DNA of 64,000 nt, from positions 186,001 through 250,000 of the forward strand of contig NZ_CP021033.1 in the NCBI RefSeq assembly GCF_002117485.1, read 5' to 3'. Positions 1 to 64,000 of this stretch are shown one piece after another (positions within the stretch are counted from its first letter, which is position 1; every line of letters starts with the position of its first letter). The position numbers and the translations under genes were made by a program. The notes under the pieces are model-generated. The model was given only the letters and a program-made list of their open reading frames with translations, had not been told where the DNA came from and did not search any database. The DNA comes from Rhizobium sp. NXC14 (GTDB taxonomy: Bacteria; Pseudomonadota; Alphaproteobacteria; Rhizobiales; Rhizobiaceae).

Positions 1-1065
1 ATGGATCAGACGAAAGAGGGCTATCAGAGCGTGCTGTCGCAGCTGATTGCCGCCGTCGCCGGCCATGGCGCGTTCTACTATATCGCGATGGCAAGCCTTC
101 TCAGCGTTCTTTGCCTGTCGGCCAATACCAGCTTTGTCGGCTTCCCACGTCTTTGCCAGATGGTCGCCGCCGACGGCTATCTCCCCAAGGCCTTCGCCCA
201 GCCGGGACGCCGGCTGGTATTTACTGTCGGCATCCTCTTCCTTTCCGGCTTCGCCACGCTGCTTCTGATCGTTTTCGGAGGAATCACCGATCATCTGATC
301 CCGCTCTTTGCAATCGGCGCATTCTTGACGTTTACGATTTCTCAGGCAGGGATGACCGTTCACTGGCGCCGTCATCCCAAAAGATACACCGCAAAGCTGA
401 CGATGAACGCGGTCGGCGCGGTTTCGACAGGTGCGGCGCTCATCATCATCCTGATCGCCAAGTTTGCGGAGGGCGCGTGGATCACCCTCATCACGGTCCC
501 GGTGACCATTGCCATTCTGAAATCGATCAAGAGCTACTACCGCTCGCTTCAACGCGAACTCAGGACGCCTGGTCCTATCACCGTCGAAGATATCGAGCCC
601 CCAACCGTTCTCGTCGTAACCGAAACATGGAACAGGTTGAGCGAACGCGCCATCAAGTTCGCACTGACGATCTCGCCCGATGTTGTCGCCGTCCATTTCA
701 TCCGTCTCGGTGGGCCCGATCGGGAGGAAGGTGAAAAAGCGCTTCGCGAGGAATGGCGCATCGAGGTGGAAGAGCCGATCGCCGCCCACGGGCTGAAGCC
801 GCCGCGGCTCATGCTCATCCCAGCGCCTTATCGGCAACTGCATGAGCCGCTTTTGCGGCTGATCGAAAAGCTCGATGCCGATAGTCCGGAGAGGCGGGTC
901 GCGGTTCTGATCCCTGAAACGGTGAAAGACAAATGGTGGCAGAAGCTGCTGCACATGAACAGGGCAGGACGGCTAAGGGCAAAACTGGTCAAGCTTGGAG
1001 GTCCCCGCCTGACGGTGGCGACGGTTCCGTGGCGGCTATATCGGGAGGAGCAGGCGGCGGCGTGA
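1..1065 (+). CDS. APC-family permease, C-terminal part (5' end outside the window)
   Basis: This is the C-terminal 354 residues of an amino acid/polyamine/organocation (APC) permease. The frame is open at base 1, so the ATG there is probably internal. About four hydrophobic membrane segments are seen (residues about 25-50, 72-95, 99-122 and 135-175), followed by a soluble domain of about 180 residues (about 180-354). Full-length APC proteins of this type usually have 10-12 membrane segments plus such a cytosolic tail, so roughly 250 N-terminal residues are missing. The substrate cannot be told from this part. The tail is rich in charged residues and has a universal-stress-like alpha/beta pattern; that description is an inference. 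Confidence 0.8.
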   Translation: MDQTKEGYQSVLSQLIAAVAGHGAFYYIAMASLLSVLCLSANTSFVGFPRLCQMVAADGYLPKAFAQPGRRLVFTVGILFLSGFATLLLIVFGGITDHLIPLFAIGAFLTFTISQAGMTVHWRRHPKRYTAKLTMNAVGAVSTGAALIIILIAKFAEGAWITLITVPVTIAILKSIKSYYRSLQRELRTPGPITVEDIEPPTVLVVTETWNRLSERAIKFALTISPDVVAVHFIRLGGPDREEGEKALREEWRIEVEEPIAAHGLKPPRLMLIPAPYRQLHEPLLRLIEKLDADSPERRVAVLIPETVKDKWWQKLLHMNRAGRLRAKLVKLGGPRLTVATVPWRLYREEQAAA

Positions 1066-1140
1066 GGGGCCTTTGCGCCGCCCCGTGGCGGAACTTAGTG
1101 TGCGGAGGGAAGTTGGACAGGCATCAGCAAAGAGGCGCCG

Positions 1141-1386
1141 ATGTCCGCGAATCCACTCATGACAGAACCGGTCGAAGAGCTTGCCACCCGCCTCGAGGCG
1201 ATGACTGACGACGAGCTGTTCTTGACCATGAGCGCGCTGGAACAAGCGAGCAATGCCGCCAAGAACGATGCGACGGCAGAGGTTCTTTTCCGGATTGCTT
1301 TGACCGAGGACGAGATCGAGCGGCGTTATCCTGGCCAAGTGCTCGCGCCCTATCGTGACTGGAAACAAAGACAACCGCTGCTGTAA
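1141..1386 (+). CDS. small acidic hypothetical protein, 81 aa
   Basis: This short, mostly helical, acidic protein has no membrane segment or signal peptide. The start ATG has an AGAGG Shine-Dalgarno-like sequence about 6 bases upstream. It lies 75 bases downstream of the permease and about 50 bases before the next small gene, in the same direction. Codon use is GC-rich in third positions like its neighbours, which supports coding. I do not recognise a family; the sequence resembles the small stress-associated proteins common in rhizobial accessory regions, but no function can be given. Confidence 0.6.
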   Translation: MSANPLMTEPVEELATRLEAMTDDELFLTMSALEQASNAAKNDATAEVLFRIALTEDEIERRYPGQVLAPYRDWKQRQPLL

Positions 1387-1440
1387 CCGCGTGAGCCATG
1401 GCAGCACGATCGCTCAAAACCAAGAGGAATGGAGGCTTCA

Positions 1441-1704
1441 ATGAGCAGTTCTGAGACAACGACGGATCACAAGAAAATCCGCAAATGGGCGGAGGAAAGG
1501 GACGGCAGGCCGGCAGCTATCCGGACTCGCGGCAAAGGCGGCGTTCTCCGGATCGATTTCGGCGAAAAGGAAGAGGAATTCGACGAGATCGACTGGGACG
1601 AATTCTTCAAAATCTTCGACGAAAACAAGCTCGCCTTTCTTTACCAGGACAAAACCAAGGACGGAAAGACGAGCCGCTTCAACAAATTCGTCGAGCGCGA
1701 CTGA
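1441..1704 (+). CDS. small conserved rhizobial protein, 87 aa
   Basis: The protein begins with MSSSETTTDHKKIRKWAEER and has a central segment IDFGEKEEEFDEIDWDEFFK, followed by a stretch resembling LAFLYQDKTKDGK. This family is frequent in alpha-proteobacteria and is sometimes mislabelled as a glucan branching enzyme because of genome context; at 87 residues it cannot be one. An in-frame ATG lies 12 bases upstream (1429), but GGAGG at 1431-1435 sits 5 bases before the ATG at 1441, so the shorter start is chosen. It is probably soluble. The function is unknown. Confidence 0.75.
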   Translation: MSSSETTTDHKKIRKWAEERDGRPAAIRTRGKGGVLRIDFGEKEEEFDEIDWDEFFKIFDENKLAFLYQDKTKDGKTSRFNKFVERD

Positions 1705-1725
1705 GCGCTCGATCTCATTGGCTTT

Positions 1726-1753
1726 GGTCGCTGCCGTGATGATGGCGGCGACC
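1726..1753. terminator. candidate bidirectional terminator hairpin between convergent genes
   Basis: Arms GGTCGCTGCC (1726-1735) and GGCGGCGACC (1744-1753) pair over 10 positions with one T-G wobble and an 8-base loop. The hairpin lies between the stop of the small plus-strand gene (1704) and the stop of the minus-strand SDR gene (1776). No long T-run follows on either strand, so its role as an intrinsic terminator is only plausible. Confidence 0.4.
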
Positions 1754-1775
1754 AGTCGTTTAGGCAAGCTGCCAT

Positions 1776-2576
1776 CTATTTTGTGCCCGAACCGGGCTTT
1801 GCCACCTTCGAATGCTGATGGGCGAGCACGCTTGCCGGCGTGACATTGGCAACGGCAGCTTGGAGCTTGTTCTTCCAACCGCTCACAACATCGCCTTCGC
1901 CGTCCATCATCGCGTCATAGCCGATGCGCGCGACTTCGCCGGCGTCGTCCTTCTTCGACTGACCGATCGCCGTATCCAGAAGACCGGCGCGTTTGAAGAA
2001 CTCGGTTTCCGTCGCCCCCGGCATGAGGCAGCTGACGGTGACGCCGGAATCCTTCAATTCCTCGCGCAAGGCGAAGGAGAAGCTGTTGATGAAGGCCTTG
2101 GTGGCGTTATAAACGGCCTGGTAGGAGCCCGGCATAAATCCGGCGATCGAGCCTGTCAGCAGGATGCGGCCAGCGCCGCGGCTGCGCATCTGGTTGCCGA
2201 TCTGATGGATCAGGTAGATCGTTCCGGTGATGTTGGTTTCGATGACCTTGCGCGCCTCATTGAAATTCTGGTCGAGGAAACCTTCGCCGATGCCGCGCCC
2301 GGCATTGGCCATCAACAGATCGACCGATCGGCCGCTCGCGGTGATGCGCTCCGTCAGCCGGTCGACCCCTTCAAGCGTTGAAAGGTCGGCCTCGACAGCA
2401 TCGACTGAGGTGCCGAACGCCTTGAGATCGGCGGCCGCCTGTTTGATCCGCTCCTCGTCGGCGGCAACGATGAGATCATAACCGTCCCGGGCCGCACACT
2501 TCGCCAGTTCGTAGCCGATGCCGGTGGAGGCGCCGGTGACGACCGCCAGGCCTTTGCCTGATTGACGATCAGCCAT
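1776..2576 (-). CDS. SDR-family NAD(P)-dependent oxidoreductase
   Basis: This is a classical short-chain dehydrogenase/reductase of about 266 residues. It shows the cofactor motif TGASTGIG near the N-terminus, the NAG motif (MANAG) near residue 92, the catalytic Ser in LTGSIAG, and YNATK (Tyr-x3-Lys). Two adjacent ATGs are possible (2579 and 2576). An AGGAG sequence upstream gives better spacing to the second. It follows the Zn-dependent dehydrogenase by only about 11 bases, so the two are probably cotranscribed. The substrate is not evident. The C-terminal 40 residues are less conserved and hydrophilic. Confidence 0.9.
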   Translation of the reverse strand: MADRQSGKGLAVVTGASTGIGYELAKCAARDGYDLIVAADEERIKQAAADLKAFGTSVDAVEADLSTLEGVDRLTERITASGRSVDLLMANAGRGIGEGFLDQNFNEARKVIETNITGTIYLIHQIGNQMRSRGAGRILLTGSIAGFMPGSYQAVYNATKAFINSFSFALREELKDSGVTVSCLMPGATETEFFKRAGLLDTAIGQSKKDDAGEVARIGYDAMMDGEGDVVSGWKNKLQAAVANVTPASVLAHQHSKVAKPGSGTK

Positions 2577-2587
2577 CATGTTTCTCC

Positions 2588-3757
2588 TTAAGGTTTTAGG
2601 ACGACCTTGATGCAGCCGTCCTGCTTGTCGCGGAACGTCTTGTAGAGGGCCGGACCGTCTTCCAGGGTGCCGCGATGTGTGATGACGAAGGACGGATCAA
2701 TGTCGCCCTTTTCAATACGCTCCATTAGGATCGGCAGATAATGCTGGACCGGCGTCTGGGCCATTTTGAAGGTCAGGCCCCGGTTGATTGCCGAACCCAT
2801 CGGGATCTTGTCGAGAAAACCGCCATAGACGCCGACGATCGAGACCGTGCCGAAGTTGCGGCAGCAGTGGATGGCCTGACGCAGCACATGCGGGCGGTCC
2901 GTGCCCATGAACATGGCGACCTTGATGCGGTCGAGGCGCGAATCCCAGCTGGCGGCTGCTTCGGCTTCGGTTCCGACGGCATCGATGCAGGCGTCCGCAC
3001 CTCGCCCGTCGGTCAATTCCATGATCTGTTCGTAGACGTCCTTGTCCATGAAATCGAGGGTGACGGCGCCGGCCGCTTGCGCGAGCGCCATCCGCTCGGG
3101 CACTGCATCGATGGCGATCACCCGTTCGGCTCCGAGCAGGAAGGCCGAACGTATTGCCATCTGGCCGACCGGGCCGCAGCCCCAGATCGCGATCGTATCG
3201 CCGGGCTGGATGTTGCAGAAATCGGCCGCCATATAACCGGTTGGGAAAATATCCGAAAGAAAGAGCACCTGCTCGTCGGAAAGCCCTGCCGGCACCTTGA
3301 TCGGCCCGACATCGGCATAGGGCACGCGCAGATATTCCGCCTGTCCGCCGGCATAGCCGCCGAGCAGATGCGAGTAGCCGAACAGGCCCGCCGGCGAATT
3401 GCCCCAGAGTTTCGCGACCTTGGCTCGATCGGGATTTGAGCGCTCGCAACCGGAATAGAAGCCGCGCTTGCAGAAGAAACATTCGCCGCAGGAGATGGTA
3501 AAGGGCACGACGACGCGGTCGCCGACCTTGAGCTTGGTATTGTCCGTTCCGACTTCCACCACTTCGCCCATGGTCTCATGACCCATGACGTCGCCGCTGT
3601 GCATCTCCGGCATGACGCCGTCGTAGAGATGCAGATCCGATCCGCAGATCGCGCAGGCCGTGACCTTGATGATGGCATCGCGTCCGTCCTGGATCTGAGG
3701 ATCGGGGACACTATCACAGCGGATGTCATGCTTGCCGTGCCACGTCAGAGCTCTCAC
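2588..3757 (-). CDS. zinc-dependent alcohol dehydrogenase (FdhA-like MDR family)
   Basis: This medium-chain dehydrogenase of 389 residues carries the catalytic zinc motif [13 protein letters not shown], a structural zinc lobe with four cysteines ([17 protein letters not shown]), GHE (MGHETMGEV) and the nucleotide-binding [10 protein letters not shown]. Length and motifs match the glutathione-independent formaldehyde dehydrogenase-like branch. The open frame extends to 3838, but a GTG at 3757 preceded by a strong AGGAGG (3770-3765) is the better start. It is the first gene of a two-gene unit with the SDR. The probable reaction is NAD-dependent oxidation of an alcohol or aldehyde adduct; the substrate is unknown. 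Confidence 0.9.
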
Positions 3758-3792
3758 GGTGGTTCCTCCTCGCCGGTCGCCAGCCCATCGGT

Positions 3793-3816
3793 CCGAAAAT
3801 TGGAATCGATTTTCGG
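3793..3816. repeat. palindromic element (rhizobial intergenic hairpin)
   Basis: The arms CCGAAAAT and ATTTTCGG are perfectly complementary around an 8-base loop. The element sits upstream of the Zn-dehydrogenase gene, next to a second palindrome at 3847-3881. Such short A/T-centred palindromes are common between genes in rhizobia. It could also be part of the leader or an operator of the dehydrogenase gene. Confidence 0.5.
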
Positions 3817-3846
3817 AAAGGCCGATGCGCAGATCCAAGGTGTTAA

Positions 3847-3884
3847 AGCGCTTTTGAGCGTCCGAAAGGACGCGCAGCGCTCTA
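3847..3884. repeat. REP-like nested palindrome
   Basis: An inner hairpin GCGTCC-GAAA-GGACGC (3858-3873, GNRA-type tetraloop) is enclosed by outer arms AGCGC (3847-3851) and GCGCT (3877-3881), ending in GCGCTCTAA. The element at 18170-18209 ends with the same GCGCTCTAA and has a similar nested layout, so both probably belong to one dispersed rhizobial palindromic family. Confidence 0.55.
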
Positions 3885-4027
3885 ATGGCGCTTCAACCTC
3901 AGCTTCGGAGAAATGTTCCCGACGATGCAGGGCTTTCATGGTCACGGGCCCTGGGCCGCCTCAGGGGAACCGGGGACCGTCCAGTGAGTTCACTCCGGAA
4001 GGGTCGCAACGTTTCAAGGAGAAAATC

Positions 4028-4234
4028 ATGACCTCCCCCAAACATGCCAAGACCACGAAGCCAAGCGATATCGACCTTACAGACGATCCGGGCATCAGCC
4101 GTTCGCGGGGCATCGTCTCGCCGCCGGACGACGAAGCGATGCAGGCCGAAAACACCGTGGAAGGCGATACGGCCAACGACACGACGCCTCAGGGCAGTGT
4201 GAATCCACGCCGTCGTGGACGCACCAACAAATAA
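4028..4234 (+). CDS. small hydrophilic hypothetical protein, 68 aa
   Basis: This very hydrophilic, proline- and charge-rich, probably disordered protein has a central DLTDDPGISRSRG-like stretch and a basic C-terminus (RRRGRTNK). The ATG at 4028 is preceded by AAGGAG (4016-4021). The frame stays open much further upstream, but that part is only the antisense shadow of the dehydrogenase gene. It converges on the metallophosphoesterase gene with 18 bases between stops. Small proteins of this composition are common in rhizobia. The function is unknown. Confidence 0.65.
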   Translation: MTSPKHAKTTKPSDIDLTDDPGISRSRGIVSPPDDEAMQAENTVEGDTANDTTPQGSVNPRRRGRTNK

Positions 4235-4252
4235 GCGTGATACTCGGGCCAG

Positions 4253-4975
4253 TCAGAGATCAAGCAACGCGTAAGTCTTGCCGGTGGGTTTCTCGATATG
4301 GGCCGCAACATTGTAGACGGGGGCGCCGCCCGGCGTGCGGCCCTCATAGGATCCCCGGTGGGCATGACCGTGTACGACCGCATTGACGCGGAACCGGTCG
4401 ATCGTTTCGGCCAGCCGTGAAGAGCCGAGAAACGGATAGATTTCCAGGGGTTCGCCCGCCACTGTTTCGGCAATCGGCGCGTAGTGCAGGATGACGAGGG
4501 AACGATCGGAGCGGACTTGGCGCATCGCGTTTTCCAGGCGCATTGACTCCTCGACGCTTTCGGCAACCATCGCCTTGATCGCCGCCTCACCGAACGAGCC
4601 GAGCATGTGTCGCCCGAAGCCGCCGGCAAAGCCCTTGACGCCGACGAAACCGACGCCGGCGACTTCGGCCGCCTGGCCGTTGAGCAGTTTCACGCCGGCA
4701 TCCGTCAGCACCCGGCAGACGTCATCGACCTGGCCGCTCTCGTGATCATGGTTGCCAAGGACGGCGACTGTCGGCACGGTGCAATGGCGCAGATCGCTCG
4801 CAAGCAGTTCGGCTTCCTTGGGCTTTCCGAGGTCGGTGAGGTCGCCGGCGATGACGAGAACGTCGGCCACGGAGGAAATCTCCGCGAAAAGATCCTTGTA
4901 GGACTTGGCGCCGTCTTCAGTCACATGAAGATCGGCCACCGCCGCAATTCTCACGCTCTTTCGCTGTTCATCCAT
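4253..4975 (-). CDS. metallophosphoesterase
   Basis: This is a calcineurin-like phosphoesterase of 240 residues. The metal-binding signature is visible: AVADLHV near the N-terminus, GDLTD, GNHDHE, and the C-terminal GHAH (VVHGHAHRGS). No signal peptide is seen, so it is probably cytosolic. The chosen ATG at 4975 has AGGAG 6-8 bases upstream; an upstream in-frame ATG at 5026 lies inside the preceding gene. It follows the nucleotidyltransferase-like gene by 10 bases and is probably cotranscribed with it. The substrate may be a phosphodiester or nucleotide; that is an inference from the fold only. Confidence 0.88.
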   Translation of the reverse strand: MDEQRKSVRIAAVADLHVTEDGAKSYKDLFAEISSVADVLVIAGDLTDLGKPKEAELLASDLRHCTVPTVAVLGNHDHESGQVDDVCRVLTDAGVKLLNGQAAEVAGVGFVGVKGFAGGFGRHMLGSFGEAAIKAMVAESVEESMRLENAMRQVRSDRSLVILHYAPIAETVAGEPLEIYPFLGSSRLAETIDRFRVNAVVHGHAHRGSYEGRTPGGAPVYNVAAHIEKPTGKTYALLDL

Positions 4976-4985
4976 TACGGTTCTC

Positions 4986-5792
4986 CTAATCTCCTCGCAA
5001 TTCACCTTCGCCGCCGACATCGGCAAAACCCCATTCCTTCACGTCAATTTCGAAATCCACGCGGGAATACATCCGGCCGCGGCATATTTTCATTTGCGGC
5101 AATGGCAGCTCCTGCTGCGCCTTGAGCCGATCCAGCAGTTCGTCCAGCAGCCATTGCGGAATCTTGTCTCGCTCGGTCGGGTAGATCCACCTGAAATTGA
5201 GAAGATGGATGAGGAGGACTTCCCAGTGGACTTCCAGATAAGCCAGCAGCTTGCGCCAATCGATGGAGTCATGTGCCTTCAAAATGACGTGCGCGATATC
5301 GGCGCCATCATAGCGGTGGCGCAGTTGGACAAAGCACTTCGACCAGACCAATTCGGTCGGGCTGACGATCCTGACCGTGTGGCCGCACATCTTGACCCTG
5401 CGCGCATCCTCGAACCAGTCGTCGCCGACCGGCATCGTTCCGTTGGAGGAGGCAAAGATGACGTCAAAGAAATGGTTGCCCTTGAAGACCTTTCCGAGCC
5501 AGCGCTCGTCTTCGACTTCGACCGTGTAGCCCTTGGATTTGAAATGGCCGAGGATGCGCGCGTAGTCGCCCGCTTTGCAAAATATGTCGAAGTCCTTCGT
5601 CTGGCGCGAAATGCCCGTATAGGCGCAGACGGCATAGGTGCCGGCGACCAGAAACGGGATCTGCGATCCGACGAGCTCTCGGACGGCCTGGGTCACGAAC
5701 GGCTCGGCGTCGGGATCGATGAGTTCCGGAACCGCCTTCACTTTCATGAGCGTGTTGTTGTTTTTGTCTCTTTCGGCACTTCGAGCGGTCAT
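4986..5792 (-). CDS. nucleotidyltransferase-like protein
   Basis: This 268-residue protein has a nucleotidyltransferase-type core: PFLVAGTYAVCAYTGI followed by TKDFDIFC, where the DFDIF stretch corresponds to the paired acidic metal ligands, and a later HFFDVIF strand. Such proteins are annotated as minimal nucleotidyltransferases or nucleotidyltransferase-fold proteins of unknown target. An alternative in-frame ATG (MKVKAVPEL) lies 15 codons downstream. It forms a unit with the downstream metallophosphoesterase, so a nucleotide-transfer/nucleotide-removal pair is conceivable. That idea is an inference. Confidence 0.7.
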   Translation of the reverse strand: MTARSAERDKNNNTLMKVKAVPELIDPDAEPFVTQAVRELVGSQIPFLVAGTYAVCAYTGISRQTKDFDIFCKAGDYARILGHFKSKGYTVEVEDERWLGKVFKGNHFFDVIFASSNGTMPVGDDWFEDARRVKMCGHTVRIVSPTELVWSKCFVQLRHRYDGADIAHVILKAHDSIDWRKLLAYLEVHWEVLLIHLLNFRWIYPTERDKIPQWLLDELLDRLKAQQELPLPQMKICRGRMYSRVDFEIDVKEWGFADVGGEGELRGD

Positions 5793-5979
5793 CGTCGATC
5801 CCAGTGATTGATACGCAAAGCAACACTTGGATGGCGTCTATGTTCCGCCGCGCTCCATCCTGACGATGAGCTCGGAGAGGACATGCCATGACACCCCCGG
5901 GTCATTCCGGAACTTCGCCAGCGCCGCGTCGTTTGGCCAAAGGGCGCGTAACCGTCCCCAGAATTGAACGGAGGCTGTC

Positions 5980-6201
5980 ATGGACAGAAAAGCAAAAATA
6001 TCGACCGGCACGAATGACAGGCCCAGAAACGAGACCATTGCTGAAAGCGGCCCCGGCATTCCCGATGATAGCGGCCGGACGGTTGAGGTGCCGGATGCGG
6101 AAGCAAGGCGCATGAAAGCGTCGCTGCTGCGCGATCGGCTCGACGAACTCAAGGAGAAGCTCGATGAAGAGACGGAGCTTCCGCAAAGGGGCGCGCCATG
6201 A
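5980..6201 (+). CDS. small hydrophilic protein, 73 aa
   Basis: This charged protein has a disordered N-terminal half and a C-terminal helix rich in Leu, Lys and Glu (SLLRDRLDELKEKLDEE), which could form a coiled coil. It is the first of three tiny genes that overlap by ATGA (6198-6201 and 6392-6395), which strongly suggests translational coupling and a real operon. The two downstream products each have one membrane segment, so this protein may work at the membrane with them. No family is recognised. Confidence 0.6.
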   Translation: MDRKAKISTGTNDRPRNETIAESGPGIPDDSGRTVEVPDAEARRMKASLLRDRLDELKEKLDEETELPQRGAP

Positions 6202-6395
6202 GCGAGGTGAGGAAAGGCGGCTCTTTCCCTTCAGGAATGAGCCACGATAACTCCCAGCCGCCGCGGCGCATGATGATATTCGTCGTCACCATCTTCCTGA
6301 TCGCCTGCCTTGTCGCACTCGCATTCACATGGATGACGCATCACGGCGAACCGGACGAGAAATCACCTGCCGCGACGACGGAGCAGAAACGATGA
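6198..6395 (+). CDS. small single-pass membrane protein, 65 aa
   Basis: This 65-residue protein has one clear hydrophobic segment (MIFVVTIFLIACLVALAFTW, about residues 26-45) flanked by a basic N-side and an acidic, disordered C-tail. The basic side suggests an N-in orientation. It overlaps the gene before and the gene after by four bases each (ATGA). The family is unknown; the coupling to two other small proteins is the main support for it being a gene. Confidence 0.6.
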   Translation: MSEVRKGGSFPSGMSHDNSQPPRRMMIFVVTIFLIACLVALAFTWMTHHGEPDEKSPAATTEQKR

Positions 6396-6562
6396 GCGAT
6401 GGGGATAAGGATCCGGTTCAGCGGCCGTCGTCATCTCCCGTGGGCAAGCGCACGAGGCTCAATGCCGGCAGGATAGCACTGATCCTGGTCGGCACGGTCG
6501 CCGTCGTCGCATTCACCCTTTATGCGACGATAGTGCTTTACGGCCTTATCAAGGGCTCCTGA
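6392..6562 (+). CDS. small single-pass membrane protein, 56 aa
   Basis: The protein begins MSDGDKDPVQR and has one hydrophobic helix (ALILVGTVAVVAFTLYATIV, about residues 29-48) with a basic patch before it (GKRTRLNAGR). The ATG at 6392 overlaps the preceding stop; a longer reading from 6329 would lie inside the previous gene. It ends 4 bases from the stop of the convergent dehydrogenase gene. The function is unknown. Confidence 0.6.
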   Translation: MSDGDKDPVQRPSSSPVGKRTRLNAGRIALILVGTVAVVAFTLYATIVLYGLIKGS

Positions 6563-6566
6563 CCGA

Positions 6567-7592
6567 TTACATGCCGGCGCCGTAGATACCGTCGATCGCC
6601 TCCGCCACTGCGATAAAATTCTCACACGCGGGATCGTAGCGCTGGCCTGCGGCCAGCTTTCTTGCCCAATCCACGGCAGCCCTTCCGCCCCAATCATCCG
6701 GGGGGAGGGCCAGAGTTTCGCTCGAAGTGCCGGACATCCTGATGGCCGTAAAATCGTAGAATGAGCCATGGACATTCCTGAGGGAGGCCCCTCCCTCCGT
6801 TCCGAAGAAATCGGCGCCGATCTCGGCGTCACAACCGGCATTGAGACGCCAGGAGCATGTCAGTCGGATGATTTCGCCGCCGGCGAGCGTCAGCGTTGCG
6901 GCTGCAAAATCCTCGACCTGACCGTTGTTTTCGAGCCTTTCCCCACCGGCTCTCAAAGCGCTCGTGACATTGGTGACGAAGGGGAAATCGAGGCACCATA
7001 AGGCCAGGTCGACGAGGTGAACGCCGAGATCGATGACGCAGCCGCCGCCGGACTGGCTCTTATCGTAAAACCAGGGTTTATCCGGGCCATAGGCGTTGTG
7101 GAAAGTCAGATCGGCCGCAAAGATCTTTCCGAGGGCATGCGAGCGGATGAGCTGCCGGATCTGCTGCATGCCTTGCGTGTGTCGATAGGAAAGATCGACG
7201 CCAAGCAGCCTGTCGGCGGTTCTGGAAGCATCGACGACAGCCCTGACCTCGGATGCCGTTCGGCCAAGCGGCTTCTGGCAGAAGACGGCAAAGCCTGCCC
7301 CAAGGGCGCGGATCGACTGTTCGGCATGTGTGGCGCTCGGCGTTGCGATCACGACGCCGTCGAGCTCCTGCGCCAGCAACCCGTCCAGATCGGCGACGAT
7401 CCTGGCATCCGGGGCAAGCGCCAGGGCCTCTCGGGCCATATTTGTTGAGGGGTCGGCGATGGCGACTGCCTCGGCCACGCCGCTCCCGAGGATCGCTTTC
7501 ATCCGATGCCGGCCGATCCAGCCTACGCCGAGAAAGCCGAGCTTCAGCCGTTTGGCGTTCGCCGCATTTTCTTCGGAAATCAACACATTCAT
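6567..7592 (-). CDS. Gfo/Idh/MocA-family oxidoreductase
   Basis: This 341-residue NAD(P)-dependent oxidoreductase has the N-terminal Rossmann motif GFLGVGWIGRHRM, a CQKPLGRTASEV segment (the Lys-Pro of the EKP motif) and the second-domain GGCVIDLGVHLVDLALW, typical of the family. These enzymes act on sugars, inositols or nucleotide-linked sugars. Its ATG overlaps the stop of the preceding Zn-dehydrogenase gene (7589-7592). The pair diverges from the glycan cassette across the 8579-8776 region, so a role in making or oxidising a sugar used there is plausible but inferred. Confidence 0.9.
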   Translation of the reverse strand: MNVLISEENAANAKRLKLGFLGVGWIGRHRMKAILGSGVAEAVAIADPSTNMAREALALAPDARIVADLDGLLAQELDGVVIATPSATHAEQSIRALGAGFAVFCQKPLGRTASEVRAVVDASRTADRLLGVDLSYRHTQGMQQIRQLIRSHALGKIFAADLTFHNAYGPDKPWFYDKSQSGGGCVIDLGVHLVDLALWCLDFPFVTNVTSALRAGGERLENNGQVEDFAAATLTLAGGEIIRLTCSWRLNAGCDAEIGADFFGTEGGASLRNVHGSFYDFTAIRMSGTSSETLALPPDDWGGRAAVDWARKLAAGQRYDPACENFIAVAEAIDGIYGAGM

Positions 7593-8578
7593 GAATATTG
7601 CACCAGAGCCTTGAGAAAACCGTTAGGCCGGTCGCGAGTCGTGTTGAGGGCGTCGTCCAGCCTCTCCAGCGGATAGATATGCGTGTAGAGCGGCTGCGGA
7701 TCGATCCGGCCCTGGCGCACGGCTTCTATGGCGTCGCGAATGCCTTTGATATAGACGGCCGGCTCGCGCTCATGAGCGTTGATGACGTCGAGCCCGCGCC
7801 AGTTCCAAAGCTGCATGTTGATTTGACGAGGCCCGTCCTGGTGATAGCCGGCAATGATCAGTCGCCCCCGTTCCTTCGTAAGCTCGCCCGCCAGGTCGAG
7901 CGGCCATTGTTTGCCGACGGCTTCGATGACGCAGTCGCAGAATTTTCCGCCCGTAAGTGCTTTGACGCTCTCGATGATTTGCCAATGATCGTCCATCGGA
8001 ATGGTCTCGGCCGCTCCCATCTCTCTCGCCACCTCGAGTGAATAGGGCCTGCGCGAGATGGCGATCACCCTTGCGCCGGCTGCCGCGGCAAGCCGGGTGA
8101 GGAGGGCGCCCAGGAAACCGATGCCGATAATGACGACGGTCTGGCCGCGCTCGATGTTGCTGCGGCCGAAGATGTTCATGGCGCAGCCGAGCGGTTCGCC
8201 CGGAAAGGGCTTGCCATCCAACTCCTTCGGCAGTGATGCGACCATCGAGGCATCGGCAATGTCGTGCGTGGCGTAGGCATGGTAGGAAAGAGCGGCAACC
8301 CGCTCTCCCAAGCGAATTCCCGTGACATCGGGGCCAATGGCATCGACAATACCCCAGCCCTCGTGGCCTAATCCACCCGCCTCGGTGGGGAACGTCATCC
8401 AGTCCGGTCCGGCCCAGGGCGTGAGGTTCGAGGCGCAGACGCCGCATCCTTCCAGTTTAACCCTGACCTGGCCCGGACCGGGTTCGGGCAGGGGGCGGGT
8501 CTCCACCGAGATATGTCCGGGGCCGGTGACGATGGCAGCCCGCATGAGCCCGGCCTTCTGTGTCGCCGCAATGTCCAT
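7589..8578 (-). CDS. zinc-binding alcohol dehydrogenase family protein (MDR), one zinc site
   Basis: This MDR dehydrogenase of 329 residues has the catalytic-site motif CGVCASNL, GHEGWG (GLGHEGWGIVD) and the cofactor motif VIIGIGFLGALL. The four-cysteine structural zinc lobe of classical alcohol dehydrogenases is missing, as in sorbitol/threonine-dehydrogenase-like variants. The ATG at 8578 is preceded by GGAGGAC; the upstream in-frame ATG at 8599 would not have a site. It is cotranscribed and overlaps with the Gfo/Idh/MocA gene. Both face the glycan cassette divergently, so they may supply or recycle a sugar intermediate. Confidence 0.87.
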   Translation of the reverse strand: MDIAATQKAGLMRAAIVTGPGHISVETRPLPEPGPGQVRVKLEGCGVCASNLTPWAGPDWMTFPTEAGGLGHEGWGIVDAIGPDVTGIRLGERVAALSYHAYATHDIADASMVASLPKELDGKPFPGEPLGCAMNIFGRSNIERGQTVVIIGIGFLGALLTRLAAAAGARVIAISRRPYSLEVAREMGAAETIPMDDHWQIIESVKALTGGKFCDCVIEAVGKQWPLDLAGELTKERGRLIIAGYHQDGPRQINMQLWNWRGLDVINAHEREPAVYIKGIRDAIEAVRQGRIDPQPLYTHIYPLERLDDALNTTRDRPNGFLKALVQYS

Positions 8579-8667
8579 GAGATGTCCTCCATGTGGCACC
8601 CCTAGAACAATAGGCCTCCTGAAGAGTTCCGGTAGAGCTCAAAGAAGTCATTGATGATGAAGTCAAT

Positions 8668-8707
8668 AAAGATGTCATTGAAGCAGGAAAGATGTCATTG
8701 AAGCAGG
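8668..8707. repeat. exact tandem duplication of a 20-bp unit in a divergent promoter region
   Basis: The unit AAAGATGTCATTGAAGCAGG occurs twice back to back (8668-8687 and 8688-8707) in the 198-base region between the minus-strand dehydrogenase gene and the plus-strand cassette. A degenerate third relative (AAAGAAGTCATTGATGATGA) lies just upstream at about 8641. The repeats could be regulator sites or a recent slippage duplication. Confidence 0.7.
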
Positions 8708-8776
8708 AACTTTTCCATCCGCGTTCGGTTCGGCGCCTATCTCCGAAGCAAATTATTCAACCGGACGGATCTCATA

Positions 8777-9880
8777 ATGACGATTTTGATAACTGGCGGG
8801 TGCGGCTTCATTGGTCGCCACGTTGCTGAAGAACTTCTGAACAACGGCTATGAGGTGCGCATCCTCGATGCGCTGATCGACCAGGTGCATGGCGATGCCG
8901 AAGTCAGCGTGCCTGATGGAGCCGAGATTATTCAAGGCGACGTCAGAGACAAGGACGCCGTGCGGGCGGCGCTTGCCGGTGTGAACGGCGTCATCCATCT
9001 CGCTGCCGAAGTAGGCGTCGGACAGTCGATGTACGAAATTGCCCGCTATGTCGGCTGCAACGACCTCGGCACGGCGGTGCTCCTCGAAGCCATGATCGGC
9101 CTTCCCGTCAAGACGATCGTCGTCGCCTCATCGATGAGTGTCTATGGAGAGGGGCTCTATCGGACTGCGGATGGAAAGCGGCTCGGCTATGTCAGGCGAC
9201 GCATGCAGCATGTCAAGCAGGGCAAGTGGGATCCGCTTGATCGGGACAACCAGCCGCTGACTCCGGTCGCCACCGATGAGGAGAAACCGGTCGATCTTGC
9301 GTCCATTTACGCTTTGACGAAATACGCCCAGGAGAGGCAGGTTCTGATTTTCGGTGAAGCCTACGGCCTGGATGCCGTCGCGCTGCGTCTCTTCAACGTT
9401 TTCGGCGCGGGCCAGGCGCTTTCCAATCCTTATACGGGCGTACTCGCCAATTTCGGTTCGCGCCTCGCCAACGGCCAGCCGCCGATGATCTTCGAGGACG
9501 GCAGGCAGCGGCGCGATTTCGTCCATGTCCGCGATGTGGCGACAGCCTTCCGCCTGGCTCTGGAAAAACCCGCGGCAGCCGGTCACGTGATCAATATCGG
9601 CAGCGGCCAGGCCTATTCGATCGCCGATGTCGCGACGCTTCTCGCCGATGCCATGGGCGTGCCCGAGATCGGCCCTGACATCATGAACAAGGCGCGTTCG
9701 GGTGACATCCGCAATTGCTTCGCCGACATTTCCAAGGCGCGCGAACTCCTCGGCTTCGAACCGAAATATCGTCTCGAAAATGCGCTCGCGCCCTTCGCCG
9801 AATGGGTGCGGCAGACGGGGGCTGTCGATCGTGGCGCCGAAATGAAGCGGCAACTGGAAGAGCGGGGGCTGGTTTCATGA
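8777..9880 (+). CDS. NAD-dependent epimerase/dehydratase (extended SDR)
   Basis: This 367-residue nucleotide-sugar epimerase/dehydratase has the cofactor motif ITGGCGFIGRHV at the N-terminus, the catalytic Ser region VVASSMSVYGEG, Tyr-x3-Lys as YALTK, and the late motif RRDFVHVRDVATAF. It is likely to act on an NDP-hexose or NDP-pentose. It is the first gene of the plus-strand glycan cassette; its stop overlaps the next start by ATGA. The upstream site is weak (GGACGG). The exact stereochemical outcome cannot be told from sequence. Confidence 0.9.
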   Translation: MTILITGGCGFIGRHVAEELLNNGYEVRILDALIDQVHGDAEVSVPDGAEIIQGDVRDKDAVRAALAGVNGVIHLAAEVGVGQSMYEIARYVGCNDLGTAVLLEAMIGLPVKTIVVASSMSVYGEGLYRTADGKRLGYVRRRMQHVKQGKWDPLDRDNQPLTPVATDEEKPVDLASIYALTKYAQERQVLIFGEAYGLDAVALRLFNVFGAGQALSNPYTGVLANFGSRLANGQPPMIFEDGRQRRDFVHVRDVATAFRLALEKPAAAGHVINIGSGQAYSIADVATLLADAMGVPEIGPDIMNKARSGDIRNCFADISKARELLGFEPKYRLENALAPFAEWVRQTGAVDRGAEMKRQLEERGLVS

Positions 9881-11919
9881 ACAAGGCCGGTTCTCGAGCA
9901 GCCGATCAGCAGGAGACGAGACAATTCGGTTTTGTCGAATGGTTCCGGCCCGGAGAATATGAGCGGACCGAGATCGTGCTGCCGGATATGCTGAGATGCG
10001 GAGCCAGCTATCTCCGTACGCATCTTTCCTGGGCCGAATATCTGGCCCCCGGCGGCAAGGAATGGTTCGATTGGCTGATCCCGCGTATCGGCAGTGAAAT
10101 CGATCTCCTGCCCTGCATACACTACACGCCGCCTTCTCTGTCCCGGACGGGCAGGTCTTCGGGTCCGCCGGTCGATCTCAAGTCCTATGCTGACTTCGTT
10201 GATCATGTCCTGACGCGCTATGGCCGCTATATCAGCCATGTCGAGCTCTGGAACGAACCGAACAACCTGCTTGATTGGGACTGGCGCCACGACAGCGACT
10301 TCCTGCTTTTCTGCGAAATGGTCGGAGGCGCCGCCTTCTGGGCGAAGCAGAGGGGCTATAAGCCGGTGCTTGGCGGCCCGTGCCCCTTCGATCCCCATTG
10401 GCTCAATCTGATGGGCACGCGCGGCGTACTTGGCGTCGTCGATGCAATCGGTTTCCACGGTTTCCCTGGAACCTGGGACAGCGAGGAGGCAAGCTGGGGC
10501 GGCTGGGACATGCATCTCGGAGAGATGCGTGGGATTATCGATCGTTATAATGCCGATGCAGAAATATGGATCACCGAAACCGGCTACTCCACCTGGCGCA
10601 ATGACGAGATCGAACAGGCGCGGCGCTTCATCAACGCGCTGAAAGTACCGGCCGATCGCATGTACTGGTATTCATGGCGCGACGTGCCGCCGGATGTTCC
10701 GGTTCAGGAAGGCCTGTGGTTCGATCCCAGGCATTATCATCTGGGCGCTGTCAGCCACGACAATAAACCGAAGCTGCTTGCACGCCTTCTTATGGAGGGA
10801 GGCGTCAAGAGGCTGGAGGAGGTCGCCGCCCTTGCCGCTCCCAACATCGCCTCTGGCGCCGCGCCGATCATCGTCACCGGCGGCAGCGGGTTTGTCGGCT
10901 GCAATCTCGCCGATAGCCTGCTGAGCGACGGCGAGGACGTCATCATTCTCGACAATCTGGCGCGATCTGGAGTCGATCAGAATCTCTCCTGGCTGAAAGA
11001 TCGGCATGGCGGGCGGGTGCATCCGGTCCTCGCCGACGTTCGCGATCTGCTAGGCATCGAAGCAGCCTTCAGGGATGCCAAGGCAGTGTTCCACTATGCT
11101 GCGCAAACGGCGGTGACCACCAGCCTCGTCGACCCGCTGCAAGATTTCGAAACGAATGCGCGCGGCACGCTGAATGTGCTGGAATCGGTGCGCAGGGCAG
11201 GCAAACGGGCGCCGGTCATCTTCGCCAGCACCAACAAGGTCTATGGCGCTCTCGACGATCTCGGCATGATCGAACTCGACGATCGTTATCTTCCCGAAAA
11301 CGAGACCGTCAGGAGGCAAGGGATCGGCGAGGACCGGCCGCTCGATTTCTGCACGCCTTACGGATGTTCGAAGGGTGTGGCCGATCAGTATATTCTCGAC
11401 TACGCAAAGTCCTACGGCATCCCTGCCGCCGTCCTGCGGATGAGCTGCATCTACGGACCGCGTCAGTTCGGCACCGAGGACCAGGGCTGGGTGGCGCATT
11501 TCCTGATCCGTGCGCTCGGCGGCGAGCCCATTTCCATCTACGGCGACGGCAAGCAGGTGCGGGACATTCTGCATGTCGATGATGCCGTCGCTGCCTATCG
11601 GGCGCTGTTTTCCAATATCGAGCGGGTCAGCGGCAAAGCCTTCAACCTCGGCGGAGGGCCGCGTAACGCCGTCAGCGTGCTCGCGGTGCTGCGCGAGATC
11701 GAAGTGCTTGCGGGCCATCCTGTCGAAACCAGCTTTGGCCCATGGCGCGCCGGCGATCAACTCTATTTCGTGGCCGACACGACGAGACTTGAACAGGAAA
11801 CCGGCTGGCGAGCCGGAATCGGATGGCGTCATGGTTTGCGGCACCTCGCCGAATGGCTGACGGCCCATCGTTTCGGTGGCCGGCAGATCCGCAGAGAAAA
11901 GCGGAAGGCATCGGCATGA
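9877..11919 (+). CDS. fusion protein: clan-A glycoside hydrolase + NAD-dependent nucleotide-sugar epimerase
   Basis: This 680-residue protein has two enzymes in one chain. Residues about 1-320 resemble clan-A (GH39/GH5-type, beta-xylosidase-like) glycosidases, with the acid/base motif ELWNEPNN near residue 125 and the nucleophile segment WITETGYS near residue 232. Residues about 326-680 form an extended SDR: IIVTGGSGFVGCNL, catalytic YGCSK, and VRDILHVDDAVAAY, closest in style to CDP-paratose 2-epimerase. No signal peptide is seen, so the hydrolase part is predicted cytosolic. The ATG at 9877 overlaps the preceding stop; the frame opens earlier only as shadow. A cytosolic glycosidase fused to an epimerase is unusual. 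Confidence 0.85.
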   Translation: MNKAGSRAADQQETRQFGFVEWFRPGEYERTEIVLPDMLRCGASYLRTHLSWAEYLAPGGKEWFDWLIPRIGSEIDLLPCIHYTPPSLSRTGRSSGPPVDLKSYADFVDHVLTRYGRYISHVELWNEPNNLLDWDWRHDSDFLLFCEMVGGAAFWAKQRGYKPVLGGPCPFDPHWLNLMGTRGVLGVVDAIGFHGFPGTWDSEEASWGGWDMHLGEMRGIIDRYNADAEIWITETGYSTWRNDEIEQARRFINALKVPADRMYWYSWRDVPPDVPVQEGLWFDPRHYHLGAVSHDNKPKLLARLLMEGGVKRLEEVAALAAPNIASGAAPIIVTGGSGFVGCNLADSLLSDGEDVIILDNLARSGVDQNLSWLKDRHGGRVHPVLADVRDLLGIEAAFRDAKAVFHYAAQTAVTTSLVDPLQDFETNARGTLNVLESVRRAGKRAPVIFASTNKVYGALDDLGMIELDDRYLPENETVRRQGIGEDRPLDFCTPYGCSKGVADQYILDYAKSYGIPAAVLRMSCIYGPRQFGTEDQGWVAHFLIRALGGEPISIYGDGKQVRDILHVDDAVAAYRALFSNIERVSGKAFNLGGGPRNAVSVLAVLREIEVLAGHPVETSFGPWRAGDQLYFVADTTRLEQETGWRAGIGWRHGLRHLAEWLTAHRFGGRQIRREKRKASA

Positions 11920-13028
11920 GCGAACATGAACGAAGCAAGCGGCACCGCCGCGTGCTGATGACGGTTGATGCCATCGGCGGCGTCTGGCGTTACGCGATGG
12001 ATTTGGCCGCAGCCCTGAAATCGAACAACATCGAGGTTGTTTTTGCGGGGCTGGGGCCTTTCCCGACAGACGACAAGGTTGCGGAGGCTAGCCGGGCCGG
12101 CAAGCTCGTCTGGCTGGATGCGCCGCTCGACTGGACGGTCGAGAATGAACAGGCAGTTGCCGAAGTTCCGGGGCTGATCGCCGATCTCGCGCGCCGGGAA
12201 CAGGCCGATCTTCTGCATCTCAATCTGCCGTCGCAGGCGGCGGGCATGGAAACAAACCTGCCGATTGCCGTGGTTTGCCATTCCTGTGTCGTCACTTGGT
12301 TTGCCGTCGTCCGCGGAAGTGAAGTCCCAAAGGACTGGCAATGGCAGTATCGGCTGAACCAGGAGGGCTTTGCATGTGCGGACGCGGTGATCGCACCAAG
12401 CCGCAGCCACGCTAGAGCGATGGAAGCGGCCTATGGAACGATCGGAAATCTCCAGGTCGTTTATAACGCCAGCGCTCTTGAGGCCTCCGACGAGCCCAAG
12501 CAGGAGTTTGTTCTTGCCGCCGGGCGCTGGTGGGACGACGGCAAAAACGGCACGGTGCTTGATAAGGCTGCAGCTATGACGCGATGGACGGTGGCGGCGG
12601 CCGGCGCGACCACCGGTCCCAATGGCCAGACCATGCGATTTCGCCATGCCGATCACCGCGGCGAGCTTTCGCATGAGCGGATGAGCGCCTTGACGCGGCG
12701 GGCGGCCATCGTCGCCTCGGCGTCCCTCTACGAGCCTTTCGGTCTAGCCGCTCTCGAGGCGGCGCGGGCGGGCGCGGCCTTGGTGCTTTCTGATATCCCA
12801 ACCTATCGCGAGATATGGGACGGGGCTGCTCTTTTTGCCGAGCCTCATCGCTCCGATGCCTTCGCCGATGCTTTCAATAGGCTTGCCGACGATCCGCAGC
12901 TGCGGGCAGCGTTCGGACGAAAAGCGCGTGCCAGGTCCGCCGCCTTCAGCGTCGAGGCTCAGGCAGAGGCGATGTGCGCGATCTATTCCGGCATGCGGGC
13001 GCGTGGCTTTTCAACAGCAGCGGAGTAA
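11916..13028 (+). CDS. glycosyltransferase family 4-like
   Basis: This 370-residue GT-B glycosyltransferase has an N-terminal domain starting VLMTVDAIGGVWRYAMDLA, a typical GT4 opening with a glycine-rich loop. Its C-terminal domain carries ASLYEPFGLAALEAARAGAA, the E-x7-E donor-binding motif. The ATG at 11916 overlaps the preceding stop (ATGA). No membrane segment is seen. It is expected to transfer a sugar from an NDP or GDP donor to a growing lipid- or protein-linked glycan. Donor and acceptor are unknown. Confidence 0.88.
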   Translation: MSEHERSKRHRRVLMTVDAIGGVWRYAMDLAAALKSNNIEVVFAGLGPFPTDDKVAEASRAGKLVWLDAPLDWTVENEQAVAEVPGLIADLARREQADLLHLNLPSQAAGMETNLPIAVVCHSCVVTWFAVVRGSEVPKDWQWQYRLNQEGFACADAVIAPSRSHARAMEAAYGTIGNLQVVYNASALEASDEPKQEFVLAAGRWWDDGKNGTVLDKAAAMTRWTVAAAGATTGPNGQTMRFRHADHRGELSHERMSALTRRAAIVASASLYEPFGLAALEAARAGAALVLSDIPTYREIWDGAALFAEPHRSDAFADAFNRLADDPQLRAAFGRKARARSAAFSVEAQAEAMCAIYSGMRARGFSTAAE

Positions 13029-13030
13029 TC

Positions 13031-14161
13031 ATGAAGTTTGTCTTTTACACCCATTCGCTGGTCTCCGACTGGAATCACGGCAATGCTCATTTTCTTCGCG
13101 GCGTCATGCGCGATCTCCAGCGGCGCGGTCATGAGACGCTGGCGCTGGAGCCGCAGGATGCCTGGAGCCGGGCCAATCTGGTGCGAGACCAGGGGGCGGC
13201 TGCGGTCGAGGCATTTCACCAGGCATTTCCGCAGCACCGTTCGCGGACTTATGGAGTCGAGTTCGACCACGAAGCAGTGCTTGCCGACGCCGACGTCGTC
13301 ATCGTTCACGAGTGGACGGAACCGCAATTGGTCGAGAGGCTCGGCCGCATCCGGCGCGATGGCGCGACCTTCACCCTGCTTTTTCACGATACGCATCACC
13401 GGGCTGTCTCCGCCGAAGGCGATATCGCGGGGCTGGCGCTTGACGACTATGATGGTGTGCTGGCCTTCGGGCAGACGCTGCGCGACCGTTATCTCAGAGC
13501 CGGCTGGGGAAAGTCGGTCTTTACCTGGCACGAGGCGGCCGACGACGCCCTGTTTCGGCCGCTGCCGGAGATCGAGAAAACCGGAGACCTCATCTGGATC
13601 GGCAACTGGGGCGACGACGAACGGTCCGCCGAAATCGGCGAATTCCTGATCCGTCCCGCCAGAGATCTCGGATTGAACACGGTCGTTCGCGGCGTGCGCT
13701 ATCCCGGCCGTGCATTGGACGAGCTGCGCAAGGCCGGCATCGCCTATGGCGGCTGGATAGCCAATGCCGACGTTCCCGCGGCCTTCGCCCGCCATAGGGT
13801 CACCGTACACATTCCGCGCCGACCCTATGTCGAACATCTGCCGGGTATTCCAACCATCCGTGTCTTCGAGGCGCTCGCCTGCGGAATACCCCTGCTTTCG
13901 GCGCCCTGGAATGACGCCGAACATCTGTTCGAACCCGGCAGGGACTATTTGGTCGTCGGTGATGGCGAGGAGATGAAGAAAAGCCTGCGCGATATCCTCT
14001 CCGATACCGATCTGGCTACAAGCCTTGCCGCTGCCGGCCTCGAAACGATCAAGGCCCGTCACACCTGCCGCCACCGCGTCGACGAGCTTTTCGCCATCCT
14101 GGCGCGCTGCGGCACGCATAGGGTCACCGCAAACCTGCAATCCAGGGAGGCCGCCGAATGA
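13031..14161 (+). CDS. glycosyltransferase, CgeB-like (copy 1)
   Basis: This 376-residue glycosyltransferase has an N-terminal FVFYTHSLVSDWNHGNAHFL and a C-terminal CgeB/Glyco_trans_1_2-type motif IRVFEALACGIPLLSAPWND followed by EHLFEPGRDYLVVGD. The ATG at 13031 comes just after the previous stop (gap of 2 bases); the longer frame from 12974 overlaps the previous gene. It is the first of three tandem relatives with the same opening pattern (FY/FLG..SL, then WG/WN.G.A), which suggests successive additions to one glycan. The donor sugar is unknown. Confidence 0.82.
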   Translation: MKFVFYTHSLVSDWNHGNAHFLRGVMRDLQRRGHETLALEPQDAWSRANLVRDQGAAAVEAFHQAFPQHRSRTYGVEFDHEAVLADADVVIVHEWTEPQLVERLGRIRRDGATFTLLFHDTHHRAVSAEGDIAGLALDDYDGVLAFGQTLRDRYLRAGWGKSVFTWHEAADDALFRPLPEIEKTGDLIWIGNWGDDERSAEIGEFLIRPARDLGLNTVVRGVRYPGRALDELRKAGIAYGGWIANADVPAAFARHRVTVHIPRRPYVEHLPGIPTIRVFEALACGIPLLSAPWNDAEHLFEPGRDYLVVGDGEEMKKSLRDILSDTDLATSLAAAGLETIKARHTCRHRVDELFAILARCGTHRVTANLQSREAAE

Positions 14162-15246
14162 AGATCGCCTTTTATGGTTCGAGCCTCGTCTCCGCCTATT
14201 GGAACGGCGCCGCCACCTATTATCGCGGCCTGCTGAGGGCGCTGGCGGAGAAGGGTTATGACATCACCTTCTATGAGCCCGATGTCTATGATCGGCAGAA
14301 GAACCGCGACATGGATCCGCCGGACTGGTGCAGGGTCGTCGTCTACGAAGGGACGATTGACGCCCTCAAGGCCGTCGCAATCGAGGCGGCCGAGGCTGAT
14401 ATCGTCGTCAAGGCAAGCGGCGTCGGTTTCGAGGACGACCGATTGCTGGAAGAGGTGCTGCGCAATGCCCGGCCCCAAGCGTTGAAGATCTTCTGGGACG
14501 TGGACGCGCCGGCGACGCTTGCCGAACTCAGGGCCAACCCAGATCATCCGTTGCGCCGTGCGCTCGCCGGGCTTGATCTCGTGCTGACCTATGGCGGCGG
14601 CGATCCTGTCGTGAGCGCATACCGTTCCGTCGGAGCGGCCGAATGCGTGCCGATCTACAATGCGCTGGACCCGCAAACGCATCATCCGGTGCCGCAGGAC
14701 TACCGCTTCGCGGCCGACCTAGGGTTCCTTGGCAACCGCCTGCCGGATCGCGAGGCGAGGGTCGAGCATTTCTTCCTGGAACCGGCGTCTCGTCTGCCGA
14801 ACCGGACATTCCTGCTTGGCGGATCCGGCTGGCAGGACAAGCCGATCCCTTCAAACGTCCGCTATATCGGCCATGTCCCGACGCGCGATCACAATGCTTT
14901 CAACGTGACGCCGATGGCGCTCCTCAACATATCGCGCGCCAGTATGGCGGAGAATGGTTTTTCCCCTGCGACGCGCGTCTTCGAGGCGGCTGGCGCAGGG
15001 GCTTGCCTTATTACCGATTACTGGGAAGGCATCGATGTCTTTCTGAAGTCCGGCGAGGAGGTCCTGGTCGCCCGCGACGGACAGGACGTGGCTGCCCTGC
15101 TCAGCGGCTTGTCCCGGCAAGCCGCACGGGAAATCGGAGAAAGGGCGCGTCGGCGCGTTCTGGCCGAACATACCTATGTCAATCGCGCCGAAACGGCGGA
15201 CGAGATTTTTCGCGCCCGTCTTGGCGCGCGGGAGGCAGCTGAATGA
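14158..15246 (+). CDS. glycosyltransferase, CgeB-like (copy 2)
   Basis: This 362-residue protein begins MKIAFYGSSLVSAYWNGAAT, parallel to the openings of the genes on either side. The C-terminal motif is TRVFEAAGAGACLITDYWEG followed by VFLKSGEEVLVARDG, matching the CgeB type (R-x-FE...D...F..G.E.). It overlaps both neighbours by ATGA, so the three transferases are translationally coupled. The region before the motif contains GFLGNRLPDREARVEHFFLEPA, also shared with copy 3. Substrates are unknown. Confidence 0.85.
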   Translation: MKIAFYGSSLVSAYWNGAATYYRGLLRALAEKGYDITFYEPDVYDRQKNRDMDPPDWCRVVVYEGTIDALKAVAIEAAEADIVVKASGVGFEDDRLLEEVLRNARPQALKIFWDVDAPATLAELRANPDHPLRRALAGLDLVLTYGGGDPVVSAYRSVGAAECVPIYNALDPQTHHPVPQDYRFAADLGFLGNRLPDREARVEHFFLEPASRLPNRTFLLGGSGWQDKPIPSNVRYIGHVPTRDHNAFNVTPMALLNISRASMAENGFSPATRVFEAAGAGACLITDYWEGIDVFLKSGEEVLVARDGQDVAALLSGLSRQAAREIGERARRRVLAEHTYVNRAETADEIFRARLGAREAAE

Positions 15247-16343
15247 CGAGACCGCTCGACATCGTCTTCCTCGGCCTCTCTCTTTCCTCTTCCTGGGGAA
15301 ATGGCCATGCCACGACCTATCGCGCCTTGATCAAAGGCCTTAGGCAGGGTGGCCATAGGGTCCTGTTCCTGGAGCGGGACGTGCCTTGGTATGCCAGCCA
15401 TCGGGACCTGCCTTCGCCTGATTTCTGCGAGCTCGCCTACTATTCCGGTATCGGCGCAATGGTCGAGCGTCACGGCGAAAGGCTCGGCAAGGCCGATGCC
15501 GTCATCGTCGGATCCTACGTTCCCGATGGTGTGCCGCTCATCGACAGGCTCGAGGCGCTGGAGCTGAAACGGCTCTGCTTCTATGACATTGACACGCCGG
15601 TCACCCTCGCCAAGCTCGATCGCGGCGATGAGGAGTATCTGGCGCTGCGCCAGATTCCTTTATTTGACACCTACTTCTCCTTCTCCGGGGGAAGGGTGTT
15701 GACGCGGCTCGAACAGAGATATGGCGCGCGCAGGGCCATCGCGCTCTATTGTTCGGTCGACCAAGACCGCTATGCTGATACCGGCGAGCCCACTTGCTGG
15801 GATCTCGGCTATCTCGGAACCTATAGCCCCGACCGCCAAACCACACTGGAGCGGCTTCTGCTGGAGCCGGCGCGCCGCCTGCCGTCGATGCGCTTCGTTG
15901 TCGCCGGGCCGCAATATCCCGCCCAGATCGAATGGCCGGCCAACGTCGAGCGCATCGAGCATCTGCCGCCTGCCGATCACGCAAGCTTTTACAGCCGGCA
16001 GCGGTTCACGCTGAACGTGACCCGCGGCGACATGATCGCCGCCGGCTGGTCTCCCAGCGTGCGGCTGTTCGAGGCTGCCGCCTGCGGGGCGCCCATTATC
16101 AGCGACTTCTGGCAGGGCCTCGATGAGCTGCTGCCGGACGGCGAAGCCTTGTTCATTGCGCGCGCGCCGGAGGATGTCGTGGCGCTGCTGACGGAGCTTC
16201 CCGACTCCGACCGTCTGGCCGTCGCCGCCGCAGCGAGAAAGCTGGTGATGAGCAGTCATACCGGTGCCGCACGTGCCGGTGAGCTCGTCGGGGCTCTTTC
16301 CGACCTGCCCACCAATCCAGCTTTTGAGCGTATCTCAGCGTGA
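15243..16343 (+). CDS. glycosyltransferase, CgeB-like (copy 3)
   Basis: This 366-residue protein begins MTRPLDIVFLGLSLSSSWGN and has the CgeB-type C-terminal motif VRLFEAAACGAPIISDFWQG, then LLPDGEALFIA. A central GYLGTYSPDRQTTLERLLLEPA segment aligns with that in copy 2. It overlaps the previous gene by ATGA and ends 12 bases before the UDP-sugar decarboxylase-like gene. No membrane helix is seen. Like its relatives it is probably cytosolic and acts on a lipid-linked or soluble acceptor. Confidence 0.85.
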   Translation: MTRPLDIVFLGLSLSSSWGNGHATTYRALIKGLRQGGHRVLFLERDVPWYASHRDLPSPDFCELAYYSGIGAMVERHGERLGKADAVIVGSYVPDGVPLIDRLEALELKRLCFYDIDTPVTLAKLDRGDEEYLALRQIPLFDTYFSFSGGRVLTRLEQRYGARRAIALYCSVDQDRYADTGEPTCWDLGYLGTYSPDRQTTLERLLLEPARRLPSMRFVVAGPQYPAQIEWPANVERIEHLPPADHASFYSRQRFTLNVTRGDMIAAGWSPSVRLFEAAACGAPIISDFWQGLDELLPDGEALFIARAPEDVVALLTELPDSDRLAVAAAARKLVMSSHTGAARAGELVGALSDLPTNPAFERISA

Positions 16344-16355
16344 AGGAGAGTATCG

Positions 16356-17402
16356 ATGCTTCAAGTCAATCGTCGCGGAAAAGGCAAGACTGTTCTGGTG
16401 GCAGGAGGCGCCGGCTTTGTCGGCTCGCATCTCTGCGATGCTCTGCTCGGCCGTGGCGACACCGTCATTTGCGTCGACAGCTATATTACCGGCTCTCCGG
16501 ACAATGTCAGGCCGTTGATGAACCATCCGGGCTTCCGGCTCATCGAACAGGATATCTGCAAATTCATTGAAATCGACGAACCGCTCGACCAGATCTACAA
16601 TCTGGCCTGCGCCGCGTCCCCGCCGCAATATCAGGCGGATCCCGTACACACGATGATGACGTGCGTCGCCGGTACGGGCAATCTGCTGGCGCTTGCCGAG
16701 CGGCATCGGGCCGCCTTTCTTCAGGCCTCCACGAGCGAGGTCTATGGCGATCCCGCCGAGCATCCGCAAAAGGAAGACTATCGCGGTAATGTCAGCTGCA
16801 CAGGACCGCGCGCCTGCTATGACGAGGGAAAGCGCGCCGCCGAAGCTCTTTGCTTCGACATGCTGCGTGGCGGCCGCGTCGACGTGCGGGTCGCCCGCAT
16901 CTTCAACACCTATGGGCCGCGAATGCAGGCCAATGACGGCCGGATCGTCTCCAACCTGATCGTGCAGGCCCTCTCGGGGAAACCGCTCACCATCTACGGA
17001 AGCGGCATGCAGACCCGGTCCTTCTGCTACGTCAGCGATCTTGTCGGCGGCCTCATGGCGCTGATGGATGTGCGGCCGAACCCCGGCGTGCCCGTCAACC
17101 TCGGCAATCCCGGGGAGTTCACCATCAACGAGCTCGCGCAGATGATCCGTTCAATGGTGCCGGTACGAACGGCTGTTGCCTACAGACCTTTGCCGAAGGA
17201 TGATCCTCAACGCCGCCGGCCCGATATTTCCCGCGCGACAGAACTTCTCGATTGGCAGCCGACGGTGCCCCTTGCCGAGGGGCTCAGATATACGATCGAC
17301 TGGTTTTCCGCCAATTTGGATGATGGTCCCCGGAAACGCGTCGCTGCGCCTCGCCGTCATCGCGCCGGGGCCGCCTCGCAGGCTGCCCCCTTGGACAACT
17401 GA
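16356..17402 (+). CDS. NAD-dependent UDP-glucuronate decarboxylase-like protein (UXS family)
   Basis: This 348-residue extended SDR has VLVAGGAGFVGSHLCDALL at the N-terminus, STSEVYGDP, the catalytic segment GPRACYDEGKR, RIFNTYGPRM and LPKDDPQRRRPDIS. This set is characteristic of UDP-xylose synthase (UDP-glucuronate decarboxylase), which makes UDP-xylose. The C-terminal 25 residues are basic and look like an extension. AAGGAG lies 6-8 bases upstream of the ATG. In this cassette it would supply UDP-xylose for one of the transferases, which fits the xylosidase-like domain of the fusion protein. The reaction is inferred from motifs. Confidence 0.85.
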   Translation: MLQVNRRGKGKTVLVAGGAGFVGSHLCDALLGRGDTVICVDSYITGSPDNVRPLMNHPGFRLIEQDICKFIEIDEPLDQIYNLACAASPPQYQADPVHTMMTCVAGTGNLLALAERHRAAFLQASTSEVYGDPAEHPQKEDYRGNVSCTGPRACYDEGKRAAEALCFDMLRGGRVDVRVARIFNTYGPRMQANDGRIVSNLIVQALSGKPLTIYGSGMQTRSFCYVSDLVGGLMALMDVRPNPGVPVNLGNPGEFTINELAQMIRSMVPVRTAVAYRPLPKDDPQRRRPDISRATELLDWQPTVPLAEGLRYTIDWFSANLDDGPRKRVAAPRRHRAGAASQAAPLDN

Positions 17403-17419
17403 CCGAGAGGATGCACGCG

Positions 17420-18154
17420 ATGATGAACCTGGCTTTGCAACAGCGTATCAACGAACTGGGCCCCTGGTTTCAGAATATGCGGTTCGGAGAGATCGAAACC
17501 GCGCCGGATCATTTTCTCGGCGACTATCCGGCGTTCAAATGGGAAGGCTTCAAGCATGTCGTGCCCAAGGATCTGGAAGGACGCAGCGTTCTCGATATCG
17601 GCTGCAATGCCGGCTTTTATGCGCTCGAGATGAAGCGCCGCAATGCCGGGCGGGTGTTGGGCATTGACAGCGATCCACGTTATCTCGAGCAGGCGCGTTT
17701 CGCCGCCGATCATTTCCGCCTCGATGTCGAGTTCAGGCAGATGTCGGTTTATGAGGTGTCGAAACTCCAGGAGAGGTTCGATCTGGTGCTCTTCATGGGC
17801 GTGCTTTACCATCTGCGCCATCCGATGTTGGCATTGGATCTGCTCTACGAGCACGTGGTTGCAGATCTCATGCTGTTCCAATGCCTGCAGCGTGGCGAAG
17901 AAGGCATCGCCACGCTTGAAGGAGACTACGACTTTTCGGAATGGAAGATTTTTGAGCGGCCGGATTTTCCGAAACTGTTCTTTGTCGAAGAACGTTATGC
18001 TGCCGATCCGACGAATTGGTTCATTCCCAACAAGGCAGCGGTCGAAGCGATGCTGCGCAGCTCGGGCTTTGTCATAGAGGCCCATCCCGAGCGAGAAGTT
18101 TATCTCTGTCGCCGAGGCCGGCGGCCATACATGGTCGAGCCGCCGCCCGGTTGA
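17420..18154 (+). CDS. SAM-dependent methyltransferase, CmoB/DUF1698-like
   Basis: This 244-residue class-I methyltransferase has the SAM-binding motif VLDIGCNAGFYALEM, the acidic strand-2 end GIDSDPRYLEQA, and LFMGVLYHLRHP. These are similar to the tRNA cmo5U methyltransferase CmoB family, but the protein is shorter than CmoB and is embedded in a glycan cassette. It may methylate a sugar. ATGs occur at 17411, 17420 and 17423; GAGAGG at 17405-17410 gives normal spacing to 17420. It follows the decarboxylase gene closely. Confidence 0.82.
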   Translation: MMNLALQQRINELGPWFQNMRFGEIETAPDHFLGDYPAFKWEGFKHVVPKDLEGRSVLDIGCNAGFYALEMKRRNAGRVLGIDSDPRYLEQARFAADHFRLDVEFRQMSVYEVSKLQERFDLVLFMGVLYHLRHPMLALDLLYEHVVADLMLFQCLQRGEEGIATLEGDYDFSEWKIFERPDFPKLFFVEERYAADPTNWFIPNKAAVEAMLRSSGFVIEAHPEREVYLCRRGRRPYMVEPPPG

Positions 18155-18169
18155 GGCGATTGCTCACCC

Positions 18170-18209
18170 AGAGCGGTTCAGCTTTCGTGGAACTGCAGAA
18201 GCGCTCTAA
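18170..18209. repeat. REP-like palindromic element
   Basis: Outer arms AGAGCG (18170-18175) and CGCTCT (18202-18207) enclose an imperfect inner pair GTTCA/TGGAAC. The right end GCGCTCTAAA matches the end of the element at 3847-3884. It lies between the methyltransferase and cytochrome genes and may act as a transcription-attenuating hairpin. Confidence 0.5.
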
Positions 18210-18227
18210 ACTATTGGCGGGTCCAGA

Positions 18228-19142
18228 ATGTTCAAAGGTGCCCGATTGTTTTCGACAGCTGTTGCCGCGGTCCTCCTTGTCTTCTTCTTTACCTGGCTCC
18301 TGACCAGGCCGCATCTACGTTTCGCGGCCGACGATCCCACGCTGACGCCTGGAGATGCTGCGCGCGGCAGACTCGTCTTTGCCGCGGGCGGATGTGCCTC
18401 CTGCCATGCTTCCCCCGGTCAGCCCGACCGCTTCAGGCTGGGAGGCGATCTTGCGCTCGCCTCACCCTATGGAACCTTCAGAGTTCCCAATATCTCGCCC
18501 GACCCGGAGGCCGGTATCGGATCGTGGTCGGTCGCCGATCTCGCCAATGCCCTGCTATCAGGCGTCTCTCCTTCAGGGCAGCATTATTACCCAGTATTCC
18601 CCTATGCCAGCTACACCGGCATGACACTCGGCGATATCAGCGATCTCTATGCCTTTCTGCACACGCTGTCGCCGGTGCCGGAGCGTCCGCAGCCACACGA
18701 CATCTCCCCCTTGTTTCGGATTCGGCGGTTTGTGGGCTTCTGGAAGCTCCTGTTCTTCCACGAAGGCCGATCGGGAGCAACGCCGAGCGGCGATCCCGTG
18801 CATGATCGCGGCGCCTATCTCGTGGAGACTCTCGGTCATTGCGCCGAGTGCCACTCGTCCCGCAACTTATTCGGCGCCGTGAAGCCCAAGACGCGGTTCG
18901 CCGGCGGAGTGAGTTCCGAAGGTGTCGGCTTCAACCCTAACATCACGCCGACAGGTATCGGCTCGTGGTCGGAGCAGGATGTCGCCGAAATGCTTCACAG
19001 CGGCAGGACGCCGGGTCACGGCTATGTCGGCTGGTCCATGGCGGATGTGGTCGAGAATACGGCGGAGCTCCCGGAGGCCGACCGGATAGCCATCGCCCGA
19101 TATTTGAAGTCGCTGCCGCCGCGGCCAACACCGCATCCCTGA
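18228..19142 (+). CDS. membrane-anchored dihaem c-type cytochrome
   Basis: This 304-residue protein has an N-terminal hydrophobic anchor (about residues 8-26) and two haem-binding motifs, CASCH (about residue 56) and CAECH (about residue 205). Each lies in its own cytochrome c domain with a distal Met-containing loop. The layout resembles the cytochrome subunit of membrane alcohol/sugar dehydrogenases, minus a third haem domain. It would face the periplasm and pass electrons to the respiratory chain. It follows the glycan cassette in the same direction after a REP-like palindrome, so it may be a separate unit. No partner dehydrogenase subunit is adjacent. Confidence 0.87.
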   Translation: MFKGARLFSTAVAAVLLVFFFTWLLTRPHLRFAADDPTLTPGDAARGRLVFAAGGCASCHASPGQPDRFRLGGDLALASPYGTFRVPNISPDPEAGIGSWSVADLANALLSGVSPSGQHYYPVFPYASYTGMTLGDISDLYAFLHTLSPVPERPQPHDISPLFRIRRFVGFWKLLFFHEGRSGATPSGDPVHDRGAYLVETLGHCAECHSSRNLFGAVKPKTRFAGGVSSEGVGFNPNITPTGIGSWSEQDVAEMLHSGRTPGHGYVGWSMADVVENTAELPEADRIAIARYLKSLPPRPTPHP

Positions 19143-19316
19143 CGCATATCTGCGCAAATCATCGCAGACTGCCACGGAGTTGGATTCGCCGACCGGCAGA
19201 AGAAGGCAAGGACGCGGCCGACCTTAGAGGATATTATCTGCCACAATACCACAGATCGGGAACAGGCCATTAACGTGAACGTTTTTGTCCTTGAGGCATG
19301 ATACCGGGAGCAGATA

Positions 19317-20477
19317 GTGGTGAACACGGTATTTGACAAACTCGCGCGACAGGCTGTCCTGATCGTTGAGGATGATTACACGCTTGCCAGCGAGCTGGCG
19401 TCCAAACTAAGCCAAGCCGGGATCAATGTCGTCGGGCCAGCGCCCAATGTCGAACAAGCGCTGAAATACATTGAGGATTCCAAGATTGAAGTCGCCATAT
19501 TGGACATCAATCTGGGGGGGGCGATGGTATTTCCCGTCGCCGATGAGCTGTCGAGGCGCAATATCCCGTTTTTCTTCGCGACTGGTTACAGCCGGGACGT
19601 CGTTCCTCCCCGGTTCGCCGATCGAATTTTCGTGGAAAAGCCGTTGGACACGAGCGCGATTTACGGTGCCCTTTCCACTTGCCGCAACACCACACCGAAA
19701 CCAGCGGATGGCCAAAGGAACCTGGTTCTTTCGGCGCTTTCTTCCCGCGAAATTGATCTTGTTCGCCCGCTTCTCCAGCCCATTCGGCTGGCCCAAGGCG
19801 AGGTTCTTGAACAACAATTCGGAGAGATAACGACTGTTTTTTTCATCGAAAGCGGCACAGTTTCGGTGGTCGCCTCGGCTCCAACCGGTCCGCGGGTCGA
19901 GGTTGGCCTCATCGGGCGTGAAGGCCTGACCGGCAGTGGGCTGTTGGAGGGGGATTGGCGCACGCCTTATGATCTGGTCGTGCTGACAGAAGGCAGCGCC
20001 CAGCGCATTGATATCGACGGATTCCTTCGTCTGATGCAGCGAGCGCCGCAACTACGCTCTCTTGCATCTTCGTTTTCAAGGACACTCGCAATCCAGATCG
20101 GTTATACGGCTCTCGCCAACAGCCGCTATTCCATCGAGCAGAGACTGGCCCGCTTGCTGCTCATGCTGAATGATCGATCGGAAGACCAGTTGCTGCTTCT
20201 GACCCACGAACACATGTCTTCCATGCTCGGCGTCCGACGGTCCGGAGTTACGAGCGCGCTTCCAATCCTGGAGGGGGAAAAACTCATCAGGTCTGTGCGA
20301 GGAAAGGTCATTGTTGTCGATCGGGAGGGCCTTGTCGTCAAAGCCAATGGGTCTTACGGCATCCCCGAGGCGGAATACGAGCGCGTGATGGGGTTTTCAT
20401 TGCGAGGCACCGGGAATGCCAAAAAGCCTCTCGGCCGGCCTCACTTTTACGCACCGAATAACAGGGAGAAATGGTAA
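19317..20477 (+). CDS. response regulator with receiver domain fused to a Crp/Fnr-type regulator
   Basis: Residues about 12-120 form a receiver (VLIVEDDYTLA, phospho-acceptor Asp in AILDINLGG, FATGYS, and VEKPLD with the conserved Lys). Residues about 140-260 form a cyclic-nucleotide-binding-like beta domain (GEVLEQQF, FIESGTVSVV, GREGLTGSGLL). Residues about 280-350 form a Crp-type helix-turn-helix (MSSMLGVRRSGVTSALPILE). It starts at GTG 19317. Most rhizobial relatives of the Crp part lack a receiver, so this makes a phosphorylation-controlled Crp protein likely. It is the first gene of a signalling block with a kinase hybrid; a damaged partial copy lies at 35110-35560. Confidence 0.85.
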   Translation: MVNTVFDKLARQAVLIVEDDYTLASELASKLSQAGINVVGPAPNVEQALKYIEDSKIEVAILDINLGGAMVFPVADELSRRNIPFFFATGYSRDVVPPRFADRIFVEKPLDTSAIYGALSTCRNTTPKPADGQRNLVLSALSSREIDLVRPLLQPIRLAQGEVLEQQFGEITTVFFIESGTVSVVASAPTGPRVEVGLIGREGLTGSGLLEGDWRTPYDLVVLTEGSAQRIDIDGFLRLMQRAPQLRSLASSFSRTLAIQIGYTALANSRYSIEQRLARLLLMLNDRSEDQLLLLTHEHMSSMLGVRRSGVTSALPILEGEKLIRSVRGKVIVVDREGLVVKANGSYGIPEAEYERVMGFSLRGTGNAKKPLGRPHFYAPNNREKW

Positions 20478-20546
20478 CAGTAAGGCCTCGGCCGGGGTCG
20501 CAATATTCTAAGGGCATGGACAGAACCGCAGTGGAAAGGTCCCCAG

Positions 20547-20939
20547 GTGAAGAACGCCAACCCGACTAGACTTTTCTTTGGAAAGCGTATCCTGGTCGTC
20601 GAAGACGAATATTTCCACGCTGACGAGACCCGAAGGAGGCTGGAAGATCTTGGTGCAACGGTCGTGGGGCCAGCGGCAAACATTCGTAGCGCGCTTGGCC
20701 TTATCGCTTCCGAACAGGTCGATGCGGCGATCCTTGACGTGCATCTTGGCGATGAGTTGGTGTTTGCCGTGGCCGACGAGCTGGAGAGGCGAGAGATCAA
20801 CTTCGTCTTTGCTACCGGATATGACCCATCCTTTATCCCACTGAAGTACGAGGGCTTTGCGCTTTGCGCAAAGGCGGCCGAACTTGAAAAGATTGCCGTC
20901 GCACTCTTTGATCCAGATGATTTGAAAAAGCTGAATTGA
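20547..20939 (+). CDS. single-domain response regulator
   Basis: This stand-alone receiver of 130 residues starts at GTG 20547. It has ILVVEDEYFHADETRRRLED, phospho-acceptor Asp in AILDVHLGDELV, and FVFATGYD. The conserved Lys-Pro near the end is changed to Lys-Ala (LCAKAAEL), whereas the second-copy protein at 35713 keeps Lys-Pro. There is no output domain, so it probably works as a phosphate shuttle or sink for the HWE kinase encoded downstream, as is known for many rhizobial HWE systems. Confidence 0.87.
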   Translation: MKNANPTRLFFGKRILVVEDEYFHADETRRRLEDLGATVVGPAANIRSALGLIASEQVDAAILDVHLGDELVFAVADELERREINFVFATGYDPSFIPLKYEGFALCAKAAELEKIAVALFDPDDLKKLN

Positions 20940-21088
20940 TCGTCTCGGCGCGGGAAGAACGGAGGCGCGTCGGAGCAAGCATTGTGCATCCCGCGCGTGA
21001 GCCGAGTTGCTGCGACGAATTCTGTCTGCATTCGCAGGGAACCATGAGCGGCATGGGGGGTTGGGGTGTGAAGTCGAAAGGTAAGACG

Positions 21089-22111
21089 ATGTCTTCCAGC
21101 CCCACCAGGGATATCATCGCTATCGGCGGGTCGGCAGGAAGTGGTACGGTGCTCAAGACCCTCGTTGCCGATCTGCCTGCCAACCTTCCGGCAAGCATAT
21201 TTGTCACCACTCATGTGCCGGCAAGCTATTCCGGCTATCTACCTCAGATCTTGTCGGCAAGTTCCAAGCTTCCAGTGACGCAGGCGGTTGACGGGCAACC
21301 CATCGAGCGGAGTCATATCTATCTTGCTGCGCCCGATCGTCACCTTCTCCTCGAGGGTGAAACGATCAAGTTGGGAGTTGGACCCCGGGAAAACATGGTG
21401 CGGCCGTCAATTGATCCGATGTTTCGCTCTGCCGCCCTGTCGTTCGGCCCACGAGCCGTCGGGCTCATCCTGACCGGGATGCTCAACGACGGAGCCGCGG
21501 GACTGCAGGCGATTAAATCCCATGGCGGAACCGCAGTCGTGCAGCACCCGCTTGACGCGGAGGCAGATCAGATGCCTTTGGCGGCACTGGAGGCGGTGGA
21601 GATCGATCATGTTGCCTCGGCAGCTGAGCTCGGCGGGCTGCTTGCCAGCATCGCTGGAAGCAAGGCGGGACCGACAGTTGATATGCCGTCGGAGGATCTG
21701 CGGCTGGAGGTCGAAATTGCCGCCGGCGCGCGGCTCGGCAGTGCCGAACTTCGGAACATTGCCTCTCCAGCGGCTCTGACTTGTCCCGATTGCCACGGTG
21801 TGCTTTCAGAGGTTCGTGGTTCGCGGCCGCTGCGATTTCGGTGTCAGATCGGCCACGCCTTTACCGCCGACGTCCTGGCTTCGCATATCGATGAACTTGA
21901 CGAAGCGATCAGGGTCGCCATGCGAATCATGGAGGAGCGCGTGACGCTCGTGGAGCGGATGGCGCGAGATGCCCGCGATACCGGCCGCACCGCTGTCGCC
22001 GAGCTCTATGAGGCCAGAGCAGCCGAGTATCGGCGATATTCTACTACTCTGCGTGACGCCGCTCTGACCTCACTGCGCCTCGGTCGGGCCTCACGTTTCC
22101 AGGATCTCTGA
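21089..22111 (+). CDS. CheB-type protein-glutamate methylesterase without receiver domain
   Basis: This 340-residue protein has a CheB catalytic domain with the Ser motif IAIGGSAGSG (near residue 15), His in TTHVPASYSG (about residue 43) and Asp in GMLNDGAAG (about residue 134), so the catalytic triad looks complete. A C-terminal region has CPDCHGVL...CQIGHAF, a zinc-ribbon-like element, then a helical tail. There is no receiver domain. An in-frame GTG at 21068 is possible; the ATG at 21089 with AAAGG upstream is preferred. It precedes the kinase hybrid whose own CheB part is degenerate, so it may supply the active esterase. Confidence 0.87.
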   Translation: MSSSPTRDIIAIGGSAGSGTVLKTLVADLPANLPASIFVTTHVPASYSGYLPQILSASSKLPVTQAVDGQPIERSHIYLAAPDRHLLLEGETIKLGVGPRENMVRPSIDPMFRSAALSFGPRAVGLILTGMLNDGAAGLQAIKSHGGTAVVQHPLDAEADQMPLAALEAVEIDHVASAAELGGLLASIAGSKAGPTVDMPSEDLRLEVEIAAGARLGSAELRNIASPAALTCPDCHGVLSEVRGSRPLRFRCQIGHAFTADVLASHIDELDEAIRVAMRIMEERVTLVERMARDARDTGRTAVAELYEARAAEYRRYSTTLRDAALTSLRLGRASRFQDL

Positions 22112-22164
22112 TAAAGTTGTATCTTTCTGCCATGCCGAAGGTTTAAAATCGCGGCGGCAGACAC

Positions 22165-25100
22165 ATGGATAGACGAATGGCATACGACGAACGGGAAGAC
22201 ATGGAGCAACAGGCGGGCGCGTCCGAGCAGGACCAATGGGAGCGGCCGCTCGTGATCGTCGGCATAGCAGTGTGCGCGCGGTCGCTTCCGTCGCTGGAGC
22301 GGATATTCGCCGAAGTCGGCGTTGGCCTCGGCGCATCCTATCTCGTAGCGGTGCGCCAGCAGGAAGGGCTCACCACAGCTGCCGTCTTTGAAATGTTACA
22401 GCGGCAGGAACGACTGCCGGTGACGGTCGCCGTGGATGGAGAGCCCATTCTTCCGAACCATATCTACATCGGCGGGTCCGACGATACGATCACCCTCGAG
22501 GATGGTCATATCCGGGTTCGGGCGGCCCCGGAACCAGTTGGGCACCGTGGCACCGTCGACACCATGTTGATCTCGCTGGCAGAACATGCTCACGAACGCG
22601 CCATTGCAGTGGTGCTGGCGGGTCTGGAAAGTGACGGCACGGCCGGGGTGGCGGCAACCAAAAAATTCGGGGGGCTCTCGATCGTAGAGATCAGCGAGAG
22701 CGACGACAGATCTCCCGAAGAAGCAGGAGGGGCGCTGGCGATCGCCGACCTCAGATTGCCGGCTGAGAGTATTGCAGGTCACATCACGCTTTATGCCGGC
22801 AATGTCGCCGAGGAGGAAGATGTCGGCCTTGATGACGAGCCGGTGAGCGCCCTGGAGGCGCAGATCACGCAGATCGCCACGGTTCTGCGCAATGTCACCA
22901 GTCACGACTTCCACGGATACAAGCGCGGAACTTTCACACGGCGTGTCCAGCGGCGCATGCAGGTGCTTCAGATCGGCAACATCGACAGCTATATCGAGCG
23001 GCTGCGCGCCAGCCGCGATGAGGTGCAAAACCTTTTTCAGGATCTGCTGATCGGCGTCACTCAATTTTTCAGAGATCCGGCAGAGTTCGAAGCGCTCGAG
23101 CGTGAAATTCCAAGGCTGTTCGAGGGCAAAGAGCCGGGCGACCAGCTGCGCGTCTGGGTGCTTGGTTGCGCGACCGGGGAGGAAGCCTATTCGATCGCGA
23201 TGCTGCTGCGCGAGCATATGGCGAAGATGGATTACCCTCCGGATGTGCAGATCTTCGCGACAGACCTCGATGCCCGTGCGCTGGGGATTGCGCGTGCGGG
23301 GCGCTATTCAGCTGCGATCACCTCTCAGATCCAGCCCGACCGGCTCGCACGCTGGTTCGTGCGTGAGGGCGATACTTATTGCGTCGTAAAGGAATTGCGG
23401 GAGATGTGCATCTTCTCGCCCCACAACATCGTCAAGGATGCGCCGTTCTCCCGAATCGACATTCTGTCTTGCAGGAACTTGCTGATCTATCTCGATAGCG
23501 AGCTGCAAAACAGGGTCATCCCGATCTTCCACTTCGCTCTCAGGCCGAGCGGCATCCTGTTTTTGGGATCGTCGGAAAACGTTACCCGTCACGCCAAGCT
23601 TTTCGCGCCCATCGACCGCAAGAACCGACTGTTTCGAAGGCTCGAGACAGCGACCCGCATCATTCCGGACTTTCCGCTCAGTCCACGCCCGCGCAGCCCC
23701 GACCATGCCCTTTCCGCGCCGGCTCCGACGCTGCAAACCGGCCGGCTGTCGGCGACGATCAGTCGGCAGGCCGAAGTGGTCGCCGAGCGCTTCGCGCCAG
23801 CCTATGTCGTGGTCGATTCGCATTATGACGTGCTGCACTTTTCAGGCCGCACGGGCCGCTATCTGGAGCCGATGTCAGGGACAGCGACCCTTAATCTCCT
23901 CAGTTTGGCGCATCGGGATCTCAGGCTCGATATGCGCTCCGCGCTGCAGCGTGCCACGACTGAGGCCGTCAAGGTGGAAGTGCCCAGGGTGCTGCTGCGT
24001 CAGGATGATCGCACTTACGCCGTCAATATCATTGTCGAACCGCTCGGCAGCGGCGACGTCACCTCGCTGATCGTGCTGTTCCAAGATGCGGGGCAGGTGG
24101 CCGAGGGGACAGCGCCCGACGGCGGACGGCTGACGAGCGAAGAGCATGTCCAGCGCCTGGAAACCGATCTGCGCGTCACCCGGGACCGGCTTCAGGCGAC
24201 GATCGAGGAATTGGAATCGACCAATGAGGAACTGAAGTCTTCCAACGAAGAGTATCAGTCGATCAATGAGGAACTGCAGTCGGCGAACGAGGAGATGGAA
24301 ACCTCAAAAGAGGAGTTGCAGTCGGTCAACGAGGAACTGCAGACCGTCAATGGCGAGCTTGCGCATCGCGTCACCGAGCTGGACCGCACGAATTCTGACC
24401 TGAAGAACTTGCTTGAGGCAACGCAGATCGCCACCGTGTTCCTCGACAATGATCTGCGCGTCAGGAGCTTCACGCCGGCGGCGACGGAAATATTCCACCT
24501 GCTGGAAACCGATGTCGGACGGCCGCTCGATCACGTCGTTTCGCGCGTTGCATATCCGGAGCTCCTGGACGATGTTCGTCTCGTTCTCAGGACGCTGGTG
24601 CCAGTAGATCGAAAAGTCAGCGACCCGACGAACAACCGCCACTACGCCGCGCGTGTCCTGCCATATCGCAGTGTCGACAACTATATCAGCGGGGCTGTCG
24701 TGACGTTCACAGATTTGACCGCAACTTACGAGGCGGAGGTTGCGCTTCGCCGCAGCGAAGAGCGCTTGCAGCGTGTCCTGGAGACGGATGCAGTTGGAGT
24801 GGTGTTCATCAATCAGGAGGGCGTCATCTGCGATGCCAACGAGGTGTTCCTGAAGATGACAGGCTATACGCGCTCGCAAATGGAGCGCTCCGAGCTGCAC
24901 TGGCGACGGCTGACGCCGGCTGAGCACCTTGCGGAGACCGAAGCGCAGATGGCTGCGGTGAAAGAGACCGGCAAGCTCGGGCCCTATGAAAAAGAATATG
25001 TCCTCGCCGACGGGACGCGTCGCTGGATGCTGTTTGCTGGGCGCGATCTTGGCGATGGCACGATTGCCGAGTTCTGCATCGACATCTCGGCGCGCAAACA

Positions 25101-26151
25101 AGCTCAAGCCGCTTTGCGGCAGGGGGAGGAGCAGTTCCGTCTGTTTGGCGAAGCCTCTTCCGACGTCTTGTGGATCCGGGACGCCGAGACGTTGCAATGG
25201 GTCTATTTGACGCCGGCGTTCGAGACGATCTATGGGGTCGATCGGGAGCAGGCCATGACCGGCAACAACTTCCGCAGCTGGGCGGAACTGATCATTCCCG
25301 AAGACCGCGAACAGGCGCTCTCCGAAATCCGCCGCGTGCGAAACGGCGAACGCGTGGAGTTCGAATACCGCATCAGGCGTGCTTCGGACCATGAGATACG
25401 CTGGCTGCGCAATGCTGACTTTCCGATTCTAGGAGAGGAAGGCAATGTGAAGCAGATTGGTGGTATCGGCCGCGATATCACCGATGAAAAAGCCTCTGCC
25501 GACCGGACGAAAGTGCTGGTCGCCGAACTTCAGCACCGCACGCGCAATCTCATGGCGGTGGTGCGGTCGATGGCGGACAAGACCATGCGCACCAGCGCCG
25601 ATCTGCCTGACTTTTATAAGAGGTTTTGCGACCGCCTGGATGTATTGGCGCGTGTGCAGGGTCTTCTTTCGCGCCTGCAGGAGGGGGAGCGCATCACGTT
25701 CGATCAGCTTATCCTATCGGAACTGGCGGCGCACGGCGTGCAGGACGGCCAGATGGACCGGATTACTCTCGAAGGTGCGGACGGCGTCAGGCTACGCTCG
25801 ACCAGCGTACAGACAATGGCATTGGCAATGCATGAATTGGCGACGAATGCGGTCAAATACGGAGCGCTGAGCCAACCTCGGGCACGTCTGGCCATCAACT
25901 GGCATGTCGAGCAATCCGGCGACGGTGGCAAGCCATGGCTACATGTCGACTGGCGGGAGAGTGGGGTGAAGATGCCGCCCGAAAATTCCGGACCCCAAGG
26001 GGGCGGCCAGGGCCGTGAACTGATCGAGCGCGCGCTGCCCTATCAGCTGAATGCCAAGACCACCTACACTCTTGGAGACGATGGGATCAGTTGCTCGATC
26101 GCAATTCCCATTTCTCTCACCAATCTGATCGCGGGTGAGGACTATGGCTGA
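22165..26151 (+). CDS. hybrid CheB-like / CheR methyltransferase / PAS / HWE histidine kinase
   Basis: This is a 1328-residue multidomain sensor. Residues about 28-205 are CheB-like, but the Ser (GIAVCARS in place of GGSAGG) and His positions are changed; only the Asp motif LESDGTAG remains. Residues about 232-495 are CheR (VLGCATGEEAYSIAML, DILSCRNLLIYL, LFLGSSE). Residues about 655-745 form a heptad-repeat coiled coil (NEEL/NEEM-type repeats). Three PAS domains follow (about 750-860, 865-975 and 985-1110). The HWE kinase covers about 1115-1328, with the phospho-His in ELQHRTRNL (about 1122), the N-box HELATNAVKYGALS and the W-R-E element in VDWRESG. It is probably cytosolic: no membrane segment is seen. 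Confidence 0.92.
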   Translation: MDRRMAYDEREDMEQQAGASEQDQWERPLVIVGIAVCARSLPSLERIFAEVGVGLGASYLVAVRQQEGLTTAAVFEMLQRQERLPVTVAVDGEPILPNHIYIGGSDDTITLEDGHIRVRAAPEPVGHRGTVDTMLISLAEHAHERAIAVVLAGLESDGTAGVAATKKFGGLSIVEISESDDRSPEEAGGALAIADLRLPAESIAGHITLYAGNVAEEEDVGLDDEPVSALEAQITQIATVLRNVTSHDFHGYKRGTFTRRVQRRMQVLQIGNIDSYIERLRASRDEVQNLFQDLLIGVTQFFRDPAEFEALEREIPRLFEGKEPGDQLRVWVLGCATGEEAYSIAMLLREHMAKMDYPPDVQIFATDLDARALGIARAGRYSAAITSQIQPDRLARWFVREGDTYCVVKELREMCIFSPHNIVKDAPFSRIDILSCRNLLIYLDSELQNRVIPIFHFALRPSGILFLGSSENVTRHAKLFAPIDRKNRLFRRLETATRIIPDFPLSPRPRSPDHALSAPAPTLQTGRLSATISRQAEVVAERFAPAYVVVDSHYDVLHFSGRTGRYLEPMSGTATLNLLSLAHRDLRLDMRSALQRATTEAVKVEVPRVLLRQDDRTYAVNIIVEPLGSGDVTSLIVLFQDAGQVAEGTAPDGGRLTSEEHVQRLETDLRVTRDRLQATIEELESTNEELKSSNEEYQSINEELQSANEEMETSKEELQSVNEELQTVNGELAHRVTELDRTNSDLKNLLEATQIATVFLDNDLRVRSFTPAATEIFHLLETDVGRPLDHVVSRVAYPELLDDVRLVLRTLVPVDRKVSDPTNNRHYAARVLPYRSVDNYISGAVVTFTDLTATYEAEVALRRSEERLQRVLETDAVGVVFINQEGVICDANEVFLKMTGYTRSQMERSELHWRRLTPAEHLAETEAQMAAVKETGKLGPYEKEYVLADGTRRWMLFAGRDLGDGTIAEFCIDISARKQAQAALRQGEEQFRLFGEASSDVLWIRDAETLQWVYLTPAFETIYGVDREQAMTGNNFRSWAELIIPEDREQALSEIRRVRNGERVEFEYRIRRASDHEIRWLRNADFPILGEEGNVKQIGGIGRDITDEKASADRTKVLVAELQHRTRNLMAVVRSMADKTMRTSADLPDFYKRFCDRLDVLARVQGLLSRLQEGERITFDQLILSELAAHGVQDGQMDRITLEGADGVRLRSTSVQTMALAMHELATNAVKYGALSQPRARLAINWHVEQSGDGGKPWLHVDWRESGVKMPPENSGPQGGGQGRELIERALPYQLNAKTTYTLGDDGISCSIAIPISLTNLIAGEDYG

Positions 26152-26178
26152 GGGCATGCTGCGGGCCTGATCCCGGCC

Positions 26179-26409
26179 TCATGCTGCTCCTCTTGGCAAG
26201 GCAAGTTCCGCTTTGAGCCTGTCGAGGTGAGCAAGATGGATGATTTGGAATTGTTCGAAATTCGTCAGAAGCCGTTCGGCTTCCGTGAGATCGGCGCCAC
26301 GATGAGTCAGCTCGGCCAGGATTTCGCGCTGCCGAGCAAGATGCATTTCTCCCAAGGCGACATGCTCGCGCGCCTGCTGCAAATGTTTCTCCGCCATTGC
26401 CCGCTCCAT
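26179..26409 (-). CDS. small helical protein, 76 aa (paralogue of 36597-36860)
   Basis: This short all-helical protein has the pattern KHLQQAREHVALGEMHLARQ then RGADLTEAERLLTNFEQ. It is clearly related to the 87-residue protein at 36597-36860. The ATG at 26409 has GGGAGGAG about 7 bases upstream; longer readings lack such a site. It converges on the kinase hybrid with 27 bases between stops. Both copies keep an intact frame and ribosome-binding site although the rest of the second block is decaying, which supports that it is a real gene. The function is unknown. Confidence 0.75.
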   Translation of the reverse strand: MERAMAEKHLQQAREHVALGEMHLARQREILAELTHRGADLTEAERLLTNFEQFQIIHLAHLDRLKAELALPRGAA

Positions 26410-26661
26410 GGCCATCTCCTCCCGGTAGATCATGCGCCTAATCTCTGACTTAGTGAACGGAAATCGCTGGTCGCCAGGCGCGAAGCGCGCTTTGCGTCCG
26501 CGTTCATGAAACGCAGCCATGCGATCACCGCCCGCGATAGCGATGACGTCTTCCCTGGCTTCGACTCGCCGATCCACCAGCGCAGCAGACGTGAATCCGG
26601 CGATAGCGCCGCTGTCTGATGTAAGGCGGCATGTCCGAGAAATAGCGCGTTGCACTCAGCC

Positions 26662-27486
26662 TTACTTATGCGGCTCCCGGACAGGCCGACGTGTTTCGAG
26701 ATCGAACCTATCGCCGGAGCCCAGCACATGAAGCCTGAGATCGTAGATCGATAGAGCTTCCTCAGGAGAAGCTTCGGCAATGTTCGAATGGGTGACATCG
26801 CCGCCGTCGACGAGATAGACGGCTCCGCTGCCTATCACCCGGAACTGATGGCCCTGAACAACGATCGCTGTATCCTCGTCGATACCGATGCCGAGAACGC
26901 GCGGGTTCTGCGAAACAGCCCCGATGAGCCGGCCGATCCTCCCGCGTTCAGCAAAATGCTGATCGATGATCACGTTCGGAAGAAGGCCGAGACCAGTAGC
27001 CATGCTGATATCGCCGATACGGAAGGACGAGGCATTCCGCCCGCGCACCAACATCGTCTCGCTCATTGCCGAAGCGCCCGCCGAGGTTCCCGCGATGACC
27101 CCGCCGCCGGCGAAGATGTCGTGAATCTGCCGGTAGATGGGGGTATCGCCGACCAGGCTGGTGATCCGCAGCTGATCCCCGCCGGAGAAAAACACCGCTC
27201 TGACCTGCCTCAGACCGTCGAGCTTCTCGTCCATCGCCGCCTGGTCGCGCTCATCGATATAGAGCTCGGTCACATCGGGCACGCCGAGTTCGGCAAAGGA
27301 CGACCGGTATTTTTCCAGGTAGCCGTCTGGTTCGTGCGAGGCCACCGTTGCCAGCACGAGCTTGCCATCCTTGATGCGGCTCGCCACCTCCTTCAGAATG
27401 ACCCGGTCCCCATCGTGATCTTCGTGGCCGCCAATGATGATCAGGGTGCCGTGGCCGGTTTTCGCGGCCTTCGTTTCCTTAGCCAC
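26662..27486 (-). CDS. cphB: cyanophycinase
   Basis: This 274-residue S51-type serine peptidase has the nucleophile motif GTSAGASAM (VIAGTSAGASAM), FFSGGDQLRI and VIIDQHFAERGRIGRL. It cleaves cyanophycin (multi-L-arginyl-poly-L-aspartate) to beta-Asp-Arg dipeptides. There is no signal peptide, so it is an intracellular form. It starts at GTG 27486 with GAGGAAA upstream and overlaps the end of the preceding isoaspartyl dipeptidase gene by 8 bases. It is the last gene of the cyanophycin operon. Confidence 0.92.
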   Translation of the reverse strand: MAKETKAAKTGHGTLIIIGGHEDHDGDRVILKEVASRIKDGKLVLATVASHEPDGYLEKYRSSFAELGVPDVTELYIDERDQAAMDEKLDGLRQVRAVFFSGGDQLRITSLVGDTPIYRQIHDIFAGGGVIAGTSAGASAMSETMLVRGRNASSFRIGDISMATGLGLLPNVIIDQHFAERGRIGRLIGAVSQNPRVLGIGIDEDTAIVVQGHQFRVIGSGAVYLVDGGDVTHSNIAEASPEEALSIYDLRLHVLGSGDRFDLETRRPVREPHK

Positions 27487-28348
27487 GGCTTGTTTTCCTC
27501 TTTCTCAGGTAGATCTGAGGATCAGGACGGGCGCTGCTTGCCAAAGCAACCGCGAAATCTTCGCTGTTATGGCCCCAGCCGAACTTTCCGTCGGGCGTCA
27601 ATACGATGCCGCCCGCCTCGCCGCCGGTGCGCTCCAGATGAGCAAGCGCCGCCTCGACCGCCCGATCGGGCGACAAATCCTCCAGCGCCTGCATCACGCG
27701 CGCGGCGAGGATCGTTCGCGCGATCTGCTCACCATCGCCGGAGAAGACGACGGCGCCGATATTGTCGTCGCAGTAAAAGCCGCAGCCAGGCTGCGGCGAG
27801 TCGCCGACCCTTCCGGCCGGCGCGCCGTCAAGGCCGCCGGTCGAGACGGCCGCCGCAAGACGGCCGCTGTCGTCGAGCGCGATACAGCCGACGGTGTCGT
27901 GTCCCCTTTCCTCGTGTGCCGATCCTTTGGGCAAAGCGATCATTGCGTCGGCGTCGCAGAGCCTCTCCCCCGCCTCGGCAGCGAACGCCCTTGCGCCGTC
28001 GCCGGCAATCAGGACAGGTTCTTCATAAAGCATCGCCTTGGCGACGGAGATGGGATTGCGCAGGCCCCTTGCTACGGCCACGGCTCCGACGTTGAAGCCC
28101 GCTCCCTCCATCAGTGCTGCGCACATTTCCACCTCGCCGTCGGCGTTGAGCGCGCTGCCATAGCCGGCATTGAATGTCGGATCATCTTCCAACACGCGAA
28201 CCGCCGCTTCAACGGCGTCTACGCAGTTGCCGTGGTTCTTCAGGATCTCTGCGCCCGCCTCTAGCGCCCGGCGGCAGCCGGTGCGGTTCGCAGCTGCGTC
28301 CTTTTCGGCGATCTTCTTGGCCCCGCCATGGAGAATGATCGACCACAT
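27479..28348 (-). CDS. isoaspartyl dipeptidase / plant-type L-asparaginase
   Basis: This 289-residue Ntn hydrolase has the autocleavage and catalytic Thr in GHDTVGCIALD (about residue 152) and NAGYGSALNADG near the N-terminus. It would split beta-Asp-Arg released by cyanophycinase into Asp and Arg. It sits between cphA and cphB: its ATG (28348) overlaps the cphA stop by one base (TGATG). The frame extends upstream into cphA, but only this ATG fits. The assignment as the dipeptidase step of cyanophycin turnover is an inference from context. Confidence 0.9.
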   Translation of the reverse strand: MWSIILHGGAKKIAEKDAAANRTGCRRALEAGAEILKNHGNCVDAVEAAVRVLEDDPTFNAGYGSALNADGEVEMCAALMEGAGFNVGAVAVARGLRNPISVAKAMLYEEPVLIAGDGARAFAAEAGERLCDADAMIALPKGSAHEERGHDTVGCIALDDSGRLAAAVSTGGLDGAPAGRVGDSPQPGCGFYCDDNIGAVVFSGDGEQIARTILAARVMQALEDLSPDRAVEAALAHLERTGGEAGGIVLTPDGKFGWGHNSEDFAVALASSARPDPQIYLRKRKTSRG

Positions 28349-31131
28349 CACGAGATCCTTGCCTCGGCCTTCGACGTCATCTCGGGGGGAACGAAGGCCT
28401 GCTTTTTGCGCCTGCGGACCTGACGCGATGCCTGCTGCCATACTTGACCTACATCGTCGGCAGTGATGACGACGAGATCGTTTTCCAGCGCCATGACGAG
28501 TGCCTTGTCGACGGCTCGTCTTTCATTCGGCACGATTTCGATATTCTCAAGCGGGAGACCCGCGCGTCGCGCTCCTTCCATAAGAATAGCGGCCACCTCA
28601 CCGACGGCCCGGCCACGTGGATCGCCATCTTCCTTCAGGATCAGCTTGTCGAAGATGCCGCCAGAAAGTCTGCCCATTTCCAGTATGTCTTCATCACGCC
28701 GATCACCTGCGATCCCGATCACGCCGATGCAGCTGCCGTGTTCCGTTCTGAGCTTTTCGACAAGCCCGCCGAGTGCGCGCAGACCGTCCGGATTATGGGC
28801 ATAGTCGACAATTATCTTTAAACCATGCCGTTCGATGATGTTCAGGCGGCCGGGAGACTGCTCGAACGAGGTTCCGAAGGTGCTCAGCGCGCTGCGGATC
28901 ACCGGAAGGGCGATGCCGCCGCAATAGGCCATCGCCGCCGCCGCAAGCGCATTCTCGACGTTGAAACCGGCCAGGCCGCCGAAGGTCGCCGGAATTTCAT
29001 CCGCCGTTGCGACCAGCATCACCTGGCCGCCATCATAAAGCAATATATCCTGCGGCTTGGATGCCAGGTCACAAACGACGGCTCTGCCGCCTTCCCAAAT
29101 ATGATCCTTCAGGAAATCGGGCCAGCGGTCCGGCGGCTGAGCCGTGAAGTAGCACAACTGACCACCTGCTTCCTCACGCATTGCGGCCGTATGGCTATTG
29201 TCGGCGTTCAGAATGCTCCATCCGCCCCGCCTGACCGACTCCACGATGATGGATTTAACAGCAGCCAGATCCTCGAGGGTGTCGATGCCCTTCAAGCCGA
29301 GATGATCGCTCGACACGTTCGTCACACAACCGACGTCACAACGGTCGAAGGCCAGCCCCTCGCGCAGGATGCCGCCCCGGGCCGTCTCGAGTACCGCCAT
29401 GTCGATCGTTGGCTCGGCAAGGACCACGCGGGCACTTTTTGGCCCAGTGCAATCCCCGCTCATGATCTGCCGGCCGTCTATGTATATGCCGGTGCTGGTG
29501 GTCAGCCCCACTTTCTGGCCATCGGCCGAGAGAATATGGGCAAGCATCCGGGCAGTGGTGGTCTTGCCATTCGTGCCCGTAACGGCGAATACCGGTACGC
29601 TCGAGGGCGTTCCTTCCGGATAAAGAAGGTCGAGAACCGGCTTCGCGACATTACGGGCCCGTCCCTGGGAGGGATGGAGATGCATGCGGAAACCGGGCCC
29701 AGCATTGACCTCAATTATACCGCCACCTGTTTCGAGGACAGACTGGCCGATATCCGGCGCGATAAAATCGATACCTGCAATGTCGAGACCGACTATCTGT
29801 GCCGCCCGGCAGGCAATGAGCGCATTGTCGGGGTGAACCTCGTCGGTGCAGTCGATTGCGACGCCGCCGGTCGAAAGGTTGGCCGTCGGAAGCAGCATCA
29901 CCCGCTCGTTCCTGGCAGGCACGCTCGAAAGGCTGAGACCTGATCGCGCGATGAAATGCAGGAGGCAGTCATCTATCACAATCTTGGTCAGCGCGGCCTC
30001 GTGCCCCTCGCCGCGGCGTGGATCCTGGTTCACCTGTTCGATCAGTTCCCGGATCGTCGATAGCCCATCGCCGGTGACTTGTGCGGGAACTCGCTTGGCC
30101 GCGGCCACGAGCTTTCCGCCCACGACCAGGATGCGGTGATCGGCGCCTGCCATTTGCTGCTCGACGAGGACTGATGGACTATGCGCCTGCGCCTGTAGGA
30201 AACCCCACGCCACTTCCTCGTCGCTGGCCAGGCCGACATTGACGCCGCGGCCATGGTTGCCATCGATCGGCTTAGTGACGACGGGAAAACCAAGGCGACG
30301 TGCAGCACGCACTGCGGCTGCGGCATCTTCCACGATGATGCTTCGCGGAACCGGCAGCCCGGCCTCCTGCAGCAGCTTGCATGTCAGATCCTTGTCGCTG
30401 GCGATCTCAGCCCCAATTTCCGAGGTGAGCGAACTGCAACCCGCCCTGATACGCCTGAGGTGCTTGCCGTAGCCCAGCTGCACCAGGCTACTCGAGTCCC
30501 GCCGGCGCCAGGGGATCCCCCGCAGCTCCGCCTCCTTGATGAGAGATGCCGTGGTCGGGCCGAACGCCCGGTCCCGATGAAGCGCGCGCAGAGCGTCGAG
30601 CGCTCCGGCGAGCTTGAAGGTGTCAATTGAAGAAGCAGTGATTTTCCCGAGGCTCGAGACACCCTGGAGCTCTGGCGGCAGCAGGCTATCCACCAGTTCC
30701 AGCGCAAAACGCCCGGCCAGCAGGCCAACCTCCTCGTCCTGATAGGCGAACATGACGTTGTATACGCCTCGTTCGCCTGCCACCGAACGAGTTTTCCCCC
30801 TGGCGACGTCGGCCCCTGCCATGTTCTGCAATTCCAGAGCGACATGCTCGGTCACATGCCCGAGCCAGGTTCCTTCCGCCATGCGGCGGAGGAAGCCACC
30901 CGCTTCGCCGTAGCAGCAGCCGTGTTGATGCAGCCCGGGAAGCAGCTGCGTGAGCTTTCCCGCGAAGCCAGGAAGGCGGTCCGTCGGATACTGCTCCAGC
31001 GTTCCCAAGTCCAGCTGGATGCGGATCATTGGCGTTTGGCTGTAAAGATGCGGTCCGCGATAGATCGCTACCTCGCGCACATCCATGGCTCTCACCGCCC
31101 GCTTGCTTGTGACGGTGTTGAGGGGTTTCAT
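28348..31131 (-). CDS. cphA: cyanophycin synthetase
   Basis: This 927-residue enzyme makes cyanophycin from Asp and Arg with ATP. An N-terminal domain (about 1-160) is followed by an ATP-grasp domain (LLQEAGLPVPRSIIVED, PIDGNHGRGVNVGL, GPGFRMHLHPSQGR) and a C-terminal Mur-ligase-like domain whose P-loop VTGTNGKTTTARML lies near residue 515, ending in IIVDYAHNPDGL. The ATG at 31131 is preceded by CCGGAGAAACAGC; an upstream ATG (31188) and a downstream one (31083) are less well placed. It is full length for CphA (about 870-930). It is the first gene of the operon with the dipeptidase and cyanophycinase. Confidence 0.94.
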   Translation of the reverse strand: MKPLNTVTSKRAVRAMDVREVAIYRGPHLYSQTPMIRIQLDLGTLEQYPTDRLPGFAGKLTQLLPGLHQHGCCYGEAGGFLRRMAEGTWLGHVTEHVALELQNMAGADVARGKTRSVAGERGVYNVMFAYQDEEVGLLAGRFALELVDSLLPPELQGVSSLGKITASSIDTFKLAGALDALRALHRDRAFGPTTASLIKEAELRGIPWRRRDSSSLVQLGYGKHLRRIRAGCSSLTSEIGAEIASDKDLTCKLLQEAGLPVPRSIIVEDAAAAVRAARRLGFPVVTKPIDGNHGRGVNVGLASDEEVAWGFLQAQAHSPSVLVEQQMAGADHRILVVGGKLVAAAKRVPAQVTGDGLSTIRELIEQVNQDPRRGEGHEAALTKIVIDDCLLHFIARSGLSLSSVPARNERVMLLPTANLSTGGVAIDCTDEVHPDNALIACRAAQIVGLDIAGIDFIAPDIGQSVLETGGGIIEVNAGPGFRMHLHPSQGRARNVAKPVLDLLYPEGTPSSVPVFAVTGTNGKTTTARMLAHILSADGQKVGLTTSTGIYIDGRQIMSGDCTGPKSARVVLAEPTIDMAVLETARGGILREGLAFDRCDVGCVTNVSSDHLGLKGIDTLEDLAAVKSIIVESVRRGGWSILNADNSHTAAMREEAGGQLCYFTAQPPDRWPDFLKDHIWEGGRAVVCDLASKPQDILLYDGGQVMLVATADEIPATFGGLAGFNVENALAAAAMAYCGGIALPVIRSALSTFGTSFEQSPGRLNIIERHGLKIIVDYAHNPDGLRALGGLVEKLRTEHGSCIGVIGIAGDRRDEDILEMGRLSGGIFDKLILKEDGDPRGRAVGEVAAILMEGARRAGLPLENIEIVPNERRAVDKALVMALENDLVVITADDVGQVWQQASRQVRRRKKQAFVPPEMTSKAEARIS

Positions 31132-31593
31132 GCTGTTTCTCCGGGTGTCGAATGCGATTCGGGTCGCTTTGGTCCACGACAACCGCACTCCGCCTCGGTG
31201 GTTCCGCTACTGTACGGCACCGCACTCTCTCGGAACGTCCGAACTGTCGCGCATCTGCCGACCCTTCACTGCAAAAGGTAATCCGGTCCGTGGTCTGCTA
31301 GGTGAGCTTCAGGCTCTCGTTCGGCTGGACGACATAGGCATTTCATCTCGATCAAAGTCTGTGTGGGTCGATGCATGAGGGAGCTGCTCGCAGCATCAGT
31401 CCGAACCCACCACAGTTTAAGTGTGTGCTGGAACCTTCGACGTCCCCGGTTGTTAGCGGCATCTGTCGTGAAAACGGGTAAGTAAGCACGGTCGAAGCTG
31501 GCGACATCCGAAGCCGCCTAAGCGCGCTTGAACAGTCGGCGCTTAGGCTGTGTGGCGACGGGCGTTGGCAAAACACTGTTTTGGGAAGATTTC
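31132..31593. other. 462-base divergent intergenic region
   Basis: This gap separates cphA (minus strand) from the NADH dehydrogenase gene (plus strand) and must hold both promoters. I see no convincing gene in it; a minus-strand frame of 74 codons at 31352-31576 has unusual composition and no ribosome-binding site. The only clear structure is the palindrome at 31516-31548. Confidence 0.5.
31516..31548. promoter_or_regulatory. perfect 10-bp inverted repeat upstream of the NADH dehydrogenase gene
   Basis: The arms GCCTAAGCGC (31516-31525) and GCGCTTAGGC (31539-31548) are perfectly complementary around a 13-base spacer. The repeat is 46 bases upstream of the ATG at 31594. No T-run follows, so it is more likely an operator or leader hairpin than a terminator. 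Confidence 0.5.
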
Positions 31594-32937
31594 ATGCCGC
31601 ATCACGTAAAGACGACGGCAGAAGCAGAAGGTTCGGCGAGAGGACGCCGCCGAGTTGTCGTGGTAGGTGGCGGTTTCGCAGGCCTTGCCTGTGCCCGGGA
31701 GCTCGGGAATGCTGATGTAGACTGCGTCGTCGTCGACCGCCGCAACCACAATCTCTTCCAACCGCTTCTCTACCAGGTGGCCACCGCCGCCTTGTCGCCG
31801 GCTGACATAGCAGAGCCCATCAGAAAGACGCTTGCGGGTTACAGGAACATCGAAATGATCATGGCGGAAGTGGTTGGCGTCGACACGTCAAAGCGGCGGG
31901 TCCTGCTCGCGGACGGGGCCGATATACCCTACGACCAGCTCGTGATAGCCACAGGTTCCGAATACAATTACTTCGGACATGACGAGTGGCAGGCTCTGGC
32001 GCCGGGTCTCAAGACGATCCATGAGGCGCGAGAGATTAGGCATCGCCTTCTTCTGGCGTTTGAGAAGGCCGAAAGAGCGGACAGCCCCGCCGAGAAGCAG
32101 GCGCTGTTGACGAGCATCATTATTGGCGGCGGCCCCACGGGCGTCGAAATGGCCGGCGCCATTTCGGAGCTCGGACGCTTCATGATCAGCAAGGACTTTC
32201 GTAACCTTCAGCCCGACCATCTCCGCGTTCTGCTGGTGGAAGCAGGCCCCCGCATTCTGGGGGCCTTTCCTGAGCATCTCTCTGAATATGCAACACGATA
32301 CCTTGAAAAGATCGGCGTCGAAGTTCGCACAGGAAGCCGGGTCGTCGAAATTACAAAGGACGGTGCGAACATCGGCGGCACCTTCGTCTTAGCCGGATCG
32401 ATCATCTGGGGAGCCGGCGTGAAAGCGTCGCCAGCACATCGCTGGCTCGGCCTCTCGGGCACTGCCGGCAACCGCATTCCGGTCGATGATCAACTTCGCG
32501 TCCAGGGCTTCGAGGATGTCTATGCGCTCGGAGACACAGCCGCTTTGATCGGAACGGACGGAAAGCCGCTCCCCGCGCTTGCGCAGGTTGCTAAACAGCA
32601 AGGCATCTACCTTGGACGACGGCTTCGCAAGGAGCCTGCGATTAGGGGGCCGGGCTTCGTCTTCCGCAACAGAGGCAATACAGCCGTTATCGGTCGCAAC
32701 GCCGCCGTCTTTGACTTCGGCCGGTGGACCCTGAAAGGAAGGCTCGCATGGCTGCTGTGGGCAATCGTGCACGTGTATCTGCTTATCAACTTCGAAAAGC
32801 GGCTTCTCGTCAGCATCCAGTGGATCTGGCGCTACCTCACGCGTCAGCGCGGCGCGCGCATCATTGATGAAAGCGCCGGCCCGACCGCTGCCCTTGCCTC
32901 GGACGACAGCCGCCTGACCCACTCGGGGCAGACTTGA
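31594..32937 (+). CDS. type-II NADH dehydrogenase (NAD(P)/FAD-dependent oxidoreductase)
   Basis: This 447-residue flavoprotein has an FAD-binding GGGFAGLACARELG motif (about residue 22), an NAD-binding IIGGGPTGVEMAGAI (about residue 171) and YALGDTAA. A hydrophobic C-terminal segment (about 380-410) would anchor it to the inner membrane. It is expected to oxidise NADH and reduce quinone without proton pumping. The ATG at 31594 has GGGAAG upstream. It is followed after about 30 bases by two small membrane-protein genes. It is not adjacent to an oxidase gene but could feed the oxidase operon further on. Confidence 0.88.
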   Translation: MPHHVKTTAEAEGSARGRRRVVVVGGGFAGLACARELGNADVDCVVVDRRNHNLFQPLLYQVATAALSPADIAEPIRKTLAGYRNIEMIMAEVVGVDTSKRRVLLADGADIPYDQLVIATGSEYNYFGHDEWQALAPGLKTIHEAREIRHRLLLAFEKAERADSPAEKQALLTSIIIGGGPTGVEMAGAISELGRFMISKDFRNLQPDHLRVLLVEAGPRILGAFPEHLSEYATRYLEKIGVEVRTGSRVVEITKDGANIGGTFVLAGSIIWGAGVKASPAHRWLGLSGTAGNRIPVDDQLRVQGFEDVYALGDTAALIGTDGKPLPALAQVAKQQGIYLGRRLRKEPAIRGPGFVFRNRGNTAVIGRNAAVFDFGRWTLKGRLAWLLWAIVHVYLLINFEKRLLVSIQWIWRYLTRQRGARIIDESAGPTAALASDDSRLTHSGQT

Positions 32938-32967
32938 GGACGCGTAGGGAGCAGGAGGAGGATGTCG

Positions 32968-33123
32968 ATGGATCAGGATTCCCCGTGCGGATTGGTTCTG
33001 GCCTACGCAGGTATCATCGTCACCATCGGGGTCATCATTACCATCGGCTCCATTTCATCCTGGAAGTTGAGCGGTCGTGACGAGAGCCCTTCACCCGCGA
33101 TCGAACGAGGAGAGCTTGAATGA
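32968..33123 (+). CDS. small membrane protein, 51 aa
   Basis: This is a short gene with one hydrophobic helix (about residues 10-31, rich in Ile, Val and Gly). The ATG at 32968 is preceded by GGAGGAGG at normal spacing; another in-frame ATG at 32962 is too close to that site. Its stop overlaps the next ATG (33120-33123). It lies about 30 bases after the NADH dehydrogenase gene in the same direction. The function is unknown; the overlap and strong ribosome-binding site are the support. Confidence 0.6.
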   Translation: MDQDSPCGLVLAYAGIIVTIGVIITIGSISSWKLSGRDESPSPAIERGELE

Positions 33124-33461
33124 CTAAGAAAAGGGACAAGGCCGCCGCGCAGATCCGCGGGGCGATCCAGTCGGGAGCGACCGGCGATATCAGACCCGGC
33201 TTCGACCCTGCAGCCGCACCACTAGAAACGGATGCCGAGGCTGCGGGTCAGCCGATAACTCCCGAACAGGTCGGGATGGCACTGAATGCCCGGAATATCG
33301 GGGCCGCCGATCATCAGCGGAATTACGACGTCGCGATGCGCGAGCCAGGAAGCGCGGCGACCATTCCCCAGACCACCCGCTCGCCTGCGTTGCGCATCTT
33401 CATTGGCACGTTGGTTGTTGTTGCGGTCGCGGTGGCGGTCGCGAGCTGGATCTATAGCTGA
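33120..33461 (+). CDS. small C-terminally anchored membrane protein, 113 aa
   Basis: The N-terminal 90 residues are polar, probably disordered, and contain TPEQVGMALNARNIG. One hydrophobic helix follows at about 92-111 (LRIFIGTLVVVAVAVAVASW) near the C-terminus, so it looks tail-anchored. It overlaps the small membrane-protein gene upstream by ATGA. No family is recognised. Confidence 0.65.
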   Translation: MTKKRDKAAAQIRGAIQSGATGDIRPGFDPAAAPLETDAEAAGQPITPEQVGMALNARNIGAADHQRNYDVAMREPGSAATIPQTTRSPALRIFIGTLVVVAVAVAVASWIYS

Positions 33462-33590
33462 TCAGGATCGGGCATGGACCAGCCGGTTCGCGTTGCCGGA
33501 TCTTATGCGGACATCCTTTTCTGCTCTGTCCGAGGGAACTGGAGGGCATCGAGCTTGTTCGTCCACATGGCAAACGAAGGAGATTGTCCC

Positions 33591-34079
33591 ATGGACAGAA
33601 GAAACGTCATATTCGGAATGGCAGCGGTGAGCCTGTTGCCGATGGCAACTCGTGTCGTTGCGCAGGATGCAGGCATCGAGAAAGGAAAGTTGAAAGCCCT
33701 GATGGGAGGCGACTTTGCGACAGCGACGAGTGAGCTCGCTGTAGCCAAAGCAACCAACCGCGCAGTCAAGACATTTGCCGAACTTGAGATAGCAGAACAA
33801 GCGGCAGTTGCTGAGGCGTTTGGTTCCAAGCCAGGCGCTAATGGGTTCAGCGAAAAACATCAGACGGCGGTGCAGAAGCTCCAAGCGGCCAAAGGAGCGG
33901 AATTCGACCGCATGTACATCAACGGCCAGATCGATGGGCATGAGGAGCTGCTAACCATCCACAAAAGCTACGCCAGAAATGGCGATGACCCCATGGCACG
34001 AGGAGCGTCCATGGTCGCAGTAACCGGCATTCAGAGCCATCTGGTTATGCTTAAAACCATTAAGAGCACGCTCAGCTAA
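33591..34079 (+). CDS. exported DUF4142 protein
   Basis: This 162-residue protein has an N-terminal export signal containing two arginines (MDRRNVIFGMAAVSLLPMA, then a likely cleavage site after VVAQ). The mature part is all-helical with ELAVAKATNRAVKTFAELEI and FDRMYINGQIDGHEELL, typical of DUF4142, a ferritin-like periplasmic or outer-membrane family of unknown role that is common in rhizobia. The ATG at 33591 has GAAGGAG upstream. Confidence 0.82.
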   Translation: MDRRNVIFGMAAVSLLPMATRVVAQDAGIEKGKLKALMGGDFATATSELAVAKATNRAVKTFAELEIAEQAAVAEAFGSKPGANGFSEKHQTAVQKLQAAKGAEFDRMYINGQIDGHEELLTIHKSYARNGDDPMARGASMVAVTGIQSHLVMLKTIKSTLS

Positions 34080-34273
34080 TGTGCTAGGACGGCCGCGGGC
34101 TGTCGCAAGATCAGTGCCAGCGACTTTTGCGATTCCTCTTGAATTCGCGACACACGAAAACCAAATCGGATGCCGTCGGCTGATCCAGCACGGAAAGCGG
34201 CCGAACTTACAGACATCAGAGGGCGCCATGGCCGCGGCGCCCGTCAGCATCGCGGGTTGGGAAGGAGAGAATG

Positions 34274-34573
34274 ATGAAGCCCGATATGTTCAGACAGCCT
34301 GTCTCCGTTCTTGTTGGTCTTGGATTTCCAGTTGAGGTCCGCAGCGTGATGGACGCCTATCGGCATCTTATCGAATGGCCGGCGTCATTACGGGATCACG
34401 CGCATTCGATCGCACTCAAGGCTTGCGGTGCGGCGCTGCGCGGCGAGATCGAGCCGGAGACGGCACGCGGCCTGTATGTTGCCTTCGCTGAAAAACACGA
34501 TTTGCTGGCGCCGGGAGACCAATTCCTTGCTATCTCTCAGATTTCGCGAGATAGGGATCCTCAGCTGTACTGA
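34274..34573 (+). CDS. DUF982 protein
   Basis: This protein of about 99 residues belongs to DUF982, small soluble proteins abundant on rhizobial plasmids. The motif stretch VMDAYRHLIEWPASLRDHAH followed by ALKACGAALRGEIEPETAR is the recognisable core. GGAG upstream favours the second of two adjacent ATGs (34274 over 34271). The role of the family is unknown. Confidence 0.82.
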   Translation: MKPDMFRQPVSVLVGLGFPVEVRSVMDAYRHLIEWPASLRDHAHSIALKACGAALRGEIEPETARGLYVAFAEKHDLLAPGDQFLAISQISRDRDPQLY

Positions 34574-35109
34574 ATGAGCTGATCACGGCAGCACCTTGAG
34601 CCGCGGCCCACGGTCGCCGTTCGAAACCGCTACCATGGTCGTTCGGCGTGCCGCTGCGCGGCTCCTGTCGGGCGACCAGCCGTGTAAGATCAGTCGATAC
34701 GATCTGCAAGGTTGAGCGGCAGGCGGTGTTAATGCTCAACGTCCCTATAGCCGTGAGCAAACGCTTCTATCTGTCAGGCCGCGTCCTGGACGCTAGCCGC
34801 AATTTTCGGAGGCGGTCGTTCTTTTCATCGCGAAGGCGACGCTCTTCTTCAGCGGTTTCCGCCGCCACCCTACTCGTGTGTTCGAACGCCGTGGCGCGCT
34901 GCTGCACGGTCAGCGTTCTCCTGATTCTGCTTACCATGAAAATCGATCCATAAGGCTTTTCTCATATTTGGGTCCGGTGGCAAACCTTATCAACAGGTTG
35001 AAGCTTTGTGTCCGCTCGCGTACCAGCTGGAAGTGGACCTTGTTCAAGCCACCGCTACGCCCATTTACATCTGACTATCCCGAGTTCTTCCCAACCATCC
35101 GAAGCGGCG
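34574..35109. other. 536-base region with little coding signal
   Basis: Apart from one candidate 56-residue minus-strand gene (34767-34937) I find no convincing gene here. The region leads into the decayed copy of the signalling block and may itself contain worn-down sequence. Confidence 0.4.
34767..34937 (-). CDS. candidate small basic protein, 56 aa
   Basis: The predicted peptide starts MVSRIRRTLTVQQRATAFEH and is highly charged and helical (AEEERRLRDEKNDRLRKLRL). It resembles short uncharacterised rhizobial proteins that end in RLRxLRLA. No clear ribosome-binding site is seen, so this is a candidate only. Confidence 0.4.
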   Translation of the reverse strand: MVSRIRRTLTVQQRATAFEHTSRVAAETAEEERRLRDEKNDRLRKLRLASRTRPDR

Positions 35110-35560
35110 TCCGCGCGCCTCTCGTCGAGGGGAGGGCTCAGCGCATCGACGTCGACAGCTTCCTTCGTCTCACGCACAGAGCGCCTCGATGGCGCACTCT
35201 TTTGTCGTCATTTTCTCGATCGCTCGCAATCCAAATGGGCTACACCGCCCTTGCCAGCAGCCTCTATACGCTCGAGCGGAGACTGGCCCGCTTGTTGCTC
35301 ATGCTCGACGATCGGTCAGAAGGCCATGTGCTGCATCTCACCCGTGAGCAACTATCTTCAATGCTCGGTGTCCACCGTTCTGGAGTAACAACCGCGCTTC
35401 ACTTCCTGGAAGGTGACGGGTTTATCAGGCCGACATGAGGAAAGGTGTTCATCATCGACCGGGAAGGCCTTATCGCCAAGGCCAATGGCTCTTATTGTAT
35501 CCCGGAGGCGGCGTATGAGCGCCTGATGGTTTCCCCAAGAAGTACAGCAGATTCCCGGGA
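35110..35560 (+). pseudogene. remnant of a REC-Crp regulator (second copy)
   Basis: The translation EGRAQRIDVDSFLRL to SSMLGVHRSGVTTALHFLE aligns closely with residues about 220-330 of the regulator at 19317. The receiver and most of the beta domain are missing. An in-frame TGA at 35436-35438 replaces an Arg codon (CGA in the intact copy), and homology continues after it in the same frame (GKVFIIDREGLIAKANGSY). This is a truncated gene with a nonsense mutation. Confidence 0.8.
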
Positions 35561-35712
35561 GAAAGTCCGCAAGCCAGGCTCCCAACTTAATGGCGTCAAT
35601 ACCGGTAAGACGTTGATTGACATTACCTATCGCGCAACTTTTGTCTTAAGCAAGGGTTCGACGCGCGAAGGCGTCAGCCGGTTGGCGGCTGTTACCTGTT
35701 CGGAGAGGCCCA

Positions 35713-36078
35713 GTGGAAAAAGGCAATCAAAAACTTTTCTCGGGAAAGCGTATCCTGATCGTCGAAGACGAATATTCTCTTGCCGACGCGACCCGCCGGA
35801 GGCTCGAAGACTTAGGCGCAACCGTCGTGGGTCCGACGGCAAGAGTCGGTCACGCGCTCGGACTTATTGCCCGCGAACATATCGATGCGGCAATCCTCGA
35901 TGTCTGCCTCGGTGACGAGCTCGTCTTCGCTGTCGCCGATGAATTGCAGGAGCGACACATTAGCTTCGTCTTCGCCACTGGCTACGACCGAACAGTCATT
36001 CCCACCAGGTACAAGGGCGGTGTGCTCTGCGGCAAACCGATCGACCTGGAAAAGGTCGCCGCCGCCTTGTCCTTGTAG
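35713..36078 (+). CDS. single-domain response regulator (second copy)
   Basis: This 121-residue receiver is close to the one at 20547: ILIVEDEYSLADATRRRLED, phospho-acceptor Asp in AILDVCLGDELV, FATGYD. It keeps the conserved Lys-Pro (LCGKPIDLE) that is Lys-Ala in the first copy. It starts at GTG 35713, the same type of start as its relative. It is intact although its flanking relatives are broken, so it may still be phosphorylated by the kinase hybrid. Confidence 0.82.
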   Translation: MEKGNQKLFSGKRILIVEDEYSLADATRRRLEDLGATVVGPTARVGHALGLIAREHIDAAILDVCLGDELVFAVADELQERHISFVFATGYDRTVIPTRYKGGVLCGKPIDLEKVAAALSL

Positions 36079-36329
36079 CGCTCCTGACGGAAAGTATCGG
36101 CTATCGACAACATGGACCAAGCCTCCCCCTTCGGGGCACCGACACGGCTCGACTTAGCATTGTCTCGCCATGGCCAGCGTTTCAGCGGATCTACTTCCAT
36201 TGAATCGACAGGGTGCAGCAAACGTTTTGCATTCAGCCTCGGAACCCCCTCGAAATCCTGATGTCTTGCGGCGGAAAAGCGGCATTGCAGTCCGACCGGG
36301 CCGCTCCGCGAGATGTTGGGCCAGGGCTG

Positions 36330-36487
36330 CCAGGGGCGGCCAGGGCCGAGAATTGACTGAGCGCCAGCGCGCTGCCTACCAGCCGAATGCCAAGACCTCC
36401 TACACTCTTGGAGACTATGGGATCAGGTGCTGGATCGGAATTCCCATATCCGTCAGCAATCTGCTCGAGGACCAGGGCCACGGCTGA
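36330..36487 (+). pseudogene. remnant of the HWE kinase C-terminus (second copy)
   Basis: About 50 codons (GGQGRELTERQRA, then NAKTSYTLGDYGIRCWIGIP) match the last 50 residues of the 1328-residue kinase hybrid, including the stop. The rest of the gene is absent; upstream sequence is unrelated or scrambled. It lies in the same order relative to the receiver gene and the small convergent gene as in the intact block. Confidence 0.8.
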
Positions 36488-36596
36488 AGGCGACAAGGCA
36501 GCGATGCGGACGCCCGGCAATGGAGGCCAGGTTCTGCTGCCGGAGAAGGTCTTGCTCCGGCTGAGACCAGCCAGCTACACCGCATCAAGTTGCCGG

Positions 36597-36860
36597 TCAA
36601 TGGGTCGCACTACCTGCGGATCCGCCGACCTGACGCTTCTCTTCACATTCGAGCAACTCTGCCTTAAGCCTCTCAAGGTGCGCCACGTGCATCACCTGCG
36701 ATTCCTCGAAATTGGTCAAAAGCCGTATCGCTTCCCTAACGTCAGCACCGCGATTGGTCAGCTCAGCGATGAGCTCGCGCTGCCGAGCGACGTGCAACTC
36801 TCCCAGGGCGACATGTTCCAGCGCCTGCTCCAAATGCTTCTTCACAATCGTGCGATCCAT
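36597..36860 (-). CDS. small helical protein, 87 aa (paralogue of 26179-26409)
   Basis: The sequence KHLEQALEHVALGELHVARQ and RGADVREAIRLLTNFEE is clearly homologous to the 76-residue protein at 26179, with a longer C-terminal tail. AAGGAG lies about 7 bases upstream of the ATG at 36860. Orientation relative to the remnant kinase is convergent, as in the first block. The function is unknown. Confidence 0.72.
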   Translation of the reverse strand: MDRTIVKKHLEQALEHVALGELHVARQRELIAELTNRGADVREAIRLLTNFEESQVMHVAHLERLKAELLECEEKRQVGGSAGSATH

Positions 36861-37071
36861 GCGGATCTCCTTCTAAAGCGCGGCGAGAAAATTGATTCCT
36901 GCCAAGCGCTTTAGTTTCTTGTCTTGATGCATGTCACGATCCTGGAGCTGCAGACTTCCGGACGACATGCACCTAAGGGTGATCATGCGCTTATTATCAG
37001 CGTTTGCATACTGGCGCGTCGTGATGGTCCGAGTAACTGTTGAAGGCGAGTTGATCGGAAACACCAATTTC

Positions 37072-37494
37072 TTAGCGAGCATAGAGATAGGCTGCGAGAT
37101 CGCGGGCTTCCTGTTCGGATATTCCGGTGGTGGGCATCGCCGTCTTTGGCGAATGGGCCTGTGGCGCGACGATCCAGGCGATGAGGTTGTCGGTGGAATT
37201 GTTGAGCACGCCGGCAATGTAGACCCGCTTGCGCAGACCGGAGAGATCGCCGCCGACCTTGCCGTCGGCGCCCTCGATGCCCGGAATGGTGTGACATCCG
37301 GCGCAGCCATATCGGCGAAAAATCGCTGGCGCCCGCGCCGGATCGCCTTTTGTCATGGCGACGGCAACAGCCTGCCTTTCGGATCGCTCCCGGTAGATGT
37401 CGGTCAAGCTCAATCCCGCCGTCAGGCCCACCACGCAGGCGGCGATGACAAAGGCGGGGCGAAGGGAATCATGGGGCGACGATAGGCGTTCCAT
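37072..37494 (-). CDS. c-type cytochrome (small, membrane-anchored)
   Basis: This 140-residue protein has an N-terminal hydrophobic anchor (about 13-30) and one haem motif CAGCH (about residue 65), with a Met-containing distal loop (KTAMPTTGIS). GGGAGG precedes the ATG. It overlaps the end of the CtaG-like gene by 26 bases and closes the oxidase operon. It could deliver electrons to the oxidase. Confidence 0.87.
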   Translation of the reverse strand: MERLSSPHDSLRPAFVIAACVVGLTAGLSLTDIYRERSERQAVAVAMTKGDPARAPAIFRRYGCAGCHTIPGIEGADGKVGGDLSGLRKRVYIAGVLNNSTDNLIAWIVAPQAHSPKTAMPTTGISEQEARDLAAYLYAR

Positions 37495-38362
37495 CTGCGC
37501 CTCCCTTTCCGGAATCCCTGATCCATAATGCCGTCAGCGCCAGCGCAACAGTGGCGTAGACGATGCCGGCAGGAATCCACATTACCAGGCCGGCCATCTG
37601 CTGGTCTTCGAGCGGCGACAGCCCCCAAGCCCCAGACGATCGTGTCTGCACGACGTAGAGCACGTTCGGCGACAGGGCGATAAGGGCCCCAAGAATGCTC
37701 ATATGGAGCATCGTCACGAACAGATGCCAGGCCGCAAGCCCCCTGTTCGTCTTCCAGATGACAGGCCACCAGAACAGGATGGCACTCAGGAAAAAGAAAA
37801 GATGCTGCAAACGGTGGAGCGGCGTGCTTTCGATCGCGGCGTCGAACAGAAGAGGCGCGTGCCATGCCCAGATTGCCACCCCGTGGAGCAGCGTCGCGAC
37901 AGTGCCGTTGCTCAGCAACGTCCAGGTCCTGCGGACCACGCTCGAGGCGAGCACCTGTCCCGCCCGACGCCTGACGGTCCTCGGCAGCCCCCAGAGCAGC
38001 ACCGCCGACGGGCGTGCCAATACGATGAGCGGCGCGGCAACCGCCATAACCAGTTCATGTTCGATCATATGGACGGTGAAAAGCTGTTCTCCCAGCCAAT
38101 GCAGGGGAGAGACAAGCGCGCCGGCAAGCACCAGCCAGCCCGCCCAATAGGCCCAACACCGGTACGCGAAGACTCGCCGGCCCGTGGATGATCGCGACAT
38201 CAAGCGAAGGCTTCCGCTTGCATAGAGGGCTGCGCAGACTGCGAGCGGCGCGATTATCCAGGGATCGGCCGTCCATGGGAGGGAATTCGAATGGGCATGG
38301 CCTTCATGTGCCAATCCCGGTGTCGCCATAAGAAGAAAAGCGATTGTCGTTGCTGTTCTCAT
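37469..38362 (-). CDS. CtaG-like cytochrome c oxidase assembly protein (caa3 type)
   Basis: This 297-residue membrane protein has an N-terminal signal-like segment and about seven hydrophobic helices, with HMIEHELVMAVAAPLIVL, HGVAIWAWHAPLLFDAA and LQHLFFFLSAILFWWPV, matching the caa3_CtaG family (copper delivery/assembly). Its ATG at 38362 overlaps the stop of the subunit III gene (ATGA). Histidine-rich stretches near the N-terminus (HEGHAHS) may bind metal. Confidence 0.88.
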   Translation of the reverse strand: MRTATTIAFLLMATPGLAHEGHAHSNSLPWTADPWIIAPLAVCAALYASGSLRLMSRSSTGRRVFAYRCWAYWAGWLVLAGALVSPLHWLGEQLFTVHMIEHELVMAVAAPLIVLARPSAVLLWGLPRTVRRRAGQVLASSVVRRTWTLLSNGTVATLLHGVAIWAWHAPLLFDAAIESTPLHRLQHLFFFLSAILFWWPVIWKTNRGLAAWHLFVTMLHMSILGALIALSPNVLYVVQTRSSGAWGLSPLEDQQMAGLVMWIPAGIVYATVALALTALWIRDSGKGGADGTPIVAP

Positions 38363-38961
38363 AGCCGTGGCACCCAATAGATGCATCCGTAGAGGGGAAG
38401 CCAGGCGAGGACGACAAAGTTCCAGTAGAGCGCGTTGTCTTCGACATCGCCGTAGCGCCGCGCATTGTCGCCATGCTTCGAAAACATCAGGCAGGCGAGA
38501 ACGACGGTATCGACGAGGTCGGTGATGATGTGGGTCGCGTGCAGGCCGAGCATCGTCCAGACGATCGATCCATAGGCATCGTCGTCCCAACCGATGTGAA
38601 GGGCAGGAAATTCATAGGCGCGGGGTATGAGGGGTGCTGCTCCGAGAAGAGCCATGATGATCAGTCCCGCGCGCACCTTGCGGAGATCCCTCTGCTTCGC
38701 CCACCGCGCGACGAGCATATTCGGCACGATGCTGACGAGAAGCAGCAGGGTCAGAATTGTGCCGGGAAGGAGATCCGGGGCAGGGGCTTCGATCGGCCAA
38801 CGCGGCGCCAGGCTCATGAGATAGAAGTAAACGACGATCGCCAGAGCGAATCCCATGCCTTCGATCAGCATGAAGGCGCTGGTGCCCCAGAAGGTCAGGC
38901 TGGCGGTGCCCAAGCCGTGCAGGGGAAGCTTCGACAGATCGGTGACCACGCGCTCCTTCAT
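38359..38961 (-). CDS. cytochrome c oxidase subunit III
   Basis: This 200-residue membrane protein of the heme-copper oxidase subunit III family has about five hydrophobic helices, with the conserved WTMLGLHATHIITDLVDT and NALYWNFVVLAWLPLY stretches. It is shorter than the classical seven-helix form. Its ATG overlaps the subunit I stop (38958-38961) and its stop overlaps the CtaG start. Confidence 0.88.
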   Translation of the reverse strand: MKERVVTDLSKLPLHGLGTASLTFWGTSAFMLIEGMGFALAIVVYFYLMSLAPRWPIEAPAPDLLPGTILTLLLLVSIVPNMLVARWAKQRDLRKVRAGLIIMALLGAAPLIPRAYEFPALHIGWDDDAYGSIVWTMLGLHATHIITDLVDTVVLACLMFSKHGDNARRYGDVEDNALYWNFVVLAWLPLYGCIYWVPRL

Positions 38962-40871
38962 GACTCGTCCTCCGGTGTTTGCTTGGGCCAGAACCATCCG
39001 GTCAGAGTGATCGCTACCGGAACGGCTCCCCAGACGACGGCCCACGGGCTGAAGATCGAGGCGATCAGCATGATGCTCGTGGCGATGGCGGCCAGAAACG
39101 GCCAGATGGAATCGGCTGGCGAGGACTCCCGCGCCTCCGGCTCCGCTGCTGCAACGCTGCTGACGATCACTTCTCGCCGGTCGAGCCGAAGTCCCGTGGC
39201 CACGGGCAATGTTTCCCTGTCGGTCCAGAGCGGTTCGGCCGATTCCACGACGGGGATGTGGCGGAAGTTGTAAGGGGCAGGGGGCGAGGATGTGGCCCAT
39301 TCCAACGTCGAGGCGTTCCAGGGGTTCGGTTCCGCGGGCGGCCCGAATTTGAAGCTGCGGATGGCGTCAACGAAGAAGACCAGGAAGCCGACGGCCAGGA
39401 TGATAGTGCTGAGGCTGACAAAGAGGTTCAAGCCTGCCCAGGGCAACTCCGGCGGATAGGTATAGACACGCCGCGGCATACCCTCAAGGCCGAGGATGTG
39501 CATGGGGAAGAACGTCAGGTGAAAGCCGATGAAGATCAGGCCGAAAGCCCATCGGCCGAGCCTTTCACTCATCATCCGGCCGGTCATCTTCGGGAACCAG
39601 TAGTAGATCGAGCCGATGAGAGGGAAGACCGAGCCGCCGATCAGCACGTAATGGAAATGCGCCACGACGAAATAGGTATCGTGAACCTGAGTGTCGAGCG
39701 GCACGGACGCAACCATCACGCCAGTCATTCCGCCGATCACAAAGGTGATGAGGAAGCCGATGATGAAAAGCAGCGGTGTCTTGAAGACTGGACGGCCATC
39801 CCACAGCGTTGCCAGCCAGCAGAAGATCTGGGTTCCGGCGGGAATGGCGATCGCCATGCTTGAGGCGGTGAAGAAGCTGCTTCCCAGTCGGGGCAGACCG
39901 GCGACGAACATGTGATGCACCCAGAGGCCGAAGGCCAGGACTCCTGTCGCGATCATTGCCAGCACCAAAGGCAGGTAGCCGAAGACAGGACGCTGCGTGA
40001 AGGTGGAGATCATGGCGGACACCATGCCGACCGCCGGCAGGAAGATGATGTAGACCTCCGGATGGCCGAAGAACCAGAACAGGTGCTGCCAGAGTAGGAC
40101 GTCGCCGCCTTCGGAGGGATTGTAGAACTGCGTGCCGACCAGCCGGTCGAGAATGAGCGACGAGGAGCTGAACATGATCGCCGGCATTGCCAGGATGACC
40201 AGAAAGGCCGTCACCAGCATCGACCAGACGAAGAGCGGGATGCGATTGAGCGACATGCCCGGCGCCCGCAGCTTGAAGACGGTCACGACGATCTCGACGG
40301 CGACCGCGAGGGCGGACACCTCGGTGAAAGTGATCATCTGCGCCCAGAGATCGGCCCGTTTCCCCGCGCCATACTGCGGGCCTGCGAGTGGCACATAGGA
40401 AAACCAGCCGACATCGGGCGCGGTATCGAGGGCAAGCGAGATCCACAGCAGCAGTCCTCCGGCGAGGTAGATCCAATAGGAGAAGGCGTTCAGCCTGGGA
40501 AAGGCGATGTTGCGGGTTCCGACCATCAGAGGAACGAGATAGACCGCCATCGCCTCCATGACCGGCACCGCAAACAGGAACATCATGTTGCTCCCGTGCA
40601 CGGTGAAGATCTGATTGTACCGGTCGGCGCTGATGAAGCGGGCCTCGGGGAAGGCGAGCTGGATGCGCATCACAAGCGCCAGCACGCCGCCGAGGATGAG
40701 AAAGACAAAGGCTGTCGCGATATAGCGCCGACCGATGATCTTGTGATCGACCGTGGAGAGCGCTGCCAACAATCCAGGCGGCGTCGACCATGTGCGCCTG
40801 AGGAAGGCGTCCGCCTCTTCACTGCCGGCAGCCAGATCGGCGGGGGAAGGGGTTCTGCCGCCGCCTGTCAT
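38958..40871 (-). CDS. ctaD: cytochrome c oxidase subunit I
   Basis: This 637-residue heme-copper oxidase catalytic subunit has the copper-B and haem ligands in WQHLFWFFGHPEVYIIFLP, and a HFHYVLIGG region for haem a/a3 coordination. The signature GHPEVY with the Tyr marks an A-type oxidase. It has the usual 12 helices plus extra C-terminal helices. Its ATG at 40871 overlaps the subunit II stop; the upstream frame is shadow. Confidence 0.93.
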   Translation of the reverse strand: MTGGGRTPSPADLAAGSEEADAFLRRTWSTPPGLLAALSTVDHKIIGRRYIATAFVFLILGGVLALVMRIQLAFPEARFISADRYNQIFTVHGSNMMFLFAVPVMEAMAVYLVPLMVGTRNIAFPRLNAFSYWIYLAGGLLLWISLALDTAPDVGWFSYVPLAGPQYGAGKRADLWAQMITFTEVSALAVAVEIVVTVFKLRAPGMSLNRIPLFVWSMLVTAFLVILAMPAIMFSSSSLILDRLVGTQFYNPSEGGDVLLWQHLFWFFGHPEVYIIFLPAVGMVSAMISTFTQRPVFGYLPLVLAMIATGVLAFGLWVHHMFVAGLPRLGSSFFTASSMAIAIPAGTQIFCWLATLWDGRPVFKTPLLFIIGFLITFVIGGMTGVMVASVPLDTQVHDTYFVVAHFHYVLIGGSVFPLIGSIYYWFPKMTGRMMSERLGRWAFGLIFIGFHLTFFPMHILGLEGMPRRVYTYPPELPWAGLNLFVSLSTIILAVGFLVFFVDAIRSFKFGPPAEPNPWNASTLEWATSSPPAPYNFRHIPVVESAEPLWTDRETLPVATGLRLDRREVIVSSVAAAEPEARESSPADSIWPFLAAIATSIMLIASIFSPWAVVWGAVPVAITLTGWFWPKQTPEDES

Positions 40872-41851
40872 GGCAGACCACTCATATAGGCGCTCACCTG
40901 TCGCAGCTCGTCGCCGGTGAGGGGAACCAACGGCATGTTGTTGCCCGGCTTCAGCGTTTGCGGGTCGGCAATCCATGCCGCAACCGATCCCCGCGTATTC
41001 TCCAGCAGCCCCGCCGCAATCATGCTGCGGCTGCCGACATGGGTGAGGTCAGGCCCTGAAGTGCCCGATGCCTCGGTGCCCCGGATGGTATGGCAGGCGG
41101 CGCAAGGCTTGCTCATGAAGACGAGCTTTCCCGCAGCGGCATCACCATCGGCCGGCGCGGCTGCCGTCTTTCTCTGCGACTCCAGCCACCTGGCGTAGTC
41201 CTCCGGCTCCTCGGCAATCACCAGCAGTGCCATGTGGCTGTGCTGCAGGCCGCAGAATTCGGCGCATTGGCCGCGATAGATGCCGGCCTTGCTGGCATGC
41301 AGCGTCAGCCCGTTCTCGCGGCCGGGGACCAGATCCTGCTTTCCCGTCAGGTTTGGCACCCAGAAGGAATGAATGACATCAGTTGCCTCCAGGCGCAGCC
41401 GGACATCGGCTCCCACCGGGATATGCAGTTCGTTGGCAGTCTGGAAGGTTCTGGCGGGATCCGCATCGAGATAGGTAAACTGCCACCACCACTGCTGCCC
41501 GCGGACGGCGATGGTCGGCGGATTGTCCCGGCCGCGGTCGACGCCATTGGTTGCGTAAAAGCTGGTGATGGTCAGGAAGCTTACGACCAGGAAGGTCGTC
41601 ATGATCGCGCCGGTAACGACCCCGCCGATGGAACGCTGGGTCTGCGGTTCGCCGGGGCGCTGGTTCTTCCCGCGAACCAGCGCCCATGCCATGACGCCCA
41701 TGACGAGCACGAAGACGACGCCGCAGACGGCGACGAACAGGAATAACAGGCTCTTGAGTTCCGAAGCTGCAGGTCCGTCCGCATTCAGCGCCGATTGCGT
41801 CCCGACAGCGCAGCCGGACAGAAACAGGGTGCATGCCGGAGCGATCTTCAA
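40868..41851 (-). CDS. cytochrome c oxidase subunit II with fused cytochrome c domain
   Basis: This 327-residue protein begins with a lipoprotein-type signal (LFLSGCAVG), then two hydrophobic helices, a CuA domain with GQCAEFCGLQHSHM (Cys-x3-Cys-x3-His...Met ligands), and a C-terminal cytochrome c domain with the haem motif CAACH. This caa3-type subunit II passes electrons from its own haem to CuA. It overlaps the preceding cytochrome gene by ATGA. Confidence 0.93.
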   Translation of the reverse strand: MKIAPACTLFLSGCAVGTQSALNADGPAASELKSLLFLFVAVCGVVFVLVMGVMAWALVRGKNQRPGEPQTQRSIGGVVTGAIMTTFLVVSFLTITSFYATNGVDRGRDNPPTIAVRGQQWWWQFTYLDADPARTFQTANELHIPVGADVRLRLEATDVIHSFWVPNLTGKQDLVPGRENGLTLHASKAGIYRGQCAEFCGLQHSHMALLVIAEEPEDYARWLESQRKTAAAPADGDAAAGKLVFMSKPCAACHTIRGTEASGTSGPDLTHVGSRSMIAAGLLENTRGSVAAWIADPQTLKPGNNMPLVPLTGDELRQVSAYMSGLP

Positions 41852-42591
41852 GGCCGGACACCTCGATCGGAGCGGATGCCCACCGGCCCTTCCTCGAAAA
41901 GAGTTGCGGCCGGCGCCCGGTTCTCGGCCGGCCTCGTATGCTTGTCGTCATTGCGGCTCGGCGCGGTATAGAGGGCGGAATAGGTGCCGATTGTCCTGAT
42001 ATAGCCAGCAAGCTGCCAGATCTGGTCGCTGGTCATTTTGTTCGCGAAGGCAGGCATGCCGTGAGGCCGTCCGTCGCGTATGGATGCCACCACCGATACC
42101 ATTTCCGAGCCATAAAACCACCAGCCGTCAAGAAACGAAGGGCCGGTCCCGCCTCGTCCGTCTCCATGGCAACTAGAGCAGCCGAACCAGGAATAAAGGC
42201 GCTTGCCCTGGCTCAGATCATAGGCGGTCGTCTCATAGGGCTTGCCAAGCGCGAAATAGACGTCGGGTGGTGTGCCGCCGATCCTGTCCGGCATCAGGCG
42301 GAACTGATCGAGAGATGATGTGACGGGCGGATCGGCACGGTATTGTCTTGGATGTCTTGCCCAGCCGAGCGCGGCTCCGATCACCAACATACCGAATAGC
42401 AACGTCGAGACGAACCAGGTGCCGCCCTTCTTGACGGTGCTATCGGCAAGCAAAGGGAACAGATTGGACGCGACGACGGGATGGGCGCGACGCAAGCGTG
42501 GACGGCTTGCCCAGGCGATGGCGGCCCATACGGCTGCCATCGCGAGAAGCGATACTGCCGCCGACCAGGGGACCTGCTTGCTTTCGCGCAT
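41848..42591 (-). CDS. membrane-anchored c-type cytochrome
   Basis: This 247-residue protein has two hydrophobic segments in its N-terminal 90 residues and one haem motif CSSCH (about residue 135). A later PHGMPAFANKMT gives the candidate Met ligand. The ATG at 42591 follows the molybdopterin enzyme stop by 14 bases; the longer frame from 42738 overlaps that gene. Placed between the molybdoenzyme and subunit II, it may be the electron carrier between them; that is an inference. Confidence 0.8.
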   Translation of the reverse strand: MRESKQVPWSAAVSLLAMAAVWAAIAWASRPRLRRAHPVVASNLFPLLADSTVKKGGTWFVSTLLFGMLVIGAALGWARHPRQYRADPPVTSSLDQFRLMPDRIGGTPPDVYFALGKPYETTAYDLSQGKRLYSWFGCSSCHGDGRGGTGPSFLDGWWFYGSEMVSVVASIRDGRPHGMPAFANKMTSDQIWQLAGYIRTIGTYSALYTAPSRNDDKHTRPAENRAPAATLFEEGPVGIRSDRGVRP

Positions 42592-42605
42592 TGCCGGGAC
42601 CTGGG

Positions 42606-45008
42606 TCAGGACCGCGACGACAGGGCCGAGAGACTGAGCCGCACCGGCAACATCTTGTAAGACGGGGTCTTGGCTTTGGCGTCGTGATGTGCCAGCGGAA
42701 AAAGCGGGTTCGCCTCGGGGTAATAGGCCGCGCAGCACCCGGCCGGAATCGCGTGCCGAGCAACCTTGAAGCCGGTGACGCGACGCGTTGTGGCGACGTC
42801 GATGGCAGTCGTCAGATCGACGAAATCGCCTTCTTTGAAGCCCAGTCTGCCAATATCCTCTTCGTTCATGAAGACCACCTTCCGCGTTCCCTTCACGCCC
42901 CGGTAGCGATCGCCGTATCCGTAGATTGTCGTGTTGAATTGGTCGTTGGAGCGCAGCGTGGCGAGGTTGAGAACCTCAGTGGCGCCTGGACCGATGTCGA
43001 GTTCGGGGAAGAGCCGCGGCGGCGTGATGAAATTGGCTTTCTGGTTGGGCGTCGTCCATTTGCGCTCCCGGGCCGGAACCGGTCTCGGAATGCCGCCCGG
43101 TTGAAACATGCGTTTGTTGAAATCCCTGAACGTTTCGGGATAGGTCGCTTCGATCGCGTCACGGATCTTCGAATAATCGCCGACCCATTCATCCCAAGGA
43201 ACGCGGCCTTTGGTCAGCGTCGCCTTGGCTATGCCGGCGACGATGGCTGGCTCCGACAAAAGCTCCTCGCTTGCGGGCTTCGCCTTTCCGCGCGAGCCAT
43301 GAAAATGCGCCACGGAACTTTCGATGGAGACGGCTTGCGGACCGCTTGCCTGTTCATCGATCTCGATACGGCCGAGGCAGGGCAGGAGATAGGCGACTTT
43401 GCCGTGGATGACGTGGCTGCGATTGAGCTTCGTCGCGATCTGTACGGTCAGGCGGAGTTTGCGCCACGCCTCCTCCATCGCCTCCGTTTCCGGGACGGCG
43501 CGCAGGAAATTGCCGCCGAGGCTGACGAAGGCTTTGGCGTCGCCCTCCAGGATCGCCTTGCAGGTGTCGACGGTTGAGCGTCCTTCCCATTGTGGCGGTT
43601 CGAACTGGTAGAGTTGCGCCAGTTTGTCGAGCGGCACGAGGTCGGGCTTTTCCGTTATCCCGACCGTGCGCTGGCCCTGCACGTTCGAGTGGCCGCGCAC
43701 GGCGCAGATATTGGCGCCCGGCTTGCCGATATTGCCGCGCAGCAGCGCGAGATTGGCGACCATATGAACGTTCTGGACACCCATCACATGCTGCGTCAGA
43801 CCCATGCCATAGACCATCAGCACTGCCTCCGAATGGGCATAGGTGCGGGCTGCCTGAATCATCTGCTCGCGGGTCAAGCCAGAAACACGTTCCAGTTCGG
43901 CCCAGTCATATCGGCGGGCGGCTTCGGCAAACTCCTCGAAACCCGACGTGTGCGTGTTGATGAAATCGTGGTCGAGAACATGCTTTTTGTCGGCCGCCGC
44001 TATGGAAGCGGCGAACGCCACTGCCGCGGCATTATCCGGCTTATGGGGCACGGCATCGGAGCCTGAAACCTTGCTCATGCCCAGTGCCTTCATCGCATCG
44101 TCGGCTTCGATCAAGGCTTTGCAGACGCCGAAGAGGGCCGCGATGTCGCCTCCGTTCTTCACCTGATAATATTCCGACGAAATCGGCGTCGACCGGCCGG
44201 TCAGCATCTGGCTCGGCATTTGCGGGTTGATGAAACGTTCGAGGCCCGGTTCGCGCAACAGGTTGAAGGTGACGATTTTCACGCCCCGATCGACGGCATC
44301 CTGCAGGTCATGCAGCATCCGCGGGGAAGAGGTGGCGACGTTCTGTGCCATATAGAAAATGCAATCGCAGTTCTGGAAATCGGAAAGGATTGCCGTGCCG
44401 ACGGAGGCTCCGATGCTTTCCGGCAGGCCGACCGAGGAGCTTTCGTGACACATGTTGGAAGAATCGGGCAGGTTATTGCTGCCGAAGATGCGGGCAAAAA
44501 GCTGATACATGTAGGAGGTTTCGAGGGCGGCGCGCCCGGAGGTGTAGAAATCGACCTCACGCGGAGAAATTGCCCGCAGCTCCTCGCCGATTTCTGAGAA
44601 CGCATCGCTCCAGTCCACCGGTTCATATTTGTCGGTCGAGCTGTTCCACCGCATCGGATGGGTCAGCCGACCTTGTTCTTCGAGATCGTGCTCGCTCCAT
44701 TGCTCCAGCTCATGCAATGTGTGGGCTGCGAAGAAGGCGCGGTCGGCGCGGCGTGAAGTGACCTCCCAGGCGGTCGCCTTTGCGCCGTTCTCGCAAAACT
44801 CCATGGCATGGGGTTTTGCAGGCTTGGCCCAGGCGCAACTGACGCACATGTAGCCATCTGGTTTGTTGTGATGGGAAAGCAGCGACGGCCCCGAGCGGGG
44901 GACATGCTCGCGAAGAAGAATCTCTCCAAGAGATCTTGCCGCCGCCCATCCGCCGGCCGCAGGCGTGCTCTCACCAATAGTTGGCGGATGTTTCGATCGC
45001 GCTGACAT
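42606..45008 (-). CDS. molybdopterin-dependent oxidoreductase, FdhF/YdeP family
   Basis: This 800-residue member of the molybdopterin oxidoreductase superfamily has a CVSC pair near residue 55, the cofactor-region motif NMCHESSSVGLPESIG (the Cys is the likely Mo ligand), NMCH preceded by SSNNLPDSS, and a C-terminal molydopterin dinucleotide domain with LRSNDQFNTTIYGYGDRYRG. Members are annotated as formate-dehydrogenase-like, but the substrate of the YdeP branch is unknown. GGGAGG precedes the ATG at 45008. It heads the oxidase operon. No signal peptide is seen. Confidence 0.88.
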   Translation of the reverse strand: MSARSKHPPTIGESTPAAGGWAAARSLGEILLREHVPRSGPSLLSHHNKPDGYMCVSCAWAKPAKPHAMEFCENGAKATAWEVTSRRADRAFFAAHTLHELEQWSEHDLEEQGRLTHPMRWNSSTDKYEPVDWSDAFSEIGEELRAISPREVDFYTSGRAALETSYMYQLFARIFGSNNLPDSSNMCHESSSVGLPESIGASVGTAILSDFQNCDCIFYMAQNVATSSPRMLHDLQDAVDRGVKIVTFNLLREPGLERFINPQMPSQMLTGRSTPISSEYYQVKNGGDIAALFGVCKALIEADDAMKALGMSKVSGSDAVPHKPDNAAAVAFAASIAAADKKHVLDHDFINTHTSGFEEFAEAARRYDWAELERVSGLTREQMIQAARTYAHSEAVLMVYGMGLTQHVMGVQNVHMVANLALLRGNIGKPGANICAVRGHSNVQGQRTVGITEKPDLVPLDKLAQLYQFEPPQWEGRSTVDTCKAILEGDAKAFVSLGGNFLRAVPETEAMEEAWRKLRLTVQIATKLNRSHVIHGKVAYLLPCLGRIEIDEQASGPQAVSIESSVAHFHGSRGKAKPASEELLSEPAIVAGIAKATLTKGRVPWDEWVGDYSKIRDAIEATYPETFRDFNKRMFQPGGIPRPVPARERKWTTPNQKANFITPPRLFPELDIGPGATEVLNLATLRSNDQFNTTIYGYGDRYRGVKGTRKVVFMNEEDIGRLGFKEGDFVDLTTAIDVATTRRVTGFKVARHAIPAGCCAAYYPEANPLFPLAHHDAKAKTPSYKMLPVRLSLSALSSRS

Positions 45009-45174
45009 TGATACCTCCCGATATCGGCGTGGGGATCCCGAATTTTTGCGACCCGAACTCTTCGAGAAACAAACTGTTCCAGATGACATGCCAAAACTGA
45101 TGAGCGGGCGGTCGACAGTCGGTTAGGGGAGACGGGTGGCAATCGCCTGGCCATCTTAGCCGTGTCGCTTGTGC

Positions 45175-45426
45175 TCAGAGCTGCGTCAGAGCGTCGGCCT
45201 TCACCTCGGCATAGAGCTGTCCGCACATCGTCAGCGACCGCCGCATCGCTGCGACGCGATCTTCGGCGTCTTTGGCTGAATAGGCCCACACGTCGGTCGC
45301 CCAGCTCTTGCCGTCCATGTCGTACTGCAAGGCAAATTTATAGAGCGGTCGCGCATCTGCGTCGGTGTTGACGAAAGCTCGATCGGGTTCATCGTGGAGC
45401 TGGCGCGGGAAACTTACAACATTCAC
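45175..45426 (-). CDS. small hypothetical protein, 83 aa
   Basis: This soluble protein starts at GTG 45426 with GAGGAG 7 bases upstream. It contains YKFALQYDMDGKSWATDVWA and AEDRVAAMRRSLTMCGQLYA, an alpha/beta pattern without a recognised family. It lies about 165 bases upstream of the molybdoenzyme gene on the same strand. Confidence 0.65.
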   Translation of the reverse strand: MNVVSFPRQLHDEPDRAFVNTDADARPLYKFALQYDMDGKSWATDVWAYSAKDAEDRVAAMRRSLTMCGQLYAEVKADALTQL

Positions 45427-45644
45427 AACGTGCTCCTCGGGTTCAACTCGTCGCCAGGGCTCGAAAGACCGCTTTTCCTTGGACTAACCTGATCGCCCGA
45501 ATTTCGTTCCCTGCGCACCTCGTCAGAGCAGGCCTACTCGCGGTCTGGCCCTTTCCTTCCGGCAACTTGCATCGCCGCGAAAAATCTATGATGTACACAC
45601 GGATGATTTACATTCACGAGTTCGACTTCGGAAAGCAGAATGTC

Positions 45645-45923
45645 ATGCTTACGACAAAAGTATTCAGGAATGGCAATTCCCAAGCGGTGAGAATTCCCGC
45701 CGATTTGGCTTACAGCCAGACCGAGATGGAGCTTCAAATCGAGCGCATTGGTGACGAGCTCCGCATCCGCCCGCTAAAACCCTCCCTGGAGGGCGTATTG
45801 GCGCGTTTCGCAAGATTTGACGACTCATTCATGGCGGAGGGGCGCGGTGATCAGGAGCAGGCCGAACGGGATAGGGCGTGGAGATCAATGCAACCCTCAG
45901 GTGGCGATGTAAAAGCTGGTTAA
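45645..45923 (+). CDS. AbrB/VapB-type antitoxin (orphan)
   Basis: This 92-residue protein has the SpoVT-AbrB DNA-binding start MLTTKVFRNGNSQAVRIPAD, followed by an acidic dimer strand and a variable toxin-binding tail. Known VapB/VagC antitoxins have this layout and are followed directly by a VapC toxin gene. Here no toxin frame follows; instead about 290 bases of apparently non-coding sequence lead to an IS30 element. GGAAAG lies upstream of the ATG at 45645. Confidence 0.8.
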   Translation: MLTTKVFRNGNSQAVRIPADLAYSQTEMELQIERIGDELRIRPLKPSLEGVLARFARFDDSFMAEGRGDQEQAERDRAWRSMQPSGGDVKAG

Positions 45924-46077
45924 AACTGCGACGGCGCCAGCCAATTGGAAATGCGACGCTGGCATTGACGATCAGCCCCCCGACCGAACCGGCTGGGCCG
46001 GGTTGCAAGGGTGGGGAGGGGGGCGGATGAGACGCACCCCCGGCTTTAGACTAGCTTTGAGACTATGTCCGTCACAT

Positions 46078-46167
46078 TCATTCCGCAGCCTCCACCCGCG
46101 CCAGCGCCTTCTGTCGTTTGGCAATCACCTCCGGATCGTTCATGAAGTCCTTGAACACACCTATCTA
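46078..46167 (-). pseudogene. possible C-terminal fragment of an unidentified protein
   Basis: About 27 codons read VFKDFMNDPEVIAKRQKALA then RVEAAE and a stop, with an in-frame stop just upstream. The composition looks coding, but no start or family is seen. It lies next to the insertion sequence and may be the end of a gene that was cut away. Low confidence. Confidence 0.3.
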
Positions 46168-46214
46168 TCGCAAGTCGCACTTCATCCTTGAACCCACCGG
46201 CTGGAGAAGCTAAC

Positions 46215-47302
46215 CCAAGTGCATCATGCCTGTTTTGCAGGATAGGGGATCACCCATCTTCGCGCAAATGCGCCATAAATACCTCGGTCGGTGTCCTGTA
46301 TCCGAGGCATTTGCGCGGCTGATCGTTGATATGGCGCGTCAGGTTGAGAAGGTCGTGTTGCGACACAACTGCCAAGTCTGTGGTGCCTGGCAGGAAACGT
46401 CGAATGCGCTTGTTGGTGTTCTCGACGGTTCCTTTTTGCCAAGGCGCACTTGGGTCGCAAAACCAACTATGCGCACCGATCCCTTCTTCCAAAGCCCTGA
46501 ATCCGGCAAACTCGGTACCGCGATCAAAGGTGAAGCTTTGACGCGCGAAGGCCGGCAAAGGCGAAAACGCTCTGATGATCTTGTCCATGATCGGGCGCGA
46601 GTGCCGGCTCGGATTCTTGATGAGAACGGTATAGCGGCTCTTGCGCTCGACGAGGGAGGTGACATTGGCATGGCCGAGTGGACGTTCGAAGATGAGGAGG
46701 TCGCCCTCCCAATGCCCAAACTGCGATCTATCTCCAACAGAATCAGGACGTTGGGATATGCGGTGCGTGGCTGGAAAAACACCGTCGCGCGGCTTCCTGG
46801 AGCGCAGTGGACGACGTTTGCGGCGCGCTTCCGGTAGATACTGATAGAGACCAAGCCCATAATCTTCCTTGCTGTAGATAAAGCGATAGATTGTCTCCTT
46901 GCAAACGCGAACACGACTGAGGCCGTCCGACAGCAGGCGTCCGGCAATCTGTTCCGGAGACCAGCGAGCCTCCAACTGGTTGATGATCTGTGTTCGCAAA
47001 TTCGGGTGACGCCGCAGCTTTTTCAGCCGGCGACGTCGGTCCTGCGCAATGTCGTTCGCAACCGTGCTGTAGTAGCCGTCGTAGTCCGGCAGGTCACGAT
47101 CGCGAAACGTGTTGCGCTTGATCTCGCGGTAAATCGTCGAGCGGTGACGGCCAAGCTGACGGGCCATCTCGTTGACCGGAACTTTCGCCGCCACCAAGTG
47201 ATGCAGGCGTCGGCGATCGGCGAGGGCAAGCTGCGTATAGCATCGGGACATGCCAAAATCTCCAAAGTGAAGCCATTGAAACCATTGGCATGTCGCACTT
47301 GG
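46215..47302 (-). mobile_element. IS30-family insertion sequence, about 1.09 kb
   Basis: The element is bounded by imperfect inverted repeats: left CCAAGTGCATCATGCC (46215-46230) and right GGCATGTCGCACTTGG (47287-47302), matching at 14 of 16 positions. It contains one transposase gene on the minus strand. No clear target-site duplication can be seen at these ends, so the exact borders may differ by a few bases. Confidence 0.7.
46250..47251 (-). CDS. IS30-family transposase
   Basis: This 333-residue transposase has an N-terminal helix-turn-helix (VNEMARQLGRHRSTIYREIK) and the DDE catalytic region: FGHWEGDLLIF (first Asp), FTFDRGTEFAG (second Asp) and PWQKGTVENTNKRIRRFLPG (Glu), all typical of IS30. 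The frame is intact, so the element could be active. The ATG at 47251 is used; the longer frame would extend past the right inverted repeat. Confidence 0.93.
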   Translation of the reverse strand: MSRCYTQLALADRRRLHHLVAAKVPVNEMARQLGRHRSTIYREIKRNTFRDRDLPDYDGYYSTVANDIAQDRRRRLKKLRRHPNLRTQIINQLEARWSPEQIAGRLLSDGLSRVRVCKETIYRFIYSKEDYGLGLYQYLPEARRKRRPLRSRKPRDGVFPATHRISQRPDSVGDRSQFGHWEGDLLIFERPLGHANVTSLVERKSRYTVLIKNPSRHSRPIMDKIIRAFSPLPAFARQSFTFDRGTEFAGFRALEEGIGAHSWFCDPSAPWQKGTVENTNKRIRRFLPGTTDLAVVSQHDLLNLTRHINDQPRKCLGYRTPTEVFMAHLREDG

Positions 47303-47425
47303 AAATAGAATGTACCGGCTACAAGGCGAATCTGGCATAAGCTGAATTATGGAACAGCGGCACAAGTGGCGACCTCCAAAGCTGGAGGTGAGCGTTCTGT
47401 GGCACAAAGCGGTGAGCCGCCGTAC

Positions 47426-48784
47426 TCAGCCCTCGCGTTCTATTTCGACAAGGGCATCCTCAATTGCGTTGAGCAGCATATCGGCATTTTCGCGAGAGAA
47501 AGGGAGCGGCGGCCGAATTTTGAGAACATTACCATTCAGTCCTGAAGCACTTATCAACACACGCCGTTCGCGAAGCTCGCTCACAACTTTCAACGCGACG
47601 GCGCTATCTGGCTCGCGGCTGTCCTGATTGCGTACAAACTCCAATCCGAGAAACAGACCGCTGCCCCGGACATCTCCAATCGAACCGAACGTCTCTTTCA
47701 GGCTCTTCATTCCTGCGCGCAGGTAGTCCCCTGTCTTGCGCGCATTTTGCATGAGATTTTCGCTCTCGATAACGTCAAGTACAGCCGAGGCAGCAGCCAA
47801 GGAAACGTTGTTGGCCCCAAATGTGTTGAAGTAACGTATATCCCGGCCGAAACACTCCTGGATGTCCGACTTCATAATGACCGCTGCGATTGGCATTCCG
47901 TTACCCATCGGCTTGCCTGTCACTGCAATGTCCGGGATGACTTCGTGACGCGCGAAACCCCACATGTTTGTGCCCATTCGCCCAAAGCCGGGCTGCACGT
48001 CGTCAGCGATATAAAGCACGCCGGCTTTTTTCAGCACATCGACGACGGGTTTGAGGAAACCGGGCGGATCGGCAAAAACGCCGTCCGAGGAAAAGATGCT
48101 GTCGGCGATAAAGGCGGCCGGCGTGATACCCCGGCGGCGCATGTGGCCGATCGCTTTGGCGACGTCGTCCGCCAATGCCGCGCCGACATCGCGACCATTG
48201 GCGCGATAGGTGTCGGGCGCCGGCACTGTCAGCACATGCTGGCCAAGGGGTACGCTGTCGCCGAGCAACGGCGAGATTTCCGCCGCCGAGGCCGTCACGC
48301 CATGATAGGCGTTCTCCGTAGTGATGATACCGGTGCCACCTGTGTAATGGCGTGCCAACCGCAGGGCCAGATCGGCCGCCTCGCTTCCGGTGCAGGTGTA
48401 CATGACACGGTCGAGTTCGGCCGGAAATGTCGCCAAAAGCCTTTCTGAGTAGGAGAGGATTTGCTCGTTCAGATAACGTGTATGCGTATTGAGTTGCGAC
48501 GCCTGGTAACTTATTGCCTCCACAACGTGCGGGTGGCAATGACCGACCGACGGCACGTTATTATAGGCGTCGAGATAGGCTTCTCCGTCCGGCCCATACA
48601 GCCATACGCCCTTGGCCTTCGTGACATGGACCGGGTTTTCATAAAAGAGCCGATACGACGGTCCGAGTAACATCTGTCGGCGCTCGATCATCTTTCGCTC
48701 TCGCTCCGGCAGGCTGCCGAGCCGTGCCGAGTCGAAACCATTGACCATGGGTGCGCTCGGCTTGGGGGAAACGGTTTTTTTCAT
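47426..48784 (-). CDS. class-III pyridoxal-phosphate aminotransferase or phospho-lyase
   Basis: This 452-residue fold-type I PLP enzyme of class III has the PLP-region TGSEAADLALRLARHYTGG and IADDVQPGFGRMG, and the PLP-binding Lys in AVTGKPMGNGMP. Its closest style is the AGXT2L group, in which several members are phospho-lyases acting on phosphoethanolamine or phosphohydroxylysine. The directly upstream gene encodes an APH-type kinase, which is the partner of such lyases in other organisms. A GTG start at 48796 is possible, but ATG 48784 has GGTGA at good spacing. It is the last gene of the catabolic cluster. Confidence 0.85.
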   Translation of the reverse strand: MKKTVSPKPSAPMVNGFDSARLGSLPERERKMIERRQMLLGPSYRLFYENPVHVTKAKGVWLYGPDGEAYLDAYNNVPSVGHCHPHVVEAISYQASQLNTHTRYLNEQILSYSERLLATFPAELDRVMYTCTGSEAADLALRLARHYTGGTGIITTENAYHGVTASAAEISPLLGDSVPLGQHVLTVPAPDTYRANGRDVGAALADDVAKAIGHMRRRGITPAAFIADSIFSSDGVFADPPGFLKPVVDVLKKAGVLYIADDVQPGFGRMGTNMWGFARHEVIPDIAVTGKPMGNGMPIAAVIMKSDIQECFGRDIRYFNTFGANNVSLAAASAVLDVIESENLMQNARKTGDYLRAGMKSLKETFGSIGDVRGSGLFLGLEFVRNQDSREPDSAVALKVVSELRERRVLISASGLNGNVLKIRPPLPFSRENADMLLNAIEDALVEIEREG

Positions 48785-48792
48785 GCTTGTGA

Positions 48793-49858
48793 TCACCGAT
48801 TGGCTTCGCGCAGTCTTTCGACAGCGACGGTTCTTGGAACCGCGTCAAGGCGCGCCAATTGCGCCCAAACGCCCGCACTTTGGGTGGTCAAGCGCTGAGC
48901 GTGCTCGGGGAACAGCCGTGCGCGCCATCTCGGAATACAAAGCCGCATTACCAACCGCATGACCGCTGCCTTGTAGATGAGGGGGATTTCGGCGTCGGAC
49001 AGGGAGCATTCGCTGCGATATCCCCCGATAAGATCGCACATCGCCCCTATCGGATCAGATTCATCCCCGATCTGATAGGCAGCAGCGACCCCCACGTCGA
49101 AAAGCGTCGGGGCGTGCACCATGTCGCCAAAATCGATGATACCAGTGATCGTATCCGGCATTGTCGTATCGACAAGGATGTTTTCCATGTTGAAGTCGTT
49201 GTGGATGACCTGGGCATCCAACGTATTCATGATCGGCACAATCGCCGTCTCGAACTCGTCGATCGCATTTTCGAGGCGTGTTCGCTGATGTAGATCGGCA
49301 AATGTCGGCAGGGCTTCGCGCATCCCTACCGCATGTTTCAAATCCCAGCTGATGCGATGTGATGCGGCCTCATGCGAAAAGCTCTTTCAAGGCCTTTTGC
49401 AAACGTCCTAGCATTGTGCCAACCCGCCGCCGCTGCAGAGGAGACTGTGGCGCGGTCCGTTGAGCAACGCCCGGCGCGAAGGTGACCATGCGTACGCCGC
49501 GTTCGCTGCCGTCGTCCGTCACAACGCGAAAATCCGCAGCTCCGTCACGTGTGCGAATGACACGCTGGGTAGGAATTCCCGGATCCACTTCTTCCACATG
49601 TAAGAGCGCTAAGCTGTGCATGGAGGTGACGAGAGGATCCTCTGCAGGATTGAGGATTTTTAGAAGATAGGCCGTACCATCCTCGAGCAACAGGTGAAAA
49701 TTACTGTCCTTCTCGCCCCACAGCCATGTTGCGCGACCAGCAAGGCCATAATGGTCGCACGCAATTTGTTGCGCTTTGTCACATGACACCGGGACAGAAG
49801 CAGTTTCCAGTTCGGCGCCGAGCACACCAGTCTTGGATTTTTTTTGTAACACCGACAT
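48793..49858 (-). pseudogene. APH-type small-molecule kinase, frameshifted
   Basis: Two frames together give one aminoglycoside-phosphotransferase-fold protein of about 354 residues. The N-terminal part (49858 to about 49380) ends LQKALKELF then TGA. The C-terminal part (from about 49380 to 48793) continues SHEAASHRISWDLKHAVG and has the catalytic VIHNDFNMENIL and IIDFGDM. Removing one T from the TTTT run at about 49377-49380 restores one frame. It resembles the hydroxylysine/ethanolamine kinase branch. Either a real inactivating +1 insertion or a sequencing error in the homopolymer. Confidence 0.8.
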
Positions 49859-49919
49859 TCTCCACCTCTTTAGGTAGGTCTTTTGAAATTTTTCGGGCCT
49901 TCTGAGGTCAAAAATCGAA

Positions 49920-51352
49920 TTATGTCGCTTCGGTCACTAGCTTTGTATGGAAGTAGCTTTCCATTGCCTCGGCCCCGCCTTCTGAACCATAACCGGAATC
50001 TTTGATGCCGCCGAATGGCAGCTCGGGAAGCGCTAGTCCGTGGTGGTTGATAGAAAGCATGCCGCTTTCGATGTCGCGCGCAAGCTCGGCGCTCGTCTTG
50101 GCCGAAGTCGTGTAGGCGTATGCAGCCAGCCCGTATGGCAAGCGGTTGGCTTCCGCAACGGCAGAACCGTAATCCGAAAATGCGCTGACGATCGCCATCG
50201 GACCGAAAGGTTCTTCGTTCATCACGCGCGCGTCTTGTGGAACATCCGTCAGAACCGTCGGCTGGAAGAAATTGCCGAGATTGCCGATCCTTTTGCCTCC
50301 GGTTGCAATCCGCGCGCCGCGCATGACGGCGTCGGCGGTCAGTGCTTCCATTGCTTCGACCCTTCGCGCGTTGGCAAGTGGCCCATGGTTACGCCGTCGC
50401 GCATTCCATCGCCGACATTGACTGCCTCGGCCGCCTTGACGAAGCCGTCGAGGAATTTTTCAAAGACCCGTTCCTGGATGAGGAAGCGCGTTGGGGCCAC
50501 GCAGACCTGGCCGGCATTTCGAAACTTCGCACCGGCCAAGATCCTGACCGCAAGATCGATATCCGCATCATCGAAAACCAGAGCCGGCGCATGGCCGCCA
50601 AGTTCCATCGTGACGCGCTTCATGTGGGCGCCGGCGAGCGAAGCCAACTGCTTTCCGACCAGCGTCGATCCGGTGAAGGAGATCTTGCGGATGACGGAAT
50701 GCGGGATGAGGTGATTTGAAATATCGCCCGGAATTCCGAAAACCAGATTGAGGACGCCCGCCGGCAGGCCGGCTTCGGCGAAGGCGCGAACAAGTTCGGC
50801 GCAGCTTGCCGGCGTCTCCTCCGGCCCCTTCAAAATAATGGAGCAGCCGGCCGCAAGGGCCGCCGAGACTTTCCGCACCGCCTGGTTCAGGGGGAAGTTC
50901 CAGGGGCTGAAGGCCGCCACCGGACCGACAGGCTCCTTGACCACAATTTGCCTGACATTGGTCGCTCTCGGAGGGATCAGGCGGCCGTAGCTACGCCGAG
51001 CCTCTTCGGCAAACCAATCGATAATGTCGGCGGCGCCCGCCGTTTCAGCCCTGGACTCTGCCAGCGGCTTGCCCTGCTCCAAGGTCATCAGTCGCGAGAT
51101 TTCCGCCGAACGGCCGCGCAGGATCTCGGCCGCTCGCCGCATCAGCTTTGCCCTCTCGAACGGACTGACTTGCCGCCATTGCTCGAACCCCGCGGCGGCG
51201 GCGGACAGCGCTTGGTCGAGATCATTCCTGCCGGCATTTGAAACGCGGCCGATGACCTCACCTGTGGCGGGATTGACGATGGAAAGGCGGGCGTTCGAAC
51301 CGTCCCTCCAGAGGCCATCAATGTAAAGCTGGGTATCCGGATAAGCCGGCAT
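49920..51352 (-). pseudogene. NAD-dependent aldehyde dehydrogenase, frameshifted
   Basis: An aldehyde dehydrogenase of about 478 residues is split into two frames. The N-terminal part contains [31 protein letters not shown], catalytic Glu in TMELGGHAP and catalytic Cys in NAGQVCVAP. The frame breaks after GVTMG; the C-terminal part resumes at about [18 protein letters not shown] and runs to 49920 with NEEPFGPMAIV. Adding one C to the GGCC run at about 50386-50388 restores one frame. It is closest to succinate-semialdehyde/aminoaldehyde dehydrogenases. The start at 51352 has GGAG upstream. Confidence 0.82.
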
Positions 51353-51369
51353 TTCGCGCTCCATTGCCG

Positions 51370-52962
51370 TCAGTAGCCGAGCGCGCAACCATCTTTTCGA
51401 TGATCGGAACCGCCCAGCAGAACATTGTGTTGATCGTCAATCCAGATTGCCTGGGCGCCGCCGATCGCCCAATTCGGCGCGACAACCTTGAAACCGCGCG
51501 CTTCGAGATTGTCACCAATGGAGGTTCGAAGACGCGCTTCGGCCTCGACCGTCGCCGTGCCGGGGAGCGGAAAGAGCCGAGGCAGATCGATCGCGCTCTG
51601 GATATCCAGACCGAAGTCGAACAGCTTGGAGAGGACGTGGGCGTGGCCCATTGCCTGATAGTGCCCGCCCATCACGCCGAATGACAAAACGGTTTTGCCG
51701 TGGCGTGTCACCAATCCGGGGATGATCGTGTGCATAGGCCTCTTGCGCGGTCCTATCGCGTTTGGATGGCCCTGTTTCAAGCTGAAGCTCTGCCCGCGAT
51801 TGTGGAACAACACGCCGGAGTTTGGCGCCATCAGACCGCTTCCATAGGAATGGAAGATGGAGTTGATGAAGCTCGCAACATTTCGGTCCTTGTCGACAAC
51901 CGAAATATAGACTGTGTCGGCATGCGCGACACCGTCGAGAGCCGCCGTGGTGTCGGCAACTTCGTTCATATTGATCTTGGCCGCAAGACTATCTGCGAGT
52001 TCATCGGACAACAGGAAATCGACCGGAACATCCGATACCGAGGTGTCGGCTATCCACCGATCGCGGGCTGCGTAGGCCAGTCGAGTGGCTTCGATTTCGA
52101 TGTGCAGATTATCAGCGTCAAGCGGATCGCCCGTGCGTTCAAAACGCTCAAGGATCCTCAATATCATCAGAGCGATGATACCCTGCCCGTTCGGCGGGCA
52201 TTCATGCACCGTCCAGCCTCGGTAGGTCGCGCTGATCGGCTTCACATATTCGCCGGCGGTAGATGCAAAATCCTCAAGCGTATGGAGCCCGCCAAGCGAA
52301 TTCAGCCGCGCCACCATGTCTTCCGCCACGGGGCCGCGATAGAAGCCGTCACGCCCCAGGGCTGCTATCGTCTCCAGCGTTTGGGCCAATTCCGACTGAC
52401 GTTGAACCGATCCCACAGGCGGCACTTGGTCATCGGCCAGGAAAATGCGGCGCGTCGAAGAATCGCGCAGCAACAATTCGCGTTGATTGGAGATGTCGGC
52501 GGCAACTCGCGGAGTGATCCCGTAGCCATCGCGCGCCAACGCTATCGCGGGAGCGAGAATTTCGGAGAGCGGCATCCTTCCGTGATCTGCGACCAGACGC
52601 GCCCATGCATCCACCGCACCGGGAACGGTCACCGCATGCGGCGACGATCGCTCGAGCGAGGTTATGCCATTGTCCCGATACCACTCGAAGTGCGCGGCGG
52701 CCGGCGTGCGGCCGGAGCCGTTATAGGCAATGACATCATCATTGCCATTGGATGCGAGGAGCGCAAAACAATCACCGCCGATGCCGGTGGATCCGGCCTC
52801 GACCACGCATTGCACGGCACAGGCACCCACCGCAGCGTCGATCGCCTTGCCGCCGGCCTTGAGGATATCGATCGCAGTCAAAGTCGCCGTAGGATGCGAT
52901 GTTGCTGCCATCCCATTGCGGCCGACAGCTATCGATCTTCCCGGCATTTCGAAATTTCGCAT
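51370..52962 (-). CDS. gamma-glutamyltransferase-family protein
   Basis: This 530-residue Ntn hydrolase of the gamma-glutamyltranspeptidase family has an N-terminal [20 protein letters not shown], and the autocleavage and nucleophile Thr in [22 protein letters not shown] and [15 protein letters not shown] match the small subunit. There is no signal peptide, unlike the periplasmic enzyme. The ATG at 52962 has AGGGAA upstream. It lies between two catabolic genes and may hydrolyse a gamma-glutamyl amine or a related amide; that is an inference. Confidence 0.87.
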
Positions 52963-52979
52963 GTCTTCGATTCCCTTGC

Positions 52980-54362
52980 TCAGTAGAGGCCGGTCGCCCG
53001 GGCCCATGTGTAAGTGTCATCCAACGCACGGGCAGAGCGGTCGAACAATTCGTTGATCTGTGCTTCGGTAATGATGAGCGGAGGGCAAAGCGAGTAGTTG
53101 TCGCCAAGTGCGCGGGTGATGACGCCGTGGACCTGGGCCTGCTTGCCTGCGTGAATGGCAATGCCGTCCGTCGGCTTGAACGGCTCTTTGGTTTCCTTGT
53201 TGCGAACCAGTTCGAGAGTCCCGATGAGGCCGCGGCCGCGGGCGTTCCCAACGAGCGGATGGTCGCCAAGCTCCTTCAACCGCCTCTGGAATACCGGGGC
53301 GATATCCCTGACATGACCGACAATGTCGCGCTCCTCATAGATTTTCAAGGTTTCCAAAGCGACAGCGGTTGCAACGGGATGGCCGCTATAGGTGAAACCA
53401 TGTCCGAATGTTCCGATTTTCTCGCTCTCGGCAACGACTGCGGAATGGACCTTTTCATTGATCATCAGTGCGGATATCGGCTGATAGGCGGCCGAAAGCT
53501 GCTTTGCCATGACGATCATATCGGGCCGAAGCCCGAAGCTTTCGGAGCCGAACATAGTGCCGAGCCTGCCGAAGCCGCAGATGACCTCATCTGCGATCAG
53601 CAGCACGTCGTATTTCTTGAGGATCGCCTGAATCTTCTCGTAATAGGTCGGCGGCGGGACGATGCAGCCGCCTGATGCCATCAACGGCTCGGCGAAAAAT
53701 GCACCGATGGTTTCAGGCCCCTCGGCGAGAATCATCTGTTCGAGCGAATCTGCACAGCGCGTCGCAAACTCCTCTGCCGTTTCGCCCGGGCGGCCGTAAC
53801 GATAAAATTCCGGACAATCCGTATGCAGGACCCGATCGATAGGCAGATCGAAATCGCGATGGTTGTTAGGAAGTCCCGTCAGGCTGGCCGAAGCGATCGT
53901 CACACCGTGGTAGGCTCGCATCCGCGAGATGATTTTCTTCTTTTCCGGCTTGCCGATGGCATTGTGATAATACCAGACAAGCTTCATGGCCGTGTCGTTG
54001 GCCTCGGAACCCGAATTGGCAAAGAACACCTTCGACATCGGCACCGGTGAAAGCTGGATGAGCCGGTCGGCAAGCTCGACCGCGGTCTCGTGCGTCTTGC
54101 CGCCGAAGCTGTGATAGAAGGGCAATTCCTTCATCTGGCGGGTTGCCGCGTCTACCAGCCGCTGTTCGCTGAAACCCAGCGAGGCACAAAACAGCCCACC
54201 AAGCCCCTCTATGTATTTATTGCCGTCGCTGTCGATGATGTGGATCCCCTCCCCCTTGGCAATCACCAGCGGGCCGTCCTTCAAATGCTGCGAAGCGTTG
54301 GTGTAGGGATGAAGAATGAAGGCGGCGTCGCGGGATTCGAGGGAGTTGAGAAGGATGGTCAC
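52980..54362 (-). CDS. class-III omega-aminotransferase
   Basis: This 460-residue PLP enzyme has FFANSGSEANDTAMKLVWYY, DEVICGFGRLGTMFG and the PLP Lys in IVMAKQLSAAYQPISA. These motifs match omega-aminotransferases using pyruvate with beta-alanine, GABA or putrescine-type amines. It precedes the GGT-like gene by 17 bases and follows the binding-protein gene by about 115 bases. It probably removes the amino group from the imported amine or its breakdown product. Confidence 0.9.
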   Translation of the reverse strand: MTILLNSLESRDAAFILHPYTNASQHLKDGPLVIAKGEGIHIIDSDGNKYIEGLGGLFCASLGFSEQRLVDAATRQMKELPFYHSFGGKTHETAVELADRLIQLSPVPMSKVFFANSGSEANDTAMKLVWYYHNAIGKPEKKKIISRMRAYHGVTIASASLTGLPNNHRDFDLPIDRVLHTDCPEFYRYGRPGETAEEFATRCADSLEQMILAEGPETIGAFFAEPLMASGGCIVPPPTYYEKIQAILKKYDVLLIADEVICGFGRLGTMFGSESFGLRPDMIVMAKQLSAAYQPISALMINEKVHSAVVAESEKIGTFGHGFTYSGHPVATAVALETLKIYEERDIVGHVRDIAPVFQRRLKELGDHPLVGNARGRGLIGTLELVRNKETKEPFKPTDGIAIHAGKQAQVHGVITRALGDNYSLCPPLIITEAQINELFDRSARALDDTYTWARATGLY

Positions 54363-54477
54363 AGTGGTTCTCCAAAATGATCGTGTGTTTCGATGGCGAC
54401 GCTGGGCCGGTCAGCCGGCGCGACCTCTCGGTGCGCCGGCTGCCAATCGCTGCCGAAATGCGAGCGCTGCCGCTTGA

Positions 54478-55320
54478 TCAATCAAGCGTCGTCTTCATCC
54501 ACTTCTGGGCGAGTTTGTTGATCGTGCCGTCCGCTTCGGCAGCTTCGATCGCCGCGTCGAACATCGACTTCAGGACGGTGTCGTCCTTGCGAAGGCCTGC
54601 CGCGATGCCCTGGCCGAAGACCCCGCCTTTGAAGGTGGGGCCGGCGATCTTGTAGTCTTTGAAGTCTTCCTTGCCGAGCGTTGCATTCAGTGACGTCTTC
54701 TGCGCAACGACGGCGTCGATACGACCGGCCTGAAGGTCGAGATCATGCTGTTCGACGGTCTTGTATTCCCTGGGATCGACAACACCCTTGAAATAGGCAT
54801 CTAGAAAGGCCGCGTTGGCCGTCGACACCTGGGCGCCTACGGCCTTGCCCTTCAGGGCGTCTCGAAGCGGCTGCAATTCCTGCTCGACCTTCGCTTTGTC
54901 GCCAGCGAGGTCAACCGTCGTTCCGGTTCCCGGCAGATTTGCGAGAGGGCCGGTTTTATCGACCATGAAGGCGGCCGCCGTCGAAGCATAGGGCTTGCTG
55001 AACGATATGACGGCAAGACGCTTCTCGGTAACGATCATCGACGCCATGATGGCGTCGAACTTCTTCGCAGTGAGCGATGGAATCAGCCCGTCCCAATCCT
55101 GGGCGACGATGGTGCACTTGATCTTCATGCGAGCGCAGAGGTCGTTGGCAAGATCGATCTCGAATCCTGCGAGCTTGCCGTCGGGGCCGGTAAAATTCCA
55201 GGGCTCGTATGCGCCCTCGGTTGCAATGGTGATCTCCGTCGGTTTTGTCTCCGCGGCGGCGACGCCAGCCGACAGCACGCCAAGCAGAGCGGACATCAGC
55301 AAAAGTTTTGATAATTGCAT
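54478..55320 (-). CDS. polar amino-acid ABC transporter substrate-binding protein
   Basis: This 280-residue periplasmic protein of the HisJ/ArtJ (SBP_bac_3) family has a signal peptide of about 22 residues (KLLLMSALLGVLSAGVAAA), EGAYEPWNFTGPDGKLAGFE, DLCARMKIKC and FDAIMASMIVTEKR. The ligand is a polar or basic amino acid or related amine. AAGGGGAA precedes the ATG at 55320. The matching permeases and ATPase are on the other strand at 57354-59596. Confidence 0.9.
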   Translation of the reverse strand: MQLSKLLLMSALLGVLSAGVAAAETKPTEITIATEGAYEPWNFTGPDGKLAGFEIDLANDLCARMKIKCTIVAQDWDGLIPSLTAKKFDAIMASMIVTEKRLAVISFSKPYASTAAAFMVDKTGPLANLPGTGTTVDLAGDKAKVEQELQPLRDALKGKAVGAQVSTANAAFLDAYFKGVVDPREYKTVEQHDLDLQAGRIDAVVAQKTSLNATLGKEDFKDYKIAGPTFKGGVFGQGIAAGLRKDDTVLKSMFDAAIEAAEADGTINKLAQKWMKTTLD

Positions 55321-55398
55321 ATTGGCATTCCCCTTTTGTTGCACCCTGCCCTTTTCCCAAAGCAAGGCTGTTGCAGACTCCGCGCGTCCGGCGATTTG

Positions 55399-56445
55399 CT
55401 AGGACGCGCGAACCTTGATTGCCTCGGCCGCAAGGCAGAGGAGCTCGAATAAGACCTGAGCGGCAATTTGCGCCGTGTTCGAGGTAGGGTCGTATTGCGG
55501 AGCGATCTCCACGACGTCGCCGCCGACGATGTTCAAACCTGAAAGACCGCGCAGAATTCCAAGCGCCTGGGCGGATGTCAGCCCACCGACCTCCGGCGTC
55601 CCTGTGCCGGGCGCAAAGGCCGGATCAAGAGAATCGACATCGAAGCTGACGTAGGTCGGGGCTGATCCGGCGATTTCTCTCGCCTTTGCGATCACGCCCC
55701 TGGCGCCGAGATCGGCGACTTCCTCCGCATGGATGACGGTCATGCCCGATGCATAGGAGAACTCCCACAGATACTCGGAATTTCCTCGAATTCCGATCTG
55801 GATCGTCCGTCTGGGGTCAAGAACACCGTCGAGAACCGCCTGGCGGAATGGCCCGCCATGATGGAATTTGCAGCCCTCAAATGACCCGCCCGTATCGCAA
55901 TGCGCATCGATGTGGATCATCCCCACCGGCCGTTGCCTGCCGATGGCCCTTAGAATGGGAAGGCTGACCGAATGGTCGCCGCCGACCCCTAGGGGCACGA
56001 CTCCAGCCCTTATCAGGCGGTGGACAAATTGCTCAATATCCTGGTGGGACGCAGCAAGATCAAAACGGCTTTTGAACGGGACATCGCCCACGTCGGCAAC
56101 GCGTGCATTTGCAGTCGGGACGGCTCGCAGAACATGATTGTAGGGCCCAACGCGATCGACGTTGCGTACGGCCCTCGGTCCGAACCGCGCACCCGATCGG
56201 TTCGTCACCCCGAGATCCATGGGAATTCCGAAAAGCGCGATGTCCATATCCGTGAAATTGGGTGCGGCATCGGGACGATACGGGGCCTTCAATAATGTCG
56301 GAAGGCCACAATAGGGCGCCTGACGGCTATCGCCGTCACCAAAGACCAGTTCGGCGACTTTTCGAAACTCCTCATCGAACATTTCACCGCCCGAAGAATT
56401 CAAGTAGCGCTTCCGCAATTCGTCCAGGCTGAGAATCTCCGGCAT
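55399..56445 (-). CDS. agmatinase/guanidinobutyrase-family ureohydrolase
   Basis: This 348-residue manganese ureohydrolase has the metal motifs GGDHSVSLP, HIDAHCD and SFDVDSLDPAFAPGTGTPE. The N-terminal extension of about 40 residues is longer than in typical agmatinases, as in the guanidinobutyrase and guanidinopropionase branches. It removes urea from a guanidino compound. It is the first minus-strand gene next to the divergent GntR regulator, so the imported substrate is probably a guanidino compound. Confidence 0.88.
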   Translation of the reverse strand: MPEILSLDELRKRYLNSSGGEMFDEEFRKVAELVFGDGDSRQAPYCGLPTLLKAPYRPDAAPNFTDMDIALFGIPMDLGVTNRSGARFGPRAVRNVDRVGPYNHVLRAVPTANARVADVGDVPFKSRFDLAASHQDIEQFVHRLIRAGVVPLGVGGDHSVSLPILRAIGRQRPVGMIHIDAHCDTGGSFEGCKFHHGGPFRQAVLDGVLDPRRTIQIGIRGNSEYLWEFSYASGMTVIHAEEVADLGARGVIAKAREIAGSAPTYVSFDVDSLDPAFAPGTGTPEVGGLTSAQALGILRGLSGLNIVGGDVVEIAPQYDPTSNTAQIAAQVLFELLCLAAEAIKVRAS

Positions 56446-56521
56446 CGGACCTCCATATGTTCTGCCCCATCAGGCAGCGATCACAAAGCAAACTAGGACC
56501 ATTGCTTGTTGTCGCCAACAT

Positions 56522-56529
56522 TGTATACA
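56522..56529. promoter_or_regulatory. candidate GntR/FCD operator TGTATACA
   Basis: The perfect palindrome TGTATACA lies in the 176-base gap between the divergent ureohydrolase and GntR genes. FadR-subfamily regulators recognise sites of the TNGTNNNACNA type, which TTGTATACAT resembles. It would control both directions. Prediction only. Confidence 0.5.
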
Positions 56530-56621
56530 TAATCGTATTCTTCTTGATCGGGCAAGAGAAAAAACGTTAAGGTGAATTCGCCGGGACCCGGTGAATGCAC
56601 CAGAGATGGAAGGGGAATTGA

Positions 56622-57320
56622 TTGGCACCGACCAAAACGGAACAGCGGGGATCGTTGCGCGAAAGCACCTATTCGCAATTGAAGGACTTGATCCTCAGCG
56701 GCCAACTTCGCCCCTCGGAGCGCCTTTCTGAGGTTACGCTTGCCAAACGCTTCGGCGTCAGCCGAACGCCGCTGCGCGAAGCTCTGATGAAGCTGGAAGA
56801 GGAAGGGCTTGTCGTCGGGCAGCGGAATTTCGGTTACACGGTGACCGATCTCGACGTCACCAAATTCTGCAATCTCCTAGTCGTTCGCGAAGCGCTCGAT
56901 GTTTGCGCGGCACAGCTCGCCTGCGAGATGGCGACCGAGGAAGACCTCGATCGGCTTCGCGACGTCATCATCCAGATGGTGGAACTCAAGGAAACGACCA
57001 ACGAGGCGCCATCGGACGCCGCGCGCAATCTCGATCTTGGATTGCACATCCATCGCGTGATCGTCGAATCGACCCGAAACGAGGCCCTCGTGAGGGCGAC
57101 GGATCAAATTTACCAGCAGCTTCGCCTGGCGCTTTGGCTCGAAGTGCTCTGGGTTGACCTGGAGCACACCGATCTCGACGAGCATCGGGCAATCGCGGAC
57201 GCCATCTGTGCACGCGACAAGGAGGCTGCCGCGATCGCAGCTCGGGCGCATGTCCAAAGCTCGCTCAAGAACATGTCGAAGCTTCAGCGCATTTGGGCGC
57301 ACCGGCGCGCTGCCGAGTGA
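56622..57320 (+). CDS. GntR-family regulator (FCD domain)
   Basis: This 232-residue protein has an N-terminal winged helix (TLAKRFGVSRTPLREALMKL, about residues 38-57) and a C-terminal all-helical FCD domain with candidate metal ligands (LHIHRVIVES, DEHRAIADAI). It starts at TTG 56622, with AGGGG 6-7 bases upstream; no in-frame ATG is nearby. It probably represses the flanking uptake/catabolic genes until an organic acid or amine effector binds. Confidence 0.9.
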   Translation: MAPTKTEQRGSLRESTYSQLKDLILSGQLRPSERLSEVTLAKRFGVSRTPLREALMKLEEEGLVVGQRNFGYTVTDLDVTKFCNLLVVREALDVCAAQLACEMATEEDLDRLRDVIIQMVELKETTNEAPSDAARNLDLGLHIHRVIVESTRNEALVRATDQIYQQLRLALWLEVLWVDLEHTDLDEHRAIADAICARDKEAAAIAARAHVQSSLKNMSKLQRIWAHRRAAE

Positions 57321-57353
57321 AGCAACCCTGATCTGTCATCAAGAGGTCCACGC

Positions 57354-58079
57354 ATGGCATTTATCGGTAGTTACCTGACTCTCATCGGTTTCGGACCAAC
57401 CGGTTGGGGGTGGCTGCTTCTGACCGCGGTGGCCATGACGATCGGTGTATCCGTCTGCGGCTTTCTGGCTGGAACGGTGATCGGCTCGGTCGTCACCTTC
57501 ATGCAGCTGTCCCGCCACATGGCACTCCGCTGGCTTGCCGACTGCTACACCACAATCCTTCGCGGCGTGCCTGACCTTCTGGTCATCTATCTCTTCTATT
57601 TCGGCGGCAGCGCATTCCTAGGGACTGTCGGCGGCCTTTTCGGGTATCAGGGTTTTATCGGAATGCCGGCATTTTTGACCGGGACGCTGGCGCTTGGCGT
57701 CGTTTCGGCGGCCTATCAGGCCGAAGTATTTCGCGGAGCCTACAGATCGGTTGCACGCGGCGAAATCGAAGCCGCCACCGCCGTCGGCATGCGGCCGTGG
57801 CCCAAATTCAGGCGTATCGTCGCGCCGCTCGTCCTTCGTTACGCCATTCCCGGCCTTGGAAACACCTGGCAACTCGTGCTGAAGGAATCGGCATTGATCT
57901 CCGTCACGGGCCTTGTCGAACTGCTGCGCCAGTCGCAGATCGCTGCAGGCTCCACTCGCCGGCCATTCGAGTTCTACCTGTCGGCGGTCATTCTCTACCT
58001 CGTCGTAACCTGGTTCTCCTCGATTGTGTTCAAACGAATGGAAGCTCGAACGACCCAAGGCGTGAGGAGAGCGCTATGA
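57354..58079 (+). CDS. polar amino-acid ABC transporter permease (HisQ-like)
   Basis: This 241-residue inner-membrane permease has about five helices and the EAA loop GEIEAATAVGMRPWPKFRRI. TILRGVPDLLVIYLFYFGG is the typical HisQ-family entry. It overlaps the next permease by ATGA (58076-58079). Confidence 0.92.
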   Translation: MAFIGSYLTLIGFGPTGWGWLLLTAVAMTIGVSVCGFLAGTVIGSVVTFMQLSRHMALRWLADCYTTILRGVPDLLVIYLFYFGGSAFLGTVGGLFGYQGFIGMPAFLTGTLALGVVSAAYQAEVFRGAYRSVARGEIEAATAVGMRPWPKFRRIVAPLVLRYAIPGLGNTWQLVLKESALISVTGLVELLRQSQIAAGSTRRPFEFYLSAVILYLVVTWFSSIVFKRMEARTTQGVRRAL

Positions 58080-58777
58080 CGGATATCGGCTTCATGTGGG
58101 ATACGTTTCTCACGCTTCTGACCGGTGTGCCGCTAACCCTCGAGCTTGCGGTCACTTCCATTCTGGCAGGCAGCATCCTGGCGCTTGCGATCTCGCTGCT
58201 GGCGGTGACCGGCGGTGCAATCGGACAAAACATAGCCGGTGCCTACGTCTTCGTCTTCAGAGGTTCGCCTCTGCTCGTCCAAATGTTCCTGATCTATTAT
58301 GGTCTCGGCCAGTTTCGGCACGGATTGCAAGACCTCGGGCTCTGGTGGTTCTTTCGCGAGCCCTATTGGTGTGCGGTGCTGGCGCTTACTCTGAACACGG
58401 CCGCCTACTGCAGCGAAATTTTCCGCGGTGGCCTCAGGGCCGTCTCCAGCCCGGAGATCGAGGCGGCACGCGCTTGCGGCATGTCGAGCGTTCTCCTGTT
58501 CAGACGAATCATCCTGCCAATCGCCATCAGGCATGCGCTGCCCGCCTATGGCAACGAGATCATCCTGATGATCAAGGCAACAGCCCTCGCGTCTGTCATT
58601 ACGATCATGGAAGTCACCGGCCTTGCTGGAAAACTAATCGCCGACAGCTTCCGCGCTTTCGAGATCTTCATTGTCGCAGGCGCGATCTATCTCGCGATCA
58701 ACTTCATCGTCACCCGGATGCTCATGGTGATCGACTTTTGGCTTTCGCCGCACATGCGCATACGGCTGCAATCTTAG
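58076..58777 (+). CDS. polar amino-acid ABC transporter permease (HisM-like)
   Basis: This 233-residue permease has VFRGSPLLVQMFLIYYGLGQ and the EAA loop SPEIEAARACGMSSVLLFRR. The frame is open upstream, but the ATG at 58076 overlapping the previous stop is the natural start. It pairs with the HisQ-like permease to form the membrane channel. Confidence 0.92.
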   Translation: MTDIGFMWDTFLTLLTGVPLTLELAVTSILAGSILALAISLLAVTGGAIGQNIAGAYVFVFRGSPLLVQMFLIYYGLGQFRHGLQDLGLWWFFREPYWCAVLALTLNTAAYCSEIFRGGLRAVSSPEIEAARACGMSSVLLFRRIILPIAIRHALPAYGNEIILMIKATALASVITIMEVTGLAGKLIADSFRAFEIFIVAGAIYLAINFIVTRMLMVIDFWLSPHMRIRLQS

Positions 58778-58789
58778 ACGGGAGTGACT

Positions 58790-59596
58790 ATGTCTGACAG
58801 GGGAACAGTTCTGGCAAGCGACAACAAAAACAAGAGCGCTGCCGTTTCGGTCAAGGACCTTCGCAAATGCTTCGGCCCGTTGGAAGTCCTGAAGGGGGTT
58901 TCGCTGGAAGCGCATGAGGGAGATGTGATTTCCATTCTCGGTTCATCCGGCTCCGGAAAGTCCACGATGCTCAGATGTCTTAATATGCTTGAAGTCCCCG
59001 ACAGCGGAGAAATCAGCATCGGCGGCGAGATATATTCTCTGAAGAAAGTCGGACATCGAACGGAGCCTGCTGATCGCAGGCAAGTCGATCGCATGCGCGA
59101 ACACATCGGCATGGTATTTCAAAGCTTCAATCTCTGGTCGCATCTGACCATCCTGGAGAATGTGATAGAAGCGCCGGTGCACGTACAGAAGCGAAACCGC
59201 GCGGAATGCGTTGCCGAAGCCGAAGCTCTACTCGAACGGGTTGGTATCGCCGACAAGCGAAACTTCTATCCAGCGCACCTCTCCGGCGGGCAGCAACAAC
59301 GCGCTGCAATCGCTCGCGCACTGGCCCAGCGCCCAAAGGTAATGCTATTTGACGAGCCGACTTCCGCACTCGATCCCGAACTCGTCGGCGAAGTGCTCAA
59401 GGTTATGCGCTCCCTTGCCGAGGAAGGTAGGACGATGCTTGTCGTGACGCACGAAATGGCTTTCGCGCGCGACGTGTCCAGCAAAGTGGTGTTTCTTCAC
59501 AAAGGTGTTGTGGAAGAAACGGGCACGCCTGCTGAACTCTTCAGCCGTCCGCGATCCGAGCGGTTTCGGCAGTTTCTTGCCAATGAGCGAAAGTGA
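58790..59596 (+). CDS. polar amino-acid ABC transporter ATPase (HisP-like)
   Basis: This 268-residue ABC ATPase has Walker [11 protein letters not shown]-loop VFQSFNLW, signature LSGGQQQR and Walker [13 protein letters not shown]. It is HisP/GlnQ-like. The ATG at 58790 has GGGAG at good spacing; a GTG at 58784 is also in frame. It completes the importer whose binding protein is encoded at 54478. Confidence 0.94.
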
Positions 59597-59622
59597 CGTA
59601 GGAGACTGCAACTCGTTTGACA

Positions 59623-59739
59623 ATGCGACCTGGGTTCCATGTCGATCCAGCGATCATGCTTGTTGCTGTTCCGATGGTTGTGGGAACCGTTGCGATCACC
59701 ATCCTCCACGTCAAGCATGCTTTGAAAGAAGGGTCGTGA
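59623..59739 (+). CDS. candidate tiny membrane protein, 38 aa
   Basis: A short frame 26 bases after the ATPase stop encodes MRPGFHVDPAIMLVAVPMVV, then GTVAITILHVKHALKEGS. One hydrophobic helix (about 11-28) is followed by a basic tail. A GGAG sequence lies about 18 bases upstream, which is far. It may be a small accessory protein of the transporter. Low to moderate confidence. Confidence 0.4.
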   Translation: MRPGFHVDPAIMLVAVPMVVGTVAITILHVKHALKEGS

Positions 59740-59861
59740 AATCGCGCGCCGAGAACCCCTTGCGCCCTTCTTGATCCACCCCTTAAAGAGTTGCCTGCGG
59801 AGAGAACAAGGCGCTGTTGGTTCTCGTACCCGGTTACATCAGGACAAGCACCTGATCGTGA

Positions 59862-61697
59862 TCACGCCGCCATGGTGCGGACGTTGTGTCTAGGCTCAAC
59901 GGCCCGAGGGGGTTGACGGTCGAGAGTGAACTGATTGACCAGTTCGCGCAGTCTGCTCGCCTCTGCCGACAAGGAAGCGGCCGCTGCGGTGGATTGCTCG
60001 ACCATCGCGGCATTCTGCTGAGTGGACTGGTCCATCTGATTGACGGCCGTATTGATTTCGGCAAGTCCGGTGGACTGTTCACGCGCAGACGTAGCAATTG
60101 CGTCCATCAACTGATTGATTTGAGACACTTGCTCGCTGATTTCGTTCAGCGACTGGCCAGTCTCGAGAACCAGTCTTACGCCGGTGCCGACTTCGGCGGA
60201 GGACTTTTGGATAAGGCCCTTGATTTCCTTCGCCGCCGTCGCTGCGCGCTGGGCAAGCTCGCGAACCTCCTGGGCAACAACCGCAAAACCTTTGCCGGCT
60301 TCGCCGGCCCGTGCTGCCTCGACGCCAGCATTCAGCGCCAGGAGGTTGGTTTGGAAAGCAATGTCGTCAATGACGCCGATGATGCTTGATATCCGCTCCG
60401 AGCTTTCCTCTATCCGCCGCATCGCCTGTTCGGCGTGAGACACAACGGCAGCAGAACGTTCTGCACTGACATTAGCCACCTGGGCGACAGTGCGAGCCTC
60501 CTCGGTTCTCTTCGAGGCGGTCGTCACATTGGCGGTAATCTCATCGAGGGCTGCCGCAGTTTCCTCCAGGGAAGCTGCCTGCTGTTCGGTCCGCTTGGAG
60601 AGATCTTGCGCACCGGACGCGATTTCGCATGTTCCGTTGTCAATGCTGTGCACCGTCTGCAGTACAGCACCAATGGTTGTGCCGAGTTGTCGAAGCGAAG
60701 CATTGAAATCCCCACGCAGCGCCTCGTATTCCGGAGCGAACGGCTCCGCCAACTGGAAAGAAACGTCACCGCCCGCAAGGCGTCTCAATCCATCGCCAAG
60801 CGTAGTTGTCGCAAAGCGCAACTGCTGTGCTTCCCGTTCGGCGCGCTCCTGTGCGGCAGCGCGCGTCGCCTCCGACTGGCTTCGCGATGCAGTTGCTTCC
60901 TGCTCCAGTCGAAGAACATTGATGGCGTTCTGTCGAAACACCTCCACTGCTCCTGCCATTGCCCCGATCTCGTCGCCACGCCCAGCGTAGGGAATTTCGC
61001 TTTGCAGATCTCCGTCGGAGAGGATCGTCATGGCAGAGGCAATTCGGCGGATCGGATTGGCGATGCCGAAGACGGCAAAGAGCGCTCCGGCAGAGGTGAC
61101 CAGAATAGAAAGGGTGGCAATCAATGCCGTGGTCGTGAACGCGTTGCCCGCGGTTGCATTGCTTGTGGTCACATATGTTTCGGTCTGTCCGAGAATGAAG
61201 GCCACCAGGTCCGCAATCTCCTGGCTCACCAGATCAGATTGTGCCTCCATGTTCTGCCGAAAGAGACTGCTTGCCTCGGCGGTCTTGCCGTTGTCCTGCA
61301 GTTGGACCATTTGCCCGGCGAGCTCACTATATTTCTTGAGCCCTGACTTGACGTCATTGATCAGCTCGCGACCTTTCTCCGTCCGGACGCCCGCCACATA
61401 CTCTTGGATTGCCCGCTCGACTGCGGCTTTCGTCTCGTCGATCAGCTTCGCCTCGGCGGCCCGCTTCTCCGGCGACGCCTCCAACAGGTAGCGCGCATAG
61501 GCGAGCTTCAGATCAGAGAAGTTGCCTTTGATATCTCTGGCAGTGATCATCCGCTTCATCCAGAAGCCGCCAATCTGCTGAGCGCTGTCATTCAGTGTCG
61601 AGATTGTGCTGAGGGAATTATACGATAGAACAATCAGGAAGGCACAGATAACAGACAAAACGGCAATAAGGGTCTGTTTGACGGTGGGGCGTTTCAT
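59862..61697 (-). CDS. methyl-accepting chemotaxis protein
   Basis: This 611-residue chemoreceptor has a first membrane helix at about 8-28, a periplasmic four-helix-bundle-type domain to about 190, a second helix at about 192-214, a HAMP domain (NPIRRIASAMTILSDGDL), and a signalling domain with the hairpin-tip IAFQTNLLALNAGVEAARAG. No CheR-binding pentapeptide is present at the C-terminus. It stands alone; its ligand is unknown, but the nearby amine importer may be functionally related. Confidence 0.93.
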   Translation of the reverse strand: MKRPTVKQTLIAVLSVICAFLIVLSYNSLSTISTLNDSAQQIGGFWMKRMITARDIKGNFSDLKLAYARYLLEASPEKRAAEAKLIDETKAAVERAIQEYVAGVRTEKGRELINDVKSGLKKYSELAGQMVQLQDNGKTAEASSLFRQNMEAQSDLVSQEIADLVAFILGQTETYVTTSNATAGNAFTTTALIATLSILVTSAGALFAVFGIANPIRRIASAMTILSDGDLQSEIPYAGRGDEIGAMAGAVEVFRQNAINVLRLEQEATASRSQSEATRAAAQERAEREAQQLRFATTTLGDGLRRLAGGDVSFQLAEPFAPEYEALRGDFNASLRQLGTTIGAVLQTVHSIDNGTCEIASGAQDLSKRTEQQAASLEETAAALDEITANVTTASKRTEEARTVAQVANVSAERSAAVVSHAEQAMRRIEESSERISSIIGVIDDIAFQTNLLALNAGVEAARAGEAGKGFAVVAQEVRELAQRAATAAKEIKGLIQKSSAEVGTGVRLVLETGQSLNEISEQVSQINQLMDAIATSAREQSTGLAEINTAVNQMDQSTQQNAAMVEQSTAAAASLSAEASRLRELVNQFTLDRQPPRAVEPRHNVRTMAA

Positions 61698-61900
61698 ACA
61701 ATTCTCCAGTACTCTAGGGCGGGCTATACAGCTCAGATAACCTGAAGAATTCGCGCGAGTCGCTAATTTAGGATTAACTTTAAATAGTTCGGCCGTCGCT
61801 GCTTGAATAATTTATGTCGCTTACAAACGAAGCGTAGCAAAGTGCTCTTCGCTGCTATCAAGGGTATGTTAGTGGCGACTCAGGTGTGATCGAAAGGCTC

Positions 61901-61914
61901 GGCCGGCAACGGCC
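61901..61914 (-). terminator. candidate hairpin after thiE
   Basis: GGCCG-gcaa-CGGCC (61901-61914) with further imperfect pairing outside lies 59 bases after the thiE stop on the minus strand. Only a short T-stretch (CCTTTCG) follows, so an intrinsic terminator role is uncertain. Confidence 0.35.
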
Positions 61915-61972
61915 TCGTGCCTGACTGTGCCGTCGATCCGCTTCCGTCTCCACGCGCTTTGCGGCTTCAGTA

Positions 61973-62608
61973 TCAAGAGGTCACCGGTGATACCTCATTC
62001 GCGCGCCGCCACGGCGCGGTCGCGGCCAGCCACTGTCGCGTGCGGGCCTCGGGATCCGCGTTGCGGGTGATATCGGTGACCACGGCAGCACTGTCGGCGC
62101 CTTTTTCCAATACCAGCGGCGCGCGTTCGGCGGTGATCCCGCCGATGGCGACGAGCGGTATCGCGCCGACACGCTGGCGCCAGTCGGAAAGACGTTCAAC
62201 GCCTTGCGGCGCCCATTTCATCTGTTTGAGGATCGTGGGCCAGACCGGCCCGAGCGCAACATAATCCGGCTCGGCGGCCAGCGCCGTCTCCAGCTCCGAT
62301 ACGTCGTGGGTGGATAGGCCGAGCCTCAGGCCGGCGCGGCGAATGGCATTCCTGTCGGCGGCCATCAGGTCTTCCTGGCCGAGATGAACGAAATCGCATC
62401 CTTCATCGATCGCCAGCTTCCAATAGTCGTTGACGACCAATTGGCAAGCCGCTGCCGCGCAGGCAGCCTTCGATCGCCGGATCTGCTCGCCAAGCACGGA
62501 GTCCGGGCAATCCTTGATGCGCAGCTGGACGAGTTTGACGCCGAGCGGCACGAGACGCTCGACCCATTCGGCGTTGTCGACGATGAGATAGAAGGGGTCT
62601 AGCTTCAT
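61973..62608 (-). CDS. thiE: thiamine-phosphate synthase
   Basis: This 211-residue TIM-barrel enzyme joins hydroxymethylpyrimidine pyrophosphate and thiazole phosphate. Recognisable parts are [39 protein letters not shown] and AIGGI. The ATG at 62608 overlaps the thiG stop (ATGA). It is the last gene of the thi operon in this window. Confidence 0.93.
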
Positions 62609-63378
62609 GAGAAGACTGCCTTGCCGATGACGGGAGTGGATGGGACGGCGATGTCGCGTGGCTCCAGCGGTATTGCGCCATGCGCCAGACGGCCGGCATC
62701 GATTGCAAGCGCGAACGCCTCGGCAATGCTGGCGGGATCTCCGGCGCCGGCAACGGCGGTGTTGAGAAGGACGGCATCATAACCGTACTCCATTACGGTG
62801 GCGGCGTGAGACGGGCGGCCGATGCCGGCATCGATGATCAGCGGCACATCCGGAAAGTGCGCCCGGAACGCTCGCAGCGCCATCGGGTTCAGCGGCCCCT
62901 GAGCGGAACCGATGGGCGCGCACCAGGGCATCAGCACGCGGCAGCCGGCTTCCAGCAGCCTTTCGGCGACGACAAGGTCATCGGTCGTATAGGGGAAGAC
63001 CTGAAAGCCCTCGCCGGTCAGGATGCGGGCCGCCTCGACAAGGCCGAAGACGTCAGGCTGCAGCGTATCGTGATGTCCGATAACTTCGAGCTTGATCCAG
63101 TCGGTGCGGAAGACGTCGCGCGCCATCTTCGCCGTCAGCACGGCCTCCTGCACGCTGTGACATCCGGCCGTATTCGGCAGCACATGCACGCCAAGCTCGC
63201 GGATCAGGTCGAAGAAGGCGCCGCCCGCTTTGCCGCCGATGGCTTCGCGGCGAAGCGAAACGGTGACGATCTCGGTCTTCGAGCGCTTGACCGCCTCGGC
63301 AAGGATAGCTGGAGACGGATAACGGGCGGTGCCGAGCAGCAGTCGGGAGCGGACTTCAACATCATAAAGTTTCAGCAT
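62605..63378 (-). CDS. thiG: thiazole synthase
   Basis: This 257-residue TIM-barrel enzyme has [11 protein letters not shown] at the N-terminus, [14 protein letters not shown], and the catalytic Lys in [16 protein letters not shown]. It forms the thiazole ring from deoxyxylulose phosphate, ThiS thiocarboxylate and dehydroglycine made by ThiO. The ATG at 63378 is one base after the thiS stop; the longer frame is shadow. Confidence 0.94.
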
Positions 63379-63379
63379 C

Positions 63380-63577
63380 TCAGCCACCTTGCATGGGGGA
63401 GAGAATTTCGATGCGGTCGCGTTCTCCGAGTCTGAAATCGCCGCGGTCCTCACGGTGCACCAGCTCGCCGTTCACTGCGGTCGCCAGCCATTCGCCTTCG
63501 TAGTCGAGAGCGAGAAGAAGATCCGCGAGCGTCGCGGCCGCGACCTCCTGTTCCTCGCCATTGATGATGAAGGTCAT
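63380..63577 (-). CDS. thiS: sulfur carrier protein ThiS
   Basis: This 65-residue ubiquitin-like sulfur carrier starts [12 protein letters not shown] and ends in the required Gly-Gly (PMQGG). Its ATG at 63577 overlaps the thiO stop (ATGA). The frame appears longer upstream only because it runs antisense or out of frame through thiO. Confidence 0.93.
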
Positions 63578-64000
63578 GATGCCTTCCTTTCCGAGTGCTT
63601 GTCTTTTCCAAGAAGAAGCCGCGCCACCTCCCCTGCCATGGCCGGCGCCAGCAAAAAGCCATGACGGTAGAGGCCATTGACATGGAAGGTGCGCCCCTCC
63701 TGCGTCACCCGCGGCAGATTGTCGGGATAAGCCGGGCGCACGCCTGCCCCGGTTTCCGTAACCCGTGCCTCGCCGAAGGCAGGATTGAGGGTATAGGCGG
63801 CATTCAGCAACTCCATCAGCGAACGCGCGGTAATCGGGCCGATGTCGTTGCTTTCGATCATCGTCGCCCCGATCATGAAGCGATTTCGCTGGCGCGGCAC
63901 GATATAGATCGGGTGGCGCGGATGCAGCAGGCGAACGGGACGGGAGAGAGAGATCTCGTTCGTTTCGACGCAAAGCATCTCTCCGCGAACGCCGCGCAAT
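63574..64000 (-). CDS. thiO: glycine oxidase ThiO, C-terminal part (5' end outside the window)
   Basis: The last 141 codons of a flavin-dependent glycine oxidase are present. HPIYIVPRQRNRFMIGATMI, FGEARVTETGAGVRPAYPDN and GLYRHGFLLAPAMAGEVARL are typical of the ThiO substrate and FAD-binding C-terminal region. The gene continues past base 64000. ThiO makes the dehydroglycine used by ThiG. In R. etli the order thiC-thiO-thiS-thiG-thiE is known, so thiC is expected just outside. Confidence 0.92.
   Translation of the reverse strand, partial: LRGVRGEMLCVETNEISLSRPVRLLHPRHPIYIVPRQRNRFMIGATMIESNDIGPITARSLMELLNAAYTLNPAFGEARVTETGAGVRPAYPDNLPRVTQEGRTFHVNGLYRHGFLLAPAMAGEVARLLLGKDKHSERKAS

Follow-up and report, generated by a model that had tools for sequence, protein, structure and literature searches.

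A ten-gene set on a rhizobial plasmid is widespread in alphaproteobacteria and has general-stress promoter motifs upstream

What does a compact set of sugar enzymes and glycosyltransferases on a rhizobial plasmid make, and when is it expressed? The window, the whole 64,000-nt stretch of Rhizobium sp. NXC14 DNA that was analysed, contains a tightly coupled run of eight plus-strand genes (8777–18154). The coupling described in a first-pass annotation was confirmed: ATGA overlaps were found at four junctions, and the remaining gaps are 2, 12 and 8 bases. The annotated enzyme list fits the eight genes, but it sums to nine unless the fusion is counted as one of its 'two epimerases'. The extent then assigned, 8777 to 18154, covers the run but leaves out two minus-strand members. 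The unit consists of ten genes in two operons (6567–18154), the run and a divergent Zn-dehydrogenase and Gfo/Idh gene.

6567–7592, minus strand: Gfo/Idh/MocA-family oxidoreductase (Gfo), member of the conserved unit (PF01408/PF22725); accompanies the cassette in 72 of 80 loci
7589–8599, minus strand: Zn-dependent dehydrogenase (PF00107/PF08240); accompanies the cassette in 77 of 80 loci
8777–9880, plus strand: NAD-dependent nucleotide-sugar epimerase/dehydratase, GalE-like (Epi1; PF01370)
9877–11919, plus strand: fusion gene, glycosidase-like (N-terminal domain, about 9913–10842) and CDP-tyvelose-2-epimerase-like (C-terminal domain, about 10855–11877)
11916–13028, plus strand: GT4-type glycosyltransferase (PF13439 and PF00534)
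13031–14161, plus strand: CgeB-type glycosyltransferase 1 (CgeB1; PF13524)
14158–15246, plus strand: CgeB-type glycosyltransferase 2 (CgeB2; PF13524), GT-B fold predicted by AlphaFold2
15243–16343, plus strand: CgeB-type glycosyltransferase 3 (CgeB3; PF13524)
16356–17402, plus strand: UDP-glucuronate decarboxylase of the UDP-xylose synthase type (UXS), by sequence match to 4gll
17411–18154, plus strand: TIGR04290-family SAM-dependent methyltransferase (MT)

The dehydrogenase and Gfo genes overlap by 4 bases. The R. etli orthologue of the dehydrogenase is annotated at 990 bases, which corresponds to a start at 8578.

Eighty loci from other genomes were fetched with the fusion protein as the query, so that its presence in 80/80 is by construction. 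The gene-order check proposed with the annotation supported the run: all eight genes were found in order in 65 of the 80 loci, and the order Epi1-fusion-GT4-CgeB1 was kept in every one. This recurrence is far beyond chance. No published function of the cassette was found in the literature searched. Locus tags guessed from position were searched as well: those of S. meliloti gave nothing beyond one paper about a transporter encoded nearby, and those of R. etli p42b gave, in the extracts returned, only a quinol oxidase paper.

Each operon in the window is preceded by an EcfG-type promoter motif.

8606–8630, minus strand: GGAAC-N17-GTT, in front of the divergent pair
8706–8730, plus strand: GGAAC-N17-GTT, in front of the eight-gene run, position -71 relative to the first start codon

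The loci were scanned for GGAAC-N18/19-TT within 200 bp of each gene. The motif was found in front of Epi1 in 76/80 loci (1.8 in shuffles), at a median position of -71 relative to the estimated start, and in 77/80 when the distance was extended to 300 bp. The dehydrogenase carried it in 62 of 77 loci. Inside the operons it was rare: Gfo, the fusion, GT4, CgeB1–3 and MT had it in 0–3 loci each, and UXS in 8/76 (3/76 under the N-GTT pattern). Random 300-bp stretches contained it in 197 of 4000 cases. The R. etli EcfG1 motif is given as GGAAC-N16-CGTT in the available text of PMC3892343, and this exact CGTT box was present in only 6 of 80 window-type promoters. In a further set of sampled loci, the motif preceded Epi1 in only 11/24 and the dehydrogenase in 1/8. 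The INO1 gene of the sister version (see below) had it in 14 of 26 sampled cases, with 87/4000 in the random control. None was detected in 21 kb of Roseomonas, an alphaproteobacterium, and the gammaproteobacterial copy, in Xanthomonas sacchari, is a fused cassette with no such motif in front.

The window's genome contains a PhyR-type match (PhyR_sigma2, E 2.9e-26). A second match to the same profile lies about 0.5 kb from the first on the opposite strand, in a 188-aa frame that is probably the ECF sigma gene. The presence of the EcfG motif in front of the cassette is well supported, and we consider it very probable that the cassette is under EcfG control. In E. aridi, loss of rpoE2 is tolerated, as stated in the accessible part of PMC8877191; we counted this against a stress reading.

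The sugars that the cassette handles were approached through its nucleotide-sugar enzymes. UXS matched UDP-glucuronic acid decarboxylase 1 (4gll) at E 1e-104 over residues 11–323, against 2e-36 for the next family and about 2e-23 for the ArnA type. Its blocks STSEVYGDP, YDEGKR and DDPQ.R.PDI align with the solved UXS. These matches agree with the earlier proposal that UDP-xylose would be supplied. A UDP-glucose dehydrogenase homologue was near the cassette in 12 of 80 loci, and in 0 of 27 sampled loci. The best PDB match of Epi1 was 6wjb, named as a UDP-GlcNAc C4-epimerase. By fold and by sequence, the C-terminal domain of the fusion was closest to the CDP-tyvelose 2-epimerase-like SDR group.

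The last gene had been described as CmoB-like. This assignment was not upheld: the protein scored 78.8 and 78.2 bits against CmoB cut-offs of 209 and 275, and 379 bits against the TIGR04290 cut-off of 300. No paper on TIGR04290 was found in the literature search. A relative of the methyltransferase in the PDB was EvdMO1 (E 8e-11), a name associated with everninomicin. One alternative is that the product is a small secreted molecule, such as a signal or antibiotic built on a cyclitol or sugar, or another glycoside. The combination of inositol-phosphate synthase, phosphatase, dehydrogenases or B12-radical-SAM enzyme, transferases and methyltransferase resembles cyclitol natural-product clusters, and we counted this and the EvdMO1 match in its favor. 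On the other hand, the flanks of the 80 loci have no transporter in common, and broad, near-invariant conservation together with stress-type motifs would be unusual for an antibiotic. We regard this alternative as quite unlikely.

The three CgeB-type transferases matched PF13524 with E values of 4e-37, 3e-37 and 1e-35. The structure prediction suggested for the transferases was carried out with CgeB2, and AlphaFold2 returned a GT-B fold (pLDDT 90.9); the best Foldseek match was 7qsg, at 14% identity. In a tree of CgeB1, 2 and 3, each protein had a clade of its own with 17 rows (the window and 16 loci), and their pairwise identity within the window was 26–34%. A recent tandem duplication was rejected on these results. 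A literature search for CgeB with UDP-xylose returned, in the extracts seen, papers on plant and other transferases.

The N-terminal domain of the fusion appears to be glycosidase-like, on the basis of two glutamate motifs, the predicted strand-helix pattern and weak matches of a homologue.

10255–10257, plus strand: predicted acid/base glutamate E127 (WNEPN); invariant in 19/19, WNEP in 120/120 homologues
10576–10578, plus strand: predicted nucleophile glutamate E234 (TETG); invariant in 19/19, motif in 115/120 homologues

A candidate fold is a clan-A type glycosidase barrel, in which the two catalytic glutamates would sit at the ends of strands 4 and 7. Strands and helices alternate in the predicted model, the confidence of which is middling in this region. 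No Pfam family was matched by the domain at E 1, and a profile search of the PDB gave just two chance-like matches (E 0.43 and 0.81). A homologue gave weak, below-cut-off matches to PF11790, GH39 and GH53, and one of two permuted homologues matched GH39 with 13.4 bits against a cut-off of 26. Fold searches with the whole fusion listed no match for this domain, which is uninformative because the lists were filled by the epimerase domain. The xylosidase-like activity proposed earlier was therefore not borne out by a family assignment, and the GH39/beta-xylosidase profile was not matched by the domain.

No flippase, polymerase or exporter was found in the set, and none is conserved beside the cassette in the 80 loci, as the first-pass annotation had noted for the set itself. 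Its view that the cassette does not match standard capsule or O-antigen loci also held, as no named polysaccharide locus was found in the literature searched. A hydropathy scan exceeded 1.6 in four of the ten proteins (dehydrogenase 2.14, GT4 1.80, Epi1 1.77 and Gfo 1.62). We read these peaks as Rossmann cores, not membrane segments.

The product could still belong to the cell surface, as an LPS core, a capsule side chain or a glycolipid that is built or decorated under stress, with flipping and export encoded elsewhere; export by shared machinery would be compatible with the lack of a linked exporter. Four transferases with nucleotide-sugar enzymes are typical of such loci, the sister locus on S. 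meliloti pSymB adjoins a polysaccharide pyruvyltransferase-family gene, and in Xanthomonas kdsB lies about 5 kb from the start of the copy, followed farther along by lpxK and msbA. However, no acceptor-lipid enzyme, flippase, polymerase or ligase is common to the flanks of the 80 loci, and when another 44 loci were examined, the most frequent extra families reached 8 loci; among them was a sugar-uptake-type ABC-transporter ATPase, in 6. In addition, surface loci usually vary in gene content between strains, whereas this one has all eight genes of the run in order in 65/80. We regard a surface glycan as rather unlikely.

The first-pass annotation favored a xylose-containing glycan on a protein or small lipid carrier. 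With UDP-xylose supplied, transferases lacking clear membrane anchors could act on a cytosolic protein. The flanks of the 80 loci, however, share neither a candidate target protein nor an oligosaccharyltransferase gene, and the family matches included no oligosaccharyltransferase and no lipid-carrier enzyme. We consider such a carrier highly improbable. Of that interpretation as a whole, the UDP-xylose supply and the absence of an exporter set stood, but the xylosidase activity and the carrier did not. It did not mention the two divergent genes, the promoter motifs, the inositol form of the system or the circular permutation.

A sister version of the cassette was found in Sinorhizobium, Sphingobium, Roseomonas and Bradyrhizobium. 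It adds an inositol-3-phosphate synthase (INO1), a phosphatase and a copy of the fused glycosidase domain that is circularly permuted. For natural circular permutation in barrels of glycosidases, a literature search listed two papers. Two exclusions were observed in 27 sampled loci: the B12-radical-SAM gene was present in 15 and the dehydrogenase pair in 8, never both; the fused glycosidase was present in 9 and the inositol synthase in 15, again never both.

Inositol is rather probably part of the sister version's product. For the window's type, 50 of the 80 loci were chosen and 49 genomes searched for INO1; a relative was found in only 6 of these fused-cassette genomes. This indicated that cassettes of the window type do not in general make an inositol product, and it weakened the idea, attractive at first in view of the sister loci, that the window's cassette uses inositol as a locally made acceptor. 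The window's genome has an inositol module on another contig, with its own methyltransferase and permuted glycosidase. That inositol is part of the window's own product is possible but doubtful. No paper was found in a literature search combining inositol, glycosyltransferase and stress.

The reading that we prefer, with about an even chance of being right, is that the ten-gene cassette, switched on by EcfG, produces in the cytosol a small oligosaccharide or glycoside that is O-methylated and contains xylose; its most likely role would be protection against stress. That the product is small and soluble, we hold equally balanced. UXS would decarboxylate UDP-glucuronate to UDP-xylose, and Epi1 and the C2-epimerase domain would provide one or two more nucleotide sugars. 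GT4 and the three non-redundant CgeB-type transferases would add sugars sequentially, and the TIGR04290 enzyme would carry out a methylation step. The dehydrogenase/Gfo pair may invert or oxidize one hydroxyl, a step that would fall to the B12-radical-SAM enzyme in sister loci. The glycosidase domain could serve in trimming, recycling or transfer. In the sister version, the inositol-3-phosphate synthase and phosphatase would supply an acceptor or building block locally.

More tentatively, the two versions may represent one stress-switched pathway of interchangeable parts, whose products would be methylated (xylosyl) oligosaccharides forming a new class of stress solute. In such a pathway a carbinol would be inverted by either the B12-radical-SAM enzyme or the NAD-dependent dehydrogenase pair, and myo-inositol would be the acceptor in one version. 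The glycosidase would be canonical and fused to the C2-epimerase where inositol synthase is lacking; in the inositol version it would be a free protein with rotated strands.

The general stress response shields plant-associated alphaproteobacteria from salt, heat and starvation, and much of its regulon is functionally blank. In S. meliloti, rpoE2 overexpression raised 202 genes, 150 of them without predicted function, as reported in the accessible portion of PMC3616915. The motif evidence would place a large, near-invariant biosynthetic cassette, with few, testable reactions, in this regulon. If the product is a protectant, it would matter for how well inoculant strains survive. From the two exclusions the missing step could be worked out directly, and the two permuted forms of the glycosidase amount to a natural experiment in protein architecture.

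Several known systems may be compared. Like Wzx/Wzy or ABC capsule and O-antigen loci, the cassette has nucleotide-sugar enzymes and transferases, but it lacks flippase, polymerase, ligase and ABC exporter, and none is common to the flanks. The relative of CDP-tyvelose 2-epimerase differs from that enzyme in being fused to a glycosidase-like domain. The mycobacterial methylmannose polysaccharide pathway brings together a cytosolic transferase, a methyltransferase and a glycosidase, and its mannosyltransferase is the best structural match of CgeB2 (7qsg, above). The cassette differs in its sugars and its four transferases, and the likeness is at the fold level only.

With the EcfG/RpoE2 general stress regulon of alphaproteobacteria, the cassette shares the -35/-10 motif type at promoter distance, and the window's genome has a PhyR-type locus. 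No member cassette of such make-up is named in the portions of the regulon literature available. According to the available text of PMC6599016, the genes that depend on EcfG in Sphingomonas melonis include a Zn-dependent alcohol dehydrogenase and glycosyltransferases, a likeness drawn by description only.

A further comparison is with two NCBI 'hypoth_equivalog' models, neither of which carries a functional assignment. The window's last gene scores over the cut-off of TIGR04290. In sister loci, relatives of a TIGR04295 protein are encoded between the C2-epimerase and GT4. Two proteins of the system have therefore already been defined by NCBI curators, and the short name of TIGR04295, 'B12_rSAM_oligo', hints at an oligosaccharide. 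Loci of the window's type differ in having the dehydrogenase pair and no radical-SAM gene nearby.

The genome (6.7 Mb) is in four contigs, and the window occupies positions 186001-250000 of the one of 889 kb (C4). The fusion protein, a glycosidase-like domain joined to a C2-epimerase-like domain, had its nearest named relatives in Rhizobium lentis and R. esperanzae (95-96%), and in R. etli CFN 42, whose fusion protein was 93.7% identical, the orthologous cassette was carried by plasmid p42b. An alignment search of named genomes gave 111 stretches encoding a relative of the fusion protein, and the best 80 were used as window-type loci. The gene order described in the first-pass annotation recurred in these genomes: Epi1-fusion-GT4-CgeB1 was found in 80/80 loci, and all eight genes were ordered in 65/80. 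CgeB2 was present in 79, CgeB3 in 78, the UDP-glucuronate decarboxylase-type gene (UXS) in 76 and the TIGR04290 methyltransferase gene (MT) in 67. The missing genes were partly due to contig ends and partly real (one locus, L071, was without four genes), and at L074 UXS was on the opposite strand. The hosts included Rhizobiaceae, Phyllobacteriaceae, Aurantimonadaceae, Paracoccaceae, Roseobacteraceae and Geminicoccaceae.

The Zn-dehydrogenase gene was near the cassette in 77/80 loci and the Gfo/Idh gene in 72/80, so the pair belongs to the system. Its orientation was divergent in 66 loci, co-directional upstream in 8 and downstream in 3. No further gene family was seen in the flanks of more than 17 of the 80 loci. 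A homologue of UDP-glucose dehydrogenase, the enzyme that would supply UXS with its substrate, was found in 12/80 window-type loci and in 0/27 sampled loci.

The recognition motif of R. etli EcfG1, a general stress sigma factor, is reported as GGAAC-N16-CGTT in PMC3892343. In the window, GGAACTTTTCCATCCGCGTTCGGTT was located at -71 relative to the start codon of Epi1. Another EcfG-type motif, in front of the dehydrogenase gene, was on the minus strand. With the pattern GGAAC-N18/19-TT within 200 bp, Epi1 was preceded by a motif in 76/80 loci, as against 1.8/80 for shuffled upstream regions, and the dehydrogenase gene in 62/77. The other genes gave 0/72 (Gfo), 3/80 (fusion), 1/80 (GT4), 1/79 (CgeB1), 0/79 (CgeB2), 0/79 (CgeB3), 8/76 (UXS) and 0/66 (MT). 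Measured from estimated starts, the motif positions clustered at -71 (10th-90th percentile, -80 to -65). Most spacer columns varied among the 66 motifs that were 25 bases long. GGAAC and the final TT were imposed by the search pattern, but a G, which was not searched for, preceded the TT in 65/66. Counting against the assignment, the strict CGTT box was matched in only 6/80 loci.

The whole 64-kb window contained 16 motifs (GGAAC-N17/18-GTT) versus 2.67 expected, and 0/100 shuffles reached 16; it therefore looks like a stress-regulon region. The window genome had a PhyR-type gene, and the same profile matched again 0.5 kb away, probably at an ECF sigma gene. Xanthomonas sacchari, a gammaproteobacterium, had the cassette in a different gene order with no motif in front; PMC3892343 describes EcfG as exclusive to alphaproteobacteria. 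Roseomonas, however, although an alphaproteobacterium, had no motif at its sister locus either.

Other features of the window, classified by eye except for the motifs and the kinase fusion as such, were as follows.

19259-20477: EcfG-type motif and, 34-58 bases after it, a receiver/Crp-like regulator gene
22165-26151, after the preceding gene: large CheB-CheR-kinase fusion, by eye of HWE type
26662-31188, minus strand: cyanophycin set (cyanophycinase-like, isoaspartyl-peptidase-like, cyanophycin-synthetase-like)
31181-31205, minus strand: EcfG-type motif, at the listed start of the first gene of the cyanophycin-like set
46250-47407, minus strand: transposase-like gene, IS30 type

Kinases of the HWE type have links with the general stress response.

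A sister version of the cassette, with the same gene kinds and an unfused C2-epimerase, was found on S. meliloti pSymB and on Roseomonas, Sphingobium and Bradyrhizobium plasmids. These loci adjoined genes for inositol-3-phosphate synthase (INO1), a histidine phosphatase and a free 'beta-xylosidase'. In 5/5 comparisons the free glycosidase matched the fused domain as two pieces in reversed order: fused residues 119 to 299-302 with free residues 2 to 184-187, and fused 12-17 to 115-123 with free 192-197 to 293-301. The local score was 234-266 before rotation and 320-357 after it (mean for shuffled sequences 37-39, largest 76). For each form, the 120 best homologues were examined; WNEP was at residue 8 in 120/120 free and at 115-146 in 120/120 fused proteins, and the SWA marker was at 226 in 120/120 free and at 37-68 in 117/120 fused proteins, the pattern missing three. 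Clan-A glycosidases usually have their catalytic motifs after strands four and seven. In the model of the fusion protein, which was of middling confidence in this domain, WNEPN followed the fourth strand and TETG the seventh, counted from the start. The free form would then start at strand four. Neither form scored above a Pfam cut-off (one fused and two free proteins tested), and the free family was large, with at least 8000 matches at E 1e-3.

TIGR04290 was searched in tool-drawn genomes, so that the loci were not hand-picked. It was found in 15/199 (order), 14/289 (class) and 14/398 (phylum) genomes, in overlapping sets. The 37 TIGR04290 genomes other than the window genome led to 40 fetched stretches, among which L130, L133 and L138 were separate C2-epimerase loci of genomes G055, G092 and G155 and not TIGR04290 matches. 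The permuted glycosidase and INO1 occurred together in 24 stretches, INO1 alone in 2, the glycosidase alone in 1 and neither in 13. Within the sample of 199, 14 of the 15 genomes with TIGR04290 also had the C2-epimerase, which was present in 16 genomes altogether. All 13 INO1 matches of at least 70% identity (of 38 in total) were in TIGR04290 genomes, the 70% line being set post hoc with the list already seen. EcfG motifs were upstream of INO1 in 14/26 sampled loci, Epi1 in 11/24 and the dehydrogenase gene in 1/8 (random control, 87/4000).

A second TIGR04290 methyltransferase gene was observed on another contig (C1) of the window genome (L016 10462-15983), with genes for a 598-aa uncharacterised protein, INO1, a histidine phosphatase and a permuted glycosidase, and an EcfG-type motif at 13211 before INO1. 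The 580-600 aa protein (L099 4746-6494, L016 11379-13175) recurred beside INO1 in several loci, including Roseomonas; it had no Pfam match over cut-off (L099, L016) and no NCBIfam match (L099). Mn-catalase and DUF892 genes were annotated in L102 1-1300, and by eye DUF892-like and sigma-factor-like genes lay around some sister loci (L118 4657-5163, L145 4846-5445). A nucleotidyltransferase and/or phosphopentomutase was added in others (L103 5011-8724, L121, L123, L129, L132, L141, L142), the L103 phosphopentomutase scoring over the DeoB cut-off. These additions hint at an activated pentose-1-phosphate.

Two exclusions were seen among 27 sampled stretches showing both C2-epimerase and GT4. A B12-radical-SAM relative (reference, the L103 protein, 715 bits for TIGR04295, cut-off 400) occurred in 15, the dehydrogenase pair or one member in 8, neither in 4 and both in 0 (Fisher P 2.2e-4), and the canonical fused glycosidase in 9, INO1 in 15, neither in 3 and both in 0 (P 4.7e-5); these P values overstate independence, because the sequences share descent and some stretches are cut. 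Neither the radical-SAM relative nor INO1 was near the cassette in any of the 80 window-type loci. The second exclusion held only within loci, as INO1 was present elsewhere in the window genome, in G092 and in 6/49 fused-cassette genomes. We infer that the radical-SAM enzyme takes the place of the dehydrogenase pair in one chemical step, e.g. inversion of one hydroxyl carbon; the inositol synthase would not be needed by the window type.

In a tree of the window and 16 loci, CgeB1, CgeB2 and CgeB3 each formed one clade per position (support 100/100, 100/99 and 97/89). The predicted structure of CgeB2 (pLDDT 90.9) had as its listed Foldseek matches GT-B enzymes, among them MshA, BshA and the methylmannose polysaccharide mannosyltransferase. 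The identities were 11-18%, so the likeness is fold-level only. Three separate conserved CgeB proteins with GT4 suggested not a polymer but a defined product, in which about four sugars would be transferred.

With no genes for a carrier, flippase, polymerase or exporter, the cassette is more likely to yield a small product in the cytosol. Its enzymes suggest xylose and an O-methyl group in this product, and the promoter motif suggests when it is made. Given the putative place of the cassette in the EcfG regulon, the product may protect against stress. No paper on the function of the cassette was found in the literature searched; supplements and most subscription papers lay beyond that search. 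For S. melonis, PMC6599016 reports a Zn-dehydrogenase and glycosyltransferases as EcfG-dependent.
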